Assembly: GCF_021531055.1 (NCBI RefSeq) | Contig: NZ_JADYTL010000010.1 | Location: 1 to 64,000 of the forward strand | Reading direction: 5' to 3' | Length of the DNA: 64,000 bases | From: Collinsella tanakaei | Lineage (GTDB): Bacteria > Actinomycetota > Coriobacteriia > Coriobacteriales > Coriobacteriaceae | In this document: piece after piece, positions 1-64,000 of the stretch | How positions within the stretch are numbered: the stretch's first letter is position 1 | Layout: the number at the start of each line of letters is the position of its first letter | Translations under genes and position numbers: made by a program | Notes under the pieces: generated by a model | What the model was told of the DNA's origin: nothing | Databases searched by the model: none | Seen by the model: only the letters and a program-made list of their open reading frames with translations

Positions 1-19
1 GAACTACATACAAAACAAT

Positions 20-52
20 AAACGGCGGCGCCGCAATGCGGCGCCGCCGTTT
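20..52 (-). terminator. Perfect 15-bp hairpin
   Basis: Arms at 20-34 and 38-52 are perfectly complementary with a 3-base loop. Read on the minus strand the stem is followed by a T-rich tail, so it could end transcription of the flavoprotein gene whose stop lies at 188. It could also serve a plus-strand gene left of the window. Confidence 0.6.
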
Positions 53-187
53 GCATACGCGTGCAAACGCGGGAATTCAACTAGAAAGTGCCCGTTTTTG
101 TAACCGCCCGCCGGAACGAACGGTTTCGGGCGCTCGTCCGACGGGTCTGCTGCCGCGCAAGCGTCCAAAACGGACTTACCGCGCGGG

Positions 188-823
188 TCAGCGTACGAAA
201 TTCGTCCAGGTGCCGGCTTCCTGTTCGGGCAGCTCGATTCCGGCGGCACGCCCCGCCTCGATGCACTTGAGCATCCAGGCCATGTTGCGCCCGAGCTGGC
301 GCATGGTCCACAGGCCCTCTTCGTCCTGTTCCACCTGCTCGGCGCTGTTGCCGTGGACGTTGTTCCAGTAGCGCGAGCTCACGATGGGCATCTGCGAGAT
401 GGTAAAGAACTTCTGGATGTCATCGAGCGCGGCGGTGGTGCCCGCGCGGCGGGCGCTCGCCGCGGCCGCCGCCGGCTTGTAGGCGAACACGTTGGGCTGG
501 CCTGCGCGTCCGTTGGCGTAGAACAGGCGATCCATGAACGCGAGCAGCGAACCCGCGGCGTGCGCGTAGTGCACCGGCGCGCCGAACACGAAGCCGTCCG
601 CCTCGGCGGCCTTGATACGGAACTCGTTTACCACGTCGTCGAACACGCAGGCGCCTGTGGTTGAGCACCCACCGCATGCGACGCATCCGCCCACGGGTTT
701 GGCGCCGATCCAGAAGATCTCGGCCTCGATGCCGTCGTCCTCGAGCGTACGCGCGACCTCACGCAGCGCGCGGTCGGTGCAGCCGGCCTTGCGCGGGCTG
801 CCGTTGACGAGCATGACCTTCAT
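188..823 (-). CDS. Flavodoxin family iron-sulfur flavoprotein
   Basis: The 211-residue protein belongs to the NADPH-dependent FMN reductase/iron-sulfur flavoprotein superfamily. The N-terminal MKVMLVNGSPRKAG is the FMN phosphate-binding loop. A Cys-rich stretch around residues 47-60 (CVACGGC, then a fourth Cys) is the usual [4Fe-4S] or disulfide motif. GAPVHYAHAAG further on is the conserved second flavin loop. These proteins are soluble cytoplasmic electron carriers or reductases, and the physiological substrate cannot be told from sequence. The start at 823 has a strong GGAGG-type ribosome site. A hairpin separates it from the dehydrogenase upstream, so it may be transcribed alone. Confidence 0.85.
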   Translation of the reverse strand: MKVMLVNGSPRKAGCTDRALREVARTLEDDGIEAEIFWIGAKPVGGCVACGGCSTTGACVFDDVVNEFRIKAAEADGFVFGAPVHYAHAAGSLLAFMDRLFYANGRAGQPNVFAYKPAAAAASARRAGTTAALDDIQKFFTISQMPIVSSRYWNNVHGNSAEQVEQDEEGLWTMRQLGRNMAWMLKCIEAGRAAGIELPEQEAGTWTNFVR

Positions 824-851
824 GTCGATCCCTCCTCATGTGCTTTCCGCG

Positions 852-891
852 GCCGCTGCCGGCGGGAAAGTTCGTTCATGCCGGCAGCGGC
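852..891 (-). terminator. 12-bp hairpin directly after dehydrogenase stop
   Basis: Arms 852-863 and 880-891 are perfectly complementary around a 16-base loop and begin one base beyond the stop codon of the dehydrogenase at 892. No T-run follows, so this may be a weak or Rho-assisted terminator or simply mRNA-end protection. Confidence 0.45.
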
Positions 892-1830
892 TTAATGCGC
901 GACCTCGTTGCGCAGGGGCTCGCCGGCAGCCAGATGACGCAGGTTCTCCGCGGCGATCGCGGCGATGTTGTCGAGCACGGTGTACAGGTGGAACTGTCCG
1001 GCCACATGCGGGGTGATGAACAGGTTGGGCGCGTCCCACAGCGGGCTGTCGGCGGGCAGGGGCTCGGGCGTGGTCACATCGATGGCGGCGCCGGCGAGCT
1101 TGGTGCTCTCGAGCGCGGCGATCAGGTCGTCCTGTACGACGAGGTCACCGCGGCCGCCGTTGACGAAGTAGCAGCCCTGCTTGCACGCATCGAAGAACTT
1201 CTTGTCCGCCAGGCGGCGCGTCGCATCCGAACTCGGCAGGAACGACACGACGACGTCGGCGTCGGGCAGCAGGTCGAACAGCTCGTCCATCGTGCGCATG
1301 GCCTCGAAGCCCTCGGGTACCTCGCCCACGTGGCGACGCAGACCGCATACGTGCGCCCCCATGGCCGAGCAAAGCCGCGCGAAATGCGCGCCGATGTCGC
1401 CTGCGCCCAGCACGAGCACGCGCGTGTTCGCAAGCGTGGTGACCGGACCGCGGTCGGTCCATTCGTGCGCGCGCTGGTCGTCGCGATAGCCGATCAAGCG
1501 CTTCATAAGCGCGAGCAGCATGGCGAACATATGCTCGGACACGGCCTGGCCGTAGGCGCCGACGGCGCAGGTGAGCTTGACGTCGGCGGGCACCGTTCCC
1601 GCGGGGTTGACGTAGTTGTCGTAGCCCGCGGAGTTGAGCTGCAAAAGCTTGAGGTTGCGTGCCGCCGGCAGACGGTCGGGCGCCAGGCTGCCGATGATGG
1701 CGTCCGCGGCCTCGATCTGCTCGTCGGTCACGTCGGCCTTGGTGGTGTAGACGAACTCGGCATCCGGCGCGCCCGCTTCGAGGGTTGCGCGCTGTCCGTC
1801 GTGGAAGGGAAGAAGGACCAGGACGTTCAT
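892..1830 (-). CDS. D-2-hydroxyacid dehydrogenase (NAD-dependent)
   Basis: The 312-residue protein has the two-domain fold of D-isomer 2-hydroxyacid dehydrogenases. The Rossmann motif VLGAGDIGAHFARLC lies near residues 141-155. The conserved catalytic Arg is probably in VNGGRGDLV, the Glu in TTPEPLPADSPLW, and the His in FITPHVAG. Members reduce 2-keto acids or oxidise D-2-hydroxy acids with NAD(P)H, and substrate specificity is not predictable here. The gene follows the DXS-like gene on the same strand after 138 bp, so co-transcription is possible but not shown. Confidence 0.88.
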   Translation of the reverse strand: MNVLVLLPFHDGQRATLEAGAPDAEFVYTTKADVTDEQIEAADAIIGSLAPDRLPAARNLKLLQLNSAGYDNYVNPAGTVPADVKLTCAVGAYGQAVSEHMFAMLLALMKRLIGYRDDQRAHEWTDRGPVTTLANTRVLVLGAGDIGAHFARLCSAMGAHVCGLRRHVGEVPEGFEAMRTMDELFDLLPDADVVVSFLPSSDATRRLADKKFFDACKQGCYFVNGGRGDLVVQDDLIAALESTKLAGAAIDVTTPEPLPADSPLWDAPNLFITPHVAGQFHLYTVLDNIAAIAAENLRHLAAGEPLRNEVAH

Positions 1831-1968
1831 GGGGTCTCCGTTCGGATCGGTGCAGATGATCGCGCGCCGCGTGCCGTGCGCGCCGTATCAGTATAGCGCT
1901 CGGAACAAGGCGTCCGATATGGTCCGAAGCCCATCGATCGTCCGGCGCGCCCGCGCAGATAGCGGCGA

Positions 1969-3759
1969 TCAGCCGAGCAGCTCCAGCGTGTCGGCGGCCA
2001 TGGCCTCGATCGTCATGCCGTTGCGCGCGAGGAGCGCCTCGGGATCGTAGCGATCCGGGAATCCGGCGTGCACGCCGTGGCAGCGCACGCGCACGTCGCA
2101 CGGTCCCAGATAGCGCGCGACCTTCTCGCCCCAGCCGCCCTCGAGCACACCGTCCTCGAGGGTCACGATGAGCCGATGCGTGCATGCGAGCTCGTCGAGC
2201 AGGTCGCGGTCGAGCTCGTTGATGAAGCGCGGGTTCACGAGCGTGGCGCGGATGCCGACGCGGCGTTCGAGCTCGTCGGCGAGCAGCATGCCCTTTCCGA
2301 AGAAATCGCCGAGCGCCAAGATCACGACGTCGGAGCCCTCGCGCACCACCTGGTAGGAGGCGGATGCGTAGTCGCGCATCACCGTGCGGGGTGCGGCGAG
2401 GTCGGCGCCCTCGGGCATGCCGGCGGCCTCGGCCGCGGCGACCGGCACGCGGATCGCGACGGGCATCTCGCGCTGGCCGAGCGACCAGTCGAGCATGGCG
2501 AGGTACTCCTCGGCGCCGGTGGGGGCGAGGTAGCGCAGGCCGGGCATGTCGCCGAGCATGGCGATGTCGAAAAAGCCCAGATGCGTCTGGTCGGTGTTGC
2601 CGTACACGGACGAACCGTAGACGAGGATCGTGGCGGGTGCGGCATTGAGGCACAGGTCGTGCCACAACTCGTCGTAGGCGCGCTGCAAAAACGTGCCGTA
2701 CAGGCCGAGCACCGGCTTGGCGCCCGCCGCGGCGAGTGCGGTCGCGTACGTGACGGCGTGTTCCTCCGCGATGCCCACGTCCACGAATTGCGGACCCGCG
2801 GCGGCCCGGCGTTCGGGCGTGAAGCCCATGATATAGGGGGTCGCGGCGTTCACGGCGACGATGGAGCGGTCGCGCTCCATGCGGGGGATCAGGTGGGTGG
2901 CGGTGAGCTCGGCGTAGTCGACGTGCGCGGGTCTGTGAGCGGCCGACTTGGCGCCGGTCTCGATATCGAAGGGGCCCACGTGGTGCCAGGCCTCGGGGTC
3001 GGCCTCGGCGGGCGCGAATCCCATGCCCTTGACGGTATGCACGTGGAGCACGACCGGATGCTCGCAGCCGCGCAGCTCGGTGAGGGCGTCCACCAGGGCG
3101 AGCACGTCGTTGCCCGCCTCGAGGTAGCGGTAGTCGAGCCCGAGGGCGCAAAAGAAGTTGTTCGCGGCGCGGCCCTGCGTGGCGCGCAGCTCGGCGAGGT
3201 TGCGGTACAGGCCGCCGTGGTTCTCGGCGATGGACTGGTTGTTGTCGTTGATGACGATGATCAGGCCGCCGTCCAGCTCCGCGGCGTTGTCGAGCCCCTC
3301 GAACGCGAGGCCGCCCGAAAGCGACCCGTCGCCGATCACGGAGACGACGTCGTAGCTCGCGCCCATGAGGTCGCGCGCATGCGCGAGGCCGACGCCCAGA
3401 CCGATGGAGGTGGACGTGTGGCCCATGGCGAACAGGTCGTGCTCGGATTCGAGCGGGTTGGCGAAGCCCGAGGCGTCGTGGTAATGCGCCGGATCGATGA
3501 AGCTCTGCGCGCGGCCGGTCAGCGCCTTGTGCGCGTAGATCTGGTGCGAGACGTCGAAGACGATCTTGTCATGCGGGGAGTCGAACACCCGGTGCAAGGC
3601 GACGGTGAGTTCGATGACGCCGAGGTTGGGGGCGATGTGGCCGCCCACGCTCGCGGACGACTCGAGCAGCGCCTGGCGGATCTCCCGGCACAGGTCGGGG
3701 AGAGCGTCGCGATCGAGATGCTTGATATCGGCCGGTGATGCGATATGCGAAAGATACAT
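1969..3759 (-). CDS. 1-deoxy-D-xylulose-5-phosphate synthase-like transketolase
   Basis: This thiamine-diphosphate enzyme resembles DXS, which condenses pyruvate and glyceraldehyde-3-phosphate in the MEP isoprenoid pathway. Seen are the N-terminal SPADIKHL and GGHIAPNLGVIELT blocks, the ThDP/Mg motif GDGSLSGGLAFEG ending in NDNNQSIAEN, and a C-terminal transketolase domain with YGTFLQRAYDEL. Start 3759 (MYLSHIA) has a strong GGGAGGGG ribosome site 7 bases upstream; the frame stays open to 3897 but the extra residues do not look like DXS. At 596 residues it is shorter than standard DXS. Its FDVSHQ and GHTSTSIGLGVGLA motifs fit the shorter variant group known from lactobacilli, enterococci and clostridia, so it may be a paralogue and not the only dxs. 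Confidence 0.8.
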   Translation of the reverse strand: MYLSHIASPADIKHLDRDALPDLCREIRQALLESSASVGGHIAPNLGVIELTVALHRVFDSPHDKIVFDVSHQIYAHKALTGRAQSFIDPAHYHDASGFANPLESEHDLFAMGHTSTSIGLGVGLAHARDLMGASYDVVSVIGDGSLSGGLAFEGLDNAAELDGGLIIVINDNNQSIAENHGGLYRNLAELRATQGRAANNFFCALGLDYRYLEAGNDVLALVDALTELRGCEHPVVLHVHTVKGMGFAPAEADPEAWHHVGPFDIETGAKSAAHRPAHVDYAELTATHLIPRMERDRSIVAVNAATPYIMGFTPERRAAAGPQFVDVGIAEEHAVTYATALAAAGAKPVLGLYGTFLQRAYDELWHDLCLNAAPATILVYGSSVYGNTDQTHLGFFDIAMLGDMPGLRYLAPTGAEEYLAMLDWSLGQREMPVAIRVPVAAAEAAGMPEGADLAAPRTVMRDYASASYQVVREGSDVVILALGDFFGKGMLLADELERRVGIRATLVNPRFINELDRDLLDELACTHRLIVTLEDGVLEGGWGEKVARYLGPCDVRVRCHGVHAGFPDRYDPEALLARNGMTIEAMAADTLELLG

Positions 3760-3982
3760 CTGCGCGCCCCTCCCTTCGATGTCCGCTCGGCTTGCATCGA
3801 ACGCGCTTGCGTAACCAATCCAGTGTCTCACACTTTCCCGTGGGATGCGTGGCATCTGTGTGAGTGTCGCGACGTCGTCGGTGGTCGGAATCGTCATCCG
3901 CGCCGGTGAACGACGGTAAACGTAGCGCTGTCGCCCTCGTGTTGATTACGTGAGCGTGCAGCCGACCGTCCGAGCGCCCCGG

Positions 3983-4771
3983 CTAGCCTACGATGAGCTG
4001 GGCCAGCTTGATGAGGGCGATGAGGATGGAGCCACCGGCGACGATCGTCTTGAGCGTGGACGCGTCGATGCGGTGCGCGTTGGCGGCGCCTGCGAGGACG
4101 CCTGCTCCGTGGGCGATCAGGGCAGCGGGCAGCAGCGTCCACACCTCGGCGCCGATGGAGCCGCCGGCAAAGTAGCCGATTGCGGCTGGGATGCCCACGG
4201 CGACCGAGTCGATGAGTGCCATGGCGACGGCCTGGCGCGCGGGGATCCCGAACAGCATGAGCACGGGCACCACGAGCACCGGCCCACCGGCTCCCGACTC
4301 CGCGCACACGACGGCGGTGACTGCGCCGATGACGAACAGGACGACGGGGGAGGGTCGACCGGCGGCCTTCGGGTCGGAGCTGGCGTCTGCGGCGGTGTCC
4401 GAGCGCGCGGCGTCAGCCCGTATGCGGATGAGCACCGAGGTGCCGCTTGCCAGCACAACCAGGTATAGGATGACCGCGAGGACCGCGGGCGGCAAGATGA
4501 GCCCCACGCGCGTGCCCGCGACCGCACCGATCAGGCTTCCGGCGAGCAGGCTCGCGCTGGCGCGCAGCGGCAGATCGCCGGTCTTGCGGTAGGCGGGGCA
4601 GCCCAGGATGCCCGACACGATGAAGGCGGCAAACGACAGCGCGAGGCTCTCGATGGGCGTCAGGCCGAGAAAGCCTGCGTAGAACATCGGCAGCAGGAAG
4701 CCGGCGATGCCGGTCAGGCCGATGCAGGCGCCGACGAGCGCGTTCATGAGGGTGACAAGGAACAGGGTCAT
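3983..4771 (-). CDS. TauE/SafE family sulfite exporter-like permease
   Basis: The 262-residue integral membrane protein has two homologous halves, each opening with a glycine-rich motif (LVGACIGLTGIAGFLLP near the N-terminus, AVVCAESGAGGPVLVVP in the second half), as in TauE/SafE permeases. A polar linker of about 25 residues rich in Ala, Asp and Ser lies between the halves. The family exports sulfite, sulfoacetate or other organic anions, and the substrate here is unknown. Start 4771 is chosen because hydrophobic sequence begins there; the 30 residues readable upstream are polar and overlap a palindromic repeat. It may share a transcript with the DXS-like gene 223 bp downstream. Confidence 0.82.
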   Translation of the reverse strand: MTLFLVTLMNALVGACIGLTGIAGFLLPMFYAGFLGLTPIESLALSFAAFIVSGILGCPAYRKTGDLPLRASASLLAGSLIGAVAGTRVGLILPPAVLAVILYLVVLASGTSVLIRIRADAARSDTAADASSDPKAAGRPSPVVLFVIGAVTAVVCAESGAGGPVLVVPVLMLFGIPARQAVAMALIDSVAVGIPAAIGYFAGGSIGAEVWTLLPAALIAHGAGVLAGAANAHRIDASTLKTIVAGGSILIALIKLAQLIVG

Positions 4772-4793
4772 AAAGGGCTTCTTTTCATGAGAT

Positions 4794-4824
4794 GGGTTGG
4801 CTGGGGACGTGTTCCGTTCAACCC
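4794..4824. repeat. REP-like palindrome, GGGGACGTGTTCC family
   Basis: GGGTTGG and CAACCC arms flank the core GGGGACGTGTTCCGTT. The same core recurs at 7931-7961 and, degenerate, at 14006-14030. A second CGTCCCC arm at 4851-4860 can also pair with the core. Confidence 0.65.
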
Positions 4825-4916
4825 GTTTTTGGGTGAGCTGCAAGGCAGGGCGCGTCCCCACCGAGGCGGATCCCGGCGGGGACGCGTGGGGTCGACGGGA
4901 GACGCGTGCGGTCCCG

Positions 4917-6248
4917 TTACGCGTTCAGGTCGTCCAGGTAGGCCTGGTACTCGTCAGCCTCGGCGAGGATGGCGTCCTCGTCCAGGGTGAGCACGCGGCG
5001 GTCGGCCATGATCAGGCGTCCGTCGACCACCATGTCGCGCACGTCCGAGCCGGTCGTGCATTCCACGAGGGTGTTGACCACGTTGCCGGACGGGTACATA
5101 CCGGCGTTGCGCAAGTCGACGGTGATGAGGTCGGCGACGGCACCCGGCTCGATGCGGCCGGCATCCGGCTCGCCCAAGAACACGTAGCCGTTCTCGGTCG
5201 CCATGTTGACGATGGCGCGCGCCGGCATGACAGCGGGGTCGGCGATGGGCACGCCGTGCTCGACGTTCATGATCGAGCGGAACAGGCGCATCTCGGCCCA
5301 TAGTGACAGACCGCCGTGGGCGGCACCGTCTGAGCCTAGGCCCTCGACCACGCCGCGGCTGCGCAGGCTCGGGGTCTCGGGCGTGGCCTTGGCGCAATTG
5401 GAGAACGGGCAGTGGCACACCTTGACGCCGCGCTCCACGAGGATGTTCTTCTCGACCTCGGAAAGCATGAGGCAGTGGGCGCCCAGGAAGCGCTCGGAGA
5501 GCACGTTTCCCAGGCGCTCCAGGTACTCGAAGGGACGGACACCCTGGTTTTGCAGGCTGTAGTTGACCTCGGCGGCGTACTCGTTCATGTGCGCCTGCAG
5601 CAGGGCGCCGCGCTCGTTGGCGTGGTCGGCGGTCTTGCGGATAAGCTCCTCGGAGCAGCTCATGAGCGCGCGCAGGGCGTAGGCGACATGCAGGCGGCCC
5701 TCGGCTGCGCCGTTCCAGCGATCGTAGAGGCCATCGGCCGCCGCGACGGCCTCATCGCAGGTCATGGCGATGGATGCGGGTAGACCGGGCTGGTCCATGG
5801 TCGATACGGATAGTACGCCGCGCAGGCCCGCCTGCTCGTAGACCGTCGCCGCCTCATCCATGAAGTACGACCCGGCATCCGCGAACGCCGCGGTGCCGTT
5901 CTTGATCATCTCGAGGGCCGAGAGCTTTGCCGACAGGCGCATGAGCTCCGGGGTGAGCGTGGACTCGAACGGCAGCATGATGCGCGTCCAGATCATGGGC
6001 AGCTCGTCGAGCACGCGGCCGCGCAGCAGCTGCTGGCCGGTGTGCGTGTGGCAATCGACCAGGCCCGGCATGACGAGCTTGTGCGTGCCGTCGATGCGCG
6101 TGGCGGCCTCGAGCACGGCATCCGCCTCGGCGTCCGCGTCGCGCACAAAGGCGATCTTGCCCTCGGCGATACCGACGGTCCGATGACGCGCAACACCCTC
6201 GGCATGCGGCATAAGTACGCTCACATTTTCGATAACGATATCAACCAT
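4917..6248 (-). CDS. Amidohydrolase family protein (SsnA/chlorohydrolase type)
   Basis: The 443-residue protein is a metal-dependent hydrolase of the cytosine deaminase/atrazine chlorohydrolase/SAH deaminase superfamily. Seen are the N-terminal beta-sandwich, MPGLVDCHTHTGQQ carrying the HxH metal ligands near residue 66, the QAHMNE ligand His/Glu, GAHCLMLS and GSDGAAHGG with the catalytic Asp, and a closing DLITVDL sandwich segment. Likely chemistry is deamination or hydrolysis of a nitrogen heterocycle or thio-purine derivative. Upstream on the same strand lie two membrane-protein genes, which suggests uptake coupled to catabolism, but a long nested hairpin interrupts the spacing. The exact substrate is unknown. 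Confidence 0.82.
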   Translation of the reverse strand: MVDIVIENVSVLMPHAEGVARHRTVGIAEGKIAFVRDADAEADAVLEAATRIDGTHKLVMPGLVDCHTHTGQQLLRGRVLDELPMIWTRIMLPFESTLTPELMRLSAKLSALEMIKNGTAAFADAGSYFMDEAATVYEQAGLRGVLSVSTMDQPGLPASIAMTCDEAVAAADGLYDRWNGAAEGRLHVAYALRALMSCSEELIRKTADHANERGALLQAHMNEYAAEVNYSLQNQGVRPFEYLERLGNVLSERFLGAHCLMLSEVEKNILVERGVKVCHCPFSNCAKATPETPSLRSRGVVEGLGSDGAAHGGLSLWAEMRLFRSIMNVEHGVPIADPAVMPARAIVNMATENGYVFLGEPDAGRIEPGAVADLITVDLRNAGMYPSGNVVNTLVECTTGSDVRDMVVDGRLIMADRRVLTLDEDAILAEADEYQAYLDDLNA

Positions 6249-6344
6249 GGAAAACCCTCCAACTAAAACCTAAGCAGCGAAGGCGTGATCGACGCCGTCG
6301 CAGCGGCAGCTCGTCCTCCCCGGCGCGATCAGATTGGCTACCGA

Positions 6345-6448
6345 GGATGGAGGATATCCCTCAAGTGCAGTTCCGCATGAGCAGGAGGCGCCAGCGGCGC
6401 CTCCGTCGCGAAGAGGACTGTCTGAGCATTGAGGGATATCCTCCATCC
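6345..6448. repeat. Long nested inverted repeat between membrane-protein and amidohydrolase genes
   Basis: Perfect 19-bp arms at 6345-6363 and 6430-6448 enclose 66 bases. Inside is a perfect 9-bp hairpin with arms 6384-6392 and 6396-6404 and a 3-base loop. It occupies half of the 212-bp gap between the minus-strand gene ending at 6461 and the amidohydrolase start at 6248. It could be a terminator, a processing site or a REP/MITE-like element. Confidence 0.75.
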
Positions 6449-6460
6449 CCGCATGTCAGC

Positions 6461-6910
6461 CTAAATCGCGCCGGTGAGGCCGAGCAGCAGCTGCGAGATG
6501 ACGGCGGTGAGCACGAACGAGCCCGTCATGAAGACGATGCCGACCACGACCATCTTCCAGCCCTGCTTGGCAAAGAATCCGAGCTGGTCGGCGACGCCGA
6601 TACCGGCGAACGCGCCCACGAGTGCGAGCGGCGCGGTGAGGTCGATGACCGCGACCGACGAGATCACGAAGTCGCGGATCGGCGAGATCGGGCAGGCGAC
6701 CAGCAGGCCGAGCACCGACACGTACGCCACGATGGGGAGCTTGAGCGGGATGAGCTTGGTGCATGCCATGCCCAGCAGCAACAGCACGATGACCACGCAG
6801 ATACCCGGCAGGCTCTCGGCGATGCCCACCTGGAAGCCCACGAAGTTGGCAAGGGCGATGCCGATACCGGAGAGCACGAACAAAAAGCCCCATTCGATCG
6901 AGCGCATCAT
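6461..6910 (-). CDS. Small integral membrane protein, coupled partner of the DUF3100-like gene
   Basis: The 149-residue protein is almost entirely hydrophobic, with about four or five predicted membrane spans (FLFVLSGIGIALANFVGF, CVVIVLLLLGMAC and others) and no soluble domain. Start 6910 opens with MMRSIEW one base after the stop of the preceding gene, so translation is coupled, and the ribosome site GGACGG lies inside that gene. The tight pairing suggests the two proteins form one transporter. No family is recognised with certainty, and a split of a single ancestral membrane protein is possible. Confidence 0.7.
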   Translation of the reverse strand: MMRSIEWGFLFVLSGIGIALANFVGFQVGIAESLPGICVVIVLLLLGMACTKLIPLKLPIVAYVSVLGLLVACPISPIRDFVISSVAVIDLTAPLALVGAFAGIGVADQLGFFAKQGWKMVVVGIVFMTGSFVLTAVISQLLLGLTGAI

Positions 6911-6911
6911 G

Positions 6912-7832
6912 CTACTCACCGTCCTTTTCCTTGGCCTGCACGTTTGCGGCGGCGTCACCGGAGCCGGCCTGTCCGAGGACCTCGGACGGCTCGTGGCGCC
7001 ATGCGGCGAAGCGCGGCTCGAGCTTCTTGTACAGCCAACCGGTGAAGGGCAGGGCGACGAACATCGCCAGGTATACGCCGTCGATGCCGGCGATGGTCTG
7101 CGACGCGCTCGCGAGTGCGGTGATCTGGTCGGCTTGGCCGGGATAGATCACCGACAGCGACCCCACGGCGGCGGCCATCATGATGCCGGCACCCACGCCG
7201 GCGGCAAGGCCGAGCGCGAGCGGGTGGAAGATGTTGAAGGCGGCCACGATGCTCGCCATCAGGCCGAAGTAGATAGTGCCGAGCATGCCGCCCACCACGT
7301 AGATGGACAGGCTGCCGCGTGCCTCGGGGCTCTCGGCGCCGAAGACGTCGGTGGTGACGGCGAGGTTGGTCTCGCGGTTGATGGAACTCGCGGCGCCGAT
7401 CGCCTCGCGCTTGAGGCCGAGCGCGAGCGCCACGGGCAGGGCGATCACGATGGTGAGGATGTCGCCCGCGGCATGGCTGAACAGGGCGGGACCCGCCGAC
7501 ACAACCGTGTCGAGCGCAGCGCCGGCGTTGATGCCGAGCTTGGCGATGAACGGGCAGATCGCCACGATCACGAGTTTGGACGCCGCTTTGACCTCGCGCG
7601 ACTTGAAGATCTTGGCGACGCTCGGGCCGGATAGGATGCCCAAGATGAGCGAGTAGAAGATGGGGAACAAGATAAGCTGTCCCGGTCCCACCGGCACGGC
7701 GATCTGTCCGATCGCACTCGCCACCACGGCGAATACGAGGGCGACGATGTAGATCTTCCATTCGGCGCGGATGCGCTCGGCAAGCGAGATGTACGCGTAC
7801 GCGGAAGCTTGCGGTTTGGCGTTGTCAGCCAC
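6912..7832 (-). CDS. DUF3100-like integral membrane protein, putative transporter
   Basis: The 306-residue protein has roughly eight to ten hydrophobic spans and conserved-looking polar loops such as VGPGQLILFPIFY, SINRETNLAVTTDVFG and SLSVIYPGQADQITALA. It resembles the uncharacterised DUF3100 membrane family. GTG at 7832 is taken as start because GGGGAGGA lies 8 bases upstream; the longer frame to 7910 has a weak start. It is coupled to the small membrane protein at 6910 and shares the strand with the amidohydrolase and the LysR gene. Together these suggest a regulated uptake and catabolism locus, which is inference only. Confidence 0.68.
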   Translation of the reverse strand: MADNAKPQASAYAYISLAERIRAEWKIYIVALVFAVVASAIGQIAVPVGPGQLILFPIFYSLILGILSGPSVAKIFKSREVKAASKLVIVAICPFIAKLGINAGAALDTVVSAGPALFSHAAGDILTIVIALPVALALGLKREAIGAASSINRETNLAVTTDVFGAESPEARGSLSIYVVGGMLGTIYFGLMASIVAAFNIFHPLALGLAAGVGAGIMMAAAVGSLSVIYPGQADQITALASASQTIAGIDGVYLAMFVALPFTGWLYKKLEPRFAAWRHEPSEVLGQAGSGDAAANVQAKEKDGE

Positions 7833-8396
7833 GGGTCTTCCTCCCCAAATCGTATGCCTGCTGCGCGCGGCGCGACTGTTTAGCCGCTTGAACGCGCAGG
7901 TCATAAGCATGCATCAGCGAGGTTGGTTGGGGGTTGGGTGGGGACGTGTTCCGTTCAACCCATTTGCGTCGGTGTGAAAAAACGTCTGACGTTCTTCACC
8001 CGCAGGGCGGATCGCAGAGGTGTTCTTTTATTGTTTCCAGCAGATGACAAACGTGCTACGTCTTCTTTTCCATGTGATGAATTTCGGCGTCGAGCGCGTT
8101 GCGCCCCACGTCGCCGTGGCACGATACGCTCGAGCGCATCGTGTGCCCATCGGATTCAAGGATTGCGGAGGCGATCATCATGGGATATATCCGACAGACT
8201 GGCGACGTTGCCGTAGTGGATGCGCAACCCGCCTGGCAGCCGAGGGGAATCGAGCTTCTCGCGCCTCGTCGTGACGAGCGTCGCGAGGAGCGTGACGCCG
8301 CGGTGCCGTCCATGGCATATCTTTGGTCGATGTCGTTTTTGGCAGACCAGGGACTCTCCCAGATGAGCATGTGAAAACGGCAGACGCTATTGCGCG
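7833..8396. other. 564-bp intergenic region with two palindromic elements
   Basis: This is the likely promoter region of the membrane-protein operon. It holds a GGGGACGTGTTCC element at 7931-7961 followed at once by a GTGAAAA-CGTCTGACG-TTCTTCAC palindrome at 7974-7999. Short open frames at 8020-8374 show no recognisable protein and no clear ribosome site, so no gene is called. Confidence 0.55.
7931..7999. repeat. Tandem of two different REP-like palindromes
   Basis: 7931-7961 repeats the element at 4794-4824 almost exactly (GGGTTGG arm, core GGGGACGTGTTCCGTT, CAACCC arm). 7974-7999 has GTGAA/TTCAC arms around the core CGTCTGACG, which recurs near 39720 and 46320. Confidence 0.65.
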
Positions 8397-9311
8397 TTAT
8401 TTGAGGAAGCCGCCCCCGCGGAACATGAAGCCGGCGCTGCGCTCGAACTTGAGGTAGGCGTCGGTCTTGTGCGACTTGAGGGTGATGAGGCACAAAGGGA
8501 TCTTGACCGTCTGCGCGGGGTCGATACTCACGAGCGTCATGTAGTCCTGCACGATCTGTGAGAACGGCAGGTAGGCGGCGAAGGCGATGCCGTTATGTTC
8601 GGTGAAGAAGGCATCGATCTCGGCTTCGGTCGTCTCGGGCGTGAACATGGCCCTGGGCGACTTGAGGCCGCGCTTGCGGTACATCACGTGGATGGAGCGG
8701 TTGAACTCGTCGTAGGTCTCGGACCAGACCACCGGATAGGGGCGCATGTCCTCGAGCGTCACGAACCCCTTGCGCGCCAAGGGGTTCGTCTTGGCGACGG
8801 CGATACCGGTGGGCAGGCTGCCGATCTTGAACATGTCGGTGTCGGGGCTCGTGTACTCGCCGAGCGTGCAAGCGACGTCGATCTCTCCACGGCGGAGCGC
8901 CTCGATGGCCTCGCGGCCGCCGGTCACGATGATGCTCACCTTCATCTTGAGGTGCGTGCTCGTGAACTTCTCGAGGTTGGTGATGAAGCTCTGGCGGTTG
9001 GCGAACTCGGGGGAGCACAGGGCGACGAGCATGGTATCGGGGTCTTTGTCCGTGGGGAAGCAGCGGGCGAAGTCATCGAGCTCGTCAAAGGCGGCGAGCG
9101 CCTTGCGCGCGTGATCGTAGAAACCCTGACCGATCGCCGTGGGCTTGACGCCGCGGTTGCCACGGACGAGCAAGCGGGCGCCGAGCTCGCTTTCGAGCTC
9201 GGAGATGGCCTTGGAGACGGCCTGCACCGTCACGAACTGACGCTTCGCCGCAGCGGAAAGCGATCCGCCCTCCAATGCGAACACGAAGTATCGAATCTGT
9301 CGTATATCCAT
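8397..9311 (-). CDS. LysR family transcriptional regulator
   Basis: The protein of about 304 residues has the N-terminal winged helix-turn-helix of LysR regulators (MDIRQIRYFVFALEGGSLSA, then VQAVSKAISELESELG and LLVRGNRG) and a periplasmic-binding-like effector domain from about residue 90. ATG 9311 is preferred; a GTG two codons earlier at 9317 is possible and neither has a good Shine-Dalgarno. It is encoded upstream of, and on the same strand as, the DUF3100-like/amidohydrolase genes, which are plausible targets. The effector is unknown. Confidence 0.9.
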   Translation of the reverse strand: MDIRQIRYFVFALEGGSLSAAAKRQFVTVQAVSKAISELESELGARLLVRGNRGVKPTAIGQGFYDHARKALAAFDELDDFARCFPTDKDPDTMLVALCSPEFANRQSFITNLEKFTSTHLKMKVSIIVTGGREAIEALRRGEIDVACTLGEYTSPDTDMFKIGSLPTGIAVAKTNPLARKGFVTLEDMRPYPVVWSETYDEFNRSIHVMYRKRGLKSPRAMFTPETTEAEIDAFFTEHNGIAFAAYLPFSQIVQDYMTLVSIDPAQTVKIPLCLITLKSHKTDAYLKFERSAGFMFRGGGFLK

Positions 9312-9317
9312 GATCAC

Positions 9318-9638
9318 CGTGCGTTTCGAATGTGCGACGGATTATCCGTCTGGTCATACATAGTCACAATATGATGAACGCATGCTGTTCGGCTAGCTGT
9401 TTTGTGGGTATTCAACCACACGTAGAAGTGGGTCGCCCGCCGGTAAGGGGGTGGAAAAGAGCAGGTCAAAAGCCTGCGCGTGCCGGGCGTGCGGAATCGG
9501 CGGCGATATGCGTCGATATGTATCGGACTCACCGCCCGGTGGGTACCATCTTGGCATGTTGCCGATACGGATCCGCGGCGCCGCCCTGTGCGTATGGGAG
9601 GCGTTCGCGGTGTGCGATGGATATCGAAGGAGGTCGGT
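9318..9638. other. 321-bp divergent intergenic region
   Basis: The region separates the LysR gene (minus) from the ZIP gene (plus). No coding region, strong hairpin or clear operator was recognised. Low-quality AT-rich stretches near 9360-9375 could hold the LysR promoter. Confidence 0.4.
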
Positions 9639-10451
9639 ATGATCGATGCCGAGATGATGCGTGCGCTCGTGTGGGCTGCCGCCGGATGCGGGTTCACGTG
9701 GTTCATGACGAGCGCCGGGTCGGCCGTGGTGTTCTTCTTCCGCAGCGAGCGCAAGCTCATGCACCATATCTTTTTGGGATTCGCCGCCGGCGTGATGATC
9801 GCCGCGTCGGTGTGGTCGCTGCTCAATCCCGCCATCGAGCAGGCCGAGGAGCTCGGACAGGTCGGGTGGGTCCCGGCGGCGGGCGGCTTTTTGCTCGGCG
9901 TCGCCTTTCTGGTGCTGCTCGATTCGCTGCTGCCGCATCTGCACGCCGGGGCGGACGAGCCCGAGGGTATGCCGAGCGGCTGGAAGCGCACGACGCTGCT
10001 CGTGTCAGCCGTGACCCTGCACAATATCCCGGAGGGCATGAGCGTGGGCTTGCTGTTCGCGATGGCGGCGCAAAACGCCGGCGCGGCGGGCGATGCTTAC
10101 CTAGGCATGGCCGTCGCGCTCGCCGTGGGCATCGGTCTGCAGAACTTCCCCGAAGGCGCGGCGGTCTCGCTGCCGCTCGCCCGCGAGGGGCTTTCCCGTC
10201 GGCGGGCGTTTGCCATGGGTAGTCTGTCGGGTATCGTGGAGCCTATCTTCGGCATCCTGGTCGTGCTCGTGTCCGGCTGGATCCAGCCGTTCATGCCGTG
10301 GCTGCTGTCGTTTGCCGCCGGCGCGATGATCTACGTGGTGGTCGAGGAACTCATCCCCGAGGCTCATCTGGGCGAGCATTCCAATGTGGGAACGTTCGGG
10401 GTCATCGCGGGATTCGTGATCATGATGGTGCTCGACGTCGCGTTGGGTTGA
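9639..10451 (+). CDS. ZIP family metal transporter
   Basis: The 270-residue protein of the ZIP superfamily (GufA/ZupT-like) imports Zn2+ or other divalent metals across the cytoplasmic membrane. About eight membrane spans are visible. The metal-site helices carry HNIPEGMSVG near residue 127 and NFPEGAAVSLPL near residue 168, both diagnostic. A short His-containing loop (LLPHLHAGADEPEG) lies between spans 3 and 4. Start 9639 has GGAGG 7 bases upstream; the frame is open to 9480 but those residues are charged and unlike a transporter. A long hairpin follows the stop, so the gene is probably monocistronic. Confidence 0.88.
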   Translation: MIDAEMMRALVWAAAGCGFTWFMTSAGSAVVFFFRSERKLMHHIFLGFAAGVMIAASVWSLLNPAIEQAEELGQVGWVPAAGGFLLGVAFLVLLDSLLPHLHAGADEPEGMPSGWKRTTLLVSAVTLHNIPEGMSVGLLFAMAAQNAGAAGDAYLGMAVALAVGIGLQNFPEGAAVSLPLAREGLSRRRAFAMGSLSGIVEPIFGILVVLVSGWIQPFMPWLLSFAAGAMIYVVVEELIPEAHLGEHSNVGTFGVIAGFVIMMVLDVALG

Positions 10452-10462
10452 ACCGTCCCCGC

Positions 10463-10563
10463 GACTTGCCGAGATGCCCGACCTCGCCCCTCATTCGGTC
10501 GGTCGCCGCTCATCAGGCGTGCTCCCTCCTCTTTCGGGGCGATCTCGGGCATCTCAGCAAGTC
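10463..10563. repeat. Long hairpin after the ZIP gene
   Basis: Arms of 28 bases at 10463-10490 and 10536-10563 pair with three mismatches around a 45-base loop. It starts 11 bases after the ZIP stop and resembles in size the nested hairpins at 6345-6448 and 41915-41997. It may be a terminator or a mobile palindrome. Confidence 0.65.
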
Positions 10564-10573
10564 GTCTCCGTTG

Positions 10574-10604
10574 TGGGAAAATGGGGACAGGCACTTTTTT
10601 CCCA
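10574..10604. repeat. REP-like palindrome, GGGGACAGGCAC core
   Basis: TGGGAAAA and TTTTTCCCA arms flank GGGGACAGGCAC. It ends 17 bases before the GTG start of the HAD gene. Same family as 12432-12495 and 19490-19567. Confidence 0.7.
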
Positions 10605-10621
10605 TTGATTGGAAGGTATTC

Positions 10622-11467
10622 GTGATCAAGCTGTTCGCCAGCGACCTCGACGGGACGCTGCTCAACGCGTTCCACAAGGTCGACCGCACGATCGTCTCCG
10701 CCATCCGCGAGGTGACCGATGCCGGAGCGCACGTGGTGCTTGCGACCGGGCGGACTCTGCTGTCCGGCTCCGACTTGGGCTTCGGCGACCTGCCGGTCGA
10801 GGTCTGCGGGGCGAACGGTGCCATCGTCGCGGACCGCACCGGGGTGCTCAAGACCTTTCCGGTCCGTCCCGAGCTGCTTGAGCTGCTGATCCCCGCCTTT
10901 CCCGGCATCTGCTTCGACTGCATCGCGCTCGAGGGGACCTTTGCGACCGGCACCGCCGAGATGCGCACGGCCGGATTCGCCTCCGATCCTTGGTGGCGCC
11001 AAATCGCCATGCGTGGCATGCGCCAGGTGTTCCAGCAGTCAATCTCCTTCGAGACGCCGCTTTCCGACCTGCTCGATCGTGAGGTGCTCAAGGTCAACTG
11101 CCGCGTTGCCGATGCGGGGCTCGCCGCCGAGCTCAAGGCGTTTCTTACCGAGCATGCGGATCTGGTGGTGAACGCCCCCTTCTCGCCGGTGATGTTCGAG
11201 ATGACCGATCCGGCGGTGAACAAGGGCGCGTCGATCGCGTGGCTGGCTCGGCATCTCGGCGTTCGCGAGGACGAGGTGGCGGTCTACGGCGACGGTGGCA
11301 ACGATATCGCCATGCTCGAGCGCTTCGAGCATTCGTACGCGACCTCAAACGGCAGCGCCGCCTCCAAGCGCGCCGCCCGCCACACGATCGGCCGCTGCGC
11401 CTTCCACGCGGTCCCGCGCCACATGGTCGCCACCGTCCGCAAACAGCGGCGTCGCAACTCCTTGTGA
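10622..11467 (+). CDS. Cof-type HAD-IIB family hydrolase
   Basis: The 281-residue haloacid dehalogenase superfamily phosphatase has motif I DLDGTLLNA near residue 8 with the nucleophile Asp, motif II in ATGRT near residue 42, a Lys in NKGASI, and motif IV GDGGNDIAML. The cap between about residues 80 and 190 is of the C2 (IIB) type. Such enzymes dephosphorylate sugar phosphates, FMN or PLP, and the substrate is not inferable. GTG 10622 is used because GGAAGG lies 6 bases upstream and the DLDGT motif then sits at the usual distance from the N-terminus. The stop codon overlaps the first base pairs of a palindromic repeat. Confidence 0.86.
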   Translation: MIKLFASDLDGTLLNAFHKVDRTIVSAIREVTDAGAHVVLATGRTLLSGSDLGFGDLPVEVCGANGAIVADRTGVLKTFPVRPELLELLIPAFPGICFDCIALEGTFATGTAEMRTAGFASDPWWRQIAMRGMRQVFQQSISFETPLSDLLDREVLKVNCRVADAGLAAELKAFLTEHADLVVNAPFSPVMFEMTDPAVNKGASIAWLARHLGVREDEVAVYGDGGNDIAMLERFEHSYATSNGSAASKRAARHTIGRCAFHAVPRHMVATVRKQRRRNSL

Positions 11468-11548
11468 CAAGATGGTGCCAGGTTCAATCTTGTCGGTTGG
11501 TGGTTCCCGTTGTCGTGGCGACAAGATGGTGCCAGGTCCGATCTTGTC
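11466..11548. repeat. Two copies of GACAAGAT-GGTGCCAGGT palindrome
   Basis: Copies at 11466-11494 and 11520-11548 each have GACAAGAT/ATCTTGTC arms around GGTGCCAGGT. They fill the convergent gap between the HAD stop (which lies inside the first copy) and the amrS stop at 11551. Related copies occur at 14058-14086 and 47444-47524. Confidence 0.75.
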
Positions 11549-11550
11549 AC

Positions 11551-12414
11551 CTAGCAGTTGCCGGTATAGACGTGCTCCAAATGGCGCCGGGCGACGTCTG
11601 CCAAGTGGTACACGGTTTCCACGGGCGTCGGCCCGCGGTCGGTCATGTGCCAGCGCGGGAAGAACCGTGTGATGTGGTAGGTGATGCTCTCGCGCCCACG
11701 CCCTTCGTCACGTGAGGCGAGCCAGCGCGCCGCCGCATCGATCTCGTCGTCCGTGTCGTTCATGCCGGGCACGATGAGCGTGGTGACCTCCAGGTGGCAG
11801 GCGGGGTCTGCCGCCAGGTGCGCGATGGTTCCCTTGACGCGCTCGAGTGCACCCGGCGCGCCGCCGCAGGTGTCGTAGAACGCGTCCGTGAAGCCTTTGA
11901 GGTCGATGTTCGCCGCGTCGATGAGGCCGGCGAGCTCGTCGAGGACGTGCGCCTCGGCGCAGCCGTTGGACACGAGCACGTTCACGAGGCCGTGCTCATG
12001 GGCGAGACGGGCGCAGTCACGCACGTATTCCCATCCCACGAGCGGCTCGTTGTAGGTGTAGGCGATGCCCGTGACGCGCTTATCGCGTGCGCGCGCATCG
12101 ATCGTGAGGCCCACCAGCTCCTCAGGCGAGACGTCCCGCCACGGGATATCCGCTTCGCCCGCATGCGAGATGTCGGCGTTCTGGCAAAACGGGCAACGCA
12201 GGTTGCAGCCGTAGCTGCCGACCGACACCACGAAGGTGCCCGGCATGAAGCGCGCGAGCGGCTTCTTTTCGATGGGATCGAGGGCAAGCGAGGTCACGCG
12301 GCCGTAGTTCTCTGCGACGACGACCCCGTCGCGCGCCCTACGCGCTCGGCAGAATCCGAGCTGCCCGGGCGCTAGCCGGCAATGCCGCGGGCACGCGGTG
12401 CAGGTCGTGCTCAT
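11551..12414 (-). CDS. amrS: AmmeMemoRadiSam system radical SAM enzyme
   Basis: The 287-residue radical SAM protein resembles pyruvate formate-lyase activating enzymes. An N-terminal Cys-rich block (CTACPRHCRLAPGQLGFC) precedes the radical SAM cluster motif CNLRCPFC near residue 74, followed by NADISH and YTYNEPLVGWEY typical of the AmrS group. It would cleave S-adenosylmethionine to modify an unknown substrate. The next gene upstream on the same strand encodes its Memo/AMMECR1 partner, which defines the system. The pair is separated by a double palindromic repeat rather than being tightly coupled. Confidence 0.9.
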   Translation of the reverse strand: MSTTCTACPRHCRLAPGQLGFCRARRARDGVVVAENYGRVTSLALDPIEKKPLARFMPGTFVVSVGSYGCNLRCPFCQNADISHAGEADIPWRDVSPEELVGLTIDARARDKRVTGIAYTYNEPLVGWEYVRDCARLAHEHGLVNVLVSNGCAEAHVLDELAGLIDAANIDLKGFTDAFYDTCGGAPGALERVKGTIAHLAADPACHLEVTTLIVPGMNDTDDEIDAAARWLASRDEGRGRESITYHITRFFPRWHMTDRGPTPVETVYHLADVARRHLEHVYTGNC

Positions 12415-12431
12415 GATGCCTCCAAAGCCGA

Positions 12432-12495
12432 TGGGAAAAAGGTGCCTGTCCCCATTTTCCCGCGTGGGAAAATGGGGACAGGCACCTTTTTCCCA
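12432..12495. repeat. Inverted pair of GGGGACAGGCACC palindromes
   Basis: Copies at 12432-12461 and 12465-12495 are reverse complements of each other, 3 bases apart. Each has GGGAAAA/TTTTCCC arms around GGGGACAGGCACC. The pair lies between amrS and its partner gene. Confidence 0.75.
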
Positions 12496-12504
12496 CTGTT
12501 TCCG

Positions 12505-13959
12505 TTACAGATGGCGGGTGACGGTGAAGCGTTCGAGCGTGACGCTGGGTTCATCCAGATTGATGCCGCCCTTGCGCGCCGCGATGCGCAGCTGCTCGTC
12601 GACGGTGTCCACGCCGTCGAGGTCGGGGAGCAGCAGCCCGCGCCGCCCGCGGCTCGCGCTCACGATCACGCCGTAGCGCGTGGGGTCGAGCTCGTGGGGC
12701 CCGTCGATGGGCTCGGGCGCCGACAGGACATCGACGTCGTAGACGAGCTCGTCCAGCTCGTCGGCATCGACCGCATCGAAGCGCGGGTCGCGGCAGCCCG
12801 CCGAGACGGCGTTCGCGCAGATCTCGGCGGCGAGCGTGTCCCGCGTGGGCATGATGGTCCCGATGCATCCGCGCAGCTGGCCGTTCTTCTTGAGCGAGAC
12901 GAACGCGCCGGCCGCGGTGGAGAACAGCTCGTCGGGAAGGGATGCGGCCAAGTCGTCAGGCAGGTCGTGCGCCGGATCGATGCGCCGCCCCTCGCGCACG
13001 TAGGACTCGAGGGCGAAGCGCGCGAGCCGTACCCACGGGCTTTCCGCCGCCTTGCGCCGCGCCATATCCTCGGCGCGCCACGCCGTGTACCGCTCGTCGA
13101 TCGCGCGCGATCCGTCGGATCCGACGGCGCCTGCGGGCGTGAACGCGGCGATGCCGTACCCCACGCCGAAGGGCCCCTCATGCGAGAGCAGCTCGGCGCA
13201 CACCGCCGTGCGGTCGAGTGTGCCCGCCATGATCTGGAACGAACGCAGGCCGCATTCGGCGGCGCGCTCGCACATGCCCGGATCGGCGGTGAGCAGGGCG
13301 AGAAAATCGCCGGCTGCGAACGCGTCGCACACGTAGCCGTCGAACACGGGGCCGTCCGCCGCGAAGCCGTACGGCCCGTCCTCGGCGAGCTTATGCGACA
13401 GGTCGCCCGAGGCGATATAGACGCAGCGACGGTCGAGGTCGTCGGCGGCGCGTTGCACCAGCTTGCCCAGGCGATAGTGGTCGAGCGGGGAGAGCCCGGA
13501 TATGCCGATGCGCACAATGTGGTAGGCTCCCGGCTCGTCTCCTGCGGCGCGGCGGCGCTCATATTCCTCCTGCACGAAATGCAGCGGGACGAGCACGCCC
13601 CAATCGAGGTCGGGGACGCGCTCTCCGGCCGTTCCCGCGGGAAGACCTTGCTCGTCCGCCATCCGGCAGAGGGTGTCGACGAATTCGCGGTCGTAGTGCA
13701 CACGGCTCCCATCGGCGCGATCGCCGAACTGGGAGAACGTCCCGCGCGCGCCCTCGCCGCCCGAGATGTGGAGGTAGTCGAGATAGCACGTCGCATGCGG
13801 GCTCGAGATCACGATGGTCTCGGGCGCGAGATCGGCGATGCGACGGGCGACCTCGCGGTAGGCGTCGATGGTGGCCTGGATGCCCGCCTCGCGACCACCT
13901 CCCACGCCGGGCACGATCAGCGGCGGATGCGGAACGGCGAAGGCGGCGAGGATGGACAT
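12505..13959 (-). CDS. AmmeMemoRadiSam fusion: LigB/Memo-like domain + AMMECR1 domain
   Basis: The 484-residue protein joins two partners that are separate in many genomes. Residues 1 to about 280 form a class III extradiol dioxygenase/Memo-like domain (FAVPHPPLIVPGVGGG, ISSPHATCY, IASGDLSHKL with putative metal His residues). Residues about 310-484 form an AMMECR1 domain (GAFVSLKKNGQLRGCIGT, then CRDPRF and GVDTVDEQLRIAARKGGI). The system is linked to an unknown radical-based modification and the biochemical role remains unresolved. The radical SAM enzyme follows on the same strand. Start 13959 opens directly into the PHPPLIVPG block, so no N-terminal extension is needed. Confidence 0.9.
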   Translation of the reverse strand: MSILAAFAVPHPPLIVPGVGGGREAGIQATIDAYREVARRIADLAPETIVISSPHATCYLDYLHISGGEGARGTFSQFGDRADGSRVHYDREFVDTLCRMADEQGLPAGTAGERVPDLDWGVLVPLHFVQEEYERRRAAGDEPGAYHIVRIGISGLSPLDHYRLGKLVQRAADDLDRRCVYIASGDLSHKLAEDGPYGFAADGPVFDGYVCDAFAAGDFLALLTADPGMCERAAECGLRSFQIMAGTLDRTAVCAELLSHEGPFGVGYGIAAFTPAGAVGSDGSRAIDERYTAWRAEDMARRKAAESPWVRLARFALESYVREGRRIDPAHDLPDDLAASLPDELFSTAAGAFVSLKKNGQLRGCIGTIMPTRDTLAAEICANAVSAGCRDPRFDAVDADELDELVYDVDVLSAPEPIDGPHELDPTRYGVIVSASRGRRGLLLPDLDGVDTVDEQLRIAARKGGINLDEPSVTLERFTVTRHL

Positions 13960-14005
13960 GCGATCATCTCCCTATGCGAAGGCATATTCCCAGTATTCCC
14001 AAAAT

Positions 14006-14086
14006 GGGTTATTTGGGGACGTGTTCGTTGTAGACGACACGGTGTCGGCCAAAGGGTGACAAGTTTGAACCCGGCCCCATCTTGTC
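14006..14086. repeat. Degenerate GGGGACGTGTTC element plus GACAAG palindrome
   Basis: 14006-14030 is a decayed copy of the 4794 element. 14058-14086 has GACAAG/CTTGTC arms like 11466 but a different core (AACCCGGCCCC). Both lie between the Memo/AMMECR1 gene and the TetR promoter. Confidence 0.55.
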
Positions 14087-14129
14087 GCTTGTGCAGAGAC
14101 GGTGCCGGCGGGTGCCCGCGGTATATTCA

Positions 14130-14161
14130 TGCACACGGTGTGCAATAATGCACACAGAGTG
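14130..14161 (+). promoter_or_regulatory. Candidate TetR operator
   Basis: A perfect 15-base palindrome TGCACACGGTGTGCA (14130-14144) is followed by a second half-site TGCACAC at 14149-14155. It lies about 25-55 bases upstream of the TetR start, a typical place for autoregulation of the tetR-activase operon. Confidence 0.55.
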
Positions 14162-14183
14162 AAATTGCAACCGGAAGGACTGC

Positions 14184-14882
14184 ATGGCTCAGGCCGACTA
14201 CAGGTGCGACCGCCGCTCGCGCCGCTCGCAACATGCGCTCATCGGCGCGCTGACCGAGCAGCTCGGCGAGGGCGAGGACCTCTCGCGCATCACGGTGGCG
14301 TCGCTCACCGACCGCGCGGGCCTCACGCGGCGCACGTTCTACACGCACTACAAGGACATCCCCGATTTCGTCGAGCAGGTCGAGACGGCGTTGCTGCACG
14401 AGATCCGCAGCCGCATCGAGCGCATCGGCTCGGCGACGCTGCCGGAGCTCTACCGCAACATCGACGAGCTCGAGCCGGCGCCCGGCTCGGTTGAGCTGCT
14501 GTGCTACCTGCGCGACAACAGCGAGCTCATCGGTTCGCTGCTCGGCCCGGGCGGCGATCCCGCTTTCATCAAGAAACTCATCGACCTCGCGCGCGCCACG
14601 GTGGCCGACCGCATGCAGACCGGCATCTTCCCGGGGGCGCTCGGCGCGTTCTTCGATTACTACCTGAGCTACGTCGTCACCGCCGAGGTGGGCGTGGTGC
14701 AGCGCTGGTTCGAAAACGGCCTGCGCGAGAGCCCCGAGACCATGGCGCGCATCATGACGGTCATCGCCTTCGTGCGCCCGGGCGACCTGTACGGCAAACC
14801 CATCGACATCAACGTGCCCGCATACGGCATGAAACTCTTGAATCTGCAGCTTGAGGAACGGAAAGGACGCACCCATGAGTGA
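14184..14882 (+). CDS. TetR/AcrR family transcriptional regulator
   Basis: The 232-residue protein has an N-terminal TetR helix-turn-helix (ITVASLTDRAGLTRRTFYTH near residues 37-56) and an all-helical C-terminal domain. A GAFFDYYLSYVVTAEVGVVQRW segment late in the protein fits the TetR ligand and dimerisation region. The start has a GGAAGGA ribosome site. Its last 8 bases overlap the start of the giant activase gene, so translation is coupled and the regulator very likely controls that gene. A palindrome with an extra half-site just upstream is the best operator candidate. Confidence 0.9.
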   Translation: MAQADYRCDRRSRRSQHALIGALTEQLGEGEDLSRITVASLTDRAGLTRRTFYTHYKDIPDFVEQVETALLHEIRSRIERIGSATLPELYRNIDELEPAPGSVELLCYLRDNSELIGSLLGPGGDPAFIKKLIDLARATVADRMQTGIFPGALGAFFDYYLSYVVTAEVGVVQRWFENGLRESPETMARIMTVIAFVRPGDLYGKPIDINVPAYGMKLLNLQLEERKGRTHE

Positions 14883-17800
14883 GGACAGCAAGATGGACGG
14901 CACCGCGGTGCCCGAGGGGGCCATCTGGAACCCGGACAACGTCTACGGGACGCTGCATCTGGGCATCGACGTGGGATCCACCACGGTCAAGCTCGCCGTG
15001 CTGAACGACGACAACGGCATCGTCTACGCCAAGTACCAGCGCCACCATACCGACGTGCGCGCCTGCGCGCGCGACCTGTTCGCCGGCGCGGTCGGTCTGC
15101 TCGGCGACACGCCCATGACCTGCGCCATCACCGGTTCGGGCGGCCTTTTGCTCTCGCAGTGGCTCGGCCTCGAGTTCGTGCAGGAGGTCATCGCGAGCAA
15201 GCGCGCGGTGGAGACCCTCATCCCCGCCACCGACGTCGCCATCGAGCTCGGCGGCGAGGACGCCAAGATCATCTACTTCGATCAGGGTATCGAACAGCGC
15301 ATGAACGGCACGTGCGCCGGCGGCACGGGCGCGTTCATCGACCAGATGGCCACGCTTTTGCACACCGACGCCTCCGGCCTGAACGAGCTCGCGAAGGGCG
15401 CCACCACCATCTACCCGATCGCCAGCCGCTGCGGCGTGTTCGCCAAGACCGACGTCCAGCCGCTGCTGAACGAGGGCGCCCGTCCCGAGGACGTCGCGGC
15501 CTCCATCTTCCAGGCCGTCGTCACGCAGACCATCTCCGGCCTCGCGTGCGGCCGCCCCATCCGCGGCAACGTCGCCTTCCTCGGCGGCCCGCTGCAGTAC
15601 CTCTCCGAGCTGCGTCATCGCTTCTACATCACGCTCGAGCTCGACGAGGCGCACCGCATCGTGCCCGAGAACGCCCACCTGTTCGTGGCGAGCGGCGCCG
15701 CCATGGCCCGCGAGTCCGACAAGCTCTCCACGTTCCCCGAGCTCATCGCGGCCATCGACGCGCTCGGCGACACGCAGGGCTCCGAGGTCGCGCGCCTGGA
15801 CCCGCTGTTCGCCGACGACGAGGCCTACCGCGCCTTCAAGGACCGCCACGACCGCGAGGTCGTGCCCAAGGGCGATCTTGCGAGCTATGCCGGCGGTCGC
15901 GTGTTCATCGGCATCGACGCCGGCTCCACCACGATGAAGGCGGCTATGGTCGGCGAGGACGGCCAGCTGCTGCACACCTGGTACGGCAACAACAACGGCG
16001 ATATCCTCGGCACGGCCAAGACGATCATGGCCGACTTCTACGCGCACATCCCCGCGGGCTGCACCATCGGGCACGTGACCACGACCGGTTACGGCGAGGC
16101 ACTGCTCATCGAGGCGCTCAAGGCGGACTCGGGCGAGATCGAGACCGTGGCGCACCTGCGCGGCGCCAAGGCCTTCCTGCCCGGCGTCGAGTTCATCCTG
16201 GACATCGGCGGCCAGGACATGAAGTGCCTGCGCGTGCGCGACGGCGTCATCGAGCACATCATGCTCAACGAGGCGTGCTCCTCGGGCTGCGGTAGCTTCA
16301 TCGAGAGTTTCGCGGTGTCCATGAACATGGACGTGCGCGCCTTCGCCGAGGAGGCCATCCGCGCCAAGAACCCGGTCGATCTGGGCAGCCGCTGCACGGT
16401 GTTCATGAACTCCCGCGTCAAGCAGGCGCAGAAGGAGGGCGCGACGGTGGGCGACATCGCCGCCGGCCTGTCCTACTCCGTCATCAAGAACGCCCTGTTC
16501 AAGGTCATCAAGCTGCGCGATCCCAAGGAGATCGGCACCAAGGTCATCGTCCAGGGCGGCACCTTCATGTCCGACGCCACCCTGCGCGCCTTCGAGCAGC
16601 TCACCGGCGTCGACGCCATCCGCCCCGACATCGCCGGCTGCATGGGCGCCTACGGTGCGGCCCTGCTCGCGCGCGACCGCGCGGGCGAGGCGGGTGTCTC
16701 GACCATTCTCACGGCCGACGAGATCGCGACGCTCACCGTCACGCAGAAGCACGCCCGCTGCGGCCGCTGCTCCAACAACTGCCAGCTCACCATCAACGAC
16801 TTCGGCGGCGGCCGTCGCTTTATCACCGGCAACCGCTGCGAGAAGGGCGCGGGCCACAAGAAGACCAAGACCGAGGCCCCCAACCTGTTCGCCCGCAAAA
16901 ACGAGCTGTTGTTCGACCGCCCCGTGCTCGACGAGGCCGACGCCCCGCGCGGCACGGTGGGCATCCCCCGTGCGCTTAACATGTACGAGAACTACCCGTT
17001 CTGGCACACGTTCTTCACCAAGCTGGGCTTCCGCGTGGTGCTGTCGGACAACTCGAGCAAGAAGGTCTACGAGGCGGGCATCGAGTCCATGCCGTCGGAG
17101 TCGGTGTGCTACCCGGCCAAGCTCTCCCACGGCCACATCATGAACCTCATCGACAAGGACGTCGACTTCATCTGGATGCCCTGCATCCGCTGGGAGCGCA
17201 AGGAGGACGAGGCCGCGGGCAACTGCTACAACTGCCCGATCGTCATGAGCTATCCCACGGCGCTCGGTCTGAACATCGACGACATCGCCGCCAACGACGT
17301 CGAGTTCATGTACCCGTTCGTGCCATACCACGATAAGATCGAGCTCAAACGCCGCCTGTACCAGCTCATCGCCGTCGATCGTGTGGCCGACGCCGAGGCC
17401 GGGCGCGGTCGCGTGCGCGGGCCCAAGATCACCCGCTCCGAGATCGACGCCGCGGTGAACGCCGCCTACGAGGCCGACGCCGCCTTCCACGAGCAGATCC
17501 AGACCATGGGCGAGGAGACCATCGCCTGGATCGAGGAGCACGGCGGCCACGGCATCGTGCTCGCCGGGCGCCCCTACCACAACGACCCCGAGATCAACCA
17601 CGCCCTGCCCGAGCTCATCTCGAGCTTCGGGTTCGCGGTGCTCACCGAGGACTCGGTGGCGCACCTCGTGAAGCCCGACCGCCCGATCCGCGTCGTGGAC
17701 CAGTGGATGTTCCACAGCCGCCTGTACCGTGCGGCCAAGCTCGTGACGCTGCGCAACGATCTCGACCTGATCCAGCTGAACTCCTTCGGCTGCGGTCTGG

Positions 17801-19500
17801 ACGCCCTCACCACCGACCAGGTCCAGGAGATCCTCGAGGGGTCCGGCAAGATCTACACCGTGCTCAAGATCGACGAGGTGTCGAACCTCGGCGCGGCGCG
17901 CATCCGCGTCCGCTCGCTCATGGCCGCCCTCAAGGACCAGGAGGCCGAGCGCGCCGCCGCGGCCGCTGCCGCCGGTGAGGCCTACGAGCCCGGTGACGCC
18001 GCGCCCGTGACGCCGAGTGGCGATGCCCCGGCGTTCGCCACGCACAAGTACGCGCTGTCCGCGCAGCGCCGCGCTAACTCCGCTGCGTTCGAGAAGGTGC
18101 CCTTCACCGAGGAGATGCGCGATGCGGGCTACACTATCCTGTGCCCGCAGATGGCGCCGATCCACTTCGACCTGGTGAAGGAGGTCATGAAGGCGGGCGG
18201 CTACAACTTCGAGCTGTTGCCCTCCACCGATCGCGGCGCCGTCGAGGCCGGCCTGCGCTACGTGAACAACGACATCTGCTACCCGTCGATTCTCGTGACC
18301 GGCCAGATCATGGAGGCCATCGAGAGCGGCCGCTACGACCTGTCCAAGACCGCGGTCATCATCTCCCAGACCGGTGGCGGCTGCCGCGCCACCAACTACA
18401 TCGCGCTCATCCGCAAGGCGCTGCGCGAGTCCGGTCACCCCGAGATCCCCGTGATCAGTCTGGCCGCCGTCAAGCTCGACGAGTCCAACCCCGGCTTCAA
18501 GCTGTCGCCCGGCCTGCTCAAGGCCGCCGTGTACTGCGTGCTGTTCGGCGACGTGATGATGCAGATGCTCTATCGCTGCCGCCCCTACGAGGCTACGCCG
18601 GGCGCCGCGAACGCGCTGTTCGAGGAGTACATGGCGCGCGCCCGCAAGCTCGCGCCCAAGTTCACGCGCCGCAGCTTCACCAAGCTGTCGCGCGAGGCCA
18701 TCCACGCCTTCGACACCATGCCGCTCGTCGGCGAGGGCTCCAAGCCGCGCGTGGGCGTGGTCGGCGAGATCCTCGTCAAGTTCCATCCCACCGCGAACAA
18801 CCATGTGGTCGAGGTCATCGAGCACGAGGGCTGCGAGGCCGTGGTCCCGGGTCTGCTCGACTTCTTCCTGTACTCGATGAGCAACGCCAAGGTGCAGAAG
18901 GACGAGCTCGGCAGCTCCGCGGCATCGCGTGCCGCGATGGACGCGGCGATCGCGGCGGTCGACTGGATGCGCAAGCCGGTCGACGACCTGCTGGAGAAGT
19001 CCGTGCGCTTCGAGCGCCCCGAGCCCATCTCCGTTATGGCCGAGAAGGCCAACACGGTTCTGTCGCTGTGCAACAACATGGGCGAGGGCTGGTTGCTCAC
19101 CGCCGAGATGCTCGACCTCATCGATCACGGCGCGCCCAACATCATCTGCACGCAGCCGTTCGCCTGCCTGCCCAACCACGTGGTGGGCAAGGCCGTGATC
19201 AAGGAGCTACGCCGCCTGCATCCCGAGAGCAACATCGTGGCCGTCGACTACGACCCGGGTGCTTCGGAGGTGAACCAGCTGAACCGTATCAAGCTCATGA
19301 TCTCGGTCGCCAAGGAGAACATGCGCGCGGGCAAGGGCTTCACGATGGAGCATATCAAACCGCTCGAGATGGACGCCGTGGATTCCAAGTTCCGTCCGCA
19401 TCACGACGAGGACGAGGGCGCCTCGGGGTCCTGCACCGCCTGCGGCGCGGTAAGCGAGGAGGCCGTGGCAGCCGTCGCCGACCGTCTGATGGGAAAATAG
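14875..19500 (+). CDS. 2-hydroxyacyl-CoA dehydratase activase, giant fused form
   Basis: The 1541-residue fusion carries two BadF/BcrA-type ATPase (ASKHA fold) domains. The phosphate loops are GIDVGSTTVKLAV near residue 30 and GIDAGSTTMKAAM near residue 345, and cluster-binding Cys residues occur in NEACSSGCGSF near 463. A CGRCSNNC motif near 627 precedes a DUF2229-like region to about 900. The C-terminal part resembles dehydratase D-component/HgdB-type sequence, with Cys motifs such as ICTQPFACLPNH near 1423. Activases use ATP to inject an electron into 2-hydroxyacyl-CoA dehydratases during amino-acid fermentation, but no dehydratase subunit genes are adjacent. The start overlaps the TetR gene, and the stop codon lies inside a palindromic repeat. 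Confidence 0.85.
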   Translation: MSEDSKMDGTAVPEGAIWNPDNVYGTLHLGIDVGSTTVKLAVLNDDNGIVYAKYQRHHTDVRACARDLFAGAVGLLGDTPMTCAITGSGGLLLSQWLGLEFVQEVIASKRAVETLIPATDVAIELGGEDAKIIYFDQGIEQRMNGTCAGGTGAFIDQMATLLHTDASGLNELAKGATTIYPIASRCGVFAKTDVQPLLNEGARPEDVAASIFQAVVTQTISGLACGRPIRGNVAFLGGPLQYLSELRHRFYITLELDEAHRIVPENAHLFVASGAAMARESDKLSTFPELIAAIDALGDTQGSEVARLDPLFADDEAYRAFKDRHDREVVPKGDLASYAGGRVFIGIDAGSTTMKAAMVGEDGQLLHTWYGNNNGDILGTAKTIMADFYAHIPAGCTIGHVTTTGYGEALLIEALKADSGEIETVAHLRGAKAFLPGVEFILDIGGQDMKCLRVRDGVIEHIMLNEACSSGCGSFIESFAVSMNMDVRAFAEEAIRAKNPVDLGSRCTVFMNSRVKQAQKEGATVGDIAAGLSYSVIKNALFKVIKLRDPKEIGTKVIVQGGTFMSDATLRAFEQLTGVDAIRPDIAGCMGAYGAALLARDRAGEAGVSTILTADEIATLTVTQKHARCGRCSNNCQLTINDFGGGRRFITGNRCEKGAGHKKTKTEAPNLFARKNELLFDRPVLDEADAPRGTVGIPRALNMYENYPFWHTFFTKLGFRVVLSDNSSKKVYEAGIESMPSESVCYPAKLSHGHIMNLIDKDVDFIWMPCIRWERKEDEAAGNCYNCPIVMSYPTALGLNIDDIAANDVEFMYPFVPYHDKIELKRRLYQLIAVDRVADAEAGRGRVRGPKITRSEIDAAVNAAYEADAAFHEQIQTMGEETIAWIEEHGGHGIVLAGRPYHNDPEINHALPELISSFGFAVLTEDSVAHLVKPDRPIRVVDQWMFHSRLYRAAKLVTLRNDLDLIQLNSFGCGLDALTTDQVQEILEGSGKIYTVLKIDEVSNLGAARIRVRSLMAALKDQEAERAAAAAAAGEAYEPGDAAPVTPSGDAPAFATHKYALSAQRRANSAAFEKVPFTEEMRDAGYTILCPQMAPIHFDLVKEVMKAGGYNFELLPSTDRGAVEAGLRYVNNDICYPSILVTGQIMEAIESGRYDLSKTAVIISQTGGGCRATNYIALIRKALRESGHPEIPVISLAAVKLDESNPGFKLSPGLLKAAVYCVLFGDVMMQMLYRCRPYEATPGAANALFEEYMARARKLAPKFTRRSFTKLSREAIHAFDTMPLVGEGSKPRVGVVGEILVKFHPTANNHVVEVIEHEGCEAVVPGLLDFFLYSMSNAKVQKDELGSSAASRAAMDAAIAAVDWMRKPVDDLLEKSVRFERPEPISVMAEKANTVLSLCNNMGEGWLLTAEMLDLIDHGAPNIICTQPFACLPNHVVGKAVIKELRRLHPESNIVAVDYDPGASEVNQLNRIKLMISVAKENMRAGKGFTMEHIKPLEMDAVDSKFRPHHDEDEGASGSCTACGAVSEEAVAAVADRLMGK

Positions 19501-19567
19501 GGACAGTCCCCTTTTTCCCAGTTCGTATCCGGCAGGGCGGGAAAATAGGGACAGTCCCCATTTTCCC
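19490..19567. repeat. Tandem pair of GGGACAGTCCCC palindromes
   Basis: Copies at 19490-19520 and 19539-19567 each have GGGAAAA/TTTTCCC arms around AGGGACAGTCCCC. The first copy supplies the stop codon and the last residues (GK) of the activase; the second ends 1 base before the coaX stop. They probably serve as a bidirectional terminator. Confidence 0.75.
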
Positions 19568-19568
19568 G

Positions 19569-20354
19569 CTATTTCCGGTTCGCCGCCCACAGCAGGGCGA
19601 GGCCGCGCAGCGTGAGGGTGTCGTCCACGGCTGCGTCGTGGCGCAGCAGCGCGGCGATGGTCGCGGCGCCCTTGCCGGTCACGATGACGGTGGGATCGGC
19701 GAGCCCGGCCTCGGCGATCGCGGCGTCGAGCAGGCCGTCGATGCGCGCGACCTCGCCGAAGACCACGCCCGACTGCATGGCGGCGCGGGTGTTGCGGCCG
19801 ATGACGCGCGCCGGCGCGCGCAGTTCGATGATGGGCAGGCGCGCGGCCGCCGCGGCGAGCGAGCGGGCGCCGAGCGCGACGCCCGGCGCGATGATGCCGC
19901 CGGCGAACGCTCCGCGGTCGTCGATGATCTCGAAGTTGGTCGTGGTGCCCAGGTCGACCACGACCGCCGGCGCGCCGTAGGCGGTCCGTGCGGCGACCAC
20001 GTCGGCGATGCGGTCCGGCCCCACCTCGGATGGGTCGTCGTAGCGCATCTGGACGCCGGTCTTGAGACCCGGCCCCACCACGAGCGGCCGCCTGTCGCAA
20101 AGGGCGGCGAGCGCTTGGCGCCAGGTGTCGGTCAGCGAGGGGACCACGCACGAGAGGATGGCGCCGTCGATGTCGCGGGCGTCGAGCAGTGCGAGCGCCT
20201 GGCGCACCTGGATGCGCGCCTCGTCGCAGGTGAGCGGCTGCTGGGTCGTGAACTCGCATGAGCCCAGCAGCTCGGGCGCGTCGCCGTCGTCGGCGGTGAA
20301 CAGCCCGAAGCGCGTGGTGGTGTTCCCCACGTCGACGGTCAGAACCCGCTCCAT
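19569..20354 (-). CDS. coaX: Type III pantothenate kinase
   Basis: The 261-residue CoaX-type enzyme catalyses the first step of coenzyme A synthesis, ATP-dependent phosphorylation of pantothenate. It has the ASKHA fold. Visible motifs are DVGNTTTRFGLF at the N-terminus (phosphate 1), GPDRIADVVAA near residue 109 with the catalytic Asp, and VVVDLGTTTNFEII (phosphate 2). Length matches the family. It is convergent with the activase gene and divergent from the OPT transporter, with a GGAGGA ribosome site directly before start 20354. Confidence 0.93.
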   Translation of the reverse strand: MERVLTVDVGNTTTRFGLFTADDGDAPELLGSCEFTTQQPLTCDEARIQVRQALALLDARDIDGAILSCVVPSLTDTWRQALAALCDRRPLVVGPGLKTGVQMRYDDPSEVGPDRIADVVAARTAYGAPAVVVDLGTTTNFEIIDDRGAFAGGIIAPGVALGARSLAAAAARLPIIELRAPARVIGRNTRAAMQSGVVFGEVARIDGLLDAAIAEAGLADPTVIVTGKGAATIAALLRHDAAVDDTLTLRGLALLWAANRK

Positions 20355-20421
20355 ATCGTCCTCCTCTGTAAAATAACCCCTGGGGTAATTCTACATGGTG
20401 CCCCGAGGCTCGTGGGCATTG

Positions 20422-20427
20422 TATAAT
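20422..20427 (+). promoter_or_regulatory. Consensus -10 box upstream of the OPT gene
   Basis: A perfect TATAAT lies 68 bases before the OPT start in an otherwise GC-rich stretch. No good -35 is seen 17 bases upstream. A near-palindrome TAACCCC-T-GGGGTAA at about 20373-20388 between the divergent genes may be an operator. Confidence 0.5.
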
Positions 20428-20494
20428 CTCACGCGTCCGTTCCGTAACCCGACTTCCCGGTTCGAGGGGAAGCGGATATACGAGGGAGAACAAC

Positions 20495-22195
20495 ATGAGC
20501 TCTACGAGCGACCGCGCGGGTCTGCGCGGGCAGCTGTCGGCGGCCGGCATTCTGATCGGTTGCGTCGGCTGCGTCATCATCACGGCGTCGTCGGTCTACA
20601 CCGCCCTCAAGATGGGCTCCCTGCCGTGGCCGACCATCTTCACCTCCATCACCGCACTCGTCCTGTTGCGCGCAGTGGGCAAGACGAGCCTCAACGAAGC
20701 GAATATCACCCAGGTCATCATGTCCGCCGGTTCCATGGTCGCGGGCGGTTTGGCCTTCACCATCCCCGGCATCTGGATGCTCGGCATGACCGATCAGGTG
20801 GGCTGGGGCGAGATGCTCGCGGTGGCGCTCGCCGGCACGTTGCTCGGCCTCGTGTGCACCGCGCTCATCCAGCGGCACTTCGTCGAGGAGTCCGACCTCG
20901 AGTACCCCATCGGCACCGCCGCGGCCGAGACGCTGCTCGCCAGCCGTGACGGCGGCTCCACCGGGCGCAAGCTCTTCGGCTCCATGGCGATCGCCGGCCT
21001 GTGGTGCGTGGCGCGCGACGTGTTCGCCCTTATGCCCTCGCTCGTGCTGCAGCTGCCGGTGCCGGGCGTGGCCTTCGGCATCCAGAACTCGCCGATGCGC
21101 TGGGCCGTGGGCTTTTTGGCCGGTCGCCGCTCCATCGTCTACTGGGCGCTCGGCGCCGTGCTCGGCTGGTTCGGCATCGTGGTCGGCGGCGACGCCATCG
21201 GCCTGTGGGATACGGAAACGGCGCAGGGCATCGTGAGCAGCCTCGGCATGGGGCTCATGATGGGGTCCGGCGCGGGCGTGGTGATCCGCGACATCGCGCT
21301 GCCGGTGCTGCGGCGCGCGCGCATCAAGACGGTCGCCCACGGCGGCGCGTCGGCCGGTGAGCCGGAAGCGCACCAGGACGCACCGCAGGGCTTCGTTTCC
21401 CGCTTCATCTCGCGCTACGACGCCGGCGTGCTCGCGCTCATGGCCGCGGCCGCGGCGCTCATCGTGTGCTTCGTCCTCGACCTCGGCCCCGTGGTCGCCG
21501 TCGTCGTGGTGCTGCTCGCCTTCGTGACGGCCATCATGAGCGCGCAGTCCGTCGGTCAGTCGGGCATCGACCCCATGGAGATCTTCGGCCTCATCGTGTT
21601 GCTGTTCGTGGCGGCGTTCTCCGAGGCAACGCAGGTGCAGCTGTTCTTCGTCGCGGGCATCATCGCGGTGGCGTGCGGTCTTGCGGGAGACGTCATGAGC
21701 GATTTCAAGACCGGCCAGATCATCGGCACGAGTCCGCGTTCCATGTGGTTCGGCCAGGCGATCGGCGCGGTGCTGGGAACGTTCGTCGCCGTGGCAGTCA
21801 TGGTCGCGCTCGTGACGGCCTACGGACCCGAGGCGTTCGGCACGGACGCGCTGTTCGTGTCCGCCCAGGCCAACGTCGTCGCCACGATGGTGTCGGGTAT
21901 CCCGAGCGTGCCGGGCTTCGCGATCGGGCTGCTCGCCGGCGCGGTGCTCTACGTGGCGGGCATTCCCTCGATGATGCTCGGCCTCGGCGTGTACCTGCCG
22001 TTTTACATGTCCATCTCGACCGTGCTCGGCGCCGTGGTCCGCTCGGCCTACGACCGCGTCTGCGCCGTCCGCGGAACGGATGCGGAGGCTTCGGAGGAGG
22101 CGGGCGTGGTCGTCGCCTCGGGCGTGCTCGGCGGCGAGTCCATCGTGGGTGTCATCGTGGCCTTCGCGACCGTGGCGTCCGGTCTTGCGGGCTGA
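20495..22195 (+). CDS. OPT/YSL family oligopeptide transporter
   Basis: The 566-residue polytopic membrane protein has about 14-16 hydrophobic spans. The N-terminal GILIGCVGCVIITASSVYTA and the TSITALVLLRAVGK and ADVMSDFKTGQIIG-like loop (GDVMSDFKTGQIIGTSPRSM near residue 400) are characteristic of prokaryotic OPT transporters. The family imports oligopeptides or metal-siderophore/nicotianamine-type complexes using proton motive force. Substrate here is unknown. The ribosome site GAGGGAGAA precedes start 20495. It appears monocistronic, with 172 bp before the next gene. Confidence 0.87.
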   Translation: MSSTSDRAGLRGQLSAAGILIGCVGCVIITASSVYTALKMGSLPWPTIFTSITALVLLRAVGKTSLNEANITQVIMSAGSMVAGGLAFTIPGIWMLGMTDQVGWGEMLAVALAGTLLGLVCTALIQRHFVEESDLEYPIGTAAAETLLASRDGGSTGRKLFGSMAIAGLWCVARDVFALMPSLVLQLPVPGVAFGIQNSPMRWAVGFLAGRRSIVYWALGAVLGWFGIVVGGDAIGLWDTETAQGIVSSLGMGLMMGSGAGVVIRDIALPVLRRARIKTVAHGGASAGEPEAHQDAPQGFVSRFISRYDAGVLALMAAAAALIVCFVLDLGPVVAVVVVLLAFVTAIMSAQSVGQSGIDPMEIFGLIVLLFVAAFSEATQVQLFFVAGIIAVACGLAGDVMSDFKTGQIIGTSPRSMWFGQAIGAVLGTFVAVAVMVALVTAYGPEAFGTDALFVSAQANVVATMVSGIPSVPGFAIGLLAGAVLYVAGIPSMMLGLGVYLPFYMSISTVLGAVVRSAYDRVCAVRGTDAEASEEAGVVVASGVLGGESIVGVIVAFATVASGLAG

Positions 22196-22367
22196 TGCGG
22201 GATCCGCTCGGGATCGTCGATCGTTCCGTGCGAACGACAGCGATTTCCCGTTGTCTTCGTTCGGGGGATTGTCGCGGCTTCAGGTGGGTATCAGCTTGTA
22301 GTACCATAACGGATACCTGCGGGCCGGTCGCGCCCGCCCGCACGATCGCATAGGAAAGGAGCCCCCT

Positions 22368-22649
22368 GTGGCTGTCAACGAGAAGCTGCTGCTTGCCGTC
22401 CTCGAGGAGATCCGCCCGAACCTGCAGGCCGACGGCGGCGATATGGAGTATCACGGCGTCGACGAGAACGGCGTCGTCTCCCTCGAGCTCACCGGTCACT
22501 GCGCCGGCTGCCCCATGAGCCAGCTCACGCTCTCCATGGGTATCGAGCGCATCCTGAAGGAGCACGTGCCCGGCGTCACGAGCGTCGTGGCCGTCAACGA
22601 GATGGGCGGCGACATGTCCGACCTGTACGACGAGTACGCCCCGTTCTAA
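22368..22649 (+). CDS. NifU C-terminal domain protein (Fe-S scaffold)
   Basis: The 93-residue single-domain protein matches the C-terminal NifU/Nfu scaffold that holds and delivers [4Fe-4S] clusters. The hallmark CxxC is in GHCAGCPMSQLTLSMG near residues 44-47. GTG 22368 is the start, with AAAGGAG 7 bases upstream, and no ATG gives a full domain. It is a stand-alone gene with lgt downstream on the same strand after 147 bp. Confidence 0.92.
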   Translation: MAVNEKLLLAVLEEIRPNLQADGGDMEYHGVDENGVVSLELTGHCAGCPMSQLTLSMGIERILKEHVPGVTSVVAVNEMGGDMSDLYDEYAPF

Positions 22650-22796
22650 TCGCGGCGTCAAACGACCTGTGCGCGATGCGGCCACCTCACCGTGGCCGCA
22701 TCGTCTGTATAGGGACCGAATACGAGATGCGGCGTCCCACCCGCTTTGCTTCGCACGGGCGCCGTCGTTCGTCCCGTCCCGCTCGAAGGGGGTATC

Positions 22797-23615
22797 GTGC
22801 TCAACGAGCTCTACCATAGCCTGGATCCCGTCGCGTTTTCGTGGGGGCCGATCACGATCTACTGGTACGGCCTGGCCTATATCGTCGGCTCGATCCTCAC
22901 GGCGATCGTCATGTACCGCACCCAGCGTCGCTGGAAGCTCGGCGTGTCGCTCGAGGACCTCGTGACGGTCGTCACCGGTGTCGTGCTCGGTCTCATCGTC
23001 GGGGCGCGCCTGTTCTACGTCGTCTTCTACGGGGCGGGCTACTATCTCGAGAACCCGCTGGAGATCTTCGCGCTCAACCACGGCGGCATGAGCTTCCACG
23101 GCGGCCTTGTCGGCGGTATCGTGGGCGGCGCGCTCGTGTGCCGCCTGTACCGCCTGTCGGTGTGGACCATCGCCGACCTCGCGGTGATCGGCGCGCCGGC
23201 GGCGCTGTTTTTGGGCCGCTGCGCGAACTTCGTCAACGGCGAGCTGTGGGGCAAACCAACGGACCTGCCGTGGGGCGTGGTGTTCGAGAGCGGGGGAGAC
23301 ATCGCGCGGCACCCCTCGCAGCTGTACGAGGCCCTGCTCGAGGGCGTCGTGCTGTTCTGCATCATGCAGGTGCTCTCGCGCCGCACGCCGATCCCGCCCC
23401 AAGGGACGTTCATGGGCGTGTTCGTGGCGTGGTACGGCGTGGCGCGCATCCTCGTCGAGTTCGTGCGCGTGCCGGACGCGCAGCTCGGCTACCTGTTCGG
23501 CGGCGTCATCACCATGGGGCAGCTGCTGAGCCTGCCGCTCGTGGTCATCGGCGTCGCCCTGATCGCGTACGCACAGCGCGCCGACAGGCCGCAGCGCGCC
23601 TATATCGAGGAATGA
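22797..23615 (+). CDS. lgt: Prolipoprotein diacylglyceryl transferase
   Basis: Lgt moves a diacylglyceryl group from phosphatidylglycerol to the lipobox Cys of prelipoproteins in the cytoplasmic membrane. The 272-residue sequence shows seven spans, the signature NHGGMSFHGGLVGG with the essential His, GRCANFVNGELWG with the conserved Arg/Asn, and RHPSQLYEALLEG. GTG 22797 is chosen because GAAGGGGG lies 5 bases upstream; the 17 residues readable further upstream are not membrane-like. A substrate in this window is the MetQ lipoprotein. Confidence 0.94.
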   Translation: MLNELYHSLDPVAFSWGPITIYWYGLAYIVGSILTAIVMYRTQRRWKLGVSLEDLVTVVTGVVLGLIVGARLFYVVFYGAGYYLENPLEIFALNHGGMSFHGGLVGGIVGGALVCRLYRLSVWTIADLAVIGAPAALFLGRCANFVNGELWGKPTDLPWGVVFESGGDIARHPSQLYEALLEGVVLFCIMQVLSRRTPIPPQGTFMGVFVAWYGVARILVEFVRVPDAQLGYLFGGVITMGQLLSLPLVVIGVALIAYAQRADRPQRAYIEE

Positions 23616-23725
23616 GGGTTACAGGGATATACGGGTGAGGTGTCTGCTCGAACGGCGAGCGGGTACCGATGGCTTGACGTGAACGTGTCGGTGTCGGGGG
23701 GGGATGACCGAAAGGACGATACCGT

Positions 23726-25831
23726 ATGGCATCACGCGACAACCGCCGAGGTCCCTGCGTGCGCGAGCTGTTGTTCGCGCGCTACCGCCCTGCCCAGACG
23801 GCGGCGGCATGCGCCATGGCGCTGCTCGTGGCGATCGCGGCCTCACTCGATCCCGCGGCTTCCTCCTATGAGGCGATCCGGCGCATCGACCCCGATGCGA
23901 CCGGTGCGCTCTACATCTGCTACGAGGTGCTGCTTTCGTGCTCCGGGCGCGTATCGGCGCCCGCCTTGCTCGCGCTCGCCGGTCTGGCGGCGCTTCCCAT
24001 CCGCGCCGTCGTGTTCGGCATGCGGAGCGCCCGGAGACCTTCGGTGCTGCTGCCGGCACTCGGTTTCGCCTGCTGCATGGTGGTGGGGAAAAGCTACGAT
24101 GTGGCCGGTGACGCCTCGTTGGTGCTCGGCGGTGCGAGCCGCATCATCGAGTCGCTTGTCGCCGCGGCGGGCTGGTGCATCTGCGGTATCGTCGGGATCA
24201 CCGTGCTGTTCGAGCTGTTCGATCGAGCGGGGCGGCGGCGGGAGCATACGGGCGCGCGGGGTGCGGACACGCTCGCGCGTATCGCGTGGCGCCTGTTCGA
24301 CCGGCATCCGTTCGCCGTGCCGTTTTCCGTGCTGATCGTCGCGTGGCTGCCGGCGCTTGTCGCCAGCGTCCCCGGGGTGTTCATGGGCGACACGGGCGAC
24401 CAGATCCGTCAGTGGTTCGGTCTGCCGAGCGGGACGAGTTCGTATCTCGAACTGCTCGACCCGGACGTGCTGCTCAACGGCCACCATCCCGTGGTGCACA
24501 CCGCGATCCTCGGCGGATGCGTGCAGCTCGGCATGGCAGTGTTCGGCGACGAGAACGTCGGGCTGTTCATCTACACGGCCCTGCAGTTCGCGGCGACCGC
24601 CGCCTGCGCGGCGTATCTGGTGTCCACGCTCAGGCGGCTCGGCGCCCCTGCGGGCGCCCGCGCGGTTGTGCTCGTGATCTTCGCCGTGGTGCCGCTGTTT
24701 TCCAACTATGCCGTGCTGGCCACCAAGGACGTGCTGTTCGCCGACGCCTTCGCGCTGATGGTGGCGCAGGCGGCTATCCTGCTCGCCACGTTCCCGCGCG
24801 CCGGTGCCGTGGTGGGTGCACCGCGCTGGAGTCTTCGCGACGGGGCGCTGTTCATCCTCGCCTGCACGGCAACGGCGGTGCTGCGCAACGGCGGCGTGGT
24901 ATTCCCTGCCGTCATCTGCGCGGCGCTCGCCGTGATCGGTCTTCGTGCCGCGCGCCGCACCGACGGGATCGCCGTGGGGGCGCCCCGCCGTGTCGCCCGC
25001 TGCGCGGTCGCCGCGCTGGTCGTGGCCCTCGCCGTGCAGGTCGCCCTCACCGCCGTCGTCATGCCGGCGCTCCATATCACGCCGGGCAGCCGTCGCGAGG
25101 CGCTCTCCATCCCGTTCCAGCAGACGGCGCGCTACGTGGCAAAGCACGACGGGGCGAACGCCGGTATCGCGGACGGCGCTTCGGATGGGTCGGTGAGCGC
25201 GGAGGAACGCGCGATGATCGACCGCGTGCTCGGCTACGATACCCTGGCGTCCCGCTATGTGCCGACCAAGTCCGACGCGGTCAAAAACGGCTTCAACGAG
25301 CGCGCGACATCCGATGACCTTGCGGCGTACCTACGCGTATGGGCGGCGCAGTTGCTCCGCGACCCGGCCTGCTACCTCTCGGCGACGATCGCCAACTACT
25401 ACGGCTACTTCTATCCCAGCGAGCGGACGCCCTGGATGTACACCGCGGCGTCAAGCGATACGATCATGGCGCGCGAGGAGAACCGCGCGCAGTTCGATTT
25501 CCATCGCTGGTTCACGCCGGTATCCGAGGCGCTCGGCCACGCGGTCGACCTCTACCGGACGGCATGGCTGCAGCTGCCGGTCCTCTCCCTGGCGATGACG
25601 TCGGCGCCGTATGTGTGGCTGCTGGTGCTGCTGCTCGTGTATCTGGTGCGCGAGCGCCGCTGGCGTTCCTGCGCCCTGCTGCTGCCGCTCGTCGCGGTGC
25701 TCGCCGTGTGCCTCATCGGTCCCTGTAACGGGTCGACCTACCTGCGCTACCTGTATCCGGTGATGTTCACGCTGCCCTTTGCCGGTACCGCGGCACTCGG
25801 GGCGTGGAAACAGGCCGGGGTCGTTGCGTGA
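23726..25831 (+). CDS. Large polytopic membrane protein, DUF6020-like / GT-C-like
   Basis: The 701-residue protein has a dozen or more membrane spans. A signature-like acidic loop (VPGVFMGDTGDQIRQWFG near residues 216-233) and NGHHPVVHTAILGG near 252 lie after the first third. TKDVLFADAFAL (about 335) and YPSERTPWMYTA (about 560) are other conserved-looking loops. This pattern resembles DUF6020-type proteins and multi-span GT-C glycosyltransferases, where an Asp-rich first loop binds lipid-linked sugar. A role in cell-surface polymer decoration is possible but not shown. Start 23726 has GAAAGGA upstream. No operon partner is evident. Confidence 0.65.
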   Translation: MASRDNRRGPCVRELLFARYRPAQTAAACAMALLVAIAASLDPAASSYEAIRRIDPDATGALYICYEVLLSCSGRVSAPALLALAGLAALPIRAVVFGMRSARRPSVLLPALGFACCMVVGKSYDVAGDASLVLGGASRIIESLVAAAGWCICGIVGITVLFELFDRAGRRREHTGARGADTLARIAWRLFDRHPFAVPFSVLIVAWLPALVASVPGVFMGDTGDQIRQWFGLPSGTSSYLELLDPDVLLNGHHPVVHTAILGGCVQLGMAVFGDENVGLFIYTALQFAATAACAAYLVSTLRRLGAPAGARAVVLVIFAVVPLFSNYAVLATKDVLFADAFALMVAQAAILLATFPRAGAVVGAPRWSLRDGALFILACTATAVLRNGGVVFPAVICAALAVIGLRAARRTDGIAVGAPRRVARCAVAALVVALAVQVALTAVVMPALHITPGSRREALSIPFQQTARYVAKHDGANAGIADGASDGSVSAEERAMIDRVLGYDTLASRYVPTKSDAVKNGFNERATSDDLAAYLRVWAAQLLRDPACYLSATIANYYGYFYPSERTPWMYTAASSDTIMAREENRAQFDFHRWFTPVSEALGHAVDLYRTAWLQLPVLSLAMTSAPYVWLLVLLLVYLVRERRWRSCALLLPLVAVLAVCLIGPCNGSTYLRYLYPVMFTLPFAGTAALGAWKQAGVVA

Positions 25832-25873
25832 CGACTCCCGGCCCGAATCCACCCGTTTTCCCGCGCTGCGCCG

Positions 25874-26533
25874 TTATGCGAAGAGCCGGCGGATCGCGTC
25901 CCGTCCCTCACGGCTGCAGAATAGGATCGCCTCGTCGCCGGCGTGCAGTACGGTGCGACCGTTGGGGACGGTAAGGGTGTCGCCGCGCTCGACGGCGACG
26001 ACGATCGTCTGCGCGGGGAACGCGATGTCGGCGAGCGAAGTGCCGTCGACCTTGGAGCCGGGGTTCACCGTCGCCTGGACGATGCTGTGCTCGTCGCGTC
26101 CGAGCTTCATGAGGGTGAACATGTCGCGCAGGTTCATGCCCTCGTGGATGAAGCGCACGGTGATCTCTGCCTGGTTGATGGCCACATCGACGCCGTTTGC
26201 CGGCGTGAACATCCAGGCGTTTGCCGGGTCGTTCACCCGTGAGATGACGCGCGGAACGGCGAATTCCATCTTGCCGAGCATGGCGATGACGAGGTTCACC
26301 TCGTCCTTGCCCGTCACGACGGCGAGGGCGTCCGCCATGTGGATGCCGGCGCGCTCGAGCACGAGCGGGTCGGTCGCGCTGCCCTCGATCACGGTGCATT
26401 CCGGACACGTGCGGTGCAGGCGCGCGATCGCCTCGGGATGGCTCTCGACGATGGTGACCTTCTCGCCATCGCCGCAGAGTTGGGATGCCAGGTGGGCGCC
26501 GACCTTGCCGCCGCCCGCGATGATGATCTGCAT
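25874..26533 (-). CDS. TrkA/KtrA-type RCK protein (second copy)
   Basis: The 219-residue protein has an N-terminal Rossmann RCK_N domain (MQIIIAGGGKVGAHLASQL, with Glu at the end of the second strand in TIVESHPEAIAR) and a C-terminal TrkA_C domain from about residue 140. Such subunits bind NAD(H), ATP or ADP and gate Trk/Ktr potassium channels from the cytoplasm. It starts 9 bases after the stop of the other RCK gene, so the two are co-translated. No membrane TrkH/KtrB gene is present in the window. Confidence 0.9.
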   Translation of the reverse strand: MQIIIAGGGKVGAHLASQLCGDGEKVTIVESHPEAIARLHRTCPECTVIEGSATDPLVLERAGIHMADALAVVTGKDEVNLVIAMLGKMEFAVPRVISRVNDPANAWMFTPANGVDVAINQAEITVRFIHEGMNLRDMFTLMKLGRDEHSIVQATVNPGSKVDGTSLADIAFPAQTIVVAVERGDTLTVPNGRTVLHAGDEAILFCSREGRDAIRRLFA

Positions 26534-26542
26534 AGCTATCGC

Positions 26543-27196
26543 CTACTCTCCGATGCCGAGCATCTGCTTGAATTTCCGACTTGCCGAGGCCGCGACCGCC
26601 GCGTAGACGATATCGCCGTCGGCGAGAATCGTCCCCTGCGTGGGGATGAACGTCTCGTTGCCGTGGGAGACGCCGACGATCTGCACCTCCCCGATGCTGG
26701 TGATCTCGCGGACGGTCGAACCCGCCAGCAGCGGCGGCACGTCCGCGCGCACCAGGCGCACCTCGCCCGAACCGATCTCGAACACGCCGTCGAGCTGTCG
26801 ATAGGTGAGCAGCTCGCAGATGCGCGAGATACCCCAGGCGTTGGGCGAGATGGTCTGAATATCCAGACGCCGATACGTTTCGGCCTTGGAGAGGTCGTGC
26901 AGGCGGGCTATGACGCGCGGGACGCGGAACATGCTGCGCGCGATGTGGGCCACGACGATGTTGGCCTCGTCGGATCCCATACACGACACGAGTGCGCTCG
27001 CGCGCGTGATGCCCGCCTCCTCCAGTACCGCGCGGTCGAATCCGACGCCGCAGATTCGAGCGCCTTCGAAATCTGATCCGAGCGCGTCGAGGGCGGCTTG
27101 GTCGCGGTCGACGGCGGTGACGTCGAATCCCTGCCGTGTAAGGCGCTTGACCAAACCGGATCCCATGAAACCGACGCCAACGACGATCACGTTCAT
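26543..27196 (-). CDS. TrkA/KtrA-type RCK protein (first copy)
   Basis: The 217-residue RCK protein has the nucleotide-binding motif VVGVGFMGSGLVKRL, AVDRDQAALDAL ending the second strand, and a TrkA_C domain at the C-terminus (IGEVQIVGVSHG, GTILADGDIVYAAV). It is clearly a paralogue of the next gene and not identical, consistent with hetero-octameric gating rings. The P-type ATPase gene ends 118 bases upstream on the same strand, and AAGGATG before the start gives a usable ribosome site. Confidence 0.9.
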   Translation of the reverse strand: MNVIVVGVGFMGSGLVKRLTRQGFDVTAVDRDQAALDALGSDFEGARICGVGFDRAVLEEAGITRASALVSCMGSDEANIVVAHIARSMFRVPRVIARLHDLSKAETYRRLDIQTISPNAWGISRICELLTYRQLDGVFEIGSGEVRLVRADVPPLLAGSTVREITSIGEVQIVGVSHGNETFIPTQGTILADGDIVYAAVAASASRKFKQMLGIGE

Positions 27197-27314
27197 CGTG
27201 CACCATCCTTACGAAGAGGGGAGAAAGATTTCATCATGCGAAGCCAGGCGACGTCGCGGCGCCCTCGTGTGGGGCGCACCTGTCGCGCCGGGTACCTCGC
27301 CGGTGCCGGCGATT

Positions 27315-30242
27315 TCATCGCGCACCACCTCGCCTCGCGCGCACCGCGTCGCGATGGCGCAGCCACGCCTTGCGCGCCTCCTCGATCGCGACCACCACGG
27401 GCGGGATGCAGCACAGAAAGACGTAGTCCTGCCATGCGAGCGGGGCGGTGTGGAACACGCCTTGCAGCGGCGGGAACATCGTGAGGAACACGATGAGCAC
27501 GACCTCGAAGGCGATGCCGACCAGGATCTTGCGGTTGGAGAACAGGCCGACCTTGAACACCGAGGTCTTTTCGGTACGGCAGTTCATGACCTGGCCGATC
27601 TGGGCGAAGACGATGCCGGCGAGCGTCATGGTCGTCGCCTGGATGTAGACCGGGTCGGCCTCGTCGCCCAGACCCGCCAGCGGGACGTCGGGCCAGCCGT
27701 TGAGCACGTTGACCAAGAAGTACCCGATCATGGCGGCGACCGAGCCCATGAGGCCGTACCACAGGAACGCCTTGACCAGCACGCGACGGTTGAGCAACCG
27801 TTCGTTGGGGTCGCGCGGCGGCTGGTCCATGACGGTCTGCTCGGGCGGTTCGGTGCCCAAGCCGAGTGCCGGCAGCATGTCGGTGCCCAGGTCGATGGTG
27901 AGGATCTGCATGGTGGTCAGCGGCAGCGGGACCGCTCCACCCGAGAGCAGATACACCGCGTTCGGCACGGCCTCCGGCGCATTGGAGTTCAAGATATAGA
28001 GCAAGAACTTGCGGATATTGCTGTAGACGGCGCGTCCCTCCTCGATCGCGGCGACGATCGAGGCGAAGTTGTCGTCGGTCAAGATCATGTCGGCGGCTTC
28101 CTTGGCCACGTCGGTCCCGGCGACGCCCATCGCCACGCCGATGTCGGCTTTCTTGAGCGCGGGCGCGTCGTTCACGCCGTCGCCGGTGACGGCCACGACC
28201 TCGCCCATCTCCTGCAGGGCCGAAACCACGCGCAGCTTCTGCTCGGGTGCCATGCGGGCGAAGACCACCTGCCCGGCAAGGCGGCGTTTGAGCTCGGCGT
28301 CGTCCATGTGCGCGAGCTCGAAGCCCGAGATGACCGACAGGTCGTCGCCGTCCACGATGCCGATACGGCGTGCGATGCTCGCGGCGGTGAGGCCGTAGTC
28401 ACCGGTGATCATGACGATGCGGATGCCGGCGCGGCGGCATTCCGCCACGGCCGCTGCCACCTCAGGACGAGGCGGATCCATCATGACCTCGAGGCCGACG
28501 AAGGTGAGGTGGCACTCGATGGTTTCGGGCGTGTAGGCGCTCATGGATGCCGGCACTCCCTCGCGCGCCGCTTGGGCGCCGAGGGGACGGTACGCCACGG
28601 CGAGCACGCGCAGGCCGTCGGCGGCGTAGCCGTCGTTGGCCTCCATGATCCGCGCGCGGAGCTCCTCGGTCATGGGTACGGTTCGCCCACCGACGCGGAT
28701 CGTGTCGGCAAGGCGTACGACCTCGTTGGGCGCGCCCTTGGTAAAGGCGATGCGCGTGGCGCCGTCGATGGGGTCCTCGAGTGCGTGCACCGTGGTCATG
28801 CGTTTGCGGCGGCTCTCGAAGGGCAGCTCCTTCACGCGGGGCATGCGCCGCTCGAGCTCGGCGGGATCGATGCCGCCCTTCTGCGCGGATACGATCAGGC
28901 ATGCCTCGGTGGGGTCGCCGTAGACCTCGTAGCGATGCTCGGGGTCCTCCGGCGCGCGCAGGCGCGCGTTGCCGCACAGAAGGCCGCCTTCGAGCAAGAG
29001 CTCCAGATCGGGATCGTCCACGGCGCGGTACGTCGTCCCTTGCGATTCGATGGAACCTGTCGGCGCGTAGCCCACGCCCGTCAGGTCGTATTCGCGCGTC
29101 GCGGTCCACAGGTGGTTGACCGTCATCTCGTTTTGCGTGAGCGTGCCGGTCTTATCGGTGCAGATGACGCTCGTCGATCCGAGTGCCTCCACGGAGTTCA
29201 GCTTCTTGACCAAGGCGTTCCGCTTGCTCATGCGCTGTACCGCCATGGCCAGCGACAAGGTCACGGTCGGCAGCAGGCCCTCGGGGATAAAGGCCACGAC
29301 CATACCGAGCGCGAAGATGAACGAGCTCGCGAACGGCTCGTGCACGACGAACATGCTCAGGGCGAAAAAGATAAGGCCCATGCACATGGCGAAGACGGTG
29401 ACCTGCTTGGTCAGCCGGTCGAGGTCGCGCTGAAGCGGACTGGGGGCCTCTTGCATGTTCTGGGTGAGGCTCGCGATCTTGCCGAACTCGGTGTCCATGC
29501 CGATGCGCATGACGACGGCGCGCCCGTTACCCTCCGAGACGCTCGTGCCGGCGAATACCAGGTTGGGTATCTCGGCGGGCGAGAGGCCTTCCTCGAGCAC
29601 GGCGTCGGCGACCTTGCGCGAGGGGTTCGATTCGCCGTTCAAGGTGGATTGGTTGACCTGCAGGTCCGAGCTTGCGATGACGCGGGCGTCCGCCGAGATC
29701 CTGTCGCCCTCGGCGAGCAGCATGATGTCGCCTGGGACGAGGTCCTCGGCCAAGATCTTCTGCTCCTGCCCGTCGCGGATGACGTCGGTGTAAGCGGGCA
29801 GCATCTTCTTGAGCGCTTCGGTCGCCTGGCTCGCGCGGGCCTCCTGCCAAAAGCTGAAGACGCCGTTGATGATATTGACGAGCCACACGGCGACACCCAG
29901 TTCGGGCAGGCCGGCGATAAAGGCGATGGTGCCCGCGACCCACAGAAGGATCGCCATCAGGTGCGTGAAGTTCGACAGGAACGCGAGCACGGGGGAGCGC
30001 TTCTTGCCCGATTCGATCAGATTCTTGCCGTGCGTCGCCTGGCGTCGCGTCGCTTCCTCGGAGCTCAGCCCACCGGTGTTCGCCGAAAGCCGTTCGAGTG
30101 CATCTTCGATTGTCGCGTGTCTGATTGATTCCAGCAGATCGTCAGCGTTCGCGTCTGCTCGTGCATGCGTGGTCGACCCCAGGTGAGGGTCGGGATCTTG
30201 GCTCATCGCCGCATGCGACGATGCATCGTTCGGTCGTCCCAT
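27315..30242 (-). CDS. Cation-translocating P-type ATPase (P2 type)
   Basis: The 975-residue ATPase has the P2 layout: cytoplasmic N-terminus, two spans, actuator domain (NQSTLNGESNPS, TGES-like), spans 3-4 with the ion-site motif FIPEGLLPTVTLSLA near 317, phosphorylation motif DKTGTLTQNE near 361, nucleotide domain (KGAPNEV), hinge TGDGVNDAPALKKADIG, and six C-terminal spans. The IPEGLL motif groups it with SERCA/PMCA/Na,K-type pumps, so Ca2+, Na+/K+ or H+ are candidates. Start 30242 has AAGGAGAGG 5 bases upstream; residues readable above it are basic and Arg-rich. Two RCK genes follow. Confidence 0.9.
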   Translation of the reverse strand: MGRPNDASSHAAMSQDPDPHLGSTTHARADANADDLLESIRHATIEDALERLSANTGGLSSEEATRRQATHGKNLIESGKKRSPVLAFLSNFTHLMAILLWVAGTIAFIAGLPELGVAVWLVNIINGVFSFWQEARASQATEALKKMLPAYTDVIRDGQEQKILAEDLVPGDIMLLAEGDRISADARVIASSDLQVNQSTLNGESNPSRKVADAVLEEGLSPAEIPNLVFAGTSVSEGNGRAVVMRIGMDTEFGKIASLTQNMQEAPSPLQRDLDRLTKQVTVFAMCMGLIFFALSMFVVHEPFASSFIFALGMVVAFIPEGLLPTVTLSLAMAVQRMSKRNALVKKLNSVEALGSTSVICTDKTGTLTQNEMTVNHLWTATREYDLTGVGYAPTGSIESQGTTYRAVDDPDLELLLEGGLLCGNARLRAPEDPEHRYEVYGDPTEACLIVSAQKGGIDPAELERRMPRVKELPFESRRKRMTTVHALEDPIDGATRIAFTKGAPNEVVRLADTIRVGGRTVPMTEELRARIMEANDGYAADGLRVLAVAYRPLGAQAAREGVPASMSAYTPETIECHLTFVGLEVMMDPPRPEVAAAVAECRRAGIRIVMITGDYGLTAASIARRIGIVDGDDLSVISGFELAHMDDAELKRRLAGQVVFARMAPEQKLRVVSALQEMGEVVAVTGDGVNDAPALKKADIGVAMGVAGTDVAKEAADMILTDDNFASIVAAIEEGRAVYSNIRKFLLYILNSNAPEAVPNAVYLLSGGAVPLPLTTMQILTIDLGTDMLPALGLGTEPPEQTVMDQPPRDPNERLLNRRVLVKAFLWYGLMGSVAAMIGYFLVNVLNGWPDVPLAGLGDEADPVYIQATTMTLAGIVFAQIGQVMNCRTEKTSVFKVGLFSNRKILVGIAFEVVLIVFLTMFPPLQGVFHTAPLAWQDYVFLCCIPPVVVAIEEARKAWLRHRDAVRARRGGAR

Positions 30243-30451
30243 GAGACCTCTCCTTCCCACCGTTCGGAGCTGAGCGCTCCGGCGGAAAAGCGGAATACAT
30301 GGCCACAGGGCTCGCGCGACCTCCCTGTGGTTGGCACGCATCATAGTCATGTGCCGTCAACCATGCAACAACTTTTTAAGAATGTTTTCAGAAACCGTGA
30401 GACTGGGCAGATCCGATTTCACGACGATCCGGTTTGAGTGGGTATCCGCGC

Positions 30452-30919
30452 CTACTCGTCTTTAGTGGAGAGGAGCAGCAGGATGCCCGCGATGAAGTTG
30501 CAGAAGATGAGCGTGCAGATGCCGAAGGTCATCGTGTTGGGTTTATTGCCCTTGTAGATGCCGTACGCATGGACGGTCATGGGGACCATCCAAATGAGCG
30601 GGACGATCAGCCATCCGAAACCGACACACGACAGGATGCAGAAGATGAACGCCACCATGCGCAGCGTCGTGTCGTTGGAGTTCGCAGGCTGCACGGGGGT
30701 TCCGTATTCGACGATGGGCGAGGAGGATGCCTGGTCGTAGGTGTAGGTCTGGCTCGGTTCGGCGGTCGGCTGCTGAGGCTGTGCCGCCGCAGTCGCCTGC
30801 GGTGCGCTCGCAGCGGTGGTTGCACGGGCGGTGCCGGGGAACTCGGGCAGCGGTTTTCCGCAGCCGGCGCAGAATTTGGCGTTATCGGGATTTTGATGAC
30901 CACATTGAGGGCAGAACAT
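30452..30919 (-). CDS. Zinc-ribbon membrane protein
   Basis: The 155-residue protein opens with a double-CxxC zinc ribbon (MFCPQCGHQNPDNAKFCAGC), followed by an Ala/Gln/Pro-rich linker of about 50 residues and two membrane spans at the C-terminus (MVAFIFCILSCVGFGWLIVP and TMTFGICTLIFCNFIAGILL). Function is unknown; such proteins are common in Actinobacteria. Start 30919 fits because the ribbon begins at Met and GGAAGGAG lies 8 bases upstream. A longer plus-strand relative with the same ribbon is at 37009. Confidence 0.78.
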   Translation of the reverse strand: MFCPQCGHQNPDNAKFCAGCGKPLPEFPGTARATTAASAPQATAAAQPQQPTAEPSQTYTYDQASSSPIVEYGTPVQPANSNDTTLRMVAFIFCILSCVGFGWLIVPLIWMVPMTVHAYGIYKGNKPNTMTFGICTLIFCNFIAGILLLLSTKDE

Positions 30920-31247
30920 GGCGGTGGCTCCTTCCATGAGGTGCGCGACGGGAAAGACGGATTCCGTCGGTTGCATAGAGCTTACCACGCAGGGCGCAAG
31001 CGATACCGGGGCAGATGGGTTGGTACGGGTGATTTAACGCGCCGGTATCCTGACAGGGAGGGAACCGTCCGATCCGATTGCGCGCACCCCGATTCCACGC
31101 AGGGCGGTCCGTGCGCTTTGCGTGGCAACGGCGTCGGGGTCTTTTGCTGCGGGGGCATTCGGTATATCATGCTTGAACGTGTGTTTCTATGGGCCGTCCG
31201 CACGCCCGCGCGTGTGCGACGGTGGTATGAATTCGAAGGAGCCTCGC

Positions 31248-32054
31248 ATGTCAGGACACTCTAAGTGGGCCACTACCAAGCATCGCAAGGGCGCGCAGGA
31301 CGCCAAGCGCTCGGCGCTCTTCTCCAAGCTGAGCCGCAACATCACCGTTGCCGCCCGTCTCGGCAACGACCCCAATCCCGATAACAACGCCAGCCTCGCC
31401 GCCGCCGTGGCCAAGGCCAAGGCGCAGTCCATGCCCAAGGACAAGATCAAGAGCGCCATCGACAAGGCCTTCGGTGCCGGTGCCGACGCCGCCGTCTACG
31501 AGAACATCGTCTACGAGGGCTACGGTCCCGCCGGTGTCGCCGTCTACGTCGAGTGCCTGACCGACAACCGCAACCGTACCGCCGCCGACGTCCGCTCCGC
31601 GTTCAGCCACGCGGGCGGCAACCTCGGCACCTCCGGTTCCGTGGCGTTCCAGTTCGAGCGCAAGGGCCAGGTCGTCGTCGCCAAGGAGATCGTCGATCCC
31701 AACGACAAGAAAGAGAACATGATGGCCAACGGCGCCGCGGGCGACGAGGAGGAGTTCATGATGGCCGTCGCCGAGGCCGGCGGCGATGACTACGAGGATG
31801 CCGGCGAGGAGTGGGTCGTGTGGACCAACCCCGGCGACCTCATGGCCGTCTCCAAGGGTCTCGAGGAGCAGGGCATCGAGGTCAAGGGCTCCGAGCTCAC
31901 CATGGTCCCCACCACGCCGACCGACGTGACCCCGGCCGACGCCAAGAAGGTCCAGCGTCTCATCGACCGTCTCGAGGATCTCGACGACGTCCAGGACGTC
32001 TACCACACCATGAACATGACCGACGAGGTCGTCGCCGCCCTGGAGGAGGAGTAA
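31248..32054 (+). CDS. YebC/PmpR family protein
   Basis: The 268-residue protein of the YebC/PmpR family acts as a DNA-binding regulator or, as reported for this family, as a translation factor helping ribosomes through difficult sequences. The N-terminal MSGHSKWATTKHRKGAQDA is diagnostic, and NLGTSGSVAFQFERKG is the conserved centre. It is slightly longer than usual because of an acidic insert around residues 150-185 (NDKKENMM, then EEFMMAVAEAGG). Start 31248 has GAAGGAG upstream. A hairpin terminator follows at 32098. Confidence 0.93.
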   Translation: MSGHSKWATTKHRKGAQDAKRSALFSKLSRNITVAARLGNDPNPDNNASLAAAVAKAKAQSMPKDKIKSAIDKAFGAGADAAVYENIVYEGYGPAGVAVYVECLTDNRNRTAADVRSAFSHAGGNLGTSGSVAFQFERKGQVVVAKEIVDPNDKKENMMANGAAGDEEEFMMAVAEAGGDDYEDAGEEWVVWTNPGDLMAVSKGLEEQGIEVKGSELTMVPTTPTDVTPADAKKVQRLIDRLEDLDDVQDVYHTMNMTDEVVAALEEE

Positions 32055-32097
32055 CCTCCAGCCGGCCTCGTCCCCGCGCGGATCGAAGCCTACATCG

Positions 32098-32131
32098 AGC
32101 CGGGTTCGCGACGCCGTTCGTGAGCCCGGCT
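32098..32131 (+). terminator. Terminator after yebC-like gene
   Basis: AGCCGGG and CCCGGCT arms at 32098-32104 and 32125-32131 with further internal pairing, followed by TTTCC. It separates the YebC gene from the envelope-stress cassette. Confidence 0.6.
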
Positions 32132-32249
32132 TTCCGTTACCGGTGCGTATCGCGGGCGACGCCCGTGTAAGAAGGGGCGCGCCGACGGGTATACGTACAT
32201 CCATGGGCGGCCCCGCGCGGCGGTCGCGACGATCGGAAGGAGCACGGCG

Positions 32250-32795
32250 GTGCGAGCGCTCAGGAACATCCTCGCCACCATTCACCTCTTGTCGGGTGTC
32301 GCCGTCCTCGGCGCCGCTCTCTGCTTGCTGACGGGCGTCATGGGCGATCGCGTGCGGGCCCTGCTCGACACGCCTGCGGGCCGTATCGGCGCGTACGTGG
32401 CGATCGGCATCCTCGGGCTCGGCGTGCTCGTGAACGTCATCGCGACCTACGCCCGGCGCCCCGACCCGACGTGCGTGCATCCCGACGGCAATCCGAACGT
32501 CGAGGTGAGCCTGCAGGCGCTGACGTCCGCCGCCACGCGCGCGGCGGCTGCCGGCGACGTGCTCATCGAGGGCGTGGAGGGCCGTATCATCGGACGCGAC
32601 CGCGACCGCGCGCGCCTGCTCGTGGAGGCGATCGCCTTTACCGACGAAGGCCTCGACGGACTCGCACACGGTATACAGCAGCGCGTGACCGACGCGTGCA
32701 CCCGTCTGCTCGGCACCGCCGGCATCGAGGTGCGCGTGCGCTTCCTGCCCAGCAAGACCACCATCATCACCAGGGAGGTTCCAGATGAGCGATAA
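32250..32795 (+). CDS. amaP: Alkaline shock response membrane anchor protein AmaP
   Basis: The 181-residue protein has two N-terminal membrane spans (IHLLSGVAVLGAALCLLTGV and IGAYVAIGILGLGVLVNVIA) and a cytoplasmic Asp23-like alpha/beta domain. This is the AmaP layout, in which the protein anchors Asp23 to the membrane. GTG 32250 is the start, with GGAAGGAG before it. It overlaps the DUF2273 gene by 11 bases, and Asp23 follows, giving the conserved three-gene cassette. Confidence 0.88.
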   Translation: MRALRNILATIHLLSGVAVLGAALCLLTGVMGDRVRALLDTPAGRIGAYVAIGILGLGVLVNVIATYARRPDPTCVHPDGNPNVEVSLQALTSAATRAAAAGDVLIEGVEGRIIGRDRDRARLLVEAIAFTDEGLDGLAHGIQQRVTDACTRLLGTAGIEVRVRFLPSKTTIITREVPDER

Positions 32796-33162
32796 GACCG
32801 CCTCCGACGGGCGCAGGTCGTCCGCGTCGCCCAAGCTGTCCATCGAGCAGGGTCCCGTCGCCGACGAGGCGACCGAGCCGGTGGAGGAGCCCAAGCGCCG
32901 GACGCATCGCCTCGATGCGGACGCCATCGGGTTCATCAAGGGGCTCGGCGCCGCGGTGTGGGCATATGCCGATTCGCATCACTACACGGTGCTCTACGGC
33001 GTGATCGGGTTCGTGCTCGCGGTGCTGATCCTGACGATCGGCCTGTGGGCGACCATCGTCATCGCCATATTCGCCGGCGTTGGTGCCGCGCTCGGCCAGA
33101 TCCGCGATGGCGACAACGGCATCGTGAACTTCTTCAGGCGACTGTTTTCCGGCAAGCGCTAA
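32785..33162 (+). CDS. DUF2273 family small membrane protein
   Basis: The 125-residue protein has a charged, disordered N-terminus of about 65 residues and two adjacent spans (LYGVIGFVLAVLILTIGLWA and VIAIFAGVGAALGQ) followed by GDNGIVNFFRRLFSGKR, the DUF2273 pattern. It is usually found with AmaP and Asp23 and is thought to help organise the membrane-bound stress complex. Translationally coupled to amaP by overlap. Confidence 0.87.
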   Translation: MSDKTASDGRRSSASPKLSIEQGPVADEATEPVEEPKRRTHRLDADAIGFIKGLGAAVWAYADSHHYTVLYGVIGFVLAVLILTIGLWATIVIAIFAGVGAALGQIRDGDNGIVNFFRRLFSGKR

Positions 33163-33195
33163 CGCGCCGCACGTAGACCGAAAGGGGATCATCTC

Positions 33196-33753
33196 ATGAG
33201 CGATGAACTGAAGATCGAGGTTGCGCACGAGGACGAGGCCGACGAGCGCGTCGAGGACGCCGCCGAGAACGCGGTGGAAGCGGTCGCCGGCGATGCGGCG
33301 GATGCAGTCGATGAGGTCGCGGAGGTAGCCGACGAGGCGATCGACGCCGATGGGGACGAGGACGAGGAGCTCGACTCCGAGGACTCCCTCACCTACTCCA
33401 ACGGCGTGATCGAGAAGATCGTCGCGATCGCCACGCGTGAGGCCGCGCACGTCCTGGGCATGAAGGGCAACCTGATGCACTTCGTGCAGGAGACGCTCGG
33501 CGCCGAGAACCTCACCAAGGGCGTGTCGGTCGAGGTGACCGACGACAACCGTGTCATCGTGAACATCTCGGTGATCATCGAGTACGGTGCGTATGCCCCC
33601 GCCGTCTTCGAGGACGTGAAGGCGCGCGTGACCGAGCGTCTCGAGTCCATGACGGGCCTTGAGGTCGCCGGCATCAACCTGCGCATCGAGGACGTCATGA
33701 CGCGCGAGGAGTACGCCGCGAGCCACAAGCACGCTCAGGAGAACGCCGAGTAG
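33196..33753 (+). CDS. Asp23/Gls24 family envelope stress response protein
   Basis: The 185-residue protein has a highly acidic N-terminal extension of about 60 residues (many Glu/Asp/Ala) and then the Asp23 domain (TYSNGVIEKIVAIATREAAH, NRVIVNISVIIEYGAYAP, VAGINLRIEDVM). Asp23 is an abundant protein recruited to the inner membrane face by AmaP and responds to cell-wall stress in Firmicutes. The acidic tail is longer than usual. Start 33196 has AAAGGGGATC upstream. Confidence 0.9.
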   Translation: MSDELKIEVAHEDEADERVEDAAENAVEAVAGDAADAVDEVAEVADEAIDADGDEDEELDSEDSLTYSNGVIEKIVAIATREAAHVLGMKGNLMHFVQETLGAENLTKGVSVEVTDDNRVIVNISVIIEYGAYAPAVFEDVKARVTERLESMTGLEVAGINLRIEDVMTREEYAASHKHAQENAE

Positions 33754-34249
33754 GTCGTTTTCGCGTACGGCGGCTTCGATCTGCTGTTCTGTCCGGCGCG
33801 GCGGAGCGGGGATATCCCGTTCCGCCGCGCCGTTTCCATGCGGCAGTGTCCCAAAAGGGGCTAGGAGATTTTTGGGACATTGGTGCCGCATCGAGCGTGC
33901 GCCTGCGGAACGCCCTCTGTACAGTCGAGTCGGCAGCGTTCCGTATCTGCACAGGCGAGGGTATACCGAGCCGAGACGTAAGCCGAGGTGCAACAAGTTG
34001 CCCGTTCGGCCGCTCTGTCACTTTTTCGTCTGCGTACTTGCATCGGGTAAAGCGCCCTGCTACCCTAAATCCCATGTTTACGTTTGCCGCACATATGATG
34101 ATGGTCATGGAGATGCCCTCGCCCGGGCACTTTGCCATGCCGAGCGCATCGCTCGCGCATGGGGAGACCGGGCGCCTTCGTTAGGTCGTCTCCGGCGGGA
34201 GGCGGCCCGCCTTCTTGCCTCATCCATATCATCGAGCGGAGCCAATCCC
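33754..34249. other. 496-bp leader region of metNIQ
   Basis: This spacer holds the palindrome at 33847-33879 and several GC-rich stems near 34100-34190. I looked for the conserved core of SAM-I, SAM-II and SAM-IV riboswitches and did not find a convincing match. A short frame opening at 34075 (MFTFAAHMMMVMEM) is Met-rich and might be a leader peptide, but has no clear ribosome site. Confidence 0.4.
33847..33879. repeat. TGTCCCAAAA palindrome
   Basis: TGTCCCAAAA and TTTTGGGACA arms flank GGGGCTAGGAGAT; outer GCGGCA/TGCCGC bases extend the pairing. The same core occurs reversed at 47541-47573. Confidence 0.7.
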
Positions 34250-35137
34250 GTGATCAGTATCCAACACGTGTATAAATCGTTCGACCTGCCCAAAAAGGGC
34301 TCTGGTCATGTGGCGCGCGAGTCGGCCGAGGCCGTCTCGCTCGCTTCGGCGCAGGGGTCCAACCTTGCGATGGCAGCCGCCGCCGCGACCGCGGTGACGT
34401 CCGAGGCGGCGGAAACCCTCGCCGCACCCGACGGCAAGGTCCATGCGCTGGAGGACATCTGCCTCGATATCGCCGACGGCGACATCTTCGGCATCATCGG
34501 TATGAGCGGCGCCGGCAAGTCCACGCTCGTGCGCACCATCAATCTGCTCGAGCGGCCGACTTCCGGTTCCATCGTGGTCGACGGTCTCGACGTGACCGGG
34601 CTGTCCGGTGCCGCGCTGCGCAGCTACCGTCGCCGCGTCGCGATGATCTTCCAGAGCTTCGGCCTGCTTGCGCAAAAGACCGTCCTCGACAACGTGTGCT
34701 TCCCGTACCTTGCCGCCAACGGCAAGGTCACCGCGGCGGATCGCGATCGCGCCCTGGCTCTCCTCGACCGTGTCGGTCTGCGCGAGAAGGCATCGTCGTA
34801 TCCCTCCCAGCTCTCCGGCGGCCAGCAGCAGCGCGTCGCCATCGCGCGTGCGCTCGCTTGCGAACCCGAGGTCATCCTGTGCGACGAGGCCACGAGCGCG
34901 CTCGACCCCAAGAGCACCAACACGATCTTGAAGCTCCTGCGCGACATCAACCGCGAGACGGGCGTGACCCTCGTGGTCATCACCCACTCCATGGACGTGG
35001 TGCAGAAGATCTGCAACAACGTCGCGGTGCTCGAGAGCGGGCACGTGGTCGAGCAGGGGAGCGTGGAGCGCGTGTTCGCCGACCCCCAGGCCGAGGCGAC
35101 GCGCGTGCTGCTCGGAAAGGTGGAGTGGGATGCTTAA
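34250..35137 (+). CDS. metN: Methionine ABC transporter ATP-binding protein
   Basis: The 295-residue ABC ATPase has Walker A GMSGAGKST at 84-92, Q-loop QSFGLL, signature LSGGQQQR, Walker B VILCDEATSALD and switch His in VVITHSMDVV. With MetI and MetQ downstream it forms a D/L-methionine importer. Two oddities are seen: an Ala/Ser-rich insert of about 50 residues (roughly 14-62) between the first strand and the Walker A region, and absence of the C-terminal NIL domain that senses methionine in E. coli MetN. GTG 34250 is preceded by GCGGAG. The stop overlaps metI by 8 bases. Confidence 0.88.
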   Translation: MISIQHVYKSFDLPKKGSGHVARESAEAVSLASAQGSNLAMAAAAATAVTSEAAETLAAPDGKVHALEDICLDIADGDIFGIIGMSGAGKSTLVRTINLLERPTSGSIVVDGLDVTGLSGAALRSYRRRVAMIFQSFGLLAQKTVLDNVCFPYLAANGKVTAADRDRALALLDRVGLREKASSYPSQLSGGQQQRVAIARALACEPEVILCDEATSALDPKSTNTILKLLRDINRETGVTLVVITHSMDVVQKICNNVAVLESGHVVEQGSVERVFADPQAEATRVLLGKVEWDA

Positions 35138-35795
35138 CGACTTTCTTTCCGAGTACGGTGCCCTGCTCGCCCAGGGTACGCTCGATACCTTCATCATGCT
35201 GTTCCTGTCCTGCGCGATCGCCTACGTGATCGGCATCGTGCTCGGCGTCATCCTGCACCTGACCGCACCCGGCGGCCTGCGACCGGCGCCCGTCGCCAAC
35301 GCCGTGCTGGGCTGGATCGTGAACATCGGGCGCTCGATGCCCTTCATCATCCTGCTCATCCTGCTCATCCCGGTGACCCGTACCGTCGCGGGGACCATCA
35401 CGGGCGTGCGCGGCGTCATCGTGCCGCTCGTCGTGTCCACCGCGCCCTTCGTGGCGCGCATGATCGAGCAGTCGCTCGCCGAGGTCCCGCGCGATGCGGT
35501 CGAGGCCGCCGAGGCCTGCGGCGCGAGCGTGCCGCGCATCGTGTTCTCCGCGTTGCTGCCCGAGGCGCTGCCCTCCATCGTGCGCGGCGTCGCCGTCACC
35601 CTCATCGCCGTGCTGGGCTACACCGCCATCGCCGGCGCCGTGGGCGCGGGTGGCTTGGGCGACATCGCCATCCGCTACGGGTACTACCGCTATCAAAGCG
35701 AGCTCATGATCATCACCGTCGTGTTGCTCGTGATCGTGGTCCAGCTCATCCAGAGCATCTGCGACCTCATCGCCCGCAAGGTCGACCACCGCTAG
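35130..35795 (+). CDS. metI: Methionine ABC transporter permease
   Basis: The 221-residue permease has five membrane spans and the EAA-type coupling loop (DAVEAAEACGASVPRIVFSALLP near residues 126-148) that docks on MetN. The N-terminal MLNDFLSEYGALLAQGTLDT matches MetI. It is translationally coupled to metN by an 8-base overlap. Confidence 0.92.
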   Translation: MLNDFLSEYGALLAQGTLDTFIMLFLSCAIAYVIGIVLGVILHLTAPGGLRPAPVANAVLGWIVNIGRSMPFIILLILLIPVTRTVAGTITGVRGVIVPLVVSTAPFVARMIEQSLAEVPRDAVEAAEACGASVPRIVFSALLPEALPSIVRGVAVTLIAVLGYTAIAGAVGAGGLGDIAIRYGYYRYQSELMIITVVLLVIVVQLIQSICDLIARKVDHR

Positions 35796-35848
35796 GGCTC
35801 ACCGTCGCCTTCCAGTTCCATCCTTCGCATCCAAGAAAGAGGTTTCCC

Positions 35849-36730
35849 ATGAACACCATCTCGAACATCGATCTTTCCCGCCGCAGCGCCATCAAGGCGG
35901 CCGTCGCCGGCCTGGGGCTTGTCGGCCTGGCGGGCCTTGCCGGCTGCGGCTCGAGCGACACCGGCACCGACGAGGCGGGCAGCGCCGCCGCCTCGAGCAC
36001 CACGCTGACCGTCGCCGCGTCGCCCTCGCCCCACGCCGAGATCCTGAACGAGTACGCCGCTCCGCTTCTGGCCGAGCAGGGCATCGAGCTCGTGGTGAAG
36101 GAGTACACCGACTACATCATCCCCAACCAGGTGACGAGCTCCGGTGAGGTCGACGCCAACTACTTCCAGCACATCAACTACCTCAACAACTACAACGAGG
36201 AGAACGGCACCGACCTGGTGAACGCCGGCTCCATCCACTTCGAGCCGATGGGCGTGTTCGCCGGCAAGTCGGATGACATCGCCAACGTGGCCGATGGCGC
36301 CAAGATCTCGGTTCCCAACGATCCCACCAACGAGGGGCGCGCCCTGCTGCTTTTGCAGGATCTGGGGCTCATCACCCTGTCCGAGGACGCGGGGATCACG
36401 GCCGCCAAGAACGACATCGTGGACAATCCGCACAACCTCGAGATCATCGAGCAGGAAGCCGCGATGCTGCCGAGCACGCTCGCCGATGTCGACTTCTCGG
36501 TGATCAACGGCAACTACGCCATCGATGCCGGCCTGTCGCTGCGCGACGCGGTCGCCTCCGAGGATCCGCAGTCCGAGGTCATCCAGACCGAGTACGCCAA
36601 CATCATCTGCACGACGCCCGACCATGAGGACAGCGAGGCCGTGCAGGCGCTCGTGGCCGTGCTCACCACGGACGATTTCAAGGCCTATCTGGACGAGACC
36701 TACGACGGCGCGGTGTTGCCCGCCTTCTAA
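35849..36730 (+). CDS. metQ: MetQ/NlpA family substrate-binding lipoprotein
   Basis: The 293-residue lipoprotein carries a signal peptide with a twin-arginine-like DLSRRSAIKAAVAG start, a hydrophobic core and the lipobox LAGC near residue 33, so Lgt should lipidate that Cys. The mature protein has the NlpA fold (SPHAEILNEYAAPLLAEQGI, NYFQHINYLNNYN, INGNYAIDAGLSLRDAV) that binds methionine. It closes the metNIQ operon; a hairpin terminator follows. Confidence 0.92.
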   Translation: MNTISNIDLSRRSAIKAAVAGLGLVGLAGLAGCGSSDTGTDEAGSAAASSTTLTVAASPSPHAEILNEYAAPLLAEQGIELVVKEYTDYIIPNQVTSSGEVDANYFQHINYLNNYNEENGTDLVNAGSIHFEPMGVFAGKSDDIANVADGAKISVPNDPTNEGRALLLLQDLGLITLSEDAGITAAKNDIVDNPHNLEIIEQEAAMLPSTLADVDFSVINGNYAIDAGLSLRDAVASEDPQSEVIQTEYANIICTTPDHEDSEAVQALVAVLTTDDFKAYLDETYDGAVLPAF

Positions 36731-36753
36731 GGTCGAGTCGCCTTCTGTTCCAC

Positions 36754-36803
36754 ACGCCCGCCATGGCGCCCGGGGATGTTTCCCGAGGTTGCCCGGCGGG
36801 CGT
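36754..36803 (+). terminator. Terminator of the met operon
   Basis: ACGCCCGCC (36754-36762) pairs with GGCGGGCGT (36795-36803), followed by TTTCGCG. It lies 24 bases after the metQ stop. Confidence 0.55.
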
Positions 36804-37008
36804 TTCGCGTTGCGTGGACGCTGGCGGTCCGGTGCGGGCGGGACGCCCCTCTCGAGATGCCCGAGGCGCGGGGTGCGCGTCTTGCGTTATCGCGTCGGTT
36901 ACGCGTTCCGTAACGTTGGATGGGCACGCACCGTCCATCTGTCGGATGGCGTACAATGACGGGACGCCCCGGGTGCCGACCCGGCATCCGCGAAGGAAAG
37001 GGGAGACG

Positions 37009-38268
37009 ATGTTTTGCAACCGATGCGGCAATCAGATGGACGATGCCGCCCGCTTCTGTCCCGCGTGCGGCGCGCCCAATGCGAAGCTGGCCCAGCAGGA
37101 GGCGGCCGCGGGCGCTAGCCAGTCCCAGCAGCCCGATCCCGCAACCGCTCAGGCGCAGTCCCAGCAGCCCGGATCCGCTGCGGCGGATGGGCGGACCCAG
37201 CAGGTGCCCGCTCCGGACGCCGCCGCGACGGCGCAGGTTCCGCCGGCTTTCGATTGGAACACCGCGCCCGCCTCGACTTCGACGCCGCCTCAGACGCCCG
37301 GCGGCTTTTACCCGAAGGGTTGCCTGGCCCAGGCGTTCGACGACATCACCAAGGTGCCCGGCGCCATGAAGCGCGTGATGCAGATCGCGTTTCTGCCGGC
37401 GATCATCGCGCTCGTCTCGCTGCTCGTGCTGATCATCCCCATCATCGGTTGGATCGCCTGCCCCATCGGGCTTGTGATCTCGTGGATCGCGGGCATCTGC
37501 TGCAACGGTTACGCGATCGAGTGGGGCCGCGAGCTGTCGCGCGGGCGCGGGTTCGACACGAACGCCTCCATCCTGCGCACGTCGTTGTTCTCGCTCGGCT
37601 TCCTCAGCAGCTCGCTTTCGGGCGCGCTTTCGCTTATCGCTTTGTTGCCGTCGCTGATCGCCCAGCTCCTGATGGTGCTCGGCGGAGCGGCGAGCATCGG
37701 CGCGTGGGCGTACTCGAGTTCATACGGCTATGGTGACACGATGGGCGGCCTTTCCGGCATCCTCATCATCCTGTCGCTCGTGACGATGCTGCTCTACATC
37801 GTCTCGTTCGTGCTCGGCATCCTGTTCACCATGTTCTCGGACGCCGCCGTCATGCATCTCGCGGTGACGGGGCGCGTGGAGTCCGCCTTCTCGTTCGGCA
37901 AGGTGTGGCAGCCGTACAAAAAGCAACTCGGCAAGCTGTTCTGCGCTTCGCTGCTGCCTGGCATCATCACCGGGGCGATCCTGGCGGTGGTCGTCTTGAT
38001 CCTCGTCGGCATCTTGCTCGCCATCGTCGCCGGCTCCGCATACAACGGCTATTATGGGTCCGGCATCGCCGGTGCGCTGCTCTCCGGTGGTTTCGGCATG
38101 ATCGTGGTGCTTGCGCTGATCGTCTTCGTCGTGGCCTTCATGGGCGCGTTCACGAGCATGCTCAAGTACCGCGCCGTCGGCTACTGGGCGCAGCGCTATG
38201 CGGATGCATGGACGCACGAGGGCGACGAGGACTATACCTTCCGTCTGCCCGGCGGCCAGACCGTGTAG
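37009..38268 (+). CDS. Zinc-ribbon DUF4013-like membrane protein
   Basis: The 419-residue protein starts with a zinc ribbon (MFCNRCGNQMDDAARFCPAC), then a Gln/Pro/Ala-rich linker to about residue 100, then six to eight membrane spans. GCLAQAFDDITKVPGAMKRV just before the first span and the WGRELSRGRG loop resemble DUF4013 proteins. Function unknown. Start 37009 has AAAGGGGAG upstream. The ribbon is close to that of the 155-residue protein at 30452, suggesting a small family of ribbon-tagged membrane proteins. Confidence 0.75.
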   Translation: MFCNRCGNQMDDAARFCPACGAPNAKLAQQEAAAGASQSQQPDPATAQAQSQQPGSAAADGRTQQVPAPDAAATAQVPPAFDWNTAPASTSTPPQTPGGFYPKGCLAQAFDDITKVPGAMKRVMQIAFLPAIIALVSLLVLIIPIIGWIACPIGLVISWIAGICCNGYAIEWGRELSRGRGFDTNASILRTSLFSLGFLSSSLSGALSLIALLPSLIAQLLMVLGGAASIGAWAYSSSYGYGDTMGGLSGILIILSLVTMLLYIVSFVLGILFTMFSDAAVMHLAVTGRVESAFSFGKVWQPYKKQLGKLFCASLLPGIITGAILAVVVLILVGILLAIVAGSAYNGYYGSGIAGALLSGGFGMIVVLALIVFVVAFMGAFTSMLKYRAVGYWAQRYADAWTHEGDEDYTFRLPGGQTV

Positions 38269-38351
38269 CCTGCACGCGAAAACCGCCGGACCGCTTTGCC
38301 CACTCGGCAGGGCCGTCCGGTGCATATCCGGTACCCGGATTCGAATCGATG

Positions 38352-38383
38352 CGGGAGCGTGGCCAAGCGCCACGCTCCCGTTT
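38352..38383 (+). terminator. Rho-independent terminator
   Basis: Perfect 12-bp stem (38352-38363 with 38369-38380), 5-base loop, then TTT. It ends the DUF4013-like gene and lies just before the convergent M20 gene. Confidence 0.75.
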
Positions 38384-38407
38384 GCCGTCAGAAGGACCGT
38401 CGCGCTC

Positions 38408-39625
38408 CTACTCGGCGAGGAAATCGACCGTGTATTGCGCGGCGAGCATCACGCCGTCGGCGAGGGCCGACTCGTCGATCGTGTAGAAGCACGAATGCTG
38501 CGGCCACGTGGCGCCGATCGCGGGGTTGCGCACGCCCACGAACGCGAGCACGCCCGGAACCCGCTGCAGGTACAAGGAGTAGTCCTCTCCCGAAAGCGTT
38601 CCCTGGTAGCGGCCGATCGCCTGCTCGCCGAGAACCTTGACGATCGCGGAGCGACAGCGCTTCGAGGCGGCCTCGTCGTTGATCACGGCGGGGTGGGCGA
38701 TCGTGTACTCGGTGAGCTTCGCCGTCGCGCCGAGGGCGGCCGCGGTGTTGGCGCAGATGCGCTCGATGAGGGAGGGCATGCGGTCGTGCGCCTCGTCGGT
38801 GTAGGTGCGCACCGTGCCGGTGAGGTAGGCGGAGCCGGCGATGACGTTGCGCGCGGTGCCGGCGTGGAGCTCGCCGACCGTGACGACGGCGGGCTCGTAG
38901 GGGGACAGGTCGCGCGAGACGATCGTCTGCAGGGCGTCCACGACCTGGGATGCAGCCACGACGGCGTCCACACCGCGCTGCGGCAGCGCGCCATGGGCGG
39001 ATGCACCTTCGATGTCGATGCGGAACCAGTCGGTGTTGGCCATGCGCGGGCCGCTTTCGCAGGAGATCTTCCCGGCATCGACCTCGCTCCACACGTGCAT
39101 GGCGAAGGCGCCGTCCACGTTGTCGAGCGCCCCGGCGTCGATCATCATCCGGGCGCCGGAGCCGTTTTCCTCCGAGGGCTGGAACACCGCGCGGACCTCG
39201 CCGTGGAGCTCGTCGGTCATGTGGGAGAGGACGTGCAGCGCCCCGAGCAGCATGGCGATATGGCAGTCATGGCCGCAAGCGTGCATGACGCCGTCGTTCG
39301 CGCTCGCGAACGGCGCGTCGGTGCGCTCGGCGACGGGCAGGGCGTCGATGTCGGCGCGCAGCATGATGCGGCGGCGCGCCGTGCCGTCCGCGCCGTAGGC
39401 GTCCTGCGCGGTGCCGCGCAGGGTGGCGACGAGACCGGTGTCGAGCGGCCGCTCGTAGGGGATGCCCATCTCGTCGAGTGCGTGGGCGATATCGGCGGTG
39501 GTGCGGAACTCCCGCAGGCTCACCTCGGGGTGCTTATGGAAATGGCGACGCCACTCGATGACGCGCGGCTCGATCTCGGCGGTGAGCGTTTGGATGGTGG
39601 CGGTGATGGTGTCCTCGGTTTCCAT
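38408..39625 (-). CDS. M20 family metallopeptidase / amidohydrolase
   Basis: The 405-residue enzyme resembles hippurate hydrolase and N-acyl-L-amino acid amidohydrolase. It shows RRHFHKHPEVSLREF, LRADIDALPVAE with the first metal Asp, HACGHDCHIAMLLGA with metal His and bridging residues, FQPSEENGSGARMMI with the catalytic Glu pair, and GASAHGALPQRGVD in the lid domain. It would hydrolyse N-acyl amino acids or short peptides in the cytoplasm. Start 39625 is placed at METEDT, with AAGGAC 7 bases upstream; residues readable further upstream are unrelated. Confidence 0.9.
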   Translation of the reverse strand: METEDTITATIQTLTAEIEPRVIEWRRHFHKHPEVSLREFRTTADIAHALDEMGIPYERPLDTGLVATLRGTAQDAYGADGTARRRIMLRADIDALPVAERTDAPFASANDGVMHACGHDCHIAMLLGALHVLSHMTDELHGEVRAVFQPSEENGSGARMMIDAGALDNVDGAFAMHVWSEVDAGKISCESGPRMANTDWFRIDIEGASAHGALPQRGVDAVVAASQVVDALQTIVSRDLSPYEPAVVTVGELHAGTARNVIAGSAYLTGTVRTYTDEAHDRMPSLIERICANTAAALGATAKLTEYTIAHPAVINDEAASKRCRSAIVKVLGEQAIGRYQGTLSGEDYSLYLQRVPGVLAFVGVRNPAIGATWPQHSCFYTIDESALADGVMLAAQYTVDFLAE

Positions 39626-39690
39626 GGCGTGTCCTTTTGCAACGGTGCCTGTATACAAAGGACATTCTACCGACGTCGGGTCATCCACAT

Positions 39691-39745
39691 GTGAAATTGC
39701 GTCAGGCACCGTTTCGCATGTGAAAAACGTCTGACGCACGTTCAC
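39691..39745. repeat. Paired GTGAAA palindromes with CGTCAGGCACC / CGTCTGACGC cores
   Basis: 39691-39719 has the core GCGTCAGGCACC; 39720-39745 has GTGAAAA/TTCAC arms and the core CGTCTGACGC. Both sit between the divergent M20 and groES genes. Confidence 0.65.
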
Positions 39746-39767
39746 GTATGGCTGAGGGGGACTGAAG

Positions 39768-39835
39768 AAATCTAAGTGCCGAGAATTTAGATTTTTTGCC
39801 TTTGCGTTGTATAAGTCGGACAAGGTGGGTATTAT
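39768..39835 (+). promoter_or_regulatory. groESL promoter and candidate operator
   Basis: AAATCTAA at 39768-39775 and TTAGATTT at 39787-39794 form an 8-bp inverted repeat with an 11-base spacer. Downstream lie TTGTAT (39807-39812) and TATTAT (39830-39835) with 17-base spacing, a plausible sigma-A promoter about 77 bases before groES. No CIRCE (TTAGCACTC-N9-GAGTGCTAA) or HAIR sequence is present. Confidence 0.5.
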
Positions 39836-39911
39836 TCTTGGCGTACGTAAGGCAAGGGCCATGGTGAGCGCTGCGAATGCGCCGCATGGTCGCACAAAGG
39901 AGGAATCGAGC

Positions 39912-40199
39912 ATGAGCCTTAAGCCGCTTGGAGACCGCGTTCTGATCAAGCCGGATGCAGCCGAGCAGAAGACCGCTTCCGGTCTGTACATCGCCAGCAA
40001 CGCCCAGGAGAAGCCGCAGCGCGGCGAGATCGTCGCGGTGGGCGCCGGCAAGCTCAACGACAAGGGCGAGCGCGTCCCGATGGATGTCAAGGTCGGCGAC
40101 CATGTCATCTACGGCAAGTTCGGTGGCAACGAGATCAAGGTCGACGGCGAGGACTACCTGCTCATGCGCGTCGACGACATCTACGCCGTCGTCGAGTAG
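39912..40199 (+). CDS. groES: Co-chaperonin GroES
   Basis: The 95-residue GroES forms the heptameric lid of the chaperonin. Visible are MSLKPLGDRVLIKPDAAEQK at the start, the mobile loop around TASGLYIASNAQEKPQRG, and the roof and C-terminal strands GGNEIKVDGEDYLLMRVDDI. Start 39912 follows AAAGGAGGAA. groEL follows after 52 bp in the standard operon. Confidence 0.97.
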   Translation: MSLKPLGDRVLIKPDAAEQKTASGLYIASNAQEKPQRGEIVAVGAGKLNDKGERVPMDVKVGDHVIYGKFGGNEIKVDGEDYLLMRVDDIYAVVE

Positions 40200-40215
40200 A
40201 CGCCCCGCGCAGTAG

Positions 40216-41889
<1,674 letters not shown>

Positions 41890-41914
41890 GCCGCAAAGGG
41901 GATAATCTCCCACC

Positions 41915-41997
41915 GGAGCGCCCCTCGGTGTCCCTTGCGAACGTCCTCGGCCTTACGGCCTGCGGAATGTTCGCGCGGGAGCACCGAGGGGCGCTCC
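41915..41997. terminator. Long nested hairpin after groEL
   Basis: Perfect 16-bp arms at 41915-41930 and 41982-41997 enclose a second pair GCGAAC/GTTCGC and an inner GGCC-TTAC-GGCC hairpin. It starts 26 bases after the groEL stop. It may be the groEL terminator, but its size and nesting resemble the element at 6345-6448. Confidence 0.65.
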
Positions 41998-42176
41998 TGC
42001 GTTCACCTCCTTGTGGCGGCAGGCGGTAAAGGGGGTGTCCCGGGCGCTGTTTGGGGTCGGTGCGTTGACGGGGATGCGCCGGCCACTGCTTGAATTGTCA
42101 CTGTGGCTCCACGCCGTCGGTGTTACCATGCCGTTGCATCTTGGGTCGCCTTGGTTCACGGGGAGGTAGTTCGGGC

Positions 42177-43208
42177 ATGGCCGAGGATTGGGACAAGCCG
42201 GAAGAGGGCACCTATGTGCGCGATGCGCAGGCGCGCGCCGCGCTGAAGGAGCGCGAGCGCAAGGAGGAGGCTTCCGGAAAGCACCGGCGCATCAGCGACG
42301 CGCCGGTGGTCGCCGACGTCGTCGCCGAGGTCGAGCATCTGCGCAGCCTGCGTCGTCGCCGCATCGTCCGCCGTGCCATCACCCTGTGCTTCGTGATCGT
42401 CTCCGCGCTGCTGCAGGCCTATGCCATCCAGGTGTTCGTGCAACCCGCGGGCCTGCTGTCCAGCGGGTTCACGGGTCTCGCCATCCTCATCGACCGCATC
42501 ACCTCGCTGTTCGGTTTCAGCTTCCCCACGTTCGTGGGCATGGTCGTGCTCAACATCCCCGTGGCGCTCGTGTGCTGGAAGAGCATCAGCCGGCGTTTCG
42601 TGATCTTCTCGATGATCCAGGTGTTCCTCGCCAGCTTCTTCTTGAGCCAGATGCGCTTCGAGCCGATGCTCGACGAACCGGTGCTGCTGGTGGTCTTCGG
42701 CGGGTTCATCTACGGCCTGTCCATCGCCATCGCGCTGCGTGGCGGCGCCTCGACGGCGGGCACGGACTTCATCTCGCTCATGGTCTCCAACAAGACCGGC
42801 AAATCCATCTGGGGCCTCGTCTTCGCGGGTAACTGCGTCGTGCTGCTGATCTTCGGCTATCTGTTCGGATGGACCGCCGCCGCGTACTCCATCATCTTCC
42901 AGTTCATCTCGACGAAGACCATCGAGATGTTCTACCACCGCTACGACCGCATGACCCTGCAGATCACCACGAAGAAACCCGACGACATCCTCGAGGCCTA
43001 CCACGATGCGTTCAAGCACGGTTCCTCGTGCTACGAGATGATCGGCGGGTACAGCCGCAAGACGTTCTGGCGCATCGAGACCGTCGTGTCCTCCTACGAG
43101 GTGGGCGAGATCGTGGCGCTCGTTCGCGCGCATGACGACCGCGCGGTGATCAACGTGTTCCGCACCGAGAGCTTCTTCGGCCGCTTCTATCGCGGTCCGG
43201 TGGACTGA
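42177..43208 (+). CDS. YitT family membrane protein
   Basis: The 343-residue protein has a charged N-terminus of about 60 residues, five or six membrane spans (the first being FVIVSALLQAYAIQVFVQPA, with the YitT-like AGLLSSGFTGLAILI) and a C-terminal cytoplasmic DUF2179 domain with YEMIGGYSRKTFWRIETVVS. GGASTAGTDFI is another family motif. Function unknown. Start 42177 has GGGGAGG upstream. The extended N-terminus is longer than in Bacillus YitT. Confidence 0.85.
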   Translation: MAEDWDKPEEGTYVRDAQARAALKERERKEEASGKHRRISDAPVVADVVAEVEHLRSLRRRRIVRRAITLCFVIVSALLQAYAIQVFVQPAGLLSSGFTGLAILIDRITSLFGFSFPTFVGMVVLNIPVALVCWKSISRRFVIFSMIQVFLASFFLSQMRFEPMLDEPVLLVVFGGFIYGLSIAIALRGGASTAGTDFISLMVSNKTGKSIWGLVFAGNCVVLLIFGYLFGWTAAAYSIIFQFISTKTIEMFYHRYDRMTLQITTKKPDDILEAYHDAFKHGSSCYEMIGGYSRKTFWRIETVVSSYEVGEIVALVRAHDDRAVINVFRTESFFGRFYRGPVD

Positions 43209-43352
43209 CGGATCCCGACGGCCCGCCTTGGCGATGCGGTGAATACGGCCGGCGCGATCGCAAAGTTGTGCGCAGCGCATGCATTCCCGCTAGAATAGAA
43301 GGTCGCATGATACGCATTTTGGACCGGCGCACCGCGCCAGGGGAGTGTTCGC

Positions 43353-44618
43353 ATGGCGCAACAGCACGATCTGTTCGACGACATCATCGATATCAGCAAG
43401 GGTATCAGCGCCCTCAAGAACCCGCTGGGCGGCGTGACCGACGCCCTAATGGGTGCCGAGGGCGACGGCACCCCGCATTGGAACCCCGCGGACTACAAGG
43501 ATAAGCCGCGCGCCAACTCCATCCCGTGCCTCGTGTGCAACTACGAGAAGAGCAGCTGCACCGCCTGCATGGACGCCTGTCCGGTCGACGCGATCGAGAT
43601 CGAGGACTTCAGCATCGACATCAAGGACAGCTGCCGCAAATGCGGCCTGTGCGTGAGCGTGTGCCCCACCGAGGCCTTCGTCACCCAGCGCCTGACCCCC
43701 AAGAAGCTCTACGATTCCATCGCCGGCGCCGCGGCGGCGTTCAACACGGCCTACGTGACCTGCACGCGCGCCCTGCGTCGCGTCCCGCGCGAGAACGAGG
43801 TCGTCGTGGCCTGCATCGGCGACGTGCCGCCCGAGGTGTGGTTCTCGGTGATGGCCGACTATCCCAACGTGAGCGTCTACCTGCCGCTCGATATCTGCGA
43901 ACGCTGTCGCAACACCACCGGCGAGGAGATCTTGGGCGACTCGATCGCCACCGCCGAGGAGTGGGCGGGGACCGGGCTCGGTCTGGAGGTGGACTCCAAG
44001 CAGCTCAAATGCGTCAAGCGCCGCGAGTACGAGCGCAAGGAGTTCATGGACAACATCATGAAGACGACCGGCCTCGCGGTGAGCAAGCTCAACCCGGCGA
44101 CGGCGGCGGTCGCGTCGGTCACGCAGCGTCTGCGCGACCATTCCAAGAAGATCACCGAACTCGAGAAGACGCTCAAGGCGGCCTGCGGCACGACGACCCA
44201 AAAGCGCCGCCGCCTGCTCATCCAGCGTCGGCAACTGCTGCTCTCCACGCTGCAGTCCCATCCCGAGCTGGCCTCGAACATCCAGGTGAGCACACCCGAG
44301 TGCGACTTCGACCGTTGCACGGCGTGCGGCGAGTGCGTGAAGAAGTGCCCGACGCACGCGACGGACCTGCTCGGTTCCGGGCGCTTCGTCGTCGAGCCGG
44401 CTTACTGCGTGGGTTGCGGCCTGTGCGCCGAGGTCTGCGAGGAGCACGCGATCAAGATGGTCGAGCACGATGCGAGCGACCTCGTGGTGCCCGATCCCGA
44501 GGCGCAGAAGAAGGCGGCGGATGCCGTCAAGACGCGTGCCGAGATCGCCAAGACCAAGGAGGAGGGCAAGAAGGTCCTCACCAAGGTGCTCGACTCGGTG
44601 GAGAAGATGGCGGACTAG
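43353..44618 (+). CDS. Four-cluster 4Fe-4S ferredoxin-like protein
   Basis: The 421-residue protein is bracketed by paired ferredoxin domains. Near residues 53-110 are CLVCNYEKSSCTACMDACP and CRKCGLCVSVCP; near 310-370 are CTACGECVKKCP and CVGCGLCAEVC. The middle 200 residues include a long basic helical segment (TTQKRRRLLIQRRQLLLSTL) and further Cys residues (CERC). It may be an electron carrier or a subunit of a larger redox complex; no catalytic domain is recognised. It ends in a Lys/Glu-rich helix and is followed by ychF. Confidence 0.78.
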   Translation: MAQQHDLFDDIIDISKGISALKNPLGGVTDALMGAEGDGTPHWNPADYKDKPRANSIPCLVCNYEKSSCTACMDACPVDAIEIEDFSIDIKDSCRKCGLCVSVCPTEAFVTQRLTPKKLYDSIAGAAAAFNTAYVTCTRALRRVPRENEVVVACIGDVPPEVWFSVMADYPNVSVYLPLDICERCRNTTGEEILGDSIATAEEWAGTGLGLEVDSKQLKCVKRREYERKEFMDNIMKTTGLAVSKLNPATAAVASVTQRLRDHSKKITELEKTLKAACGTTTQKRRRLLIQRRQLLLSTLQSHPELASNIQVSTPECDFDRCTACGECVKKCPTHATDLLGSGRFVVEPAYCVGCGLCAEVCEEHAIKMVEHDASDLVVPDPEAQKKAADAVKTRAEIAKTKEEGKKVLTKVLDSVEKMAD

Positions 44619-44728
44619 CCCTGCGCGCCGTCTTGCGCGGTGCGATTCGCGGCACGGTGCGCCGCGACGGTTTGTTGACGTGACGCCGGTTCTGCGGACC
44701 GGCGCGATAGGAGAAAGCGAGCGATCCC

Positions 44729-45805
44729 ATGGCTCTGTCAATCGGTATCGTCGGTCTGCCCAACGTGGGCAAGTCGACGCTGTTCACCGCGCTGACCAAG
44801 AAGGGCGGTCTGGCGGCCAACTACCCCTTCGCCACCATCGACCCCAACGTCGGCATCGTCGACGTACCCGATGACCGCCTGCAGAAGCTGGCCGACATCG
44901 TGCACCCCGGCCGCATCGTGCCGGCGACGGTCGAGTTCGTGGACATCGCCGGTCTTGTGAAGGGTGCCAACGAGGGCGAGGGCCTGGGCAACCAGTTCCT
45001 GGCCAACATCCGCGAGACCGACGCCATCTGCGAGGTCGTGCGCTACTTCACCGATCCCAACGTCATGCGCGAGGTCGGCCGCACCGGAGACTTCGTCGAT
45101 CCCGCGGGCGACGCCGACACCATCATGACCGAGCTGATCCTGGCCGACATCCAGACGCTCGAAAAGCAGCTGCCCAAGCTCGAGAAGGAGGCCAAGCGCG
45201 ACCACGACCTCATGTCCAAGCTCGAGATCGCCAAGCGCCTGGTCGGCTGGCTGAACGAGGGCAACCGCGCCGCGGCGCTCGACATGACCGACGAGGAGCG
45301 CGCCGCCGCCAAGGGCCTGTTCCTGCTCACCATGAAGCCGATCCTGTACGTGGCCAACGTCGACGAGGACATGCTCGGTGAGGAGCTCGAGCCCATCGAC
45401 GGCGTCACCCCGATCCCCATCTGCGCCAAGGTCGAGGCCGAGCTGTCCGAGCTCGACCCCGAGGAGGCCGCCGAGTACCTGGAGACGCTCGGTCTCGAGC
45501 GCCCGGGCTTGGAGGTGCTCGCGCAGGCGGCATACAAGCTGCTCGGCCTGCAGTCGTTCTTCACGGCGGGTGAGATGGAGGTCAAGGCGTGGACGGTCCG
45601 TCAGGGTGCCACGGCTCCTCAGGCCGCCGGCGTGATCCATACCGACTTCGAGCGCGGCTTCATCAAGGCCGAGGTCATTTCCTATGACGATTACATCGAG
45701 CTCGGCGGCGAGCAGGGCGCCAAGGCGGCCGGCAAACTGCGCATGGAGGGCAAGGAGTACGTCATGGCCGACGGCGACGTGGTCCACTTCCGCTTCAACG
45801 TCTAA
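44729..45805 (+). CDS. ychF: Redox-regulated ATPase YchF (Obg-like)
   Basis: The 358-residue P-loop protein of the Obg family prefers ATP and associates with ribosomes. It shows [20 protein letters not shown] (G1), [36 protein letters not shown] (G3), a coiled-coil insert and the C-terminal TGS domain ([20 protein letters not shown]). The NKxD specificity motif is replaced ([10 protein letters not shown]), as usual in YchF. Start 44729 has AGGAGAAAG upstream. Confidence 0.95.
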
Positions 45806-45848
45806 GGTGGGCGGAGTCGTCCGTCGCGCGCACAAAGGAGTATCACCT

Positions 45849-46247
45849 ATGTCATCTCTGTCCATGTTCAAATACGGGAAGAAGGCCGGCTATCTCGGCA
45901 TCGCGACCATCGTGCTCGCGCTCATCCCGGTCGTCATCGCGCTTGTGCTCGTCCCGGGGCTTCCCGACGAGGTGCCCATGCGCTTCGATGCCACCGGTGC
46001 GGTCACGCGCTACGGCAGCAAGTTCGAGATGCTGATCCCGGCGGCGATGTCGGTCGCGTTCGGGTTCGGCATCTACGTGCAGACGGCGCGCAAGGCCGCC
46101 GAGCACGCTAAGGACTCCATGACCATGGCCGTGGGTCTGGCCGAGCGTTTCCTGCGCAGCGGCGTCATCACGACCGCGGTGATCAACGTGGCCAACGCCT
46201 ACCTGCTGTATATGGTGCTGACGGGCACGAACCCACTCGTGTTCTAG
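45849..46247 (+). CDS. DUF1648-like small membrane protein
   Basis: The 132-residue protein has three spans. The segment VPGLPDEVPMRFDATGAVTR after the first span is the DUF1648 signature, as in SdpI-type immunity or sporulation-delay proteins. Only the DUF1648 unit is present. Function unknown. Start 45849 has AAAGGAG 8 bases upstream. It follows ychF by 43 bp, so the two may be co-transcribed up to the palindromic terminator at 46288. Confidence 0.72.
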   Translation: MSSLSMFKYGKKAGYLGIATIVLALIPVVIALVLVPGLPDEVPMRFDATGAVTRYGSKFEMLIPAAMSVAFGFGIYVQTARKAAEHAKDSMTMAVGLAERFLRSGVITTAVINVANAYLLYMVLTGTNPLVF

Positions 46248-46270
46248 CCGGGGCGGTCTACTCCGCCGCT

Positions 46271-46341
46271 GTGAAATCGGATGGCGTCAGGGGCCCGCGC
46301 ATGCGCGGGCCCCTGTGCAAAAACGTCTGATCTGATTTCGC
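46271..46341. terminator. Bidirectional terminator with 28-bp perfect palindrome
   Basis: 46288-46315 is a perfect 28-base palindrome (AGGGGCCCGCGC arm, ATGC centre side). It is nested inside GTGAAATC/GATTTC outer arms and ends with CGTCTGAT, linking it to the GTGAAA repeat family. It sits between convergent genes. Confidence 0.75.
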
Positions 46342-46351
46342 CGCCGGAACG

Positions 46352-47398
46352 TCAAGCTGTCGGCAGACGGTCGTAGTTGACGGGCTGGTAGAACAGCTCC
46401 TCGATGCGCGAAGGGTCGCCCGATTGCCCGCGCGCCCACATGGTCTTGGCGACGAGCGCCTCGGTGGTCATGTCGTCGCCCTTGAGGATGCCGGGATGTT
46501 CGGCATAGGCGCGACCGACCTCGTAGACGCCGAGGTCGAGGCCCTCCTCGGGCACCTGCGTGGTGATGACCATCGTGCGTCCGGAGTCCACCCAGTCAAA
46601 GATCGCCTGCTTGAAGGTGAGCGCGCCGGGCGTGGTCCGCTCGTAGTCGGGGATGCCGCCGATGCCGAACGTCTCGAGGATGACCGCGTCGTAGCGCGGC
46701 TTGAGCAGTTCGAAAACCTCCGGTTCGATACCCGGGGTGAGCTTGAGCACGAAGACGCGCTCGTCGAGGTTGTCGAAGAAACGCGGACCGTCGATCGAGG
46801 CCTTGGGAAGCATCACGCCGTGCGCACGGGCGAGCGCGTCGCCGCTGCGGATGATGCGGTCGTTGCGGATGTAAGCCAGCGACGGGTAGTTGACGCTCTT
46901 GAACGCGTTGAAGCTCATGGTGCGCTGCTTGCGGCCGCGCGTGCCGGCGATCACCGCCCCGTTGAACACGATGACCACGTCGTGGCTGCGATCGTCCACC
47001 GCATAGACGATGCTTTGGAACACGTTGAGCTTGGCATCGGTGAACGAATCTCCCATGGGCTTTTGCGAACCGGTGAGCACGATGGGCTTGGGGCTGCTCT
47101 GGATGAGGTAGGAGAGGGCGGCGGCGGTGTAGGCCATGGTGTCGGTGCCGTGGAGCACCACGAAGCCGTCGTATTCGTCGTACGCCTCGACGATGGCCCG
47201 TGCGATGCGCCGCCAGTCGCGCGGGCGCATGTTGGTGCTGTCGATGTTCATGAGCTGGCGCACGCCGATGTCGGCGAGATCCGCGATCTCGGGCACGGCG
47301 CAGGCGAGATCGTCGCCGGAAAGCGCAGGCGCCAAGCCGTGCACATCTTGAGCGGAGGCGATCGTGCCTCCGGTGGCCAGCAGCAAGATCCTCTTCAT
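46352..47398 (-). CDS. ansA: Type I L-asparaginase
   Basis: The 348-residue asparaginase converts L-asparagine to aspartate and ammonia. The first catalytic Thr is in ATGGTIASAQD near residue 10, the second in VVLHGTDTMAYTAAALSYL near residues 83-101, and VLTGSQKPMGDSFTDAKLN follows. There is no signal peptide, fitting the cytoplasmic type I enzyme. Start 47398 has GAGGGA 6 bases upstream. It is convergent with the DUF1648-like gene. Confidence 0.9.
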   Translation of the reverse strand: MKRILLLATGGTIASAQDVHGLAPALSGDDLACAVPEIADLADIGVRQLMNIDSTNMRPRDWRRIARAIVEAYDEYDGFVVLHGTDTMAYTAAALSYLIQSSPKPIVLTGSQKPMGDSFTDAKLNVFQSIVYAVDDRSHDVVIVFNGAVIAGTRGRKQRTMSFNAFKSVNYPSLAYIRNDRIIRSGDALARAHGVMLPKASIDGPRFFDNLDERVFVLKLTPGIEPEVFELLKPRYDAVILETFGIGGIPDYERTTPGALTFKQAIFDWVDSGRTMVITTQVPEEGLDLGVYEVGRAYAEHPGILKGDDMTTEALVAKTMWARGQSGDPSRIEELFYQPVNYDRLPTA

Positions 47399-47443
47399 CG
47401 TGCATCCCTCGTTCACTCGCGGATCGGTCCGCACCTATTGTGC

Positions 47444-47573
47444 GACAAGAAGGTGCCAGGTACAAACCTGTCGCAAACTTGTCGGCAGCGTTCCCGACAA
47501 GAAGGTGCCAGGTACAAACTTGTCGCAAACTTGCCGGCAACTCCCCAATTATCTCCTGGCCCCTTTTGGGACA
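47444..47573. repeat. Cluster of three palindromic repeats upstream of ansA
   Basis: Two direct copies of GACAAG-AAGGTGCCAGGTAC-CTTGTC (47444-47472 and 47496-47524) are followed by a reversed TGTCCCAAAA element (47541-47573). They lie in the divergent ansA-guaA intergenic region. Confidence 0.75.
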
Positions 47574-47656
47574 TGCACACCGCCGCCCCATGCGGATCGA
47601 CGACCCCATAAACCCGCCGATGCGGTGCAGTTTTTAGGAGGTGCGGCGTGAGCATG

Positions 47657-47700
47657 TATGATAGTGAGGTTCGAGTAGAGACGGTGCCCGGGGCACCGTC
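47657..47700 (+). promoter_or_regulatory. guaA promoter and leader hairpin
   Basis: A -10-like TATGAT at 47657-47662 would start RNA near 47669. The leader then forms a perfect 9-bp hairpin, GACGGTGCC/GGCACCGTC at 47680-47688 and 47692-47700, 29 bases before the guaA start. No purine riboswitch core was recognised. Confidence 0.4.
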
Positions 47701-47729
47701 CCTTCGCTTGCATGCAGAAAGGGAGCAGC

Positions 47730-49328
47730 ATGTCGCAGACTTCTTCCAGCAGCACGGGGAGCAAGGTCCTCGTCTTCGACTTCGGCGCGCAGTACGGCCA
47801 GCTCATCGCCCGTCGCGTGCGCGACCTGCACGTGTATTCCGAGATCGTCCCGTGCGATATCACGGCTGACGAGGTTCGCGCCATGAACCCCGCCGCGCTC
47901 ATCCTGTCCGGCGGTCCGGCCTCCGTATACGCCGAGGATGCACCCTCGATCGATCCCGAAGTGCTCAAGCTCGGCATCCCCGTGCTGGGCTTCTGCTACG
48001 GCCACCAGACCATGGCGGTGGCGCTCGGCGGCGAGGTCGCGCACTCCGAGATCGGCGAGTACGGCCCAGCGACGATCGAGCGCGATCGCGAGAGCGCGCT
48101 GTTCAACGCCACGCCGATCGAGCAGACCGTATGGATGAGCCATCGTGACGCCGTCTCCCGTGCGCCCGAGGGTTTCGTGGTGACGTCGTCCACCGAGGTG
48201 TGCCCCGTGGCGTCCATGGAGTGCCCCGAGCGCAAGCTCTACTCCACGCAGTTCCACCCCGAGGTGCGCCACACCGAGTACGGCCAGCAGATCCTGTCCA
48301 ACTTCCTGTTCGACATCTGCGGCATCGAGCCCACGTGGACCATGGACAACCTCGTCGAGTCCATGTGCGCGGACATCCGCGAGACCGTGGGCGAGGATCG
48401 CGTGATCCTGGCGCTGTCGGGCGGCGTGGACTCGAGCGTGGTCGCCGCGCTCGGCGCGCGTGCCATCGGTCGCCAGATGACCTGCGTGTTCATCAACCAC
48501 GGCCTGTTGCGCAAGGGCGAGCCCGAGCAGGTCGAGGAGGTCTTCACCAAGCAGTTCGACGTCGACTTCATCCACGTGCACGCCGAGGACCGCTATGCCG
48601 CCCTGCTCGACGGCGTGACCGAGCCGGAGGAGAAGCGCCGCATCATCGGCACGCAGTTCTGGAAGGAGTTCTTCGCCGTCGCCCAGCAGCTCGACGGCGT
48701 GAAGTACCTGGCCCAGGGCACGATCTATCCCGACATCATCGAGAGCGGCGCGCGCAAGACGGGTGGCAAGGCGTCGACCATCAAGAGCCACCACAACCTC
48801 ATCCCGTTTCCCGAGGGCGTGCACTTCGACCTTATCGAGCCGCTCGACCACTTCTTCAAGGACGAGGTGCGCGAGCTTGGCTTGGCACTCGGCCTGCCCG
48901 AGCACATCGTGTACCGCCAGCCGTTCCCCGGCCCCGGCCTTGCGATCCGCATCATCGGTTCGGTGAGCCCCGAGAAGCTCGAGATCCTGAAGAACGCCGA
49001 CGCGATCGTGCGCGAGGAGCTCGATGCCTACAACGCGCGCCTGTTCGAGGCGACCGGCGAGCGCAACTCCGAGCACAGCTGCTGGCAGTATTTCGCCGTG
49101 CTGCCCGACATCAAGAGCGTGGGCGTCATGGGCGACGAGCGCACCTACGCGCGTCCGGTCATCATCCGCGCCGTCGAGTCGAGCGACGCCATGACCGCCG
49201 ACTGGGCCAAGCTGCCCTACGAGGTGCTGGCGCGCATCTCGAGCCGCATCGTGGCCGAGGTCCCCGGCGTGAACCGCGTGGCCTATGACATCACCTCGAA
49301 GCCGCCCGCGACCATCGAGTGGGAGTAG
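47730..49328 (+). CDS. guaA: GMP synthase (glutamine-hydrolysing)
   Basis: The 532-residue enzyme aminates XMP to GMP. The class I glutamine amidotransferase domain has the nucleophile in GFCYGHQTMAVALGG near residue 89 and the His/Glu in QFHPEVRHTEYG. The ATP-pyrophosphatase domain has LALSGGVDSSVVAALGARAI, and the dimerisation domain ends in KPPATIEWE. Start 47730 (MSQTSS) has GGGAG 4 bases before it; an in-frame ATG 6 codons earlier is less well placed. Confidence 0.96.
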   Translation: MSQTSSSSTGSKVLVFDFGAQYGQLIARRVRDLHVYSEIVPCDITADEVRAMNPAALILSGGPASVYAEDAPSIDPEVLKLGIPVLGFCYGHQTMAVALGGEVAHSEIGEYGPATIERDRESALFNATPIEQTVWMSHRDAVSRAPEGFVVTSSTEVCPVASMECPERKLYSTQFHPEVRHTEYGQQILSNFLFDICGIEPTWTMDNLVESMCADIRETVGEDRVILALSGGVDSSVVAALGARAIGRQMTCVFINHGLLRKGEPEQVEEVFTKQFDVDFIHVHAEDRYAALLDGVTEPEEKRRIIGTQFWKEFFAVAQQLDGVKYLAQGTIYPDIIESGARKTGGKASTIKSHHNLIPFPEGVHFDLIEPLDHFFKDEVRELGLALGLPEHIVYRQPFPGPGLAIRIIGSVSPEKLEILKNADAIVREELDAYNARLFEATGERNSEHSCWQYFAVLPDIKSVGVMGDERTYARPVIIRAVESSDAMTADWAKLPYEVLARISSRIVAEVPGVNRVAYDITSKPPATIEWE

Positions 49329-49334
49329 AAAATC

Positions 49335-49403
49335 AGCAGTTATGGGGGTATTAATCGTCAAATCTGCTAAAAATACCCCGATAAACGAGATATTTGCTAT
49401 ACT
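49335..49403 (+). promoter_or_regulatory. Interleaved inverted repeats and extended -10 before the first DUF4143 ATPase
   Basis: AGCAG (49335-49339) pairs with CTGCT (49364-49368), and GGGGTATT (49345-49352) pairs with AATACCCC (49372-49379), in an interleaved order. An extended -10, TGCTATACT, follows at 49395-49403, 28 bases before the start codon. Confidence 0.5.
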
Positions 49404-49430
49404 GGCTCCAGTCGAGAGATTGGGGCCAGT

Positions 49431-50699
49431 ATGCGTTTGTTCGAGCGCGAGGACTACCTCGAGAAGATCCGCGGGTTCTACCACGACGACGGCGTGATCA
49501 AGGTCCTCACCGGGGTCCGCCGGTGCGGCAAGTCGTGCCTCATGCAGACCATCGCCGGGGAGCTCAAGGCCACGGGGGTGCGGGAGGACCACATCATCTA
49601 CCTTGACCTCGACCGGTACGGCTTCCGCTCGGTGAAGACGCCGGACCAGCTCGAGGCGCTGATCGAGCCCGCGCTCAAGATTGACGGCATGAAGTACCTC
49701 TTCATCGATGAGATCCAGAACGTCGAGGGGTTCGAGGAGGTGGTGAACGAGTTCCGCGCCGAGGGCGGATTCTCCATCTTCATCACCGGCTCGAACTCCT
49801 ACCTGCTCTCCGGCGAGCTCGCCACCAAGCTGACGGGGCGCTACGTCGAGTTCGAGGTGCAGACGCTCAGCTTCAAGGAGTATCGCGAGATGAAGCGCTT
49901 CCTCGGGCAGGCGGTCGACTCCAACCCTGTGGCCGAGCTCGACCGCTACATCCTCGAGGGCGGCTTCCCCAAGGCGCTCGACTACCCCAAGATGGCGGAC
50001 AAGCGCGCCTACGTGAGCTCCGTCATCAAGGAGATTTTCGAGAAGGATATCCGCAGGCGCGTGAAGGTGAAGAACGTCTCGGTCTTCAACCAGGTGCGCG
50101 ACTACGTCATCAACAACTTCGGTGCGACGACCTCGCTGACGAACATCCAGTCCGACCTCGAACGGCAGGGCGTCCGCATCAAGCGAGAGACGCTCAACCG
50201 CTACCTTCAGATACTCGAGGATGCCAAGATCATCAGCAAGTGCGCACGCTTCGACATGAAGTCGCGCAAGTCGCTCAAGGGCGAGCAGAAGTACTACCTC
50301 GCCGACCTGAGCTTCTACTTCGCGCTCAACACGGACAACCGCATCAACTACGGGCCCGTGCTGGAGAACATCGTCTATTGCTACGCGAGGAGCCTGGGCT
50401 ACGAGGTGAGCGTGGGTCGCATCGGCAAGCTCGAGTGCGACTTCGTCATGCGCTCGCCCGAGATGGAGTACGCCTACGTGCAGGTGGCGATGACCATCAT
50501 GAACGACCTGAAGACCGAGGACCGCGAGTACCGCCCGCTCGAGCAGATACGGGACAGCTGGCCCAAGTTCGTCATCACGCGCGGCGACCCGATACAGCAC
50601 CGCGGCGGCATCGTGCACGAGAACGTGACGGAGCTGATCGGGGAGGGGCGGACGTTCGGGTTGGAGCAAGTGAGTGTCTCGCCGGGAGCGGACTGCTAG
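49431..50699 (+). CDS. AAA_14/DUF4143 ATPase (first copy)
   Basis: The 422-residue protein has an N-terminal AAA domain with Walker A GVRRCGKS (28-35), Walker B YLFIDEIQ (89-96) and sensor-like ITGSNSYLLS, then a winged-helix stretch (TSLTNIQSDLERQGVRI) and a C-terminal DUF4143 nuclease-like fold (LECDFVMRSPEMEYAYVQVA resembles the D-x-K pattern of PD-(D/E)XK domains). The biological role of the family is not established. Promoter-proximal inverted repeats suggest tight regulation. It is one of three family members here. Confidence 0.85.
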   Translation: MRLFEREDYLEKIRGFYHDDGVIKVLTGVRRCGKSCLMQTIAGELKATGVREDHIIYLDLDRYGFRSVKTPDQLEALIEPALKIDGMKYLFIDEIQNVEGFEEVVNEFRAEGGFSIFITGSNSYLLSGELATKLTGRYVEFEVQTLSFKEYREMKRFLGQAVDSNPVAELDRYILEGGFPKALDYPKMADKRAYVSSVIKEIFEKDIRRRVKVKNVSVFNQVRDYVINNFGATTSLTNIQSDLERQGVRIKRETLNRYLQILEDAKIISKCARFDMKSRKSLKGEQKYYLADLSFYFALNTDNRINYGPVLENIVYCYARSLGYEVSVGRIGKLECDFVMRSPEMEYAYVQVAMTIMNDLKTEDREYRPLEQIRDSWPKFVITRGDPIQHRGGIVHENVTELIGEGRTFGLEQVSVSPGADC

Positions 50700-50823
50700 T
50701 AAGTTGCTCTTACCTGCGTCACTCTTATGTCTATTTCCGCGCGCTCCGTGTGGCTCCCTGGCTGCTATCGTTCTTGCTGTCCATGCTGCGTTGCCTTTCG
50801 CGTTGTCGGGCGGCCGACATGAA

Positions 50824-50861
50824 GGCAGTCCGCAAACCTTCTTGAAGGTTTGCGGACTGCC
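50824..50861. terminator. Perfect 17-bp hairpin between convergent genes
   Basis: GGCAGTCCGCAAACCTT at 50824-50840 pairs perfectly with 50845-50861 around a 4-base loop. No T-run follows on the plus strand. It marks the boundary between the first DUF4143 gene and the STAND gene. The 124 bases before it hold nothing recognisable. Confidence 0.65.
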
Positions 50862-50895
50862 ACAAGTTCAAGACGAATTTGTCGTTGTAGTAGCT

Positions 50896-53800
50896 TTACC
50901 TAATTGCTCCTTCGTCCTCATCGGTGCAGGTAGAGTATTCATCTAGCAGCTCTTTGAGAAATCCTGCAGGCTCATATATTTCTTCCGGCATCGGATATTC
51001 ATTGGACATGTGGCACGAATGGTAATTACCATCTTCATCAATCCAGATTAGCCATGATAGCTCAGACCACGCTTCGGTCTTCGAGAGTCGTTCCTCTGCA
51101 AGCCGGTTGCCGCCTCTCTGGAGAGTTGCGTACCAAACAGGATGCAAGTCGCGAGCGCACAGGGCTTCGAAGAGTAGGTTCTTGTTAGCAAGCAATGCTT
51201 GATAGTGCTGCCTGTACGGCTCGCCATATTCCACGTCCTCGAATATGGTGTCGCCGTCAGAATTGAAATAGCGCAATCCGTCGGTGTGTGCCACGTCGCA
51301 TAGGTCCATCGCGAGCTTCGAGGGAAATCGATACCAGCAGTCTCCAATATCAGTCAGGTTGTCGGCACCGCTTCCTGATAGCGGAGAAGCCACGACATGG
51401 GCATCGGCGATCTTGTCGTGCTCGTGTCCCTCGTCGTATTCGCTGATCCATGGTGCCGACATGAATTCGACCGGTGAAATATAGGTGGCCTCAATGTTGA
51501 TGCTGGTGGAAAACGCGGAAGCATGGTCGTAGCCATCTATCGATGCCGTTCTATTCTCTGCAAGTTTTGCCAGATTGGCAGAATCCATGGCGCCGCAGTA
51601 CGCCCAGCAGCAGGCTTGCTTGCCGCAAATGCCCCAATCGCTAGCATATAGCGCGACGGGCATCACGTCATCAGAGATAGAAATGCTGACGTTGGGCTTG
51701 TATCTGAGAAGGGCGATGAGGACATCAGCGCTCCCGGAGCCAATCCAATCGCTGAGCTTTTGTTCGGTGCAAATTGAATCGCCGTCATCGCACGAGAAAG
51801 AGGCCGGGAAGGATGGGGTGATGCCCGCTCTCTCAGCGGAAAGGCGGTTCACGGTTGCCTCGAATAGCGGGCTCCGGTAGCTCAGTAAGTCGTTGTAGTC
51901 GGACGCAAGCTCGTAGGCATTTTGGTCGGGTCCATTTTGCCACTTGCTCGCAAATACGGGCACTCTGTCTGCCATGAAACCGCAAATTTCATTCCTCGCG
52001 CACCATACGTATTTTTCTGCAACGGTCATGATCGTGCTCTGCAAGCCGTGGTCGGCACTGCCGAAAGAGCCCGATATCCTACGATCGATACCGCCCAGGC
52101 GATACCCATCCTCTCCGACCGGTCCAACGAATACATCCGGATCATATCCATGGTCAACGAGGTACTGATAAGCCGCGGCAATGACCCAGCCTTCAAACTC
52201 CGGCGGCTCAATGTCTATCATTTCGGCGGAATTCTCTACGATACGCTGAATATCATCCGCGTTGTGGTCGTTGCTTGTACGATGGCGAGAAATACCAAAC
52301 GCCATCTCCAGCTTGTCAACGAGTACGTAGCGCGCAAGATCATAATGAATGGTCTGGAATCCTTCCATCCTGCTCGCATTAGCGGCATCCACATAGATGG
52401 GAAGTGCGCCCGCTGCGGCATCAACGTCAAACGGCGGACGACAGCATTTTGCCGCGCCGGGATCTATGGCACCGTCCACACAACACTTCTCGACGATCAT
52501 CCTTCCATAATGTCGTATGGACGCATCTCTGTTGCCCGGCTTGTCTGGTGCACTGAAAACCGAGGCGATGGCGATTTTGGCGAAGCGCTTTTCGGTCGCG
52601 TCATCAACCAGTCCCTGACATATTACTTCCCCTGCAATGGCAAACAGATCCTCGCGAATCTGCGGGTCGTTGCATTCGCTGAAATGGTCGAAGAGCTTCA
52701 CGTACTCATCTGGGCGATACATGGCCCACGTTACGAGCTCGCTTCTGCAATGTCGTCTCCTCAGGTTACTGATCGTTGCAAGGCACCAGGCAAGCAGTAG
52801 TGGCATTTGGTTCCACATGTCGTCGCCGTGCAAGCGAGGTAGACGCCTTGCGCCACCTCGTTCGTAGTACATGGATAGGCTGTAGTTGTCGTACAACTTG
52901 ATAGGTATCGACCAGACCTCATCACGCTCAACCGAAGTCCGAAATGCCCTCATGTACTCGTCTAAAAGAGTAGGCCCAAGCGGATGTCCCTGTACGTCCG
53001 CAACCTGGACAACAATCCCATTGACAATATCGCGAAGCGAATCACTGCTCTTGGCCATTTCGTCAAGGGCCCATTGGCGAAACTTTCCCGCAGCACTCTT
53101 CTCCGCATCTGCAAGTGCATCAATGGTGAGTTGGCGCACTCTCGCCGTGCCAAGAGATCCGATAAGCTCATTGCTCTCTAAGGGCAGGATGCCACGTTTC
53201 TCGATGAGCCGTATCGCGTACATGTAGGCGACGTCGCCATGATGAAGGAGCGCGTTGGCCACCGTAGCTTCTTCCGTCTCTATGAGCACGACGGCCATGA
53301 AGTAATCCCACAGGTGACGCGATCCAGGCTGGTACATGACAATTGGTGGGGAAACGCTCGTTGGTCCTGCTTGTTGGGAAGTGGAGAGTATTCCATATCC
53401 CTCGAGAAAGTCGAGCATTCTGTCAGCGTATTCGCGCTGAATGCCGGCTTTTTCGATAACGTCGCTGATTGCTGACCGGTTCCTCTTGCTGTCGTCTTCC
53501 AAAAACGCTATTGCAAGCTCAGAGAGTGCGGATCTGACCGGCTTCTGATACAGTCCGACAGTTTTACCGGTGCGAGCGGCGTATTCTTCATCAAGTCTGT
53601 CGACCTCAGCGTTGACCAGAGCAGTTAGGCAGGTTGATACCTCCTTATCTATCCGTCTCCCGCAGTAAGCGGTGCAGAACATGCGAAGTTCCATGGGTGT
53701 ACGGAGCGTCCATCTGTAGTGTTTGTTGCTGACAATATCGATTGAGTAGCGCTCGATGTAGCGGTCAAAAAGCTCGTGAGCGGGCACGTCGCCTTCGTCA

Positions 53801-55290
53801 TCGACATGATGAGTGCATTCCCAGGCATCATCGGTGAGGCTGCGCTCAATACCGTAAGGACGAGACGAGTAGGCAAACCTAATCCTAGGGTACTCGCATG
53901 AAATGGCATCGCCCTGCCTGACCAAAGAGGTCCAGCTTGATGCCGGCGGCCTTTCGTCGAGACCATCGACAAACACAGCGACCTTGGCTCGTACAGTAAC
54001 GCAGCCTTCGCGCGCGTCGCGCATTGCGGCGGACGAGCTCAATGCCTGCCACAGTTCGGCTTCATCCCAGTCAGATAGACCGAGAGCATTGCATATAATT
54101 TCCCTCCACCCATCGTGCTCGTTGATCTCTCCAGCTCGAATAAAGATAGGCAGGTGCTTACCATCCTTCAGGAATCCAACTGCTGCACTGGCGAAGCCAC
54201 AGGTCTTGCCGGTTCCCTGCTCACCAATAACGAGGCAGTGCGGATAGCAAAACGCTTCACGTACCGCCCTGCAGATATCGTACTCGCTCGGCAGCTCTTT
54301 GAACCTGTCTATCAGTTTAATAAGCTCGTCTGCATGTCCTGTTAGCTTGTACTTCCTCTTCAGGTCCTGCATGTCGAACTCAAAGCGCTCGATTGCCCCA
54401 TAGTCGACGATAATGTTGTCGATTTCGACCAATCCATATGGCTCTGTCACGAGCATGCGTCTCCATAAACTCAGATGGTCAGCATACGCGGTGACAGCAT
54501 CGCAGCACTTTGTAGCAGAATCCTTCAATGTGTCAGATAGCTCGTTTTCGACGTTTACCAAAGAGTTGGCCACATAGGCAAGGTCGTGGCATACATTAAG
54601 GCAGATGTCTATCTCTTTGATAAGGGCGGCTCTACTCTCGATTGTTCCGAAGAAGTTGCCGAGAAAGATTGCCATATCACCGTCGCCTACGACTTCTGGC
54701 ACATAACGGTCTTTCAAGCCCTCTACTGCACGTCGAAGTGCAAGGTGTATCCCTTCTGAATTGATTGCAGTCTTCTCAAACCAAAAGCGCCAGCACCCCT
54801 CGTTTTCGAGCTTCTGCAAGAGGGTCAGTACGAAGTGCTCGTTCCATAGAACGAGCTCAAGGTTTGGATAAGCCTGCTCTATCGAATCTTTGAATTTCTC
54901 CCAAGCACTTTCCTCGCCGGGGGAGATTGTCTCGTTCTTGCTTTTTCTGAGCGAGGTAAGATTATGCGGTATACAAACGATGTATTTCGTTAAGTTTGGC
55001 CGCACCTCTCTGGCCTTGTCTATTGATTTCTTGATCTGTCCATACTGGGAAGGCGTTATTGACTTCCTGAACCACTTTGCTTGGACACCAATGAACTCAT
55101 CGCTGCTCGTATTGTGCCAGCATGCCTCAATTCCGCCGTCTCCGCCATCCCCACGTATGTCACGATAAGTCCAGCTGGAATCGAAGTTCATCGTATGCGT
55201 ACCCCATGTCTCGAAGAGCTGGCAGCACAGCTCCTCGAATGCCTCCTTATCTCCCAGACCCTGGTTGTTGAACTTCTCAAATATGCTCAC
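50896..55290 (-). CDS. Avs-like STAND NTPase with N-terminal PD-(D/E)XK nuclease
   Basis: The 1464-residue protein is the standout gene. Residues about 15-160 form a restriction-endonuclease-like domain: FEELCCQLFE, then GDGGDGGIEACWHN (Asp51, Glu55) and GVQAKW (Gln70, Lys72), the Mrr/Cap4-type D-E-QxK pattern. A STAND/NACHT-like NTPase follows, with Walker A GEQGTGKT (356-363) and Walker B VAVFVDGLDE (437-446). Beyond about residue 650 lie some 800 residues without an obvious domain, in the position of a target-sensing region. Nuclease-STAND-sensor order is that of Avs antiphage proteins, which oligomerise and cut DNA after recognising a phage protein. Base composition is visibly AT-richer than flanking genes, which suggests transfer. 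Avs membership is inferred from architecture. Confidence 0.72.
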   Translation of the reverse strand: MSIFEKFNNQGLGDKEAFEELCCQLFETWGTHTMNFDSSWTYRDIRGDGGDGGIEACWHNTSSDEFIGVQAKWFRKSITPSQYGQIKKSIDKAREVRPNLTKYIVCIPHNLTSLRKSKNETISPGEESAWEKFKDSIEQAYPNLELVLWNEHFVLTLLQKLENEGCWRFWFEKTAINSEGIHLALRRAVEGLKDRYVPEVVGDGDMAIFLGNFFGTIESRAALIKEIDICLNVCHDLAYVANSLVNVENELSDTLKDSATKCCDAVTAYADHLSLWRRMLVTEPYGLVEIDNIIVDYGAIERFEFDMQDLKRKYKLTGHADELIKLIDRFKELPSEYDICRAVREAFCYPHCLVIGEQGTGKTCGFASAAVGFLKDGKHLPIFIRAGEINEHDGWREIICNALGLSDWDEAELWQALSSSAAMRDAREGCVTVRAKVAVFVDGLDERPPASSWTSLVRQGDAISCEYPRIRFAYSSRPYGIERSLTDDAWECTHHVDDEGDVPAHELFDRYIERYSIDIVSNKHYRWTLRTPMELRMFCTAYCGRRIDKEVSTCLTALVNAEVDRLDEEYAARTGKTVGLYQKPVRSALSELAIAFLEDDSKRNRSAISDVIEKAGIQREYADRMLDFLEGYGILSTSQQAGPTSVSPPIVMYQPGSRHLWDYFMAVVLIETEEATVANALLHHGDVAYMYAIRLIEKRGILPLESNELIGSLGTARVRQLTIDALADAEKSAAGKFRQWALDEMAKSSDSLRDIVNGIVVQVADVQGHPLGPTLLDEYMRAFRTSVERDEVWSIPIKLYDNYSLSMYYERGGARRLPRLHGDDMWNQMPLLLAWCLATISNLRRRHCRSELVTWAMYRPDEYVKLFDHFSECNDPQIREDLFAIAGEVICQGLVDDATEKRFAKIAIASVFSAPDKPGNRDASIRHYGRMIVEKCCVDGAIDPGAAKCCRPPFDVDAAAGALPIYVDAANASRMEGFQTIHYDLARYVLVDKLEMAFGISRHRTSNDHNADDIQRIVENSAEMIDIEPPEFEGWVIAAAYQYLVDHGYDPDVFVGPVGEDGYRLGGIDRRISGSFGSADHGLQSTIMTVAEKYVWCARNEICGFMADRVPVFASKWQNGPDQNAYELASDYNDLLSYRSPLFEATVNRLSAERAGITPSFPASFSCDDGDSICTEQKLSDWIGSGSADVLIALLRYKPNVSISISDDVMPVALYASDWGICGKQACCWAYCGAMDSANLAKLAENRTASIDGYDHASAFSTSINIEATYISPVEFMSAPWISEYDEGHEHDKIADAHVVASPLSGSGADNLTDIGDCWYRFPSKLAMDLCDVAHTDGLRYFNSDGDTIFEDVEYGEPYRQHYQALLANKNLLFEALCARDLHPVWYATLQRGGNRLAEERLSKTEAWSELSWLIWIDEDGNYHSCHMSNEYPMPEEIYEPAGFLKELLDEYSTCTDEDEGAIR

Positions 55291-55340
55291 TCAACGGCTC
55301 CTCAACCAATCGCAAGGTGGTTCCTATCGTTGGATAAAAA

Positions 55341-55550
55341 CTAGATGCTCTGTGTTTTGGAAAGCTTTTCGATCAGACATAGCTTAAAGAGCGAGGTGAA
55401 GTTCAAACCGCCAAGCCTAGCATCTTCTTTGGCTGAGTCGCGCATCGTGCGTGGCAAGCGAAGTGTCACAGTCACTAATTCTGAGTCTGTGAGGTAAGAC
55501 TGCATCTCCGGGGTCGAAGCGCCAGATTCTATGAGCTCCTTGTAGTTCAT
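55341..55550 (-). CDS. Small ribbon-helix-helix protein upstream of the STAND gene
   Basis: The 69-residue protein has a C-terminal ribbon-helix-helix unit: strand ELVTVTLRLPRTMRD, helix AKEDARLGGL and helix NFTSLFKLCLIEKLS. Such Arc/CopG-type proteins are DNA-binding repressors or antitoxins. Start 55550 (MNYKEL) has AAGGA 5 bases upstream; the frame continues to 55598 but with a weaker start. It ends 50 bases before the STAND gene on the same strand and shares its AT-richer composition, so the two probably form an operon in which this protein represses expression. Confidence 0.68.
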   Translation of the reverse strand: MNYKELIESGASTPEMQSYLTDSELVTVTLRLPRTMRDSAKEDARLGGLNFTSLFKLCLIEKLSKTQSI

Positions 55551-55579
55551 ATGATTCCTTACTACGTAAATCGTGTGCA

Positions 55580-55590
55580 AATTCAGAATT
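55580..55590 (-). promoter_or_regulatory. Candidate ribbon-helix-helix operator
   Basis: AATTC-T-GAATT is a perfect 11-base palindrome 30 bases upstream of the small gene, within its likely promoter. TAGAAT further upstream (55609-55614 region on the minus strand) may be a -10. Short palindromes of this kind are usual for such repressors. Confidence 0.35.
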
Positions 55591-55883
55591 AAGTACATTC
55601 TAGCGGGCTACAGTGGCAAGAGGATTAGCCGCCGGCTCTCAAGCAAGAATCACGAAACGGGGCCCCGTGCGCGTTGAAAAGCAGTGCTGAACGTATTTGC
55701 GGTCGTCTGCTATTGACGAACTGATAAAGCCGTTAACGGCGCGATTCGTCATCGAGCTCGCGGTGCCGCAGACATCTGGGGCGCTATCGTTCTCGATGTC
55801 TAGAGCTGTCCGAAGGTGTTGCCGCATTCCTTGGCATCGTCAAGTATCTAGTTTGTGTACTTTTCGATAGTCCTCTAGGCCCG

Positions 55884-56169
55884 TCATCGGTACGGACCCT
55901 CTTCCAGCGGCGTCACATCTAGGTAACGCCTCGATCTCCACTCACTCTTGGCGACGTGTCTGAGCCGGACGGCGACAAGCATCAGGGCTGATCTCCCGTC
56001 GGGGAAGACGCCTCCGCCCTTGGTCCGCGGCGGATTCCCGGTTCGGTCTCTCGGAAGCGTTGCTTGCACCGATTCTCCTCCAGCGGGCGGTGTGGAGCTT
56101 CGTGCAGGTTAGGGCTTCGGCATGGCCCTCGCGGACGACCTTGACCTCCTCCACGATGTCCCTCTTGTT
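55884..56169 (-). pseudogene. IS256-family (Mutator) transposase remnant
   Basis: Two overlapping frames together read as the C-terminal third of an IS256-type transposase: KVVREGHAEALTCTKLHTAR, WRRIGASNASERPNRE, and after a frameshift near 56037, TKGGGVFPDGRSALMLVAVR and LRHVAKSEWRSRRYLDVTPL. The usual IRTTN-x-ERLNRE motif has decayed to IGASNASERPNRE. No catalytic DDE part or terminal repeats remain. The rest of the 55599-56309 gap shows no recognisable gene. Confidence 0.75.
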
Positions 56170-56309
56170 CCGACAGCTCGAATCATGCCGGGTGGGTTGT
56201 GCCCCGTCCTGTCTAGACGTTATTCCGCTGTCAAAGTGCTGAAGTGTTTCGCGTAACCCTCGGCGTTCTCGATGCGTTAATTTGCGTGATTCCCAGGGCC
56301 CGTTTTCTT

Positions 56310-56351
56310 CTATTGAGAAAAAATGCCGCATACGGCAAAATTGCTCAATAG
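56310..56351 (+). promoter_or_regulatory. Nested inverted repeat before the second DUF4143 ATPase
   Basis: CTATTGAG (56310-56317) pairs with CTCAATAG (56344-56351); inside, TGCCG-CATA-CGGCA (56324-56337) forms a second palindrome with 6 bases on each side. A TGC-TCAATA extended -10-like sequence overlaps the right arm, 30 bases before the start codon. Confidence 0.5.
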
Positions 56352-56381
56352 TAGTCGATCGGGAATCAAGGCGAGGCACAC

Positions 56382-57674
56382 ATGGAAATCAAGCGGGATC
56401 GATATCTCAACAGGCTCATCGACCGCATGCACAACGGCATGGTCAAGGTGGTTACGGGTATCCGCCGCTGCGGGAAGACGTATCTGCTCTTCAACCTCTT
56501 CAGCGACTATCTGCGCTCGGAGGGCGTCGACGACGGGCACATCATCGAGGTCGCGCTCGATGTCGAGGAGAACGCCGCTCTCCGCAACCCCGACGCGCTG
56601 TCCGCCCATCTGCGCTCGAAGATCGCGAACGGGCGCGAGCAGTACTATGTCTTTCTCGACGAGGTCCAGTATGCCATTTCGCGCGAGGAGCTCAAGAGCC
56701 CGGACGTCCCGCCCCGGCTCTACGGCGTGCTCAACGGGCTTCTGCGCATGGGCAACGTCGACGTGTACGTGACAGGGAGCAACTCGAAGCTCCTCTCGCA
56801 TGACGTCATGACGGAGTTCCGGGGGCGCGGGGACGAGGTACGCGTGCGACCGCTGTCCTTCTTCGAGTTCATGCAGGGCTTCGACGGCGACCGCTACCAG
56901 GGTTGGGCGGAGTACACGGTGTACGGCGGCATGCCGCTTGCGCTCTCGATGCATACAGATGAGCAGAAGGCACGCTACCTCGAACGTCTCTTCGAGGAAA
57001 CGTATCTAAAGGATGTTGTGGAGAGGCACGAGATCAGGAAGCGTGGTGAGCTTGACGACCTGGTGAACGTGCTCGCCTCAGGCATCGGGACGCTCACGAA
57101 TCCGAGCAAGCTCGAGAACACCTTCCGAAGCGTGCTCCACTCCAAGATCTCCTCGAACACGATTTCCAGCTATATAGGCTACCTCGAGGACGCCTTCGTC
57201 ATCGAGGAGGCGCGGCGCTACGACGTGAAGGGGAGGGGCTACATCGGCAGCCCCCTGAAATACTACTTCGAGGACGTGGGGCTCCGAAACGCGCGGCTCG
57301 GCTTTCGGCAGGTCGAGGAGAGCCACATCATGGAGAACGTGGTCTACAACGAGCTCAGGGCGCGCGGGTACTCGGTGGACGTTGGCGTGGTCGAGAAGCG
57401 CGTCCGCGAGGAGGGCAGGGACGTTCGCAAGCAGCTTGAGGTCGACTTCGTCGCCAACAGGGGTTCCGACCGCGTCTATATTCAGTCGGCGCTGGAGATG
57501 AGGACGCCCGAGAAGGCGGCCCAGGAGAAGGCATCCCTGCTCGGCATCAGCGACAGCTTCAGGAAGGTTGTGCTCGTGCGCGACGTGGTGAAGCCCCTGC
57601 GCGATGAGCGGGGTGTGGTCACGATGAGCGTGTTCGACTTCCTGCTCGATGAGAACAGCCTCGCCGGGATATAG
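56382..57674 (+). CDS. AAA_14/DUF4143 ATPase (second copy)
   Basis: The 430-residue protein shows Walker A GIRRCGKT (26-33), Walker B VFLDEVQ (90-96), sensor VTGSNSKLLS, the conserved YGGMPLAL turn, and a C-terminal DUF4143 region with KQLEVDFVANRGSDRVYIQS. It is clearly related to but well diverged from the copy at 49431. No ribosome site is strong; CGAGGC lies near. The role is unknown. An IS256 remnant lies directly upstream and an IS3 element downstream. Confidence 0.85.
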   Translation: MEIKRDRYLNRLIDRMHNGMVKVVTGIRRCGKTYLLFNLFSDYLRSEGVDDGHIIEVALDVEENAALRNPDALSAHLRSKIANGREQYYVFLDEVQYAISREELKSPDVPPRLYGVLNGLLRMGNVDVYVTGSNSKLLSHDVMTEFRGRGDEVRVRPLSFFEFMQGFDGDRYQGWAEYTVYGGMPLALSMHTDEQKARYLERLFEETYLKDVVERHEIRKRGELDDLVNVLASGIGTLTNPSKLENTFRSVLHSKISSNTISSYIGYLEDAFVIEEARRYDVKGRGYIGSPLKYYFEDVGLRNARLGFRQVEESHIMENVVYNELRARGYSVDVGVVEKRVREEGRDVRKQLEVDFVANRGSDRVYIQSALEMRTPEKAAQEKASLLGISDSFRKVVLVRDVVKPLRDERGVVTMSVFDFLLDENSLAGI

Positions 57675-57938
57675 GAGAAGAAGCGACTACGTTGAGTTCA
57701 TTTTTGAGTTCATTCGGGCGTCGAAGATTCGGCTGATTTTGGTTAATGGGGAGACGGCGGTACACCACGTAGACGAGAGACCATGGAAATGCACGATTTG
57801 ATTACTGAGTGGGAATAGGAGAATATGGATAACACAGGGAAAGAAACAGCAGGTAGATAGCCCGTTTTCATCTCGACGCGCGGCGCGGTGATGACAAAAC
57901 GATGCCGCGCGCCCGATTGCGTCTCATATGTATCAGGG
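57675..57938. other. Non-coding stretch after the second DUF4143 gene
   Basis: It holds a direct repeat TTGAGTTCAT (twice, near 57691-57715), an imperfect GCGCGGC stem near 57878-57920, and no convincing gene. It leads into the terminator at 57939. Confidence 0.4.
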
Positions 57939-57977
57939 GGAGCCCCGGCGAGCGGTCGCCGGGGCTCCTTTGTTTTT
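57939..57977 (+). terminator. Strong Rho-independent terminator
   Basis: A perfect 13-bp stem (57939-57951 with 57956-57968), 4-base loop, then TTTGTTTTT. The gene it served is not visible on its left, where only non-coding sequence is present. Confidence 0.8.
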
Positions 57978-58000
57978 GCGCGACCAAGGAGGCTGGATCG

Positions 58001-58033
58001 ATGGGGCGTATGGAGAGAGCGCGCCGGGCGGCA
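58001..58033 (+). pseudogene. 5' stub of a gene cut by the IS3 element
   Basis: ATG 58001 with AAGGAGG 8 bases upstream begins MGRMERARRAA and runs straight into the IS left end, stopping inside it at 58061. The remainder is not found beyond the right end, so the original gene was lost. Confidence 0.5.
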
Positions 58034-58116
58034 GTGAATCTGAATCTCCCCCGTTTCCGTTGACACATCGAGTTCCGTTTGGGCATGATGCCGTAAACGG
58101 GGAAAGGGGGCATGGG

Positions 58117-58404
58117 ATGGGACATCCGTCGCCCAAGCATTCGGCAGAGTTCAAGCAGCAGGCGGTGAGGCTGTACAGGGAGCGGGGCGGTACCTACGCG
58201 GAGACCGCCCGCGAGCTCGGCGTCGACCCGGGGAGCCTGTCGGACTGGGTCAGGAGGGCCGACGCCGCGCAGGCGCCGGCAGGGGACAACCCCTTCCAGA
58301 TGGCGGAGGACCTCCGCAGGCTGAGGCGCGAGAACGAACGGCTGAAGAGGGAGAACGAGATACTTTTGAAAGCGGGCGCCTTCTTCGCCGGCAGGCAGCT
58401 GTAG
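58117..58404 (+). CDS. IS3-family transposase OrfA
   Basis: The 95-residue protein has the OrfA helix-turn-helix (SAEFKQQAVRLYRERGGTYA, ELGVDPGSLSDWVRR) and a C-terminal leucine-zipper-like helix (EDLRRLRRENERLKRENEIL). It binds the IS ends. ATG 58117 follows GGAAAGGGGG. orfB starts in the -1 frame, as usual for IS3 elements that make an OrfAB fusion by programmed frameshift. Confidence 0.9.
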   Translation: MGHPSPKHSAEFKQQAVRLYRERGGTYAETARELGVDPGSLSDWVRRADAAQAPAGDNPFQMAEDLRRLRRENERLKRENEILLKAGAFFAGRQL

Positions 58405-58439
58405 GCGCCCAGGCGGAGAGGGCGAAGCTCGCTTTCATA

Positions 58440-59314
58440 TTGCTCAACGAAGGAGCCCGGAGCGTGTCCGAGATGCGCCGCGCGCTCCATGTCACCCGCC
58501 AGGGCCACCACGCGTGGAGGAAGAGGCGGCCGAGCGCGCACGACCTGCGCGACGCCGAGCTGGCCGCGGCGATCTCCGAGATATACACCGCCAGCCGCGG
58601 CATCTACGGCGTTCCCAAGGTCTTCGCCGAGCTCAGGCGCTCCGGCGAGCGCACGTCGCGCAAGCGCGTGGCGCGCATCATGCGCGAGAGCGGCTGGGCC
58701 GGCACCATCAGGGGCGGCGCCAGGCGCCCGAGGAGCGCGGCCAAACCGGCCGCCCCGCAGGCCAACACCGCGCCCGACCTGGTGCGCCGGGATTCTGCGC
58801 GGACGGCCCGAACCGCGCGTGGTTCGCCGACATCACCTATGTGAGGACCCATCAGGGCTGGATCTACCTGGCGGTCGTCATGGACATATGGTCGCGCAGG
58901 ATCGTCGGCTGGTCCATGGCGCCGCGCATGGCCGCCGAACTCGCCGACGACGCGCTCAGGATGGCGATCGCGAGGCGGCGCCCGCCGAGGGGCTGCATCC
59001 ACCATTCGGACCACGGCTCCCAGTACACGTCGCTCCTGCTCGGGAAGACGATGCGCGCCGCGGGCATCAGGCCCTCCATGGGCTCCATATCGTCGCCGTG
59101 GGACAACGCCGCGATGGAGTCGCTCATGGGGCTCATCAAGGCCGAGTGCGTGCACGCCCGCACGTTCGAGACGCGCGATCAGGCGGCGCTGGAGATCTTC
59201 GAGTACATCGAGTGCCTCTACAACCGCAAGCGGATCCACTCGGCGCTGGGGTACCTCAGCCCCGAGGAGTTCGAGGCGAGGCACACGGAGGATGCCGCCC
59301 CGAGGGCAGCGTAG
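58440..59314 (+). pseudogene. IS3-family transposase OrfB, frameshifted
   Basis: The reading frame begins with LLNEGARSVSEMRRALHVTR and an HTH_21-like region (YTASRGIYGVPKVFAELRRS), then shifts at about 58793. One T appears to be missing in GGGATTCTGCG; restoring it gives DLVRRDFCADGPNRAWFADI. The second part carries the DDE catalytic core: DITYV, IHHSDHGSQYTS and the Glu of LMGLIKAE, then NRKRIHSALGYLSPEEFE. As written the protein cannot be made in one frame, so this copy is probably inactive. Confidence 0.85.
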
Positions 59315-59345
59315 GGGTGTAAACGGAATCGGGGTAGATTCAGAT

Positions 59346-60482
59346 TCACCGCTCCGGGTCGATGCGGATCTCGCGCAGCCCCGCCAGCCACTCGTACGAG
59401 AGCCTGCGCATGTTCGACTTCCTCGCCGGCCGCACCCGCAGCCCCGCCTCGCGCCGCCACACGGCCATCGACTGCTTGCCGTCCGGCGTGTCGTCGCACC
59501 AGATGAGCTCGTCGTGGAGGTAGGCGTCCTCGCCGGGCTCGTCGGCGTAGGTGAGCGCATCGGTTACCAGTGCCGCCGTCTCTGCAGGCGTCTTCCTGTT
59601 CGCCGAGAGCTCGCCGAAGATGGTGAGCCGCCGCTCACCTGGCTCCCAGCCGCAGCGCACGAAGCGCCAGGGATCCGGGAACCATCCCCAGTCCACGCCG
59701 CACCGCGTGCGCGAGAAGCCCCGGCACGCCGCGTCGGACAGGCGCACTGAGACGACGTTGTTGAACACCGAACCGCCCGTGCCCGTCACCTCGCCCAGGT
59801 ACTCGCTCCTCCACGCCCGCTCGTCGACGCTGCGCAGGTACTCCGCTTCCTCGATGAACGGAGTGCCCAGCCACTCCGGGTGGCTCTCGATCACGTCCAG
59901 ATACGAGCTCTGGCGAACGAGCGTGTCCGCTCGCCGCTCGCGCTCCAGTTCCTCGCGGTTCACCAAGTTCCAAAACGTTCGGGGAGGGTTGTAGCTGTAG
60001 AAGATCCAGAAGTCCTCGCCGCCGCGCCTGAGCGAGTTCAGGATGCTCCGCGCCGCGTCGATCCCGTCGAACTGGTCGAGCTCCTCGAACCACGTGACGG
60101 CGCAGTACCCGCGCGCGAACTTCACGCCCTTGAGCTTGAGCGGGTCGTCGGCGCCCCGGAACACGATTCTCTGCCCCGTCGGCAGGTACGTGAGCTCCAT
60201 CGGAGAGATGCGCGCGCGGAACCACGCGTCGAGCCCCAGCGCCGCGATCGCCCACGTCATCTGCGAGAACACGCTGTCGCGCAGCGTGTTCGAGAACCTG
60301 CGCACCACCACCGCGTTCGCCTCCGGGTGCGCCAGCAGGAGCAGCACGATGCAAACGCTGATGAAGCTCGACTTCGTGGACCCGCGCCCGCCGTGCAGCC
60401 AGTAGTGCGTGTGACCGTGGGCCATCACGTCGCCCAGCACGTCGTGGAAGCACGGGATGACGAGCGAGGACACGTCAACCAT
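59346..60482 (-). pseudogene. Phage terminase large subunit, C-terminus cut by IS3
   Basis: This PBSX-type terminase powers DNA packaging into proheads. The ATPase part shows WLHGGRGSTKSSFISVCI (Walker A, residues about 27-44), VTWFEELDQFDG (Walker B/catalytic Glu) and the coupling motif YSYNPPR; the nuclease part has CGVDWGWFPDPW. The frame ends in LREIRIDPER, then stops in the IS right end after 378 residues, about 40-60 short of the family, so the last nuclease segment is missing. Confidence 0.85.
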
Positions 60483-60897
60483 TCGAGCCGCCCTCGTCGA
60501 ATCCCGACAGCTTCTCCTGCACCGGTTGCGTCACCACGCCGAGCACGATCCTGGGCGCGGCGTCCACCTTCGCGTCGTCGCGCTGGCGCTCGGCCTTGCC
60601 GAACTCGTCGGGGTACTTGCGCTCGAGCAGCCACGCCGCCGCCGTCCAGTACTGGTTGCGCGCGAGCGCCGCCGAGCGGATCGTCGTGAGCAGCGTCCGC
60701 TTGAACGCCGACTCCTCCTTTTTTAGTCCCTCGCTTAACTCGCGCTGCAGCTTCGTCTTCGGCTCCCCGATCCAGCGGTAGAACGTTGATTCATGAATGC
60801 CCAGCGCGCAGATGATGTCGCCGTTCGAGAGCCCGTCCGCCTTGAGGCGGATCGCCTCGTCGACCATCTCCTGCGTCAGCTTCGCCCGCCTCGCCAT
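60475..60897 (-). CDS. Phage terminase small subunit-like HTH protein
   Basis: The 140-residue protein has an N-terminal helix-turn-helix (DGLSNGDIICALGIHESTFY) and a helical C-terminal part (KTLLTTIR-like region, YWTAAAWLLERKYPDEFG). It overlaps the large subunit start by 8 bases, the normal terminase order. It would recognise the phage packaging site. The large subunit being broken, it probably has no packaging role now. Confidence 0.8.
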   Translation of the reverse strand: MARRAKLTQEMVDEAIRLKADGLSNGDIICALGIHESTFYRWIGEPKTKLQRELSEGLKKEESAFKRTLLTTIRSAALARNQYWTAAAWLLERKYPDEFGKAERQRDDAKVDAAPRIVLGVVTQPVQEKLSGFDEGGSNG

Positions 60898-60963
60898 GCA
60901 ATCACCCCCGTGAAAGGTCGATAGATTCCCTCACGGTGGATTCTCGTGGCGCGTCACAAAGAG

Positions 60964-60983
60964 GGGCGCCCCTCCGGGCGCCC
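60964..60983 (-). terminator. Terminator after the flavin reductase gene
   Basis: Two GGGCGCCC octamers (60964-60971 and 60976-60983) pair around a 4-base loop. Read on the minus strand they are followed by TCTTTGTG, 32 bases beyond the flavin reductase stop. Confidence 0.55.
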
Positions 60984-61015
60984 GGACAAGCCCTCCGCCC
61001 GCTGCTGGGTGGAGC

Positions 61016-61576
61016 CTACATCAAGGCCTTCCCCGCGCTCCAGGCGCCGCCGACCTCCTCCCCGACGACCCGGTAGACGCGACGCGTCGAGTCGTACACG
61101 ATCGGACGCATCTGAGAGAAGTCGACGCGCCCCTCTCCGTCGAGCACCGCCTCGTCGACGCGGGTGTTGACGATCTCCCCAACGAAGCGCTTCTCGCCGG
61201 CCCAGTCCTCGACGGAAATCACGCGACACTCCATGGTGAGGGGGAACTCCTCGATGACTGGCGCGTCGACGAACTCGGAACGCGTGAAGGTGAGCCCCGA
61301 CCCCTCGGCCTTGTTGACCCTGCGCCCGGTGGCGATACCGAAGTAGTCCGCCTCGGCGACGTGCGCCGCGTCGGCGGGCGCAACCGTGAACGCCCCGCGC
61401 GCCAGGATGTTGTCGGTCGTCTTGTGGTCGCCGATGTTGATCGCCACCTGCGTGCGGGTGCACTCGCCGCCCCACGCGACGTTCATGGCGTTTGGCGTCC
61501 CGTCCTCTCCGTAGCTCGCGACGATGAAGACCGACTGGGGAAACAGCTCGCCCGCCACGCCGAGATTCTTTTTCAT
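61016..61576 (-). CDS. Flavin reductase family protein
   Basis: The 186-residue FMN-binding split-barrel protein has the family core FPQSVFIVASYGEDGTPNAM near residue 12, INIGDHKTTDNILARGAFTV in the second strand pair, and GIATGRRVNKAEGSGLTF. It would reduce or bind flavin with NAD(P)H. Start 61576 has GAGGAGGAGAGG upstream. It is divergent from an HxlR gene 155 bp away, a common regulator/oxidoreductase pair, so HxlR probably represses it. Confidence 0.88.
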   Translation of the reverse strand: MKKNLGVAGELFPQSVFIVASYGEDGTPNAMNVAWGGECTRTQVAINIGDHKTTDNILARGAFTVAPADAAHVAEADYFGIATGRRVNKAEGSGLTFTRSEFVDAPVIEEFPLTMECRVISVEDWAGEKRFVGEIVNTRVDEAVLDGEGRVDFSQMRPIVYDSTRRVYRVVGEEVGGAWSAGKALM

Positions 61577-61731
61577 GGCCTCTCCTCCTCTGCTCGAGCG
61601 GCCGCACCAGGCCGCGCCATCCTGCCTCGAGTATCTCCCTGCGTCCTCATTCTGTTAAGTACCGGCATTAATGTCAGGTGCTATCATTTGGTAAAGCGCA
61701 TGCGACGGGAGCTTCACGGAGGGGGTGCGAC

Positions 61732-62067
61732 ATGGGGCGGGGCATAGAGGGCGCGTCGTTCGAGGGCACGGGGTACAGCTACACGCTCTCGCTCATCCGG
61801 GGCAAGCACAAGATGTCAATTCTTTACTGCCTCATGGAGTACCAGCCCGTCCGCTTCAACGAGATGCGCCGCTACCTCGGCGGGGTATCCGACCGCACGC
61901 TCTCGCGGAGCCTCAAGGAGCTCGAGGCCGACGGGCTCGTCGCGCGCAGGGAGTACCCGCAAATCCCGCCGCGCGTCGAGTACTCGCTCACGGAGCGAGG
62001 CGCGTCGCTCATGGAGGTCCTCGACCTCCTGTGCGTCTGGGGCGAGAGGAACCGGCCAGGCGATTGA
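61732..62067 (+). CDS. HxlR family transcriptional regulator
   Basis: The 111-residue winged-helix protein has the HxlR order: SYTLSLIRGKHKMSILYCLM, RFNEMRRYLGGVSDRTLSRS as recognition helix region, and EADGLVARREYPQIPPRVEY as wing. ATG 61732 has GGAGGGGG upstream. An imperfect dyad around GGCATTAATGTC in the 155-bp divergent spacer is a candidate operator. Such regulators often sense electrophiles or redox stress. Confidence 0.88.
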   Translation: MGRGIEGASFEGTGYSYTLSLIRGKHKMSILYCLMEYQPVRFNEMRRYLGGVSDRTLSRSLKELEADGLVARREYPQIPPRVEYSLTERGASLMEVLDLLCVWGERNRPGD

Positions 62068-62069
62068 AG

Positions 62070-62444
62070 CGTCAGCACTTCCGCTCCCGCCCCCCCCTTG
62101 AGCCCATACTTCCTGCGCAGGCGGGAGTTCCGCTGCCGCATCATGTCGCGCTCGCGCCGCACCTCGTCGAGCTCGGCGGACTCCTCCGCGTGCGCCCGCT
62201 CTCGCTCGAGCTGCTCGTTGAAGGCGCGCTCCTGCTCCAGGTGGTAGCGCTCGGTGCAGAGCGGGCACATCCCCGTCTGCCGGTTGATCTTCACGCCCAC
62301 CGCGCCGCACTCCGGGCACACCGTCTGCACGGCGAGCGAGCAGTGGATCCGCGACGTGCGCATCTCCACCGCCCGCACCGAGTGGACGACGCCGCAGCGC
62401 CGCTCGATCTCGGCGGCGGCGTAGGCCGCGCCCCTAAAGCTCAC
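62070..62444 (-). pseudogene. Truncated zinc-ribbon coiled-coil protein, probably phage-derived
   Basis: Reading from GTG 62444, the frame has SFRGAAYAAAEIERRC, a zinc-ribbon (CPECGAVGVKINRQTGMCPLC) and a long charged helix (EQERAFNEQLERERAHAEES, then RRERDMMRQRNSRLRRKYG). It then runs into antisense of the HxlR gene, so the true C-terminus is lost near 62070. No product assigned. Confidence 0.5.
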
Positions 62445-62738
62445 CTCGCGCAGGACGTCGTCCTGCTCCCTCCGTCCACCAGCTCATCCGCGCCCCCTCC
62501 CGCCGCGTCTCATGTTTGCAGCCCGCGCGCCATCGCGCCCGCGCGCCCCCTTGAGACGGAGAGCAACCAGCCCGCAAACGCGCGCTCCAGCACGCTCGAG
62601 AACACGTAGAACTCCGCGAGCGCGCCGCCGGCACGCGGGGGAGGCGGAAGCGCGCCTGGCGTCTATGTTCGACGACGTGCGCATCGTCATGCTCAGGGGC
62701 GACACACTCTCGAACTGCCCGTTCGGCGACCCCTACGC
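62445..62738. other. Degenerate phage-like DNA
   Basis: Several overlapping broken frames on both strands, for example FYVFSSVLERAFAGWLLSV on the minus strand and SMFDDVRIVMLRGDTLSNCP on the plus strand. None forms a complete gene with a ribosome site. Confidence 0.4.
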
Positions 62739-63000
62739 CGTCAGATTTACGACAACATAACGCTCGTGTTCGAGCAGGCGATCAAGGAGGGGGATTCTCG
62801 AGAAGAACCCGTGCCACGCAGCCAACCTGCCCAAGATGGTCACGCGCGAGGCGCTGCTCGCTCTGAACGGCGTTCACCCCAAGGTCATGCAGGAGCTCGT
62901 CGGCCACTACAGCCCCCAGATCACCATGGACATCTACACCCACGTGAACATGGATGCAAAGCGCGAGGCCGTGGCAGCCGTCTCGAAGGCGTTCGCGTGA
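62739..63000 (+). pseudogene. Tyrosine recombinase (integrase) remnant
   Basis: RQIYDNITLVFEQAIKEG, then after a +1 shift in a G-run near 62789, ILEKNPCHAANLPKM, resembles the core-binding end of a phage integrase. It jumps directly to HPKVMQELVGHYSPQITMDI and YTHVNMDAKREAVAAVSKAF, the C-terminal motif with the nucleophilic Tyr. The catalytic middle of about 150 residues is deleted. It ends at TGA 62998-63000. Confidence 0.8.
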
Positions 63001-63220
63001 TGGCAAGAAGTACCCGTAAGGCCCGCCCTCACGTGGCAGGGATTGGCTACGGTATAATTTGTGGCAGTTTTTGTAGCAGGGGTGTCGAAGATGAAACCCG
63101 CCCGATAGGAAACGCCAATCATAACCTGCGGAGATGAAGAAATGCAAAAACCCGAAAACCGCGTCGGCATTATCGAGTGTGAGTGAAGTCCCGCCTGTTT
63201 TTCTCCAAAACTGGTGCTAT

Positions 63221-63262
63221 TACGGCCTTATTTTCGCCATTCTGTGCGATAATAAGGCCGTA
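63221..63262 (+). promoter_or_regulatory. 17-bp inverted repeat over an extended -10, third DUF4143 ATPase
   Basis: Arms 63221-63237 and 63246-63262 match at 16 of 17 positions around an 8-base loop. The right arm contains the extended -10 TGC-GATAAT (63245-63253). The start codon is 24 bases beyond, after AGGGGAGGAG. Confidence 0.6.
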
Positions 63263-63285
63263 GCCATTTTAGGGGAGGAGTTTGC

Positions 63286-64000
63286 ATGGAACGATTCCTT
63301 ATGGACGAGCTTGTTGCCTGGAAGGACAGCCCCCGTCGCAAGCCGCTCGTCCTCAATGGCGCGCGTCAGGTTGGAAAGACGTGGCTGCTCAAAGAGTTCG
63401 GCAAAACGCAATTCAAAAATGTTGCGTACGTCAACCTAGACGACAATCCTCGAATGCGCGAGCAGTTCGAGTTGGGCTACGATATTCCGCGCATTGTCTC
63501 GGCCATCCAGTTTGAAACGGGGCAGGTTGTGTCCGAAGGCGATACCCTTATCGTCCTCGACGAGATTCAGGCGTGTCCGAAGGCGCTTACAAGCCTTAAG
63601 TACTTCTGTGAGGATGCTCCTGGGTATGCAGTGGCTGCAGCCGGCTCGCTTCTGGGCATCACCGTGCACGAGGGCAGCGGGTATCCCGTTGGGAAGGTGA
63701 ACACGCTCGATCTCCATCCCCTGAGCTTCCGGGAGTTCCTCGTCGCAACGGGAAACCGGACGCTCTGCGACCTTGTCGATTCGGGCGATGCCGGCCTCAT
63801 CAACAGCTTTTCGAGCAAGCTCATCCCGCTCCTTCGCCAGTACTACTACGTCGGCGGCATGCCGGAGGCGGTGAGCGTCTTTCTTGAGCGAAGGCTCCTT
63901 GAGGACGCGCGCGAGGTGCAGCTCGAGATCCTCCGCGGCTACGAGCGCGATGTCTCGAAGCATCTCGGCAGGGCTGAGACCGAGTACGCGCTTGCGGCGT
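63286..64000 (+). CDS. AAA_14/DUF4143 ATPase (third copy), runs off the window
   Basis: 238 residues are visible, with no stop before the window end. Walker A is GARQVGKT (25-32), Walker B is LIVLDEIQACP (88-98), sensor AAAGSLLGI, then NTLDLHPLSFREFLVATGNR and YYVGGMPEAV, the family turn also seen in the second copy. The C-terminal DUF4143 part lies outside. The start has a strong GGGGAGGAG ribosome site. It sequence-groups less closely with the first two copies (GARQVGKT against G-RRCGK), so it may belong to another subfamily. Confidence 0.85.
   Translation, partial: MERFLMDELVAWKDSPRRKPLVLNGARQVGKTWLLKEFGKTQFKNVAYVNLDDNPRMREQFELGYDIPRIVSAIQFETGQVVSEGDTLIVLDEIQACPKALTSLKYFCEDAPGYAVAAAGSLLGITVHEGSGYPVGKVNTLDLHPLSFREFLVATGNRTLCDLVDSGDAGLINSFSSKLIPLLRQYYYVGGMPEAVSVFLERRLLEDAREVQLEILRGYERDVSKHLGRAETEYALAA

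Follow-up and report, generated by a model that had tools for sequence, protein, structure and literature searches.

The antiphage Avs proteins include Avs2 and Avs4, the described systems that come closest to the protein presented here. A mechanistic precedent for phage sensing by Avs2 proteins is given in two reports, according to which Avs2 responds to more than one trigger (PMC12931631, PMC12724215). Here, we analysed a stretch of 64,000 nucleotides from Collinsella tanakaei (the window, meaning the whole of this DNA), which encodes what is very probably a deeply diverged Avs2-type antiphage protein, expected to sense a phage protein, oligomerize and thereby activate its nuclease. The protein has the domain order of Avs2, intact motifs and homology to Avs2; it belongs to a distinct group, and its gene lies in a variable locus that in relatives carries defence genes. 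We found no work joining Collinsella, AVAST and 'defense systems' among the papers searched. The features of the locus are as follows.

49431-50699, plus strand: AAA_14-DUF4143 ATPase, left edge of the variable slot
50896-55290, minus strand: avs2-like gene, single open frame with a GTG start, 1,464 amino acids
50899-52422, minus strand: diverged Avs2 C-terminal sensor, residues 957-1464 (hhalign 97.6%, aligned 1032-1395)
52423-53310, minus strand: first part of the sensor, Avs2-like, residues 661-956
53311-53730, minus strand: remainder of the STAND module, residues 521-660 (hhalign 89.1%)
53731-54270, minus strand: STAND NTPase core, residues 341-520 (Walker A 356-363, Walker B 437-446)
54271-54690, minus strand: helical linker, residues 201-340, helices in the model
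54691-55290, minus strand: predicted PD-(D/E)XK-type nuclease effector, residues 1-200 (D51, E55, Q70, K72)
56382-57674, plus strand: AAA_14-DUF4143 ATPase, right edge of the variable slot
59346-60482: terL, 3'-truncated, phage remnant
60475-60897: terS, phage remnant

The gene reads from a GTG at 55290 to a stop at 50896 and encodes, as a first-pass annotation of this DNA had proposed, a single intact protein in which a predicted PD-(D/E)XK-type nuclease is followed by a STAND NTPase and an extended C-terminal region. The GTG start is credible, because a putative ribosome-binding site (GAGGAG) ends 7 bases 5' of it and residue 1 lines up with residue 1 of three relatives. A chance frame is excluded, since full-length relatives with 46-70% identity are present in three other genomes. 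One relative from the same order, Olsenella profusa, agrees with the Coriobacteriia setting assumed at first. Neither Pfam (E up to 1) nor a single-sequence search of solved structures gave a match for the window protein, and promoter and terminator scans stayed at chance level. A small operon partner was considered and is without support, as neither Pfam nor PHROGs has a family that matches the two upstream ORFs (55341-55598 and 55942-56379). A first probe of the bacterium's own genome for the SIR2 domain family found none.

The avs2-like gene sits in a variable slot adjoining guaA. The annotated AT-richer composition is confirmed, with a G+C content of 0.50-0.54 for the four 1-kb bins that fall entirely within the gene versus 0.63-0.66 over 44000-50000 and 0.66-0.69 over 58000-62000. 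The neighbouring IS and phage remnants that had also been annotated stand for the phage part (terS and the truncated terL) and fall for the IS part, no transposase being found with Pfam or PHROGs among the window ORFs scanned around the gene. Defence genes occur in or near the guaA slot in three of six related loci examined and adjoin the genes of two of the three relatives, which agrees with the suggested defence-island setting. Relatives of the window protein were found neither in phages (tblastn) nor in three scans of viral contigs. A STAND regulator with no part in defence, or a silent gene in decay, would agree with our limited literature search, in which no activity report was found for any group member; it is opposed by the full frame with its intact motifs and ribosome-binding site, by conservation in four genomes, and by the defence genes that lie next to two of the three relatives and at the corresponding site in related genomes. 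We consider this explanation very improbable.

The Avs-like order of nuclease, STAND module and sensor recognized in the first-pass annotation is supported by profile comparisons. Six Avs2 models of PADLOC match the protein (best 3.2e-55) and no other family does at E up to 1, and a profile-profile comparison aligns residues 10-1126 collinearly with a set of five Avs2-type proteins (hhalign, 100%). Because of these Avs2-only matches, this collinearity and the homology of the tail described below, the protein can be regarded as Avs2-type from end to end. It scores 43.6 bits against the NCBIfam Avs2 model NF041813, far short of the cut-off of 1000, and was therefore filed as a diverged Avs2-type protein rather than as an NF041813 equivalog. 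None of 396 genomes of the phylum passes this cut-off, and two of them encode a protein that matches the model nearly end to end with 594 and 608 bits. In a tree with 13 comparators, the window protein forms its own group (support 100/100) with three Coriobacteriales relatives (L007, L003 and L008) and one protein from a cyanobacterial (Anabaena) plasmid. Whole-genome profile searches covered the Actinomycetota, and all bacterial genomes were scanned for six exact peptides.

At the N-terminus, the proposed nuclease residues Asp51, Glu55, Gln70 and Lys72 are indeed invariant among the window protein and its three relatives, and the QxK signature is shared by the window protein and 12 of the 13 Avs2 comparators, the 13th being without that stretch. 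Residues 1-205 match the five-protein Avs2 set at 99.7% (hhalign). The predicted effector is thus homologous to that of Avs2-type proteins, with its putative catalytic residues kept. A nuclease fold, expected within residues 1-160, is recovered in the structural model, of which residues 4-167 superpose on residues 6-169 of Avs4 (8dgf_B; Z 10.6, rmsd 3.6, 134 aligned). This Avs4 match is the only clear one for the nuclease region, because RNA-polymerase subunits (Z 8.9 and 8.8) outscore EcoT38I (8.3) and MspJI (7.9). One could then imagine an Avs4-like protein with a portal sensor: its nuclease model lies nearest to Avs4 among the matches for this region, Foldseek ranks 8dgf first (E 1.1e-4, though with a TM-score of 0.18), and the NCBIfam Avs4 model gives 14.3 bits. 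The latter match is confined to residues 61-119, leaving out the Avs4 NTPase and sensor; PADLOC returned no Avs4 model at E up to 1, and past the nuclease the profile matches go to Avs2, so that such a protein is hardly credible. The Avs2 structure 9o4e is absent from the structural matches shown for the N-terminal model, which is uninformative either way. Helical-bundle matches over residues 217-349 of the same model (Z up to 10.9) were taken as common arrangements and set aside as evidence of kinship. The linker appears by sequence to be little conserved beyond close relatives: residues 206-340 reach 1.9% against the five-protein Avs2 set (hhalign) and share 6-15% identity with L009 and the 13 Avs2 comparators.

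The Walker A (GEQGTGKT, 356-363) and Walker B (VAVFVDGLDE, 437-446) motifs were found where they had been annotated, and are kept in the four proteins aligned. Residues 341-520 match the five-protein Avs2 set at 96.7% (hhalign), and a PDB profile search links residues 434-956 to Avs2 9o4e (E 4e-12), so the predicted NTPase carrying these motifs is homologous to that of Avs2. At Walker B, all five group members have DGLDE, found in none of the 13 comparators, all of which have DxxN.

The target-sensing region had been described as some 800 unrecognized residues and as a possible new Avs type; these claims have to be revised. A profile search with residues 650-1464, of the kind then suggested, retrieves the PADLOC Avs2 model PDLC02164 (1.5e-15), with its best stretch at residues 747-956, and residues 640-960 match the five-protein Avs2 set at 98.4% (aligned 685-957; hhalign). 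For the tail (957-1464), hhalign against 13 Avs2-type proteins gives 97.6% with the five-sequence query, 95.4% without the Anabaena protein and 74.4% with the window protein alone; all three land on the Avs2 C-terminus, in order and above controls (none of 60 column shuffles exceeds 0.7%, and the reversed control does not exceed 0.2%). This score depends on the depth of the set, since it drops to 26.6% against just five Avs2 proteins. When just the C-terminal portion of the Avs2 profile is used, the match splits (about 1316-1395, 97.9%; about 1032-1119, 0.2%), and residues 957-1200 reach 94.3% against the whole profile. In the alignment, EKYVWCARNEICGFMADR stands where Avs2 proteins have GKKYQWxAxxEL. 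The model of the C-terminal part, built from a three-sequence alignment, is of too low confidence to inform on the sensor fold (pLDDT 40.9). Judging from these alignments, the putative sensor is homologous to that of Avs2, and a new, unrelated sensor domain is rejected; a deeply diverged Avs2 group is the better description. Points that weigh against the Avs2-type reading are the low NF041813 score, the lack of a Pfam match, the low sequence identity of the tail, its 26.6% with five comparators, the poor C-terminal model, the deviating Walker B and the lack of relatives in phages and viral contigs.

The tail shares just 13-16% identity with the 13 comparators, and the target specificity of Avs2 can therefore not be transferred to it. 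A separate Avs type, with the Avs2 layout and a sensor reading a phage protein other than the large terminase, the portal or Ksap1, would account for this divergence, for the fully supported group and for its exclusive DGLDE, and would fit the more than one trigger reported for Avs2 in the two papers cited above. The homology of the two tails weighs against it, and we see it as a minority prospect. It overlaps with the Avs2-type reading, the trigger being the sole difference. In the same tentative vein, one may envisage an Avs subtype that occurs in Coriobacteriales as well as on one or more cyanobacterial plasmids, is marked by DGLDE at Walker B, and has a diverged sensor for a phage protein new as an Avs trigger.

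Under the preferred Avs2-type reading, the protein probably senses a phage protein and responds by cutting DNA, by analogy with studied Avs proteins. The C-terminal region (about 660-1464) would bind a conserved protein that the phage produces in the infected cell; the large terminase subunit, the ligand of studied Avs2 proteins, is the likeliest candidate. Binding would free the NTPase for ATP-dependent oligomerization, which would gather the N-terminal PD-(D/E)XK nucleases for DNA cleavage and so halt the infection at the expense of the cell. The trigger is the least certain part of this mechanism; it could differ from the large terminase, and the phage target may be distinct from the Avs2 precedents.

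Avs2-type immunity would reach a deep group, known from Coriobacteriales and a single cyanobacterial plasmid, whose members would be overlooked if names were given by the NCBI Avs2 cut-off. An Avs2 layout at 13-16% identity offers a test of how far the sensor can be retuned toward other phage proteins, and the guaA-side slot is a place where more defence genes of this genus may be sought.

Compared with known systems, the window protein has in common with Avs2 (AVAST type 2; PADLOC PDLC02161-02166, NF041813, PDB 9o4e) the domain order and the homology of effector, NTPase and sensor, and differs from it by DGLDE, its tail identity, its sub-cut-off NCBIfam score and its separate group. Its likeness to Avs4 (PDB 8dgf) lies in the nuclease fold, whereas no Avs4 profile match extends past a 59-residue nuclease stretch. 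The protein WP_015081596.1 of an Anabaena sp. 90 plasmid, annotated as hypothetical, belongs to the same group and is collinear with the window protein over 4-206 and 352-1382, but it is plasmid-borne, comes from another phylum and shares 24-33% identity by segment.

The gene at 50896-55290 (-) is an uninterrupted frame of 1,464 codons with a GTG start, and the 3' end of a GAGGAG motif lies 7 bases upstream of the GTG. We conclude that its product is an intact Avs2-type protein, though a diverged one, and that the slot in which the gene lies is variable and associated with defence. The first-pass annotation had proposed a nuclease, a STAND NTPase and a C-terminal region; all three modules were found, and the shifted base composition that it had described as AT-richer is real. 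Pfam gave no match for the protein, and PADLOC matched it to Avs2 models only (n = 6, best 3.2e-55). The NCBIfam Avs2 model reached 1e-11 (43.6 bits, far off its cut-off of 1000), and the NCBIfam Avs4 model 0.0043, covering 59 nuclease residues. We consider the Avs2 cut-off strict, since 13 of 396 genomes of the phylum match the model and none passes, including two with nearly end-to-end matches (594 and 608 bits).

Among 297 genomes searched, its own included, whole-length relatives are present in three others, G162 (70%), G061 (47%) and G206 (46%); two further genomes matched over only ~63 nuclease residues. A six-peptide scan of all bacterial genomes returned two loci, in Olsenella profusa F0195 and Tractidigestivibacter montrealensis. 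The four proteins can be aligned from first to last residue (mean column identity 68%), with the nuclease and NTPase motifs conserved throughout. When this alignment was used as the query, 8 of 296 genomes of the class gave matches, which were full-length in three (its own, G162 and G206). Run against the PDB, the corresponding profile hit Avs2 9o4e (E 4e-12, residues 434-956); it was also collinear with five Avs2-type proteins across residues 10-1126.

Profile-profile comparison by region with five Avs2-type proteins
Residues 1-205: 99.7%
Residues 206-340: 1.9%
Residues 341-520: 96.7%
Residues 521-660: 89.1%
Residues 640-960: 98.4%
Residues 957-1464 (tail): 26.6%, below significance

In a middling model of residues 1-645 (pLDDT 57.9), residues 4-167, the nuclease region, match Avs4 8dgf_B (Z 10.6, rmsd 3.6, 134 aligned). 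Foldseek also ranked 8dgf first (E 1.1e-4, TM-score 0.18). Weaker matches to residues 4-167, interspersed with unrelated rows, were EcoT38I, MspJI, EndoMS, Can2 and Cap4. The model of the sensor failed (pLDDT 40.9).

The C-terminal part had been regarded as an unrecognised region. Fragments from ~650 to the end of each of the four proteins all gave PADLOC Avs2 matches, whose best stretches stop near residue 960; further stretches were counted but not placed. For the tail beyond, significance came with a deeper comparison, in which the four and an Anabaena sp. 90 plasmid protein (WP_015081596.1) were set against 13 Avs2-type proteins. These were L011-L014, from 15 places of the phylum search, and nine plasmid proteins (L010, L033, L034, L035, L036, L037, L039, L041 and L042); two of 12 fetched plasmid loci were left out, L038 (a match without annotated frame) and L040 (broken into two frames). 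The tail matched the Avs2 C-terminus at 97.6%, with residues 1032-1395 on Avs2 columns 1111-1459, against at most 0.7% for 60 column shuffles and at most 0.2% for the reversed tail; in one run the match was split. The same Avs2 place was found without the Anabaena protein (95.4%), with that protein alone (96.5%) and with the window protein alone (74.4%). The clearest common stretch is EKYVWCARNEICGFMADR in the tail versus GKKYQWxAxxEL in Avs2, and its KY pair is present in 18 of 18 alignment rows. The tail is no novel domain; its target may be a new one.

The gene lies beside guaA, between two AAA_14-DUF4143 ATPase genes that are 28% identical to each other.

47712-57817: slot with its guaA side and both ATPase genes, compared with loci L058, L059 and L061
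49431-50699 (+): first AAA_14-DUF4143 gene
50896-55290 (-): avs2-like gene
56382-57674 (+): second AAA_14-DUF4143 gene

A guaA query matched all 39 genomes, its own included, partially in some. Six guaA loci were fetched (L058-L063) from G008, G016, G019, G020, G021 and G023, and slot cargo was scanned in G020, G008, G021 and G016. G020 keeps both flanks (89% over 47714-50704, 92% over 56259-57817), with 2.65 kb of different DNA where the window has 5.55 kb; two proteins encoded there were without a match in PADLOC and Pfam, and a type I restriction system follows the second AAA_14 gene. The G008 slot carries a GmrSD-type gene and another that gave a BnzB match, and here a type I system separates guaA from the first AAA_14 gene; G021 has GajA and GajB ~6.5 kb or less from guaA. 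Defence genes thus occur within or close to the slot at three of the six loci. In G016, the single protein scanned was unmatched. Additional AAA_14-DUF4143 genes occur nearby on the same contig (L047, 7987-9288 and 12952-14157). At 55832-56239 there are two abutting pieces of a sequence, which in G000:C8 and G016:C4 lie ~0.9 kb apart; the ORFs scanned there matched no family, and this is perhaps a decayed gene copy.

For two of the three relatives, the gene likewise has defence genes as neighbours. In Olsenella profusa, a GmrSD-type gene lies 20 bases upstream of the avs2 relative. That of G061 neighbours a ZorD/DpdE-like helicase, an MzaB match and a cytosine methylase (L050, 3791-10185), perhaps a Mza-like or mixed system. 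The Tractidigestivibacter gene is at a contig end; two of its neighbours were scanned, giving one transposase and one gene without a match.

Two papers (PMC12931631, PMC12724215) give the large terminase as the trigger of Avs1-3 and the portal as that of Avs4, a Klebsiella Avs2 binding Ksap1 as well; they state that ATP-dependent NTPase assembly switches on the N-terminal effector, and that the Avs1-4 nucleases cleave the genomes of both phage and host, killing the cell. As all three modules are present, the best reading, by analogy, is that the window protein works likewise: recognition of a phage protein would lead to ATP-dependent NTPase assembly and activation of the nuclease, which would cut both genomes and cause cell death. 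The precedent does not fix its trigger, because the tail is so diverged. Its own genome encodes terminases of one family, with longer copies on C15 (425 aa) and C9 (451 aa), a weak fourth match and a truncated copy 4 kb from the avs2-like gene:

59346-60897 (-): terS and terL, the latter without ~47 C-terminal residues of two other genome copies

This terL is 93% and 76% identical to those two copies, and its likeness to the C15 copy stops at 59349. Two own-genome elements (L048, L049) each carry terL and a weak SPP1-portal match, together with an NrS-1-type/DUF927 gene in L048 and a VapE/primase gene in L049.

In an 18-protein tree, one branch (100/100) divides the four and the Anabaena protein from the 13 Avs2 comparators; as the root was placed at the midpoint, the five could form either a clade or a sister group. 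Finer placement is weakened by long branches (L014, L013, L041 and L009) and by differing residue composition in several rows, including that of the window protein. The 13 comparators share 22-31% identity with the window protein across the nuclease, 15-22% across the NTPase and 13-16% across the tail. As read from the alignment, 10 of them have an equivalent of D51, while of the other three one is shifted by a residue and two are gapped; QxK is found in 12, the stretch being absent from the other. The Walker B motif is DGLDE in all five proteins of the window-protein group, and all 13 Avs2 comparators have N where this motif has its second D.
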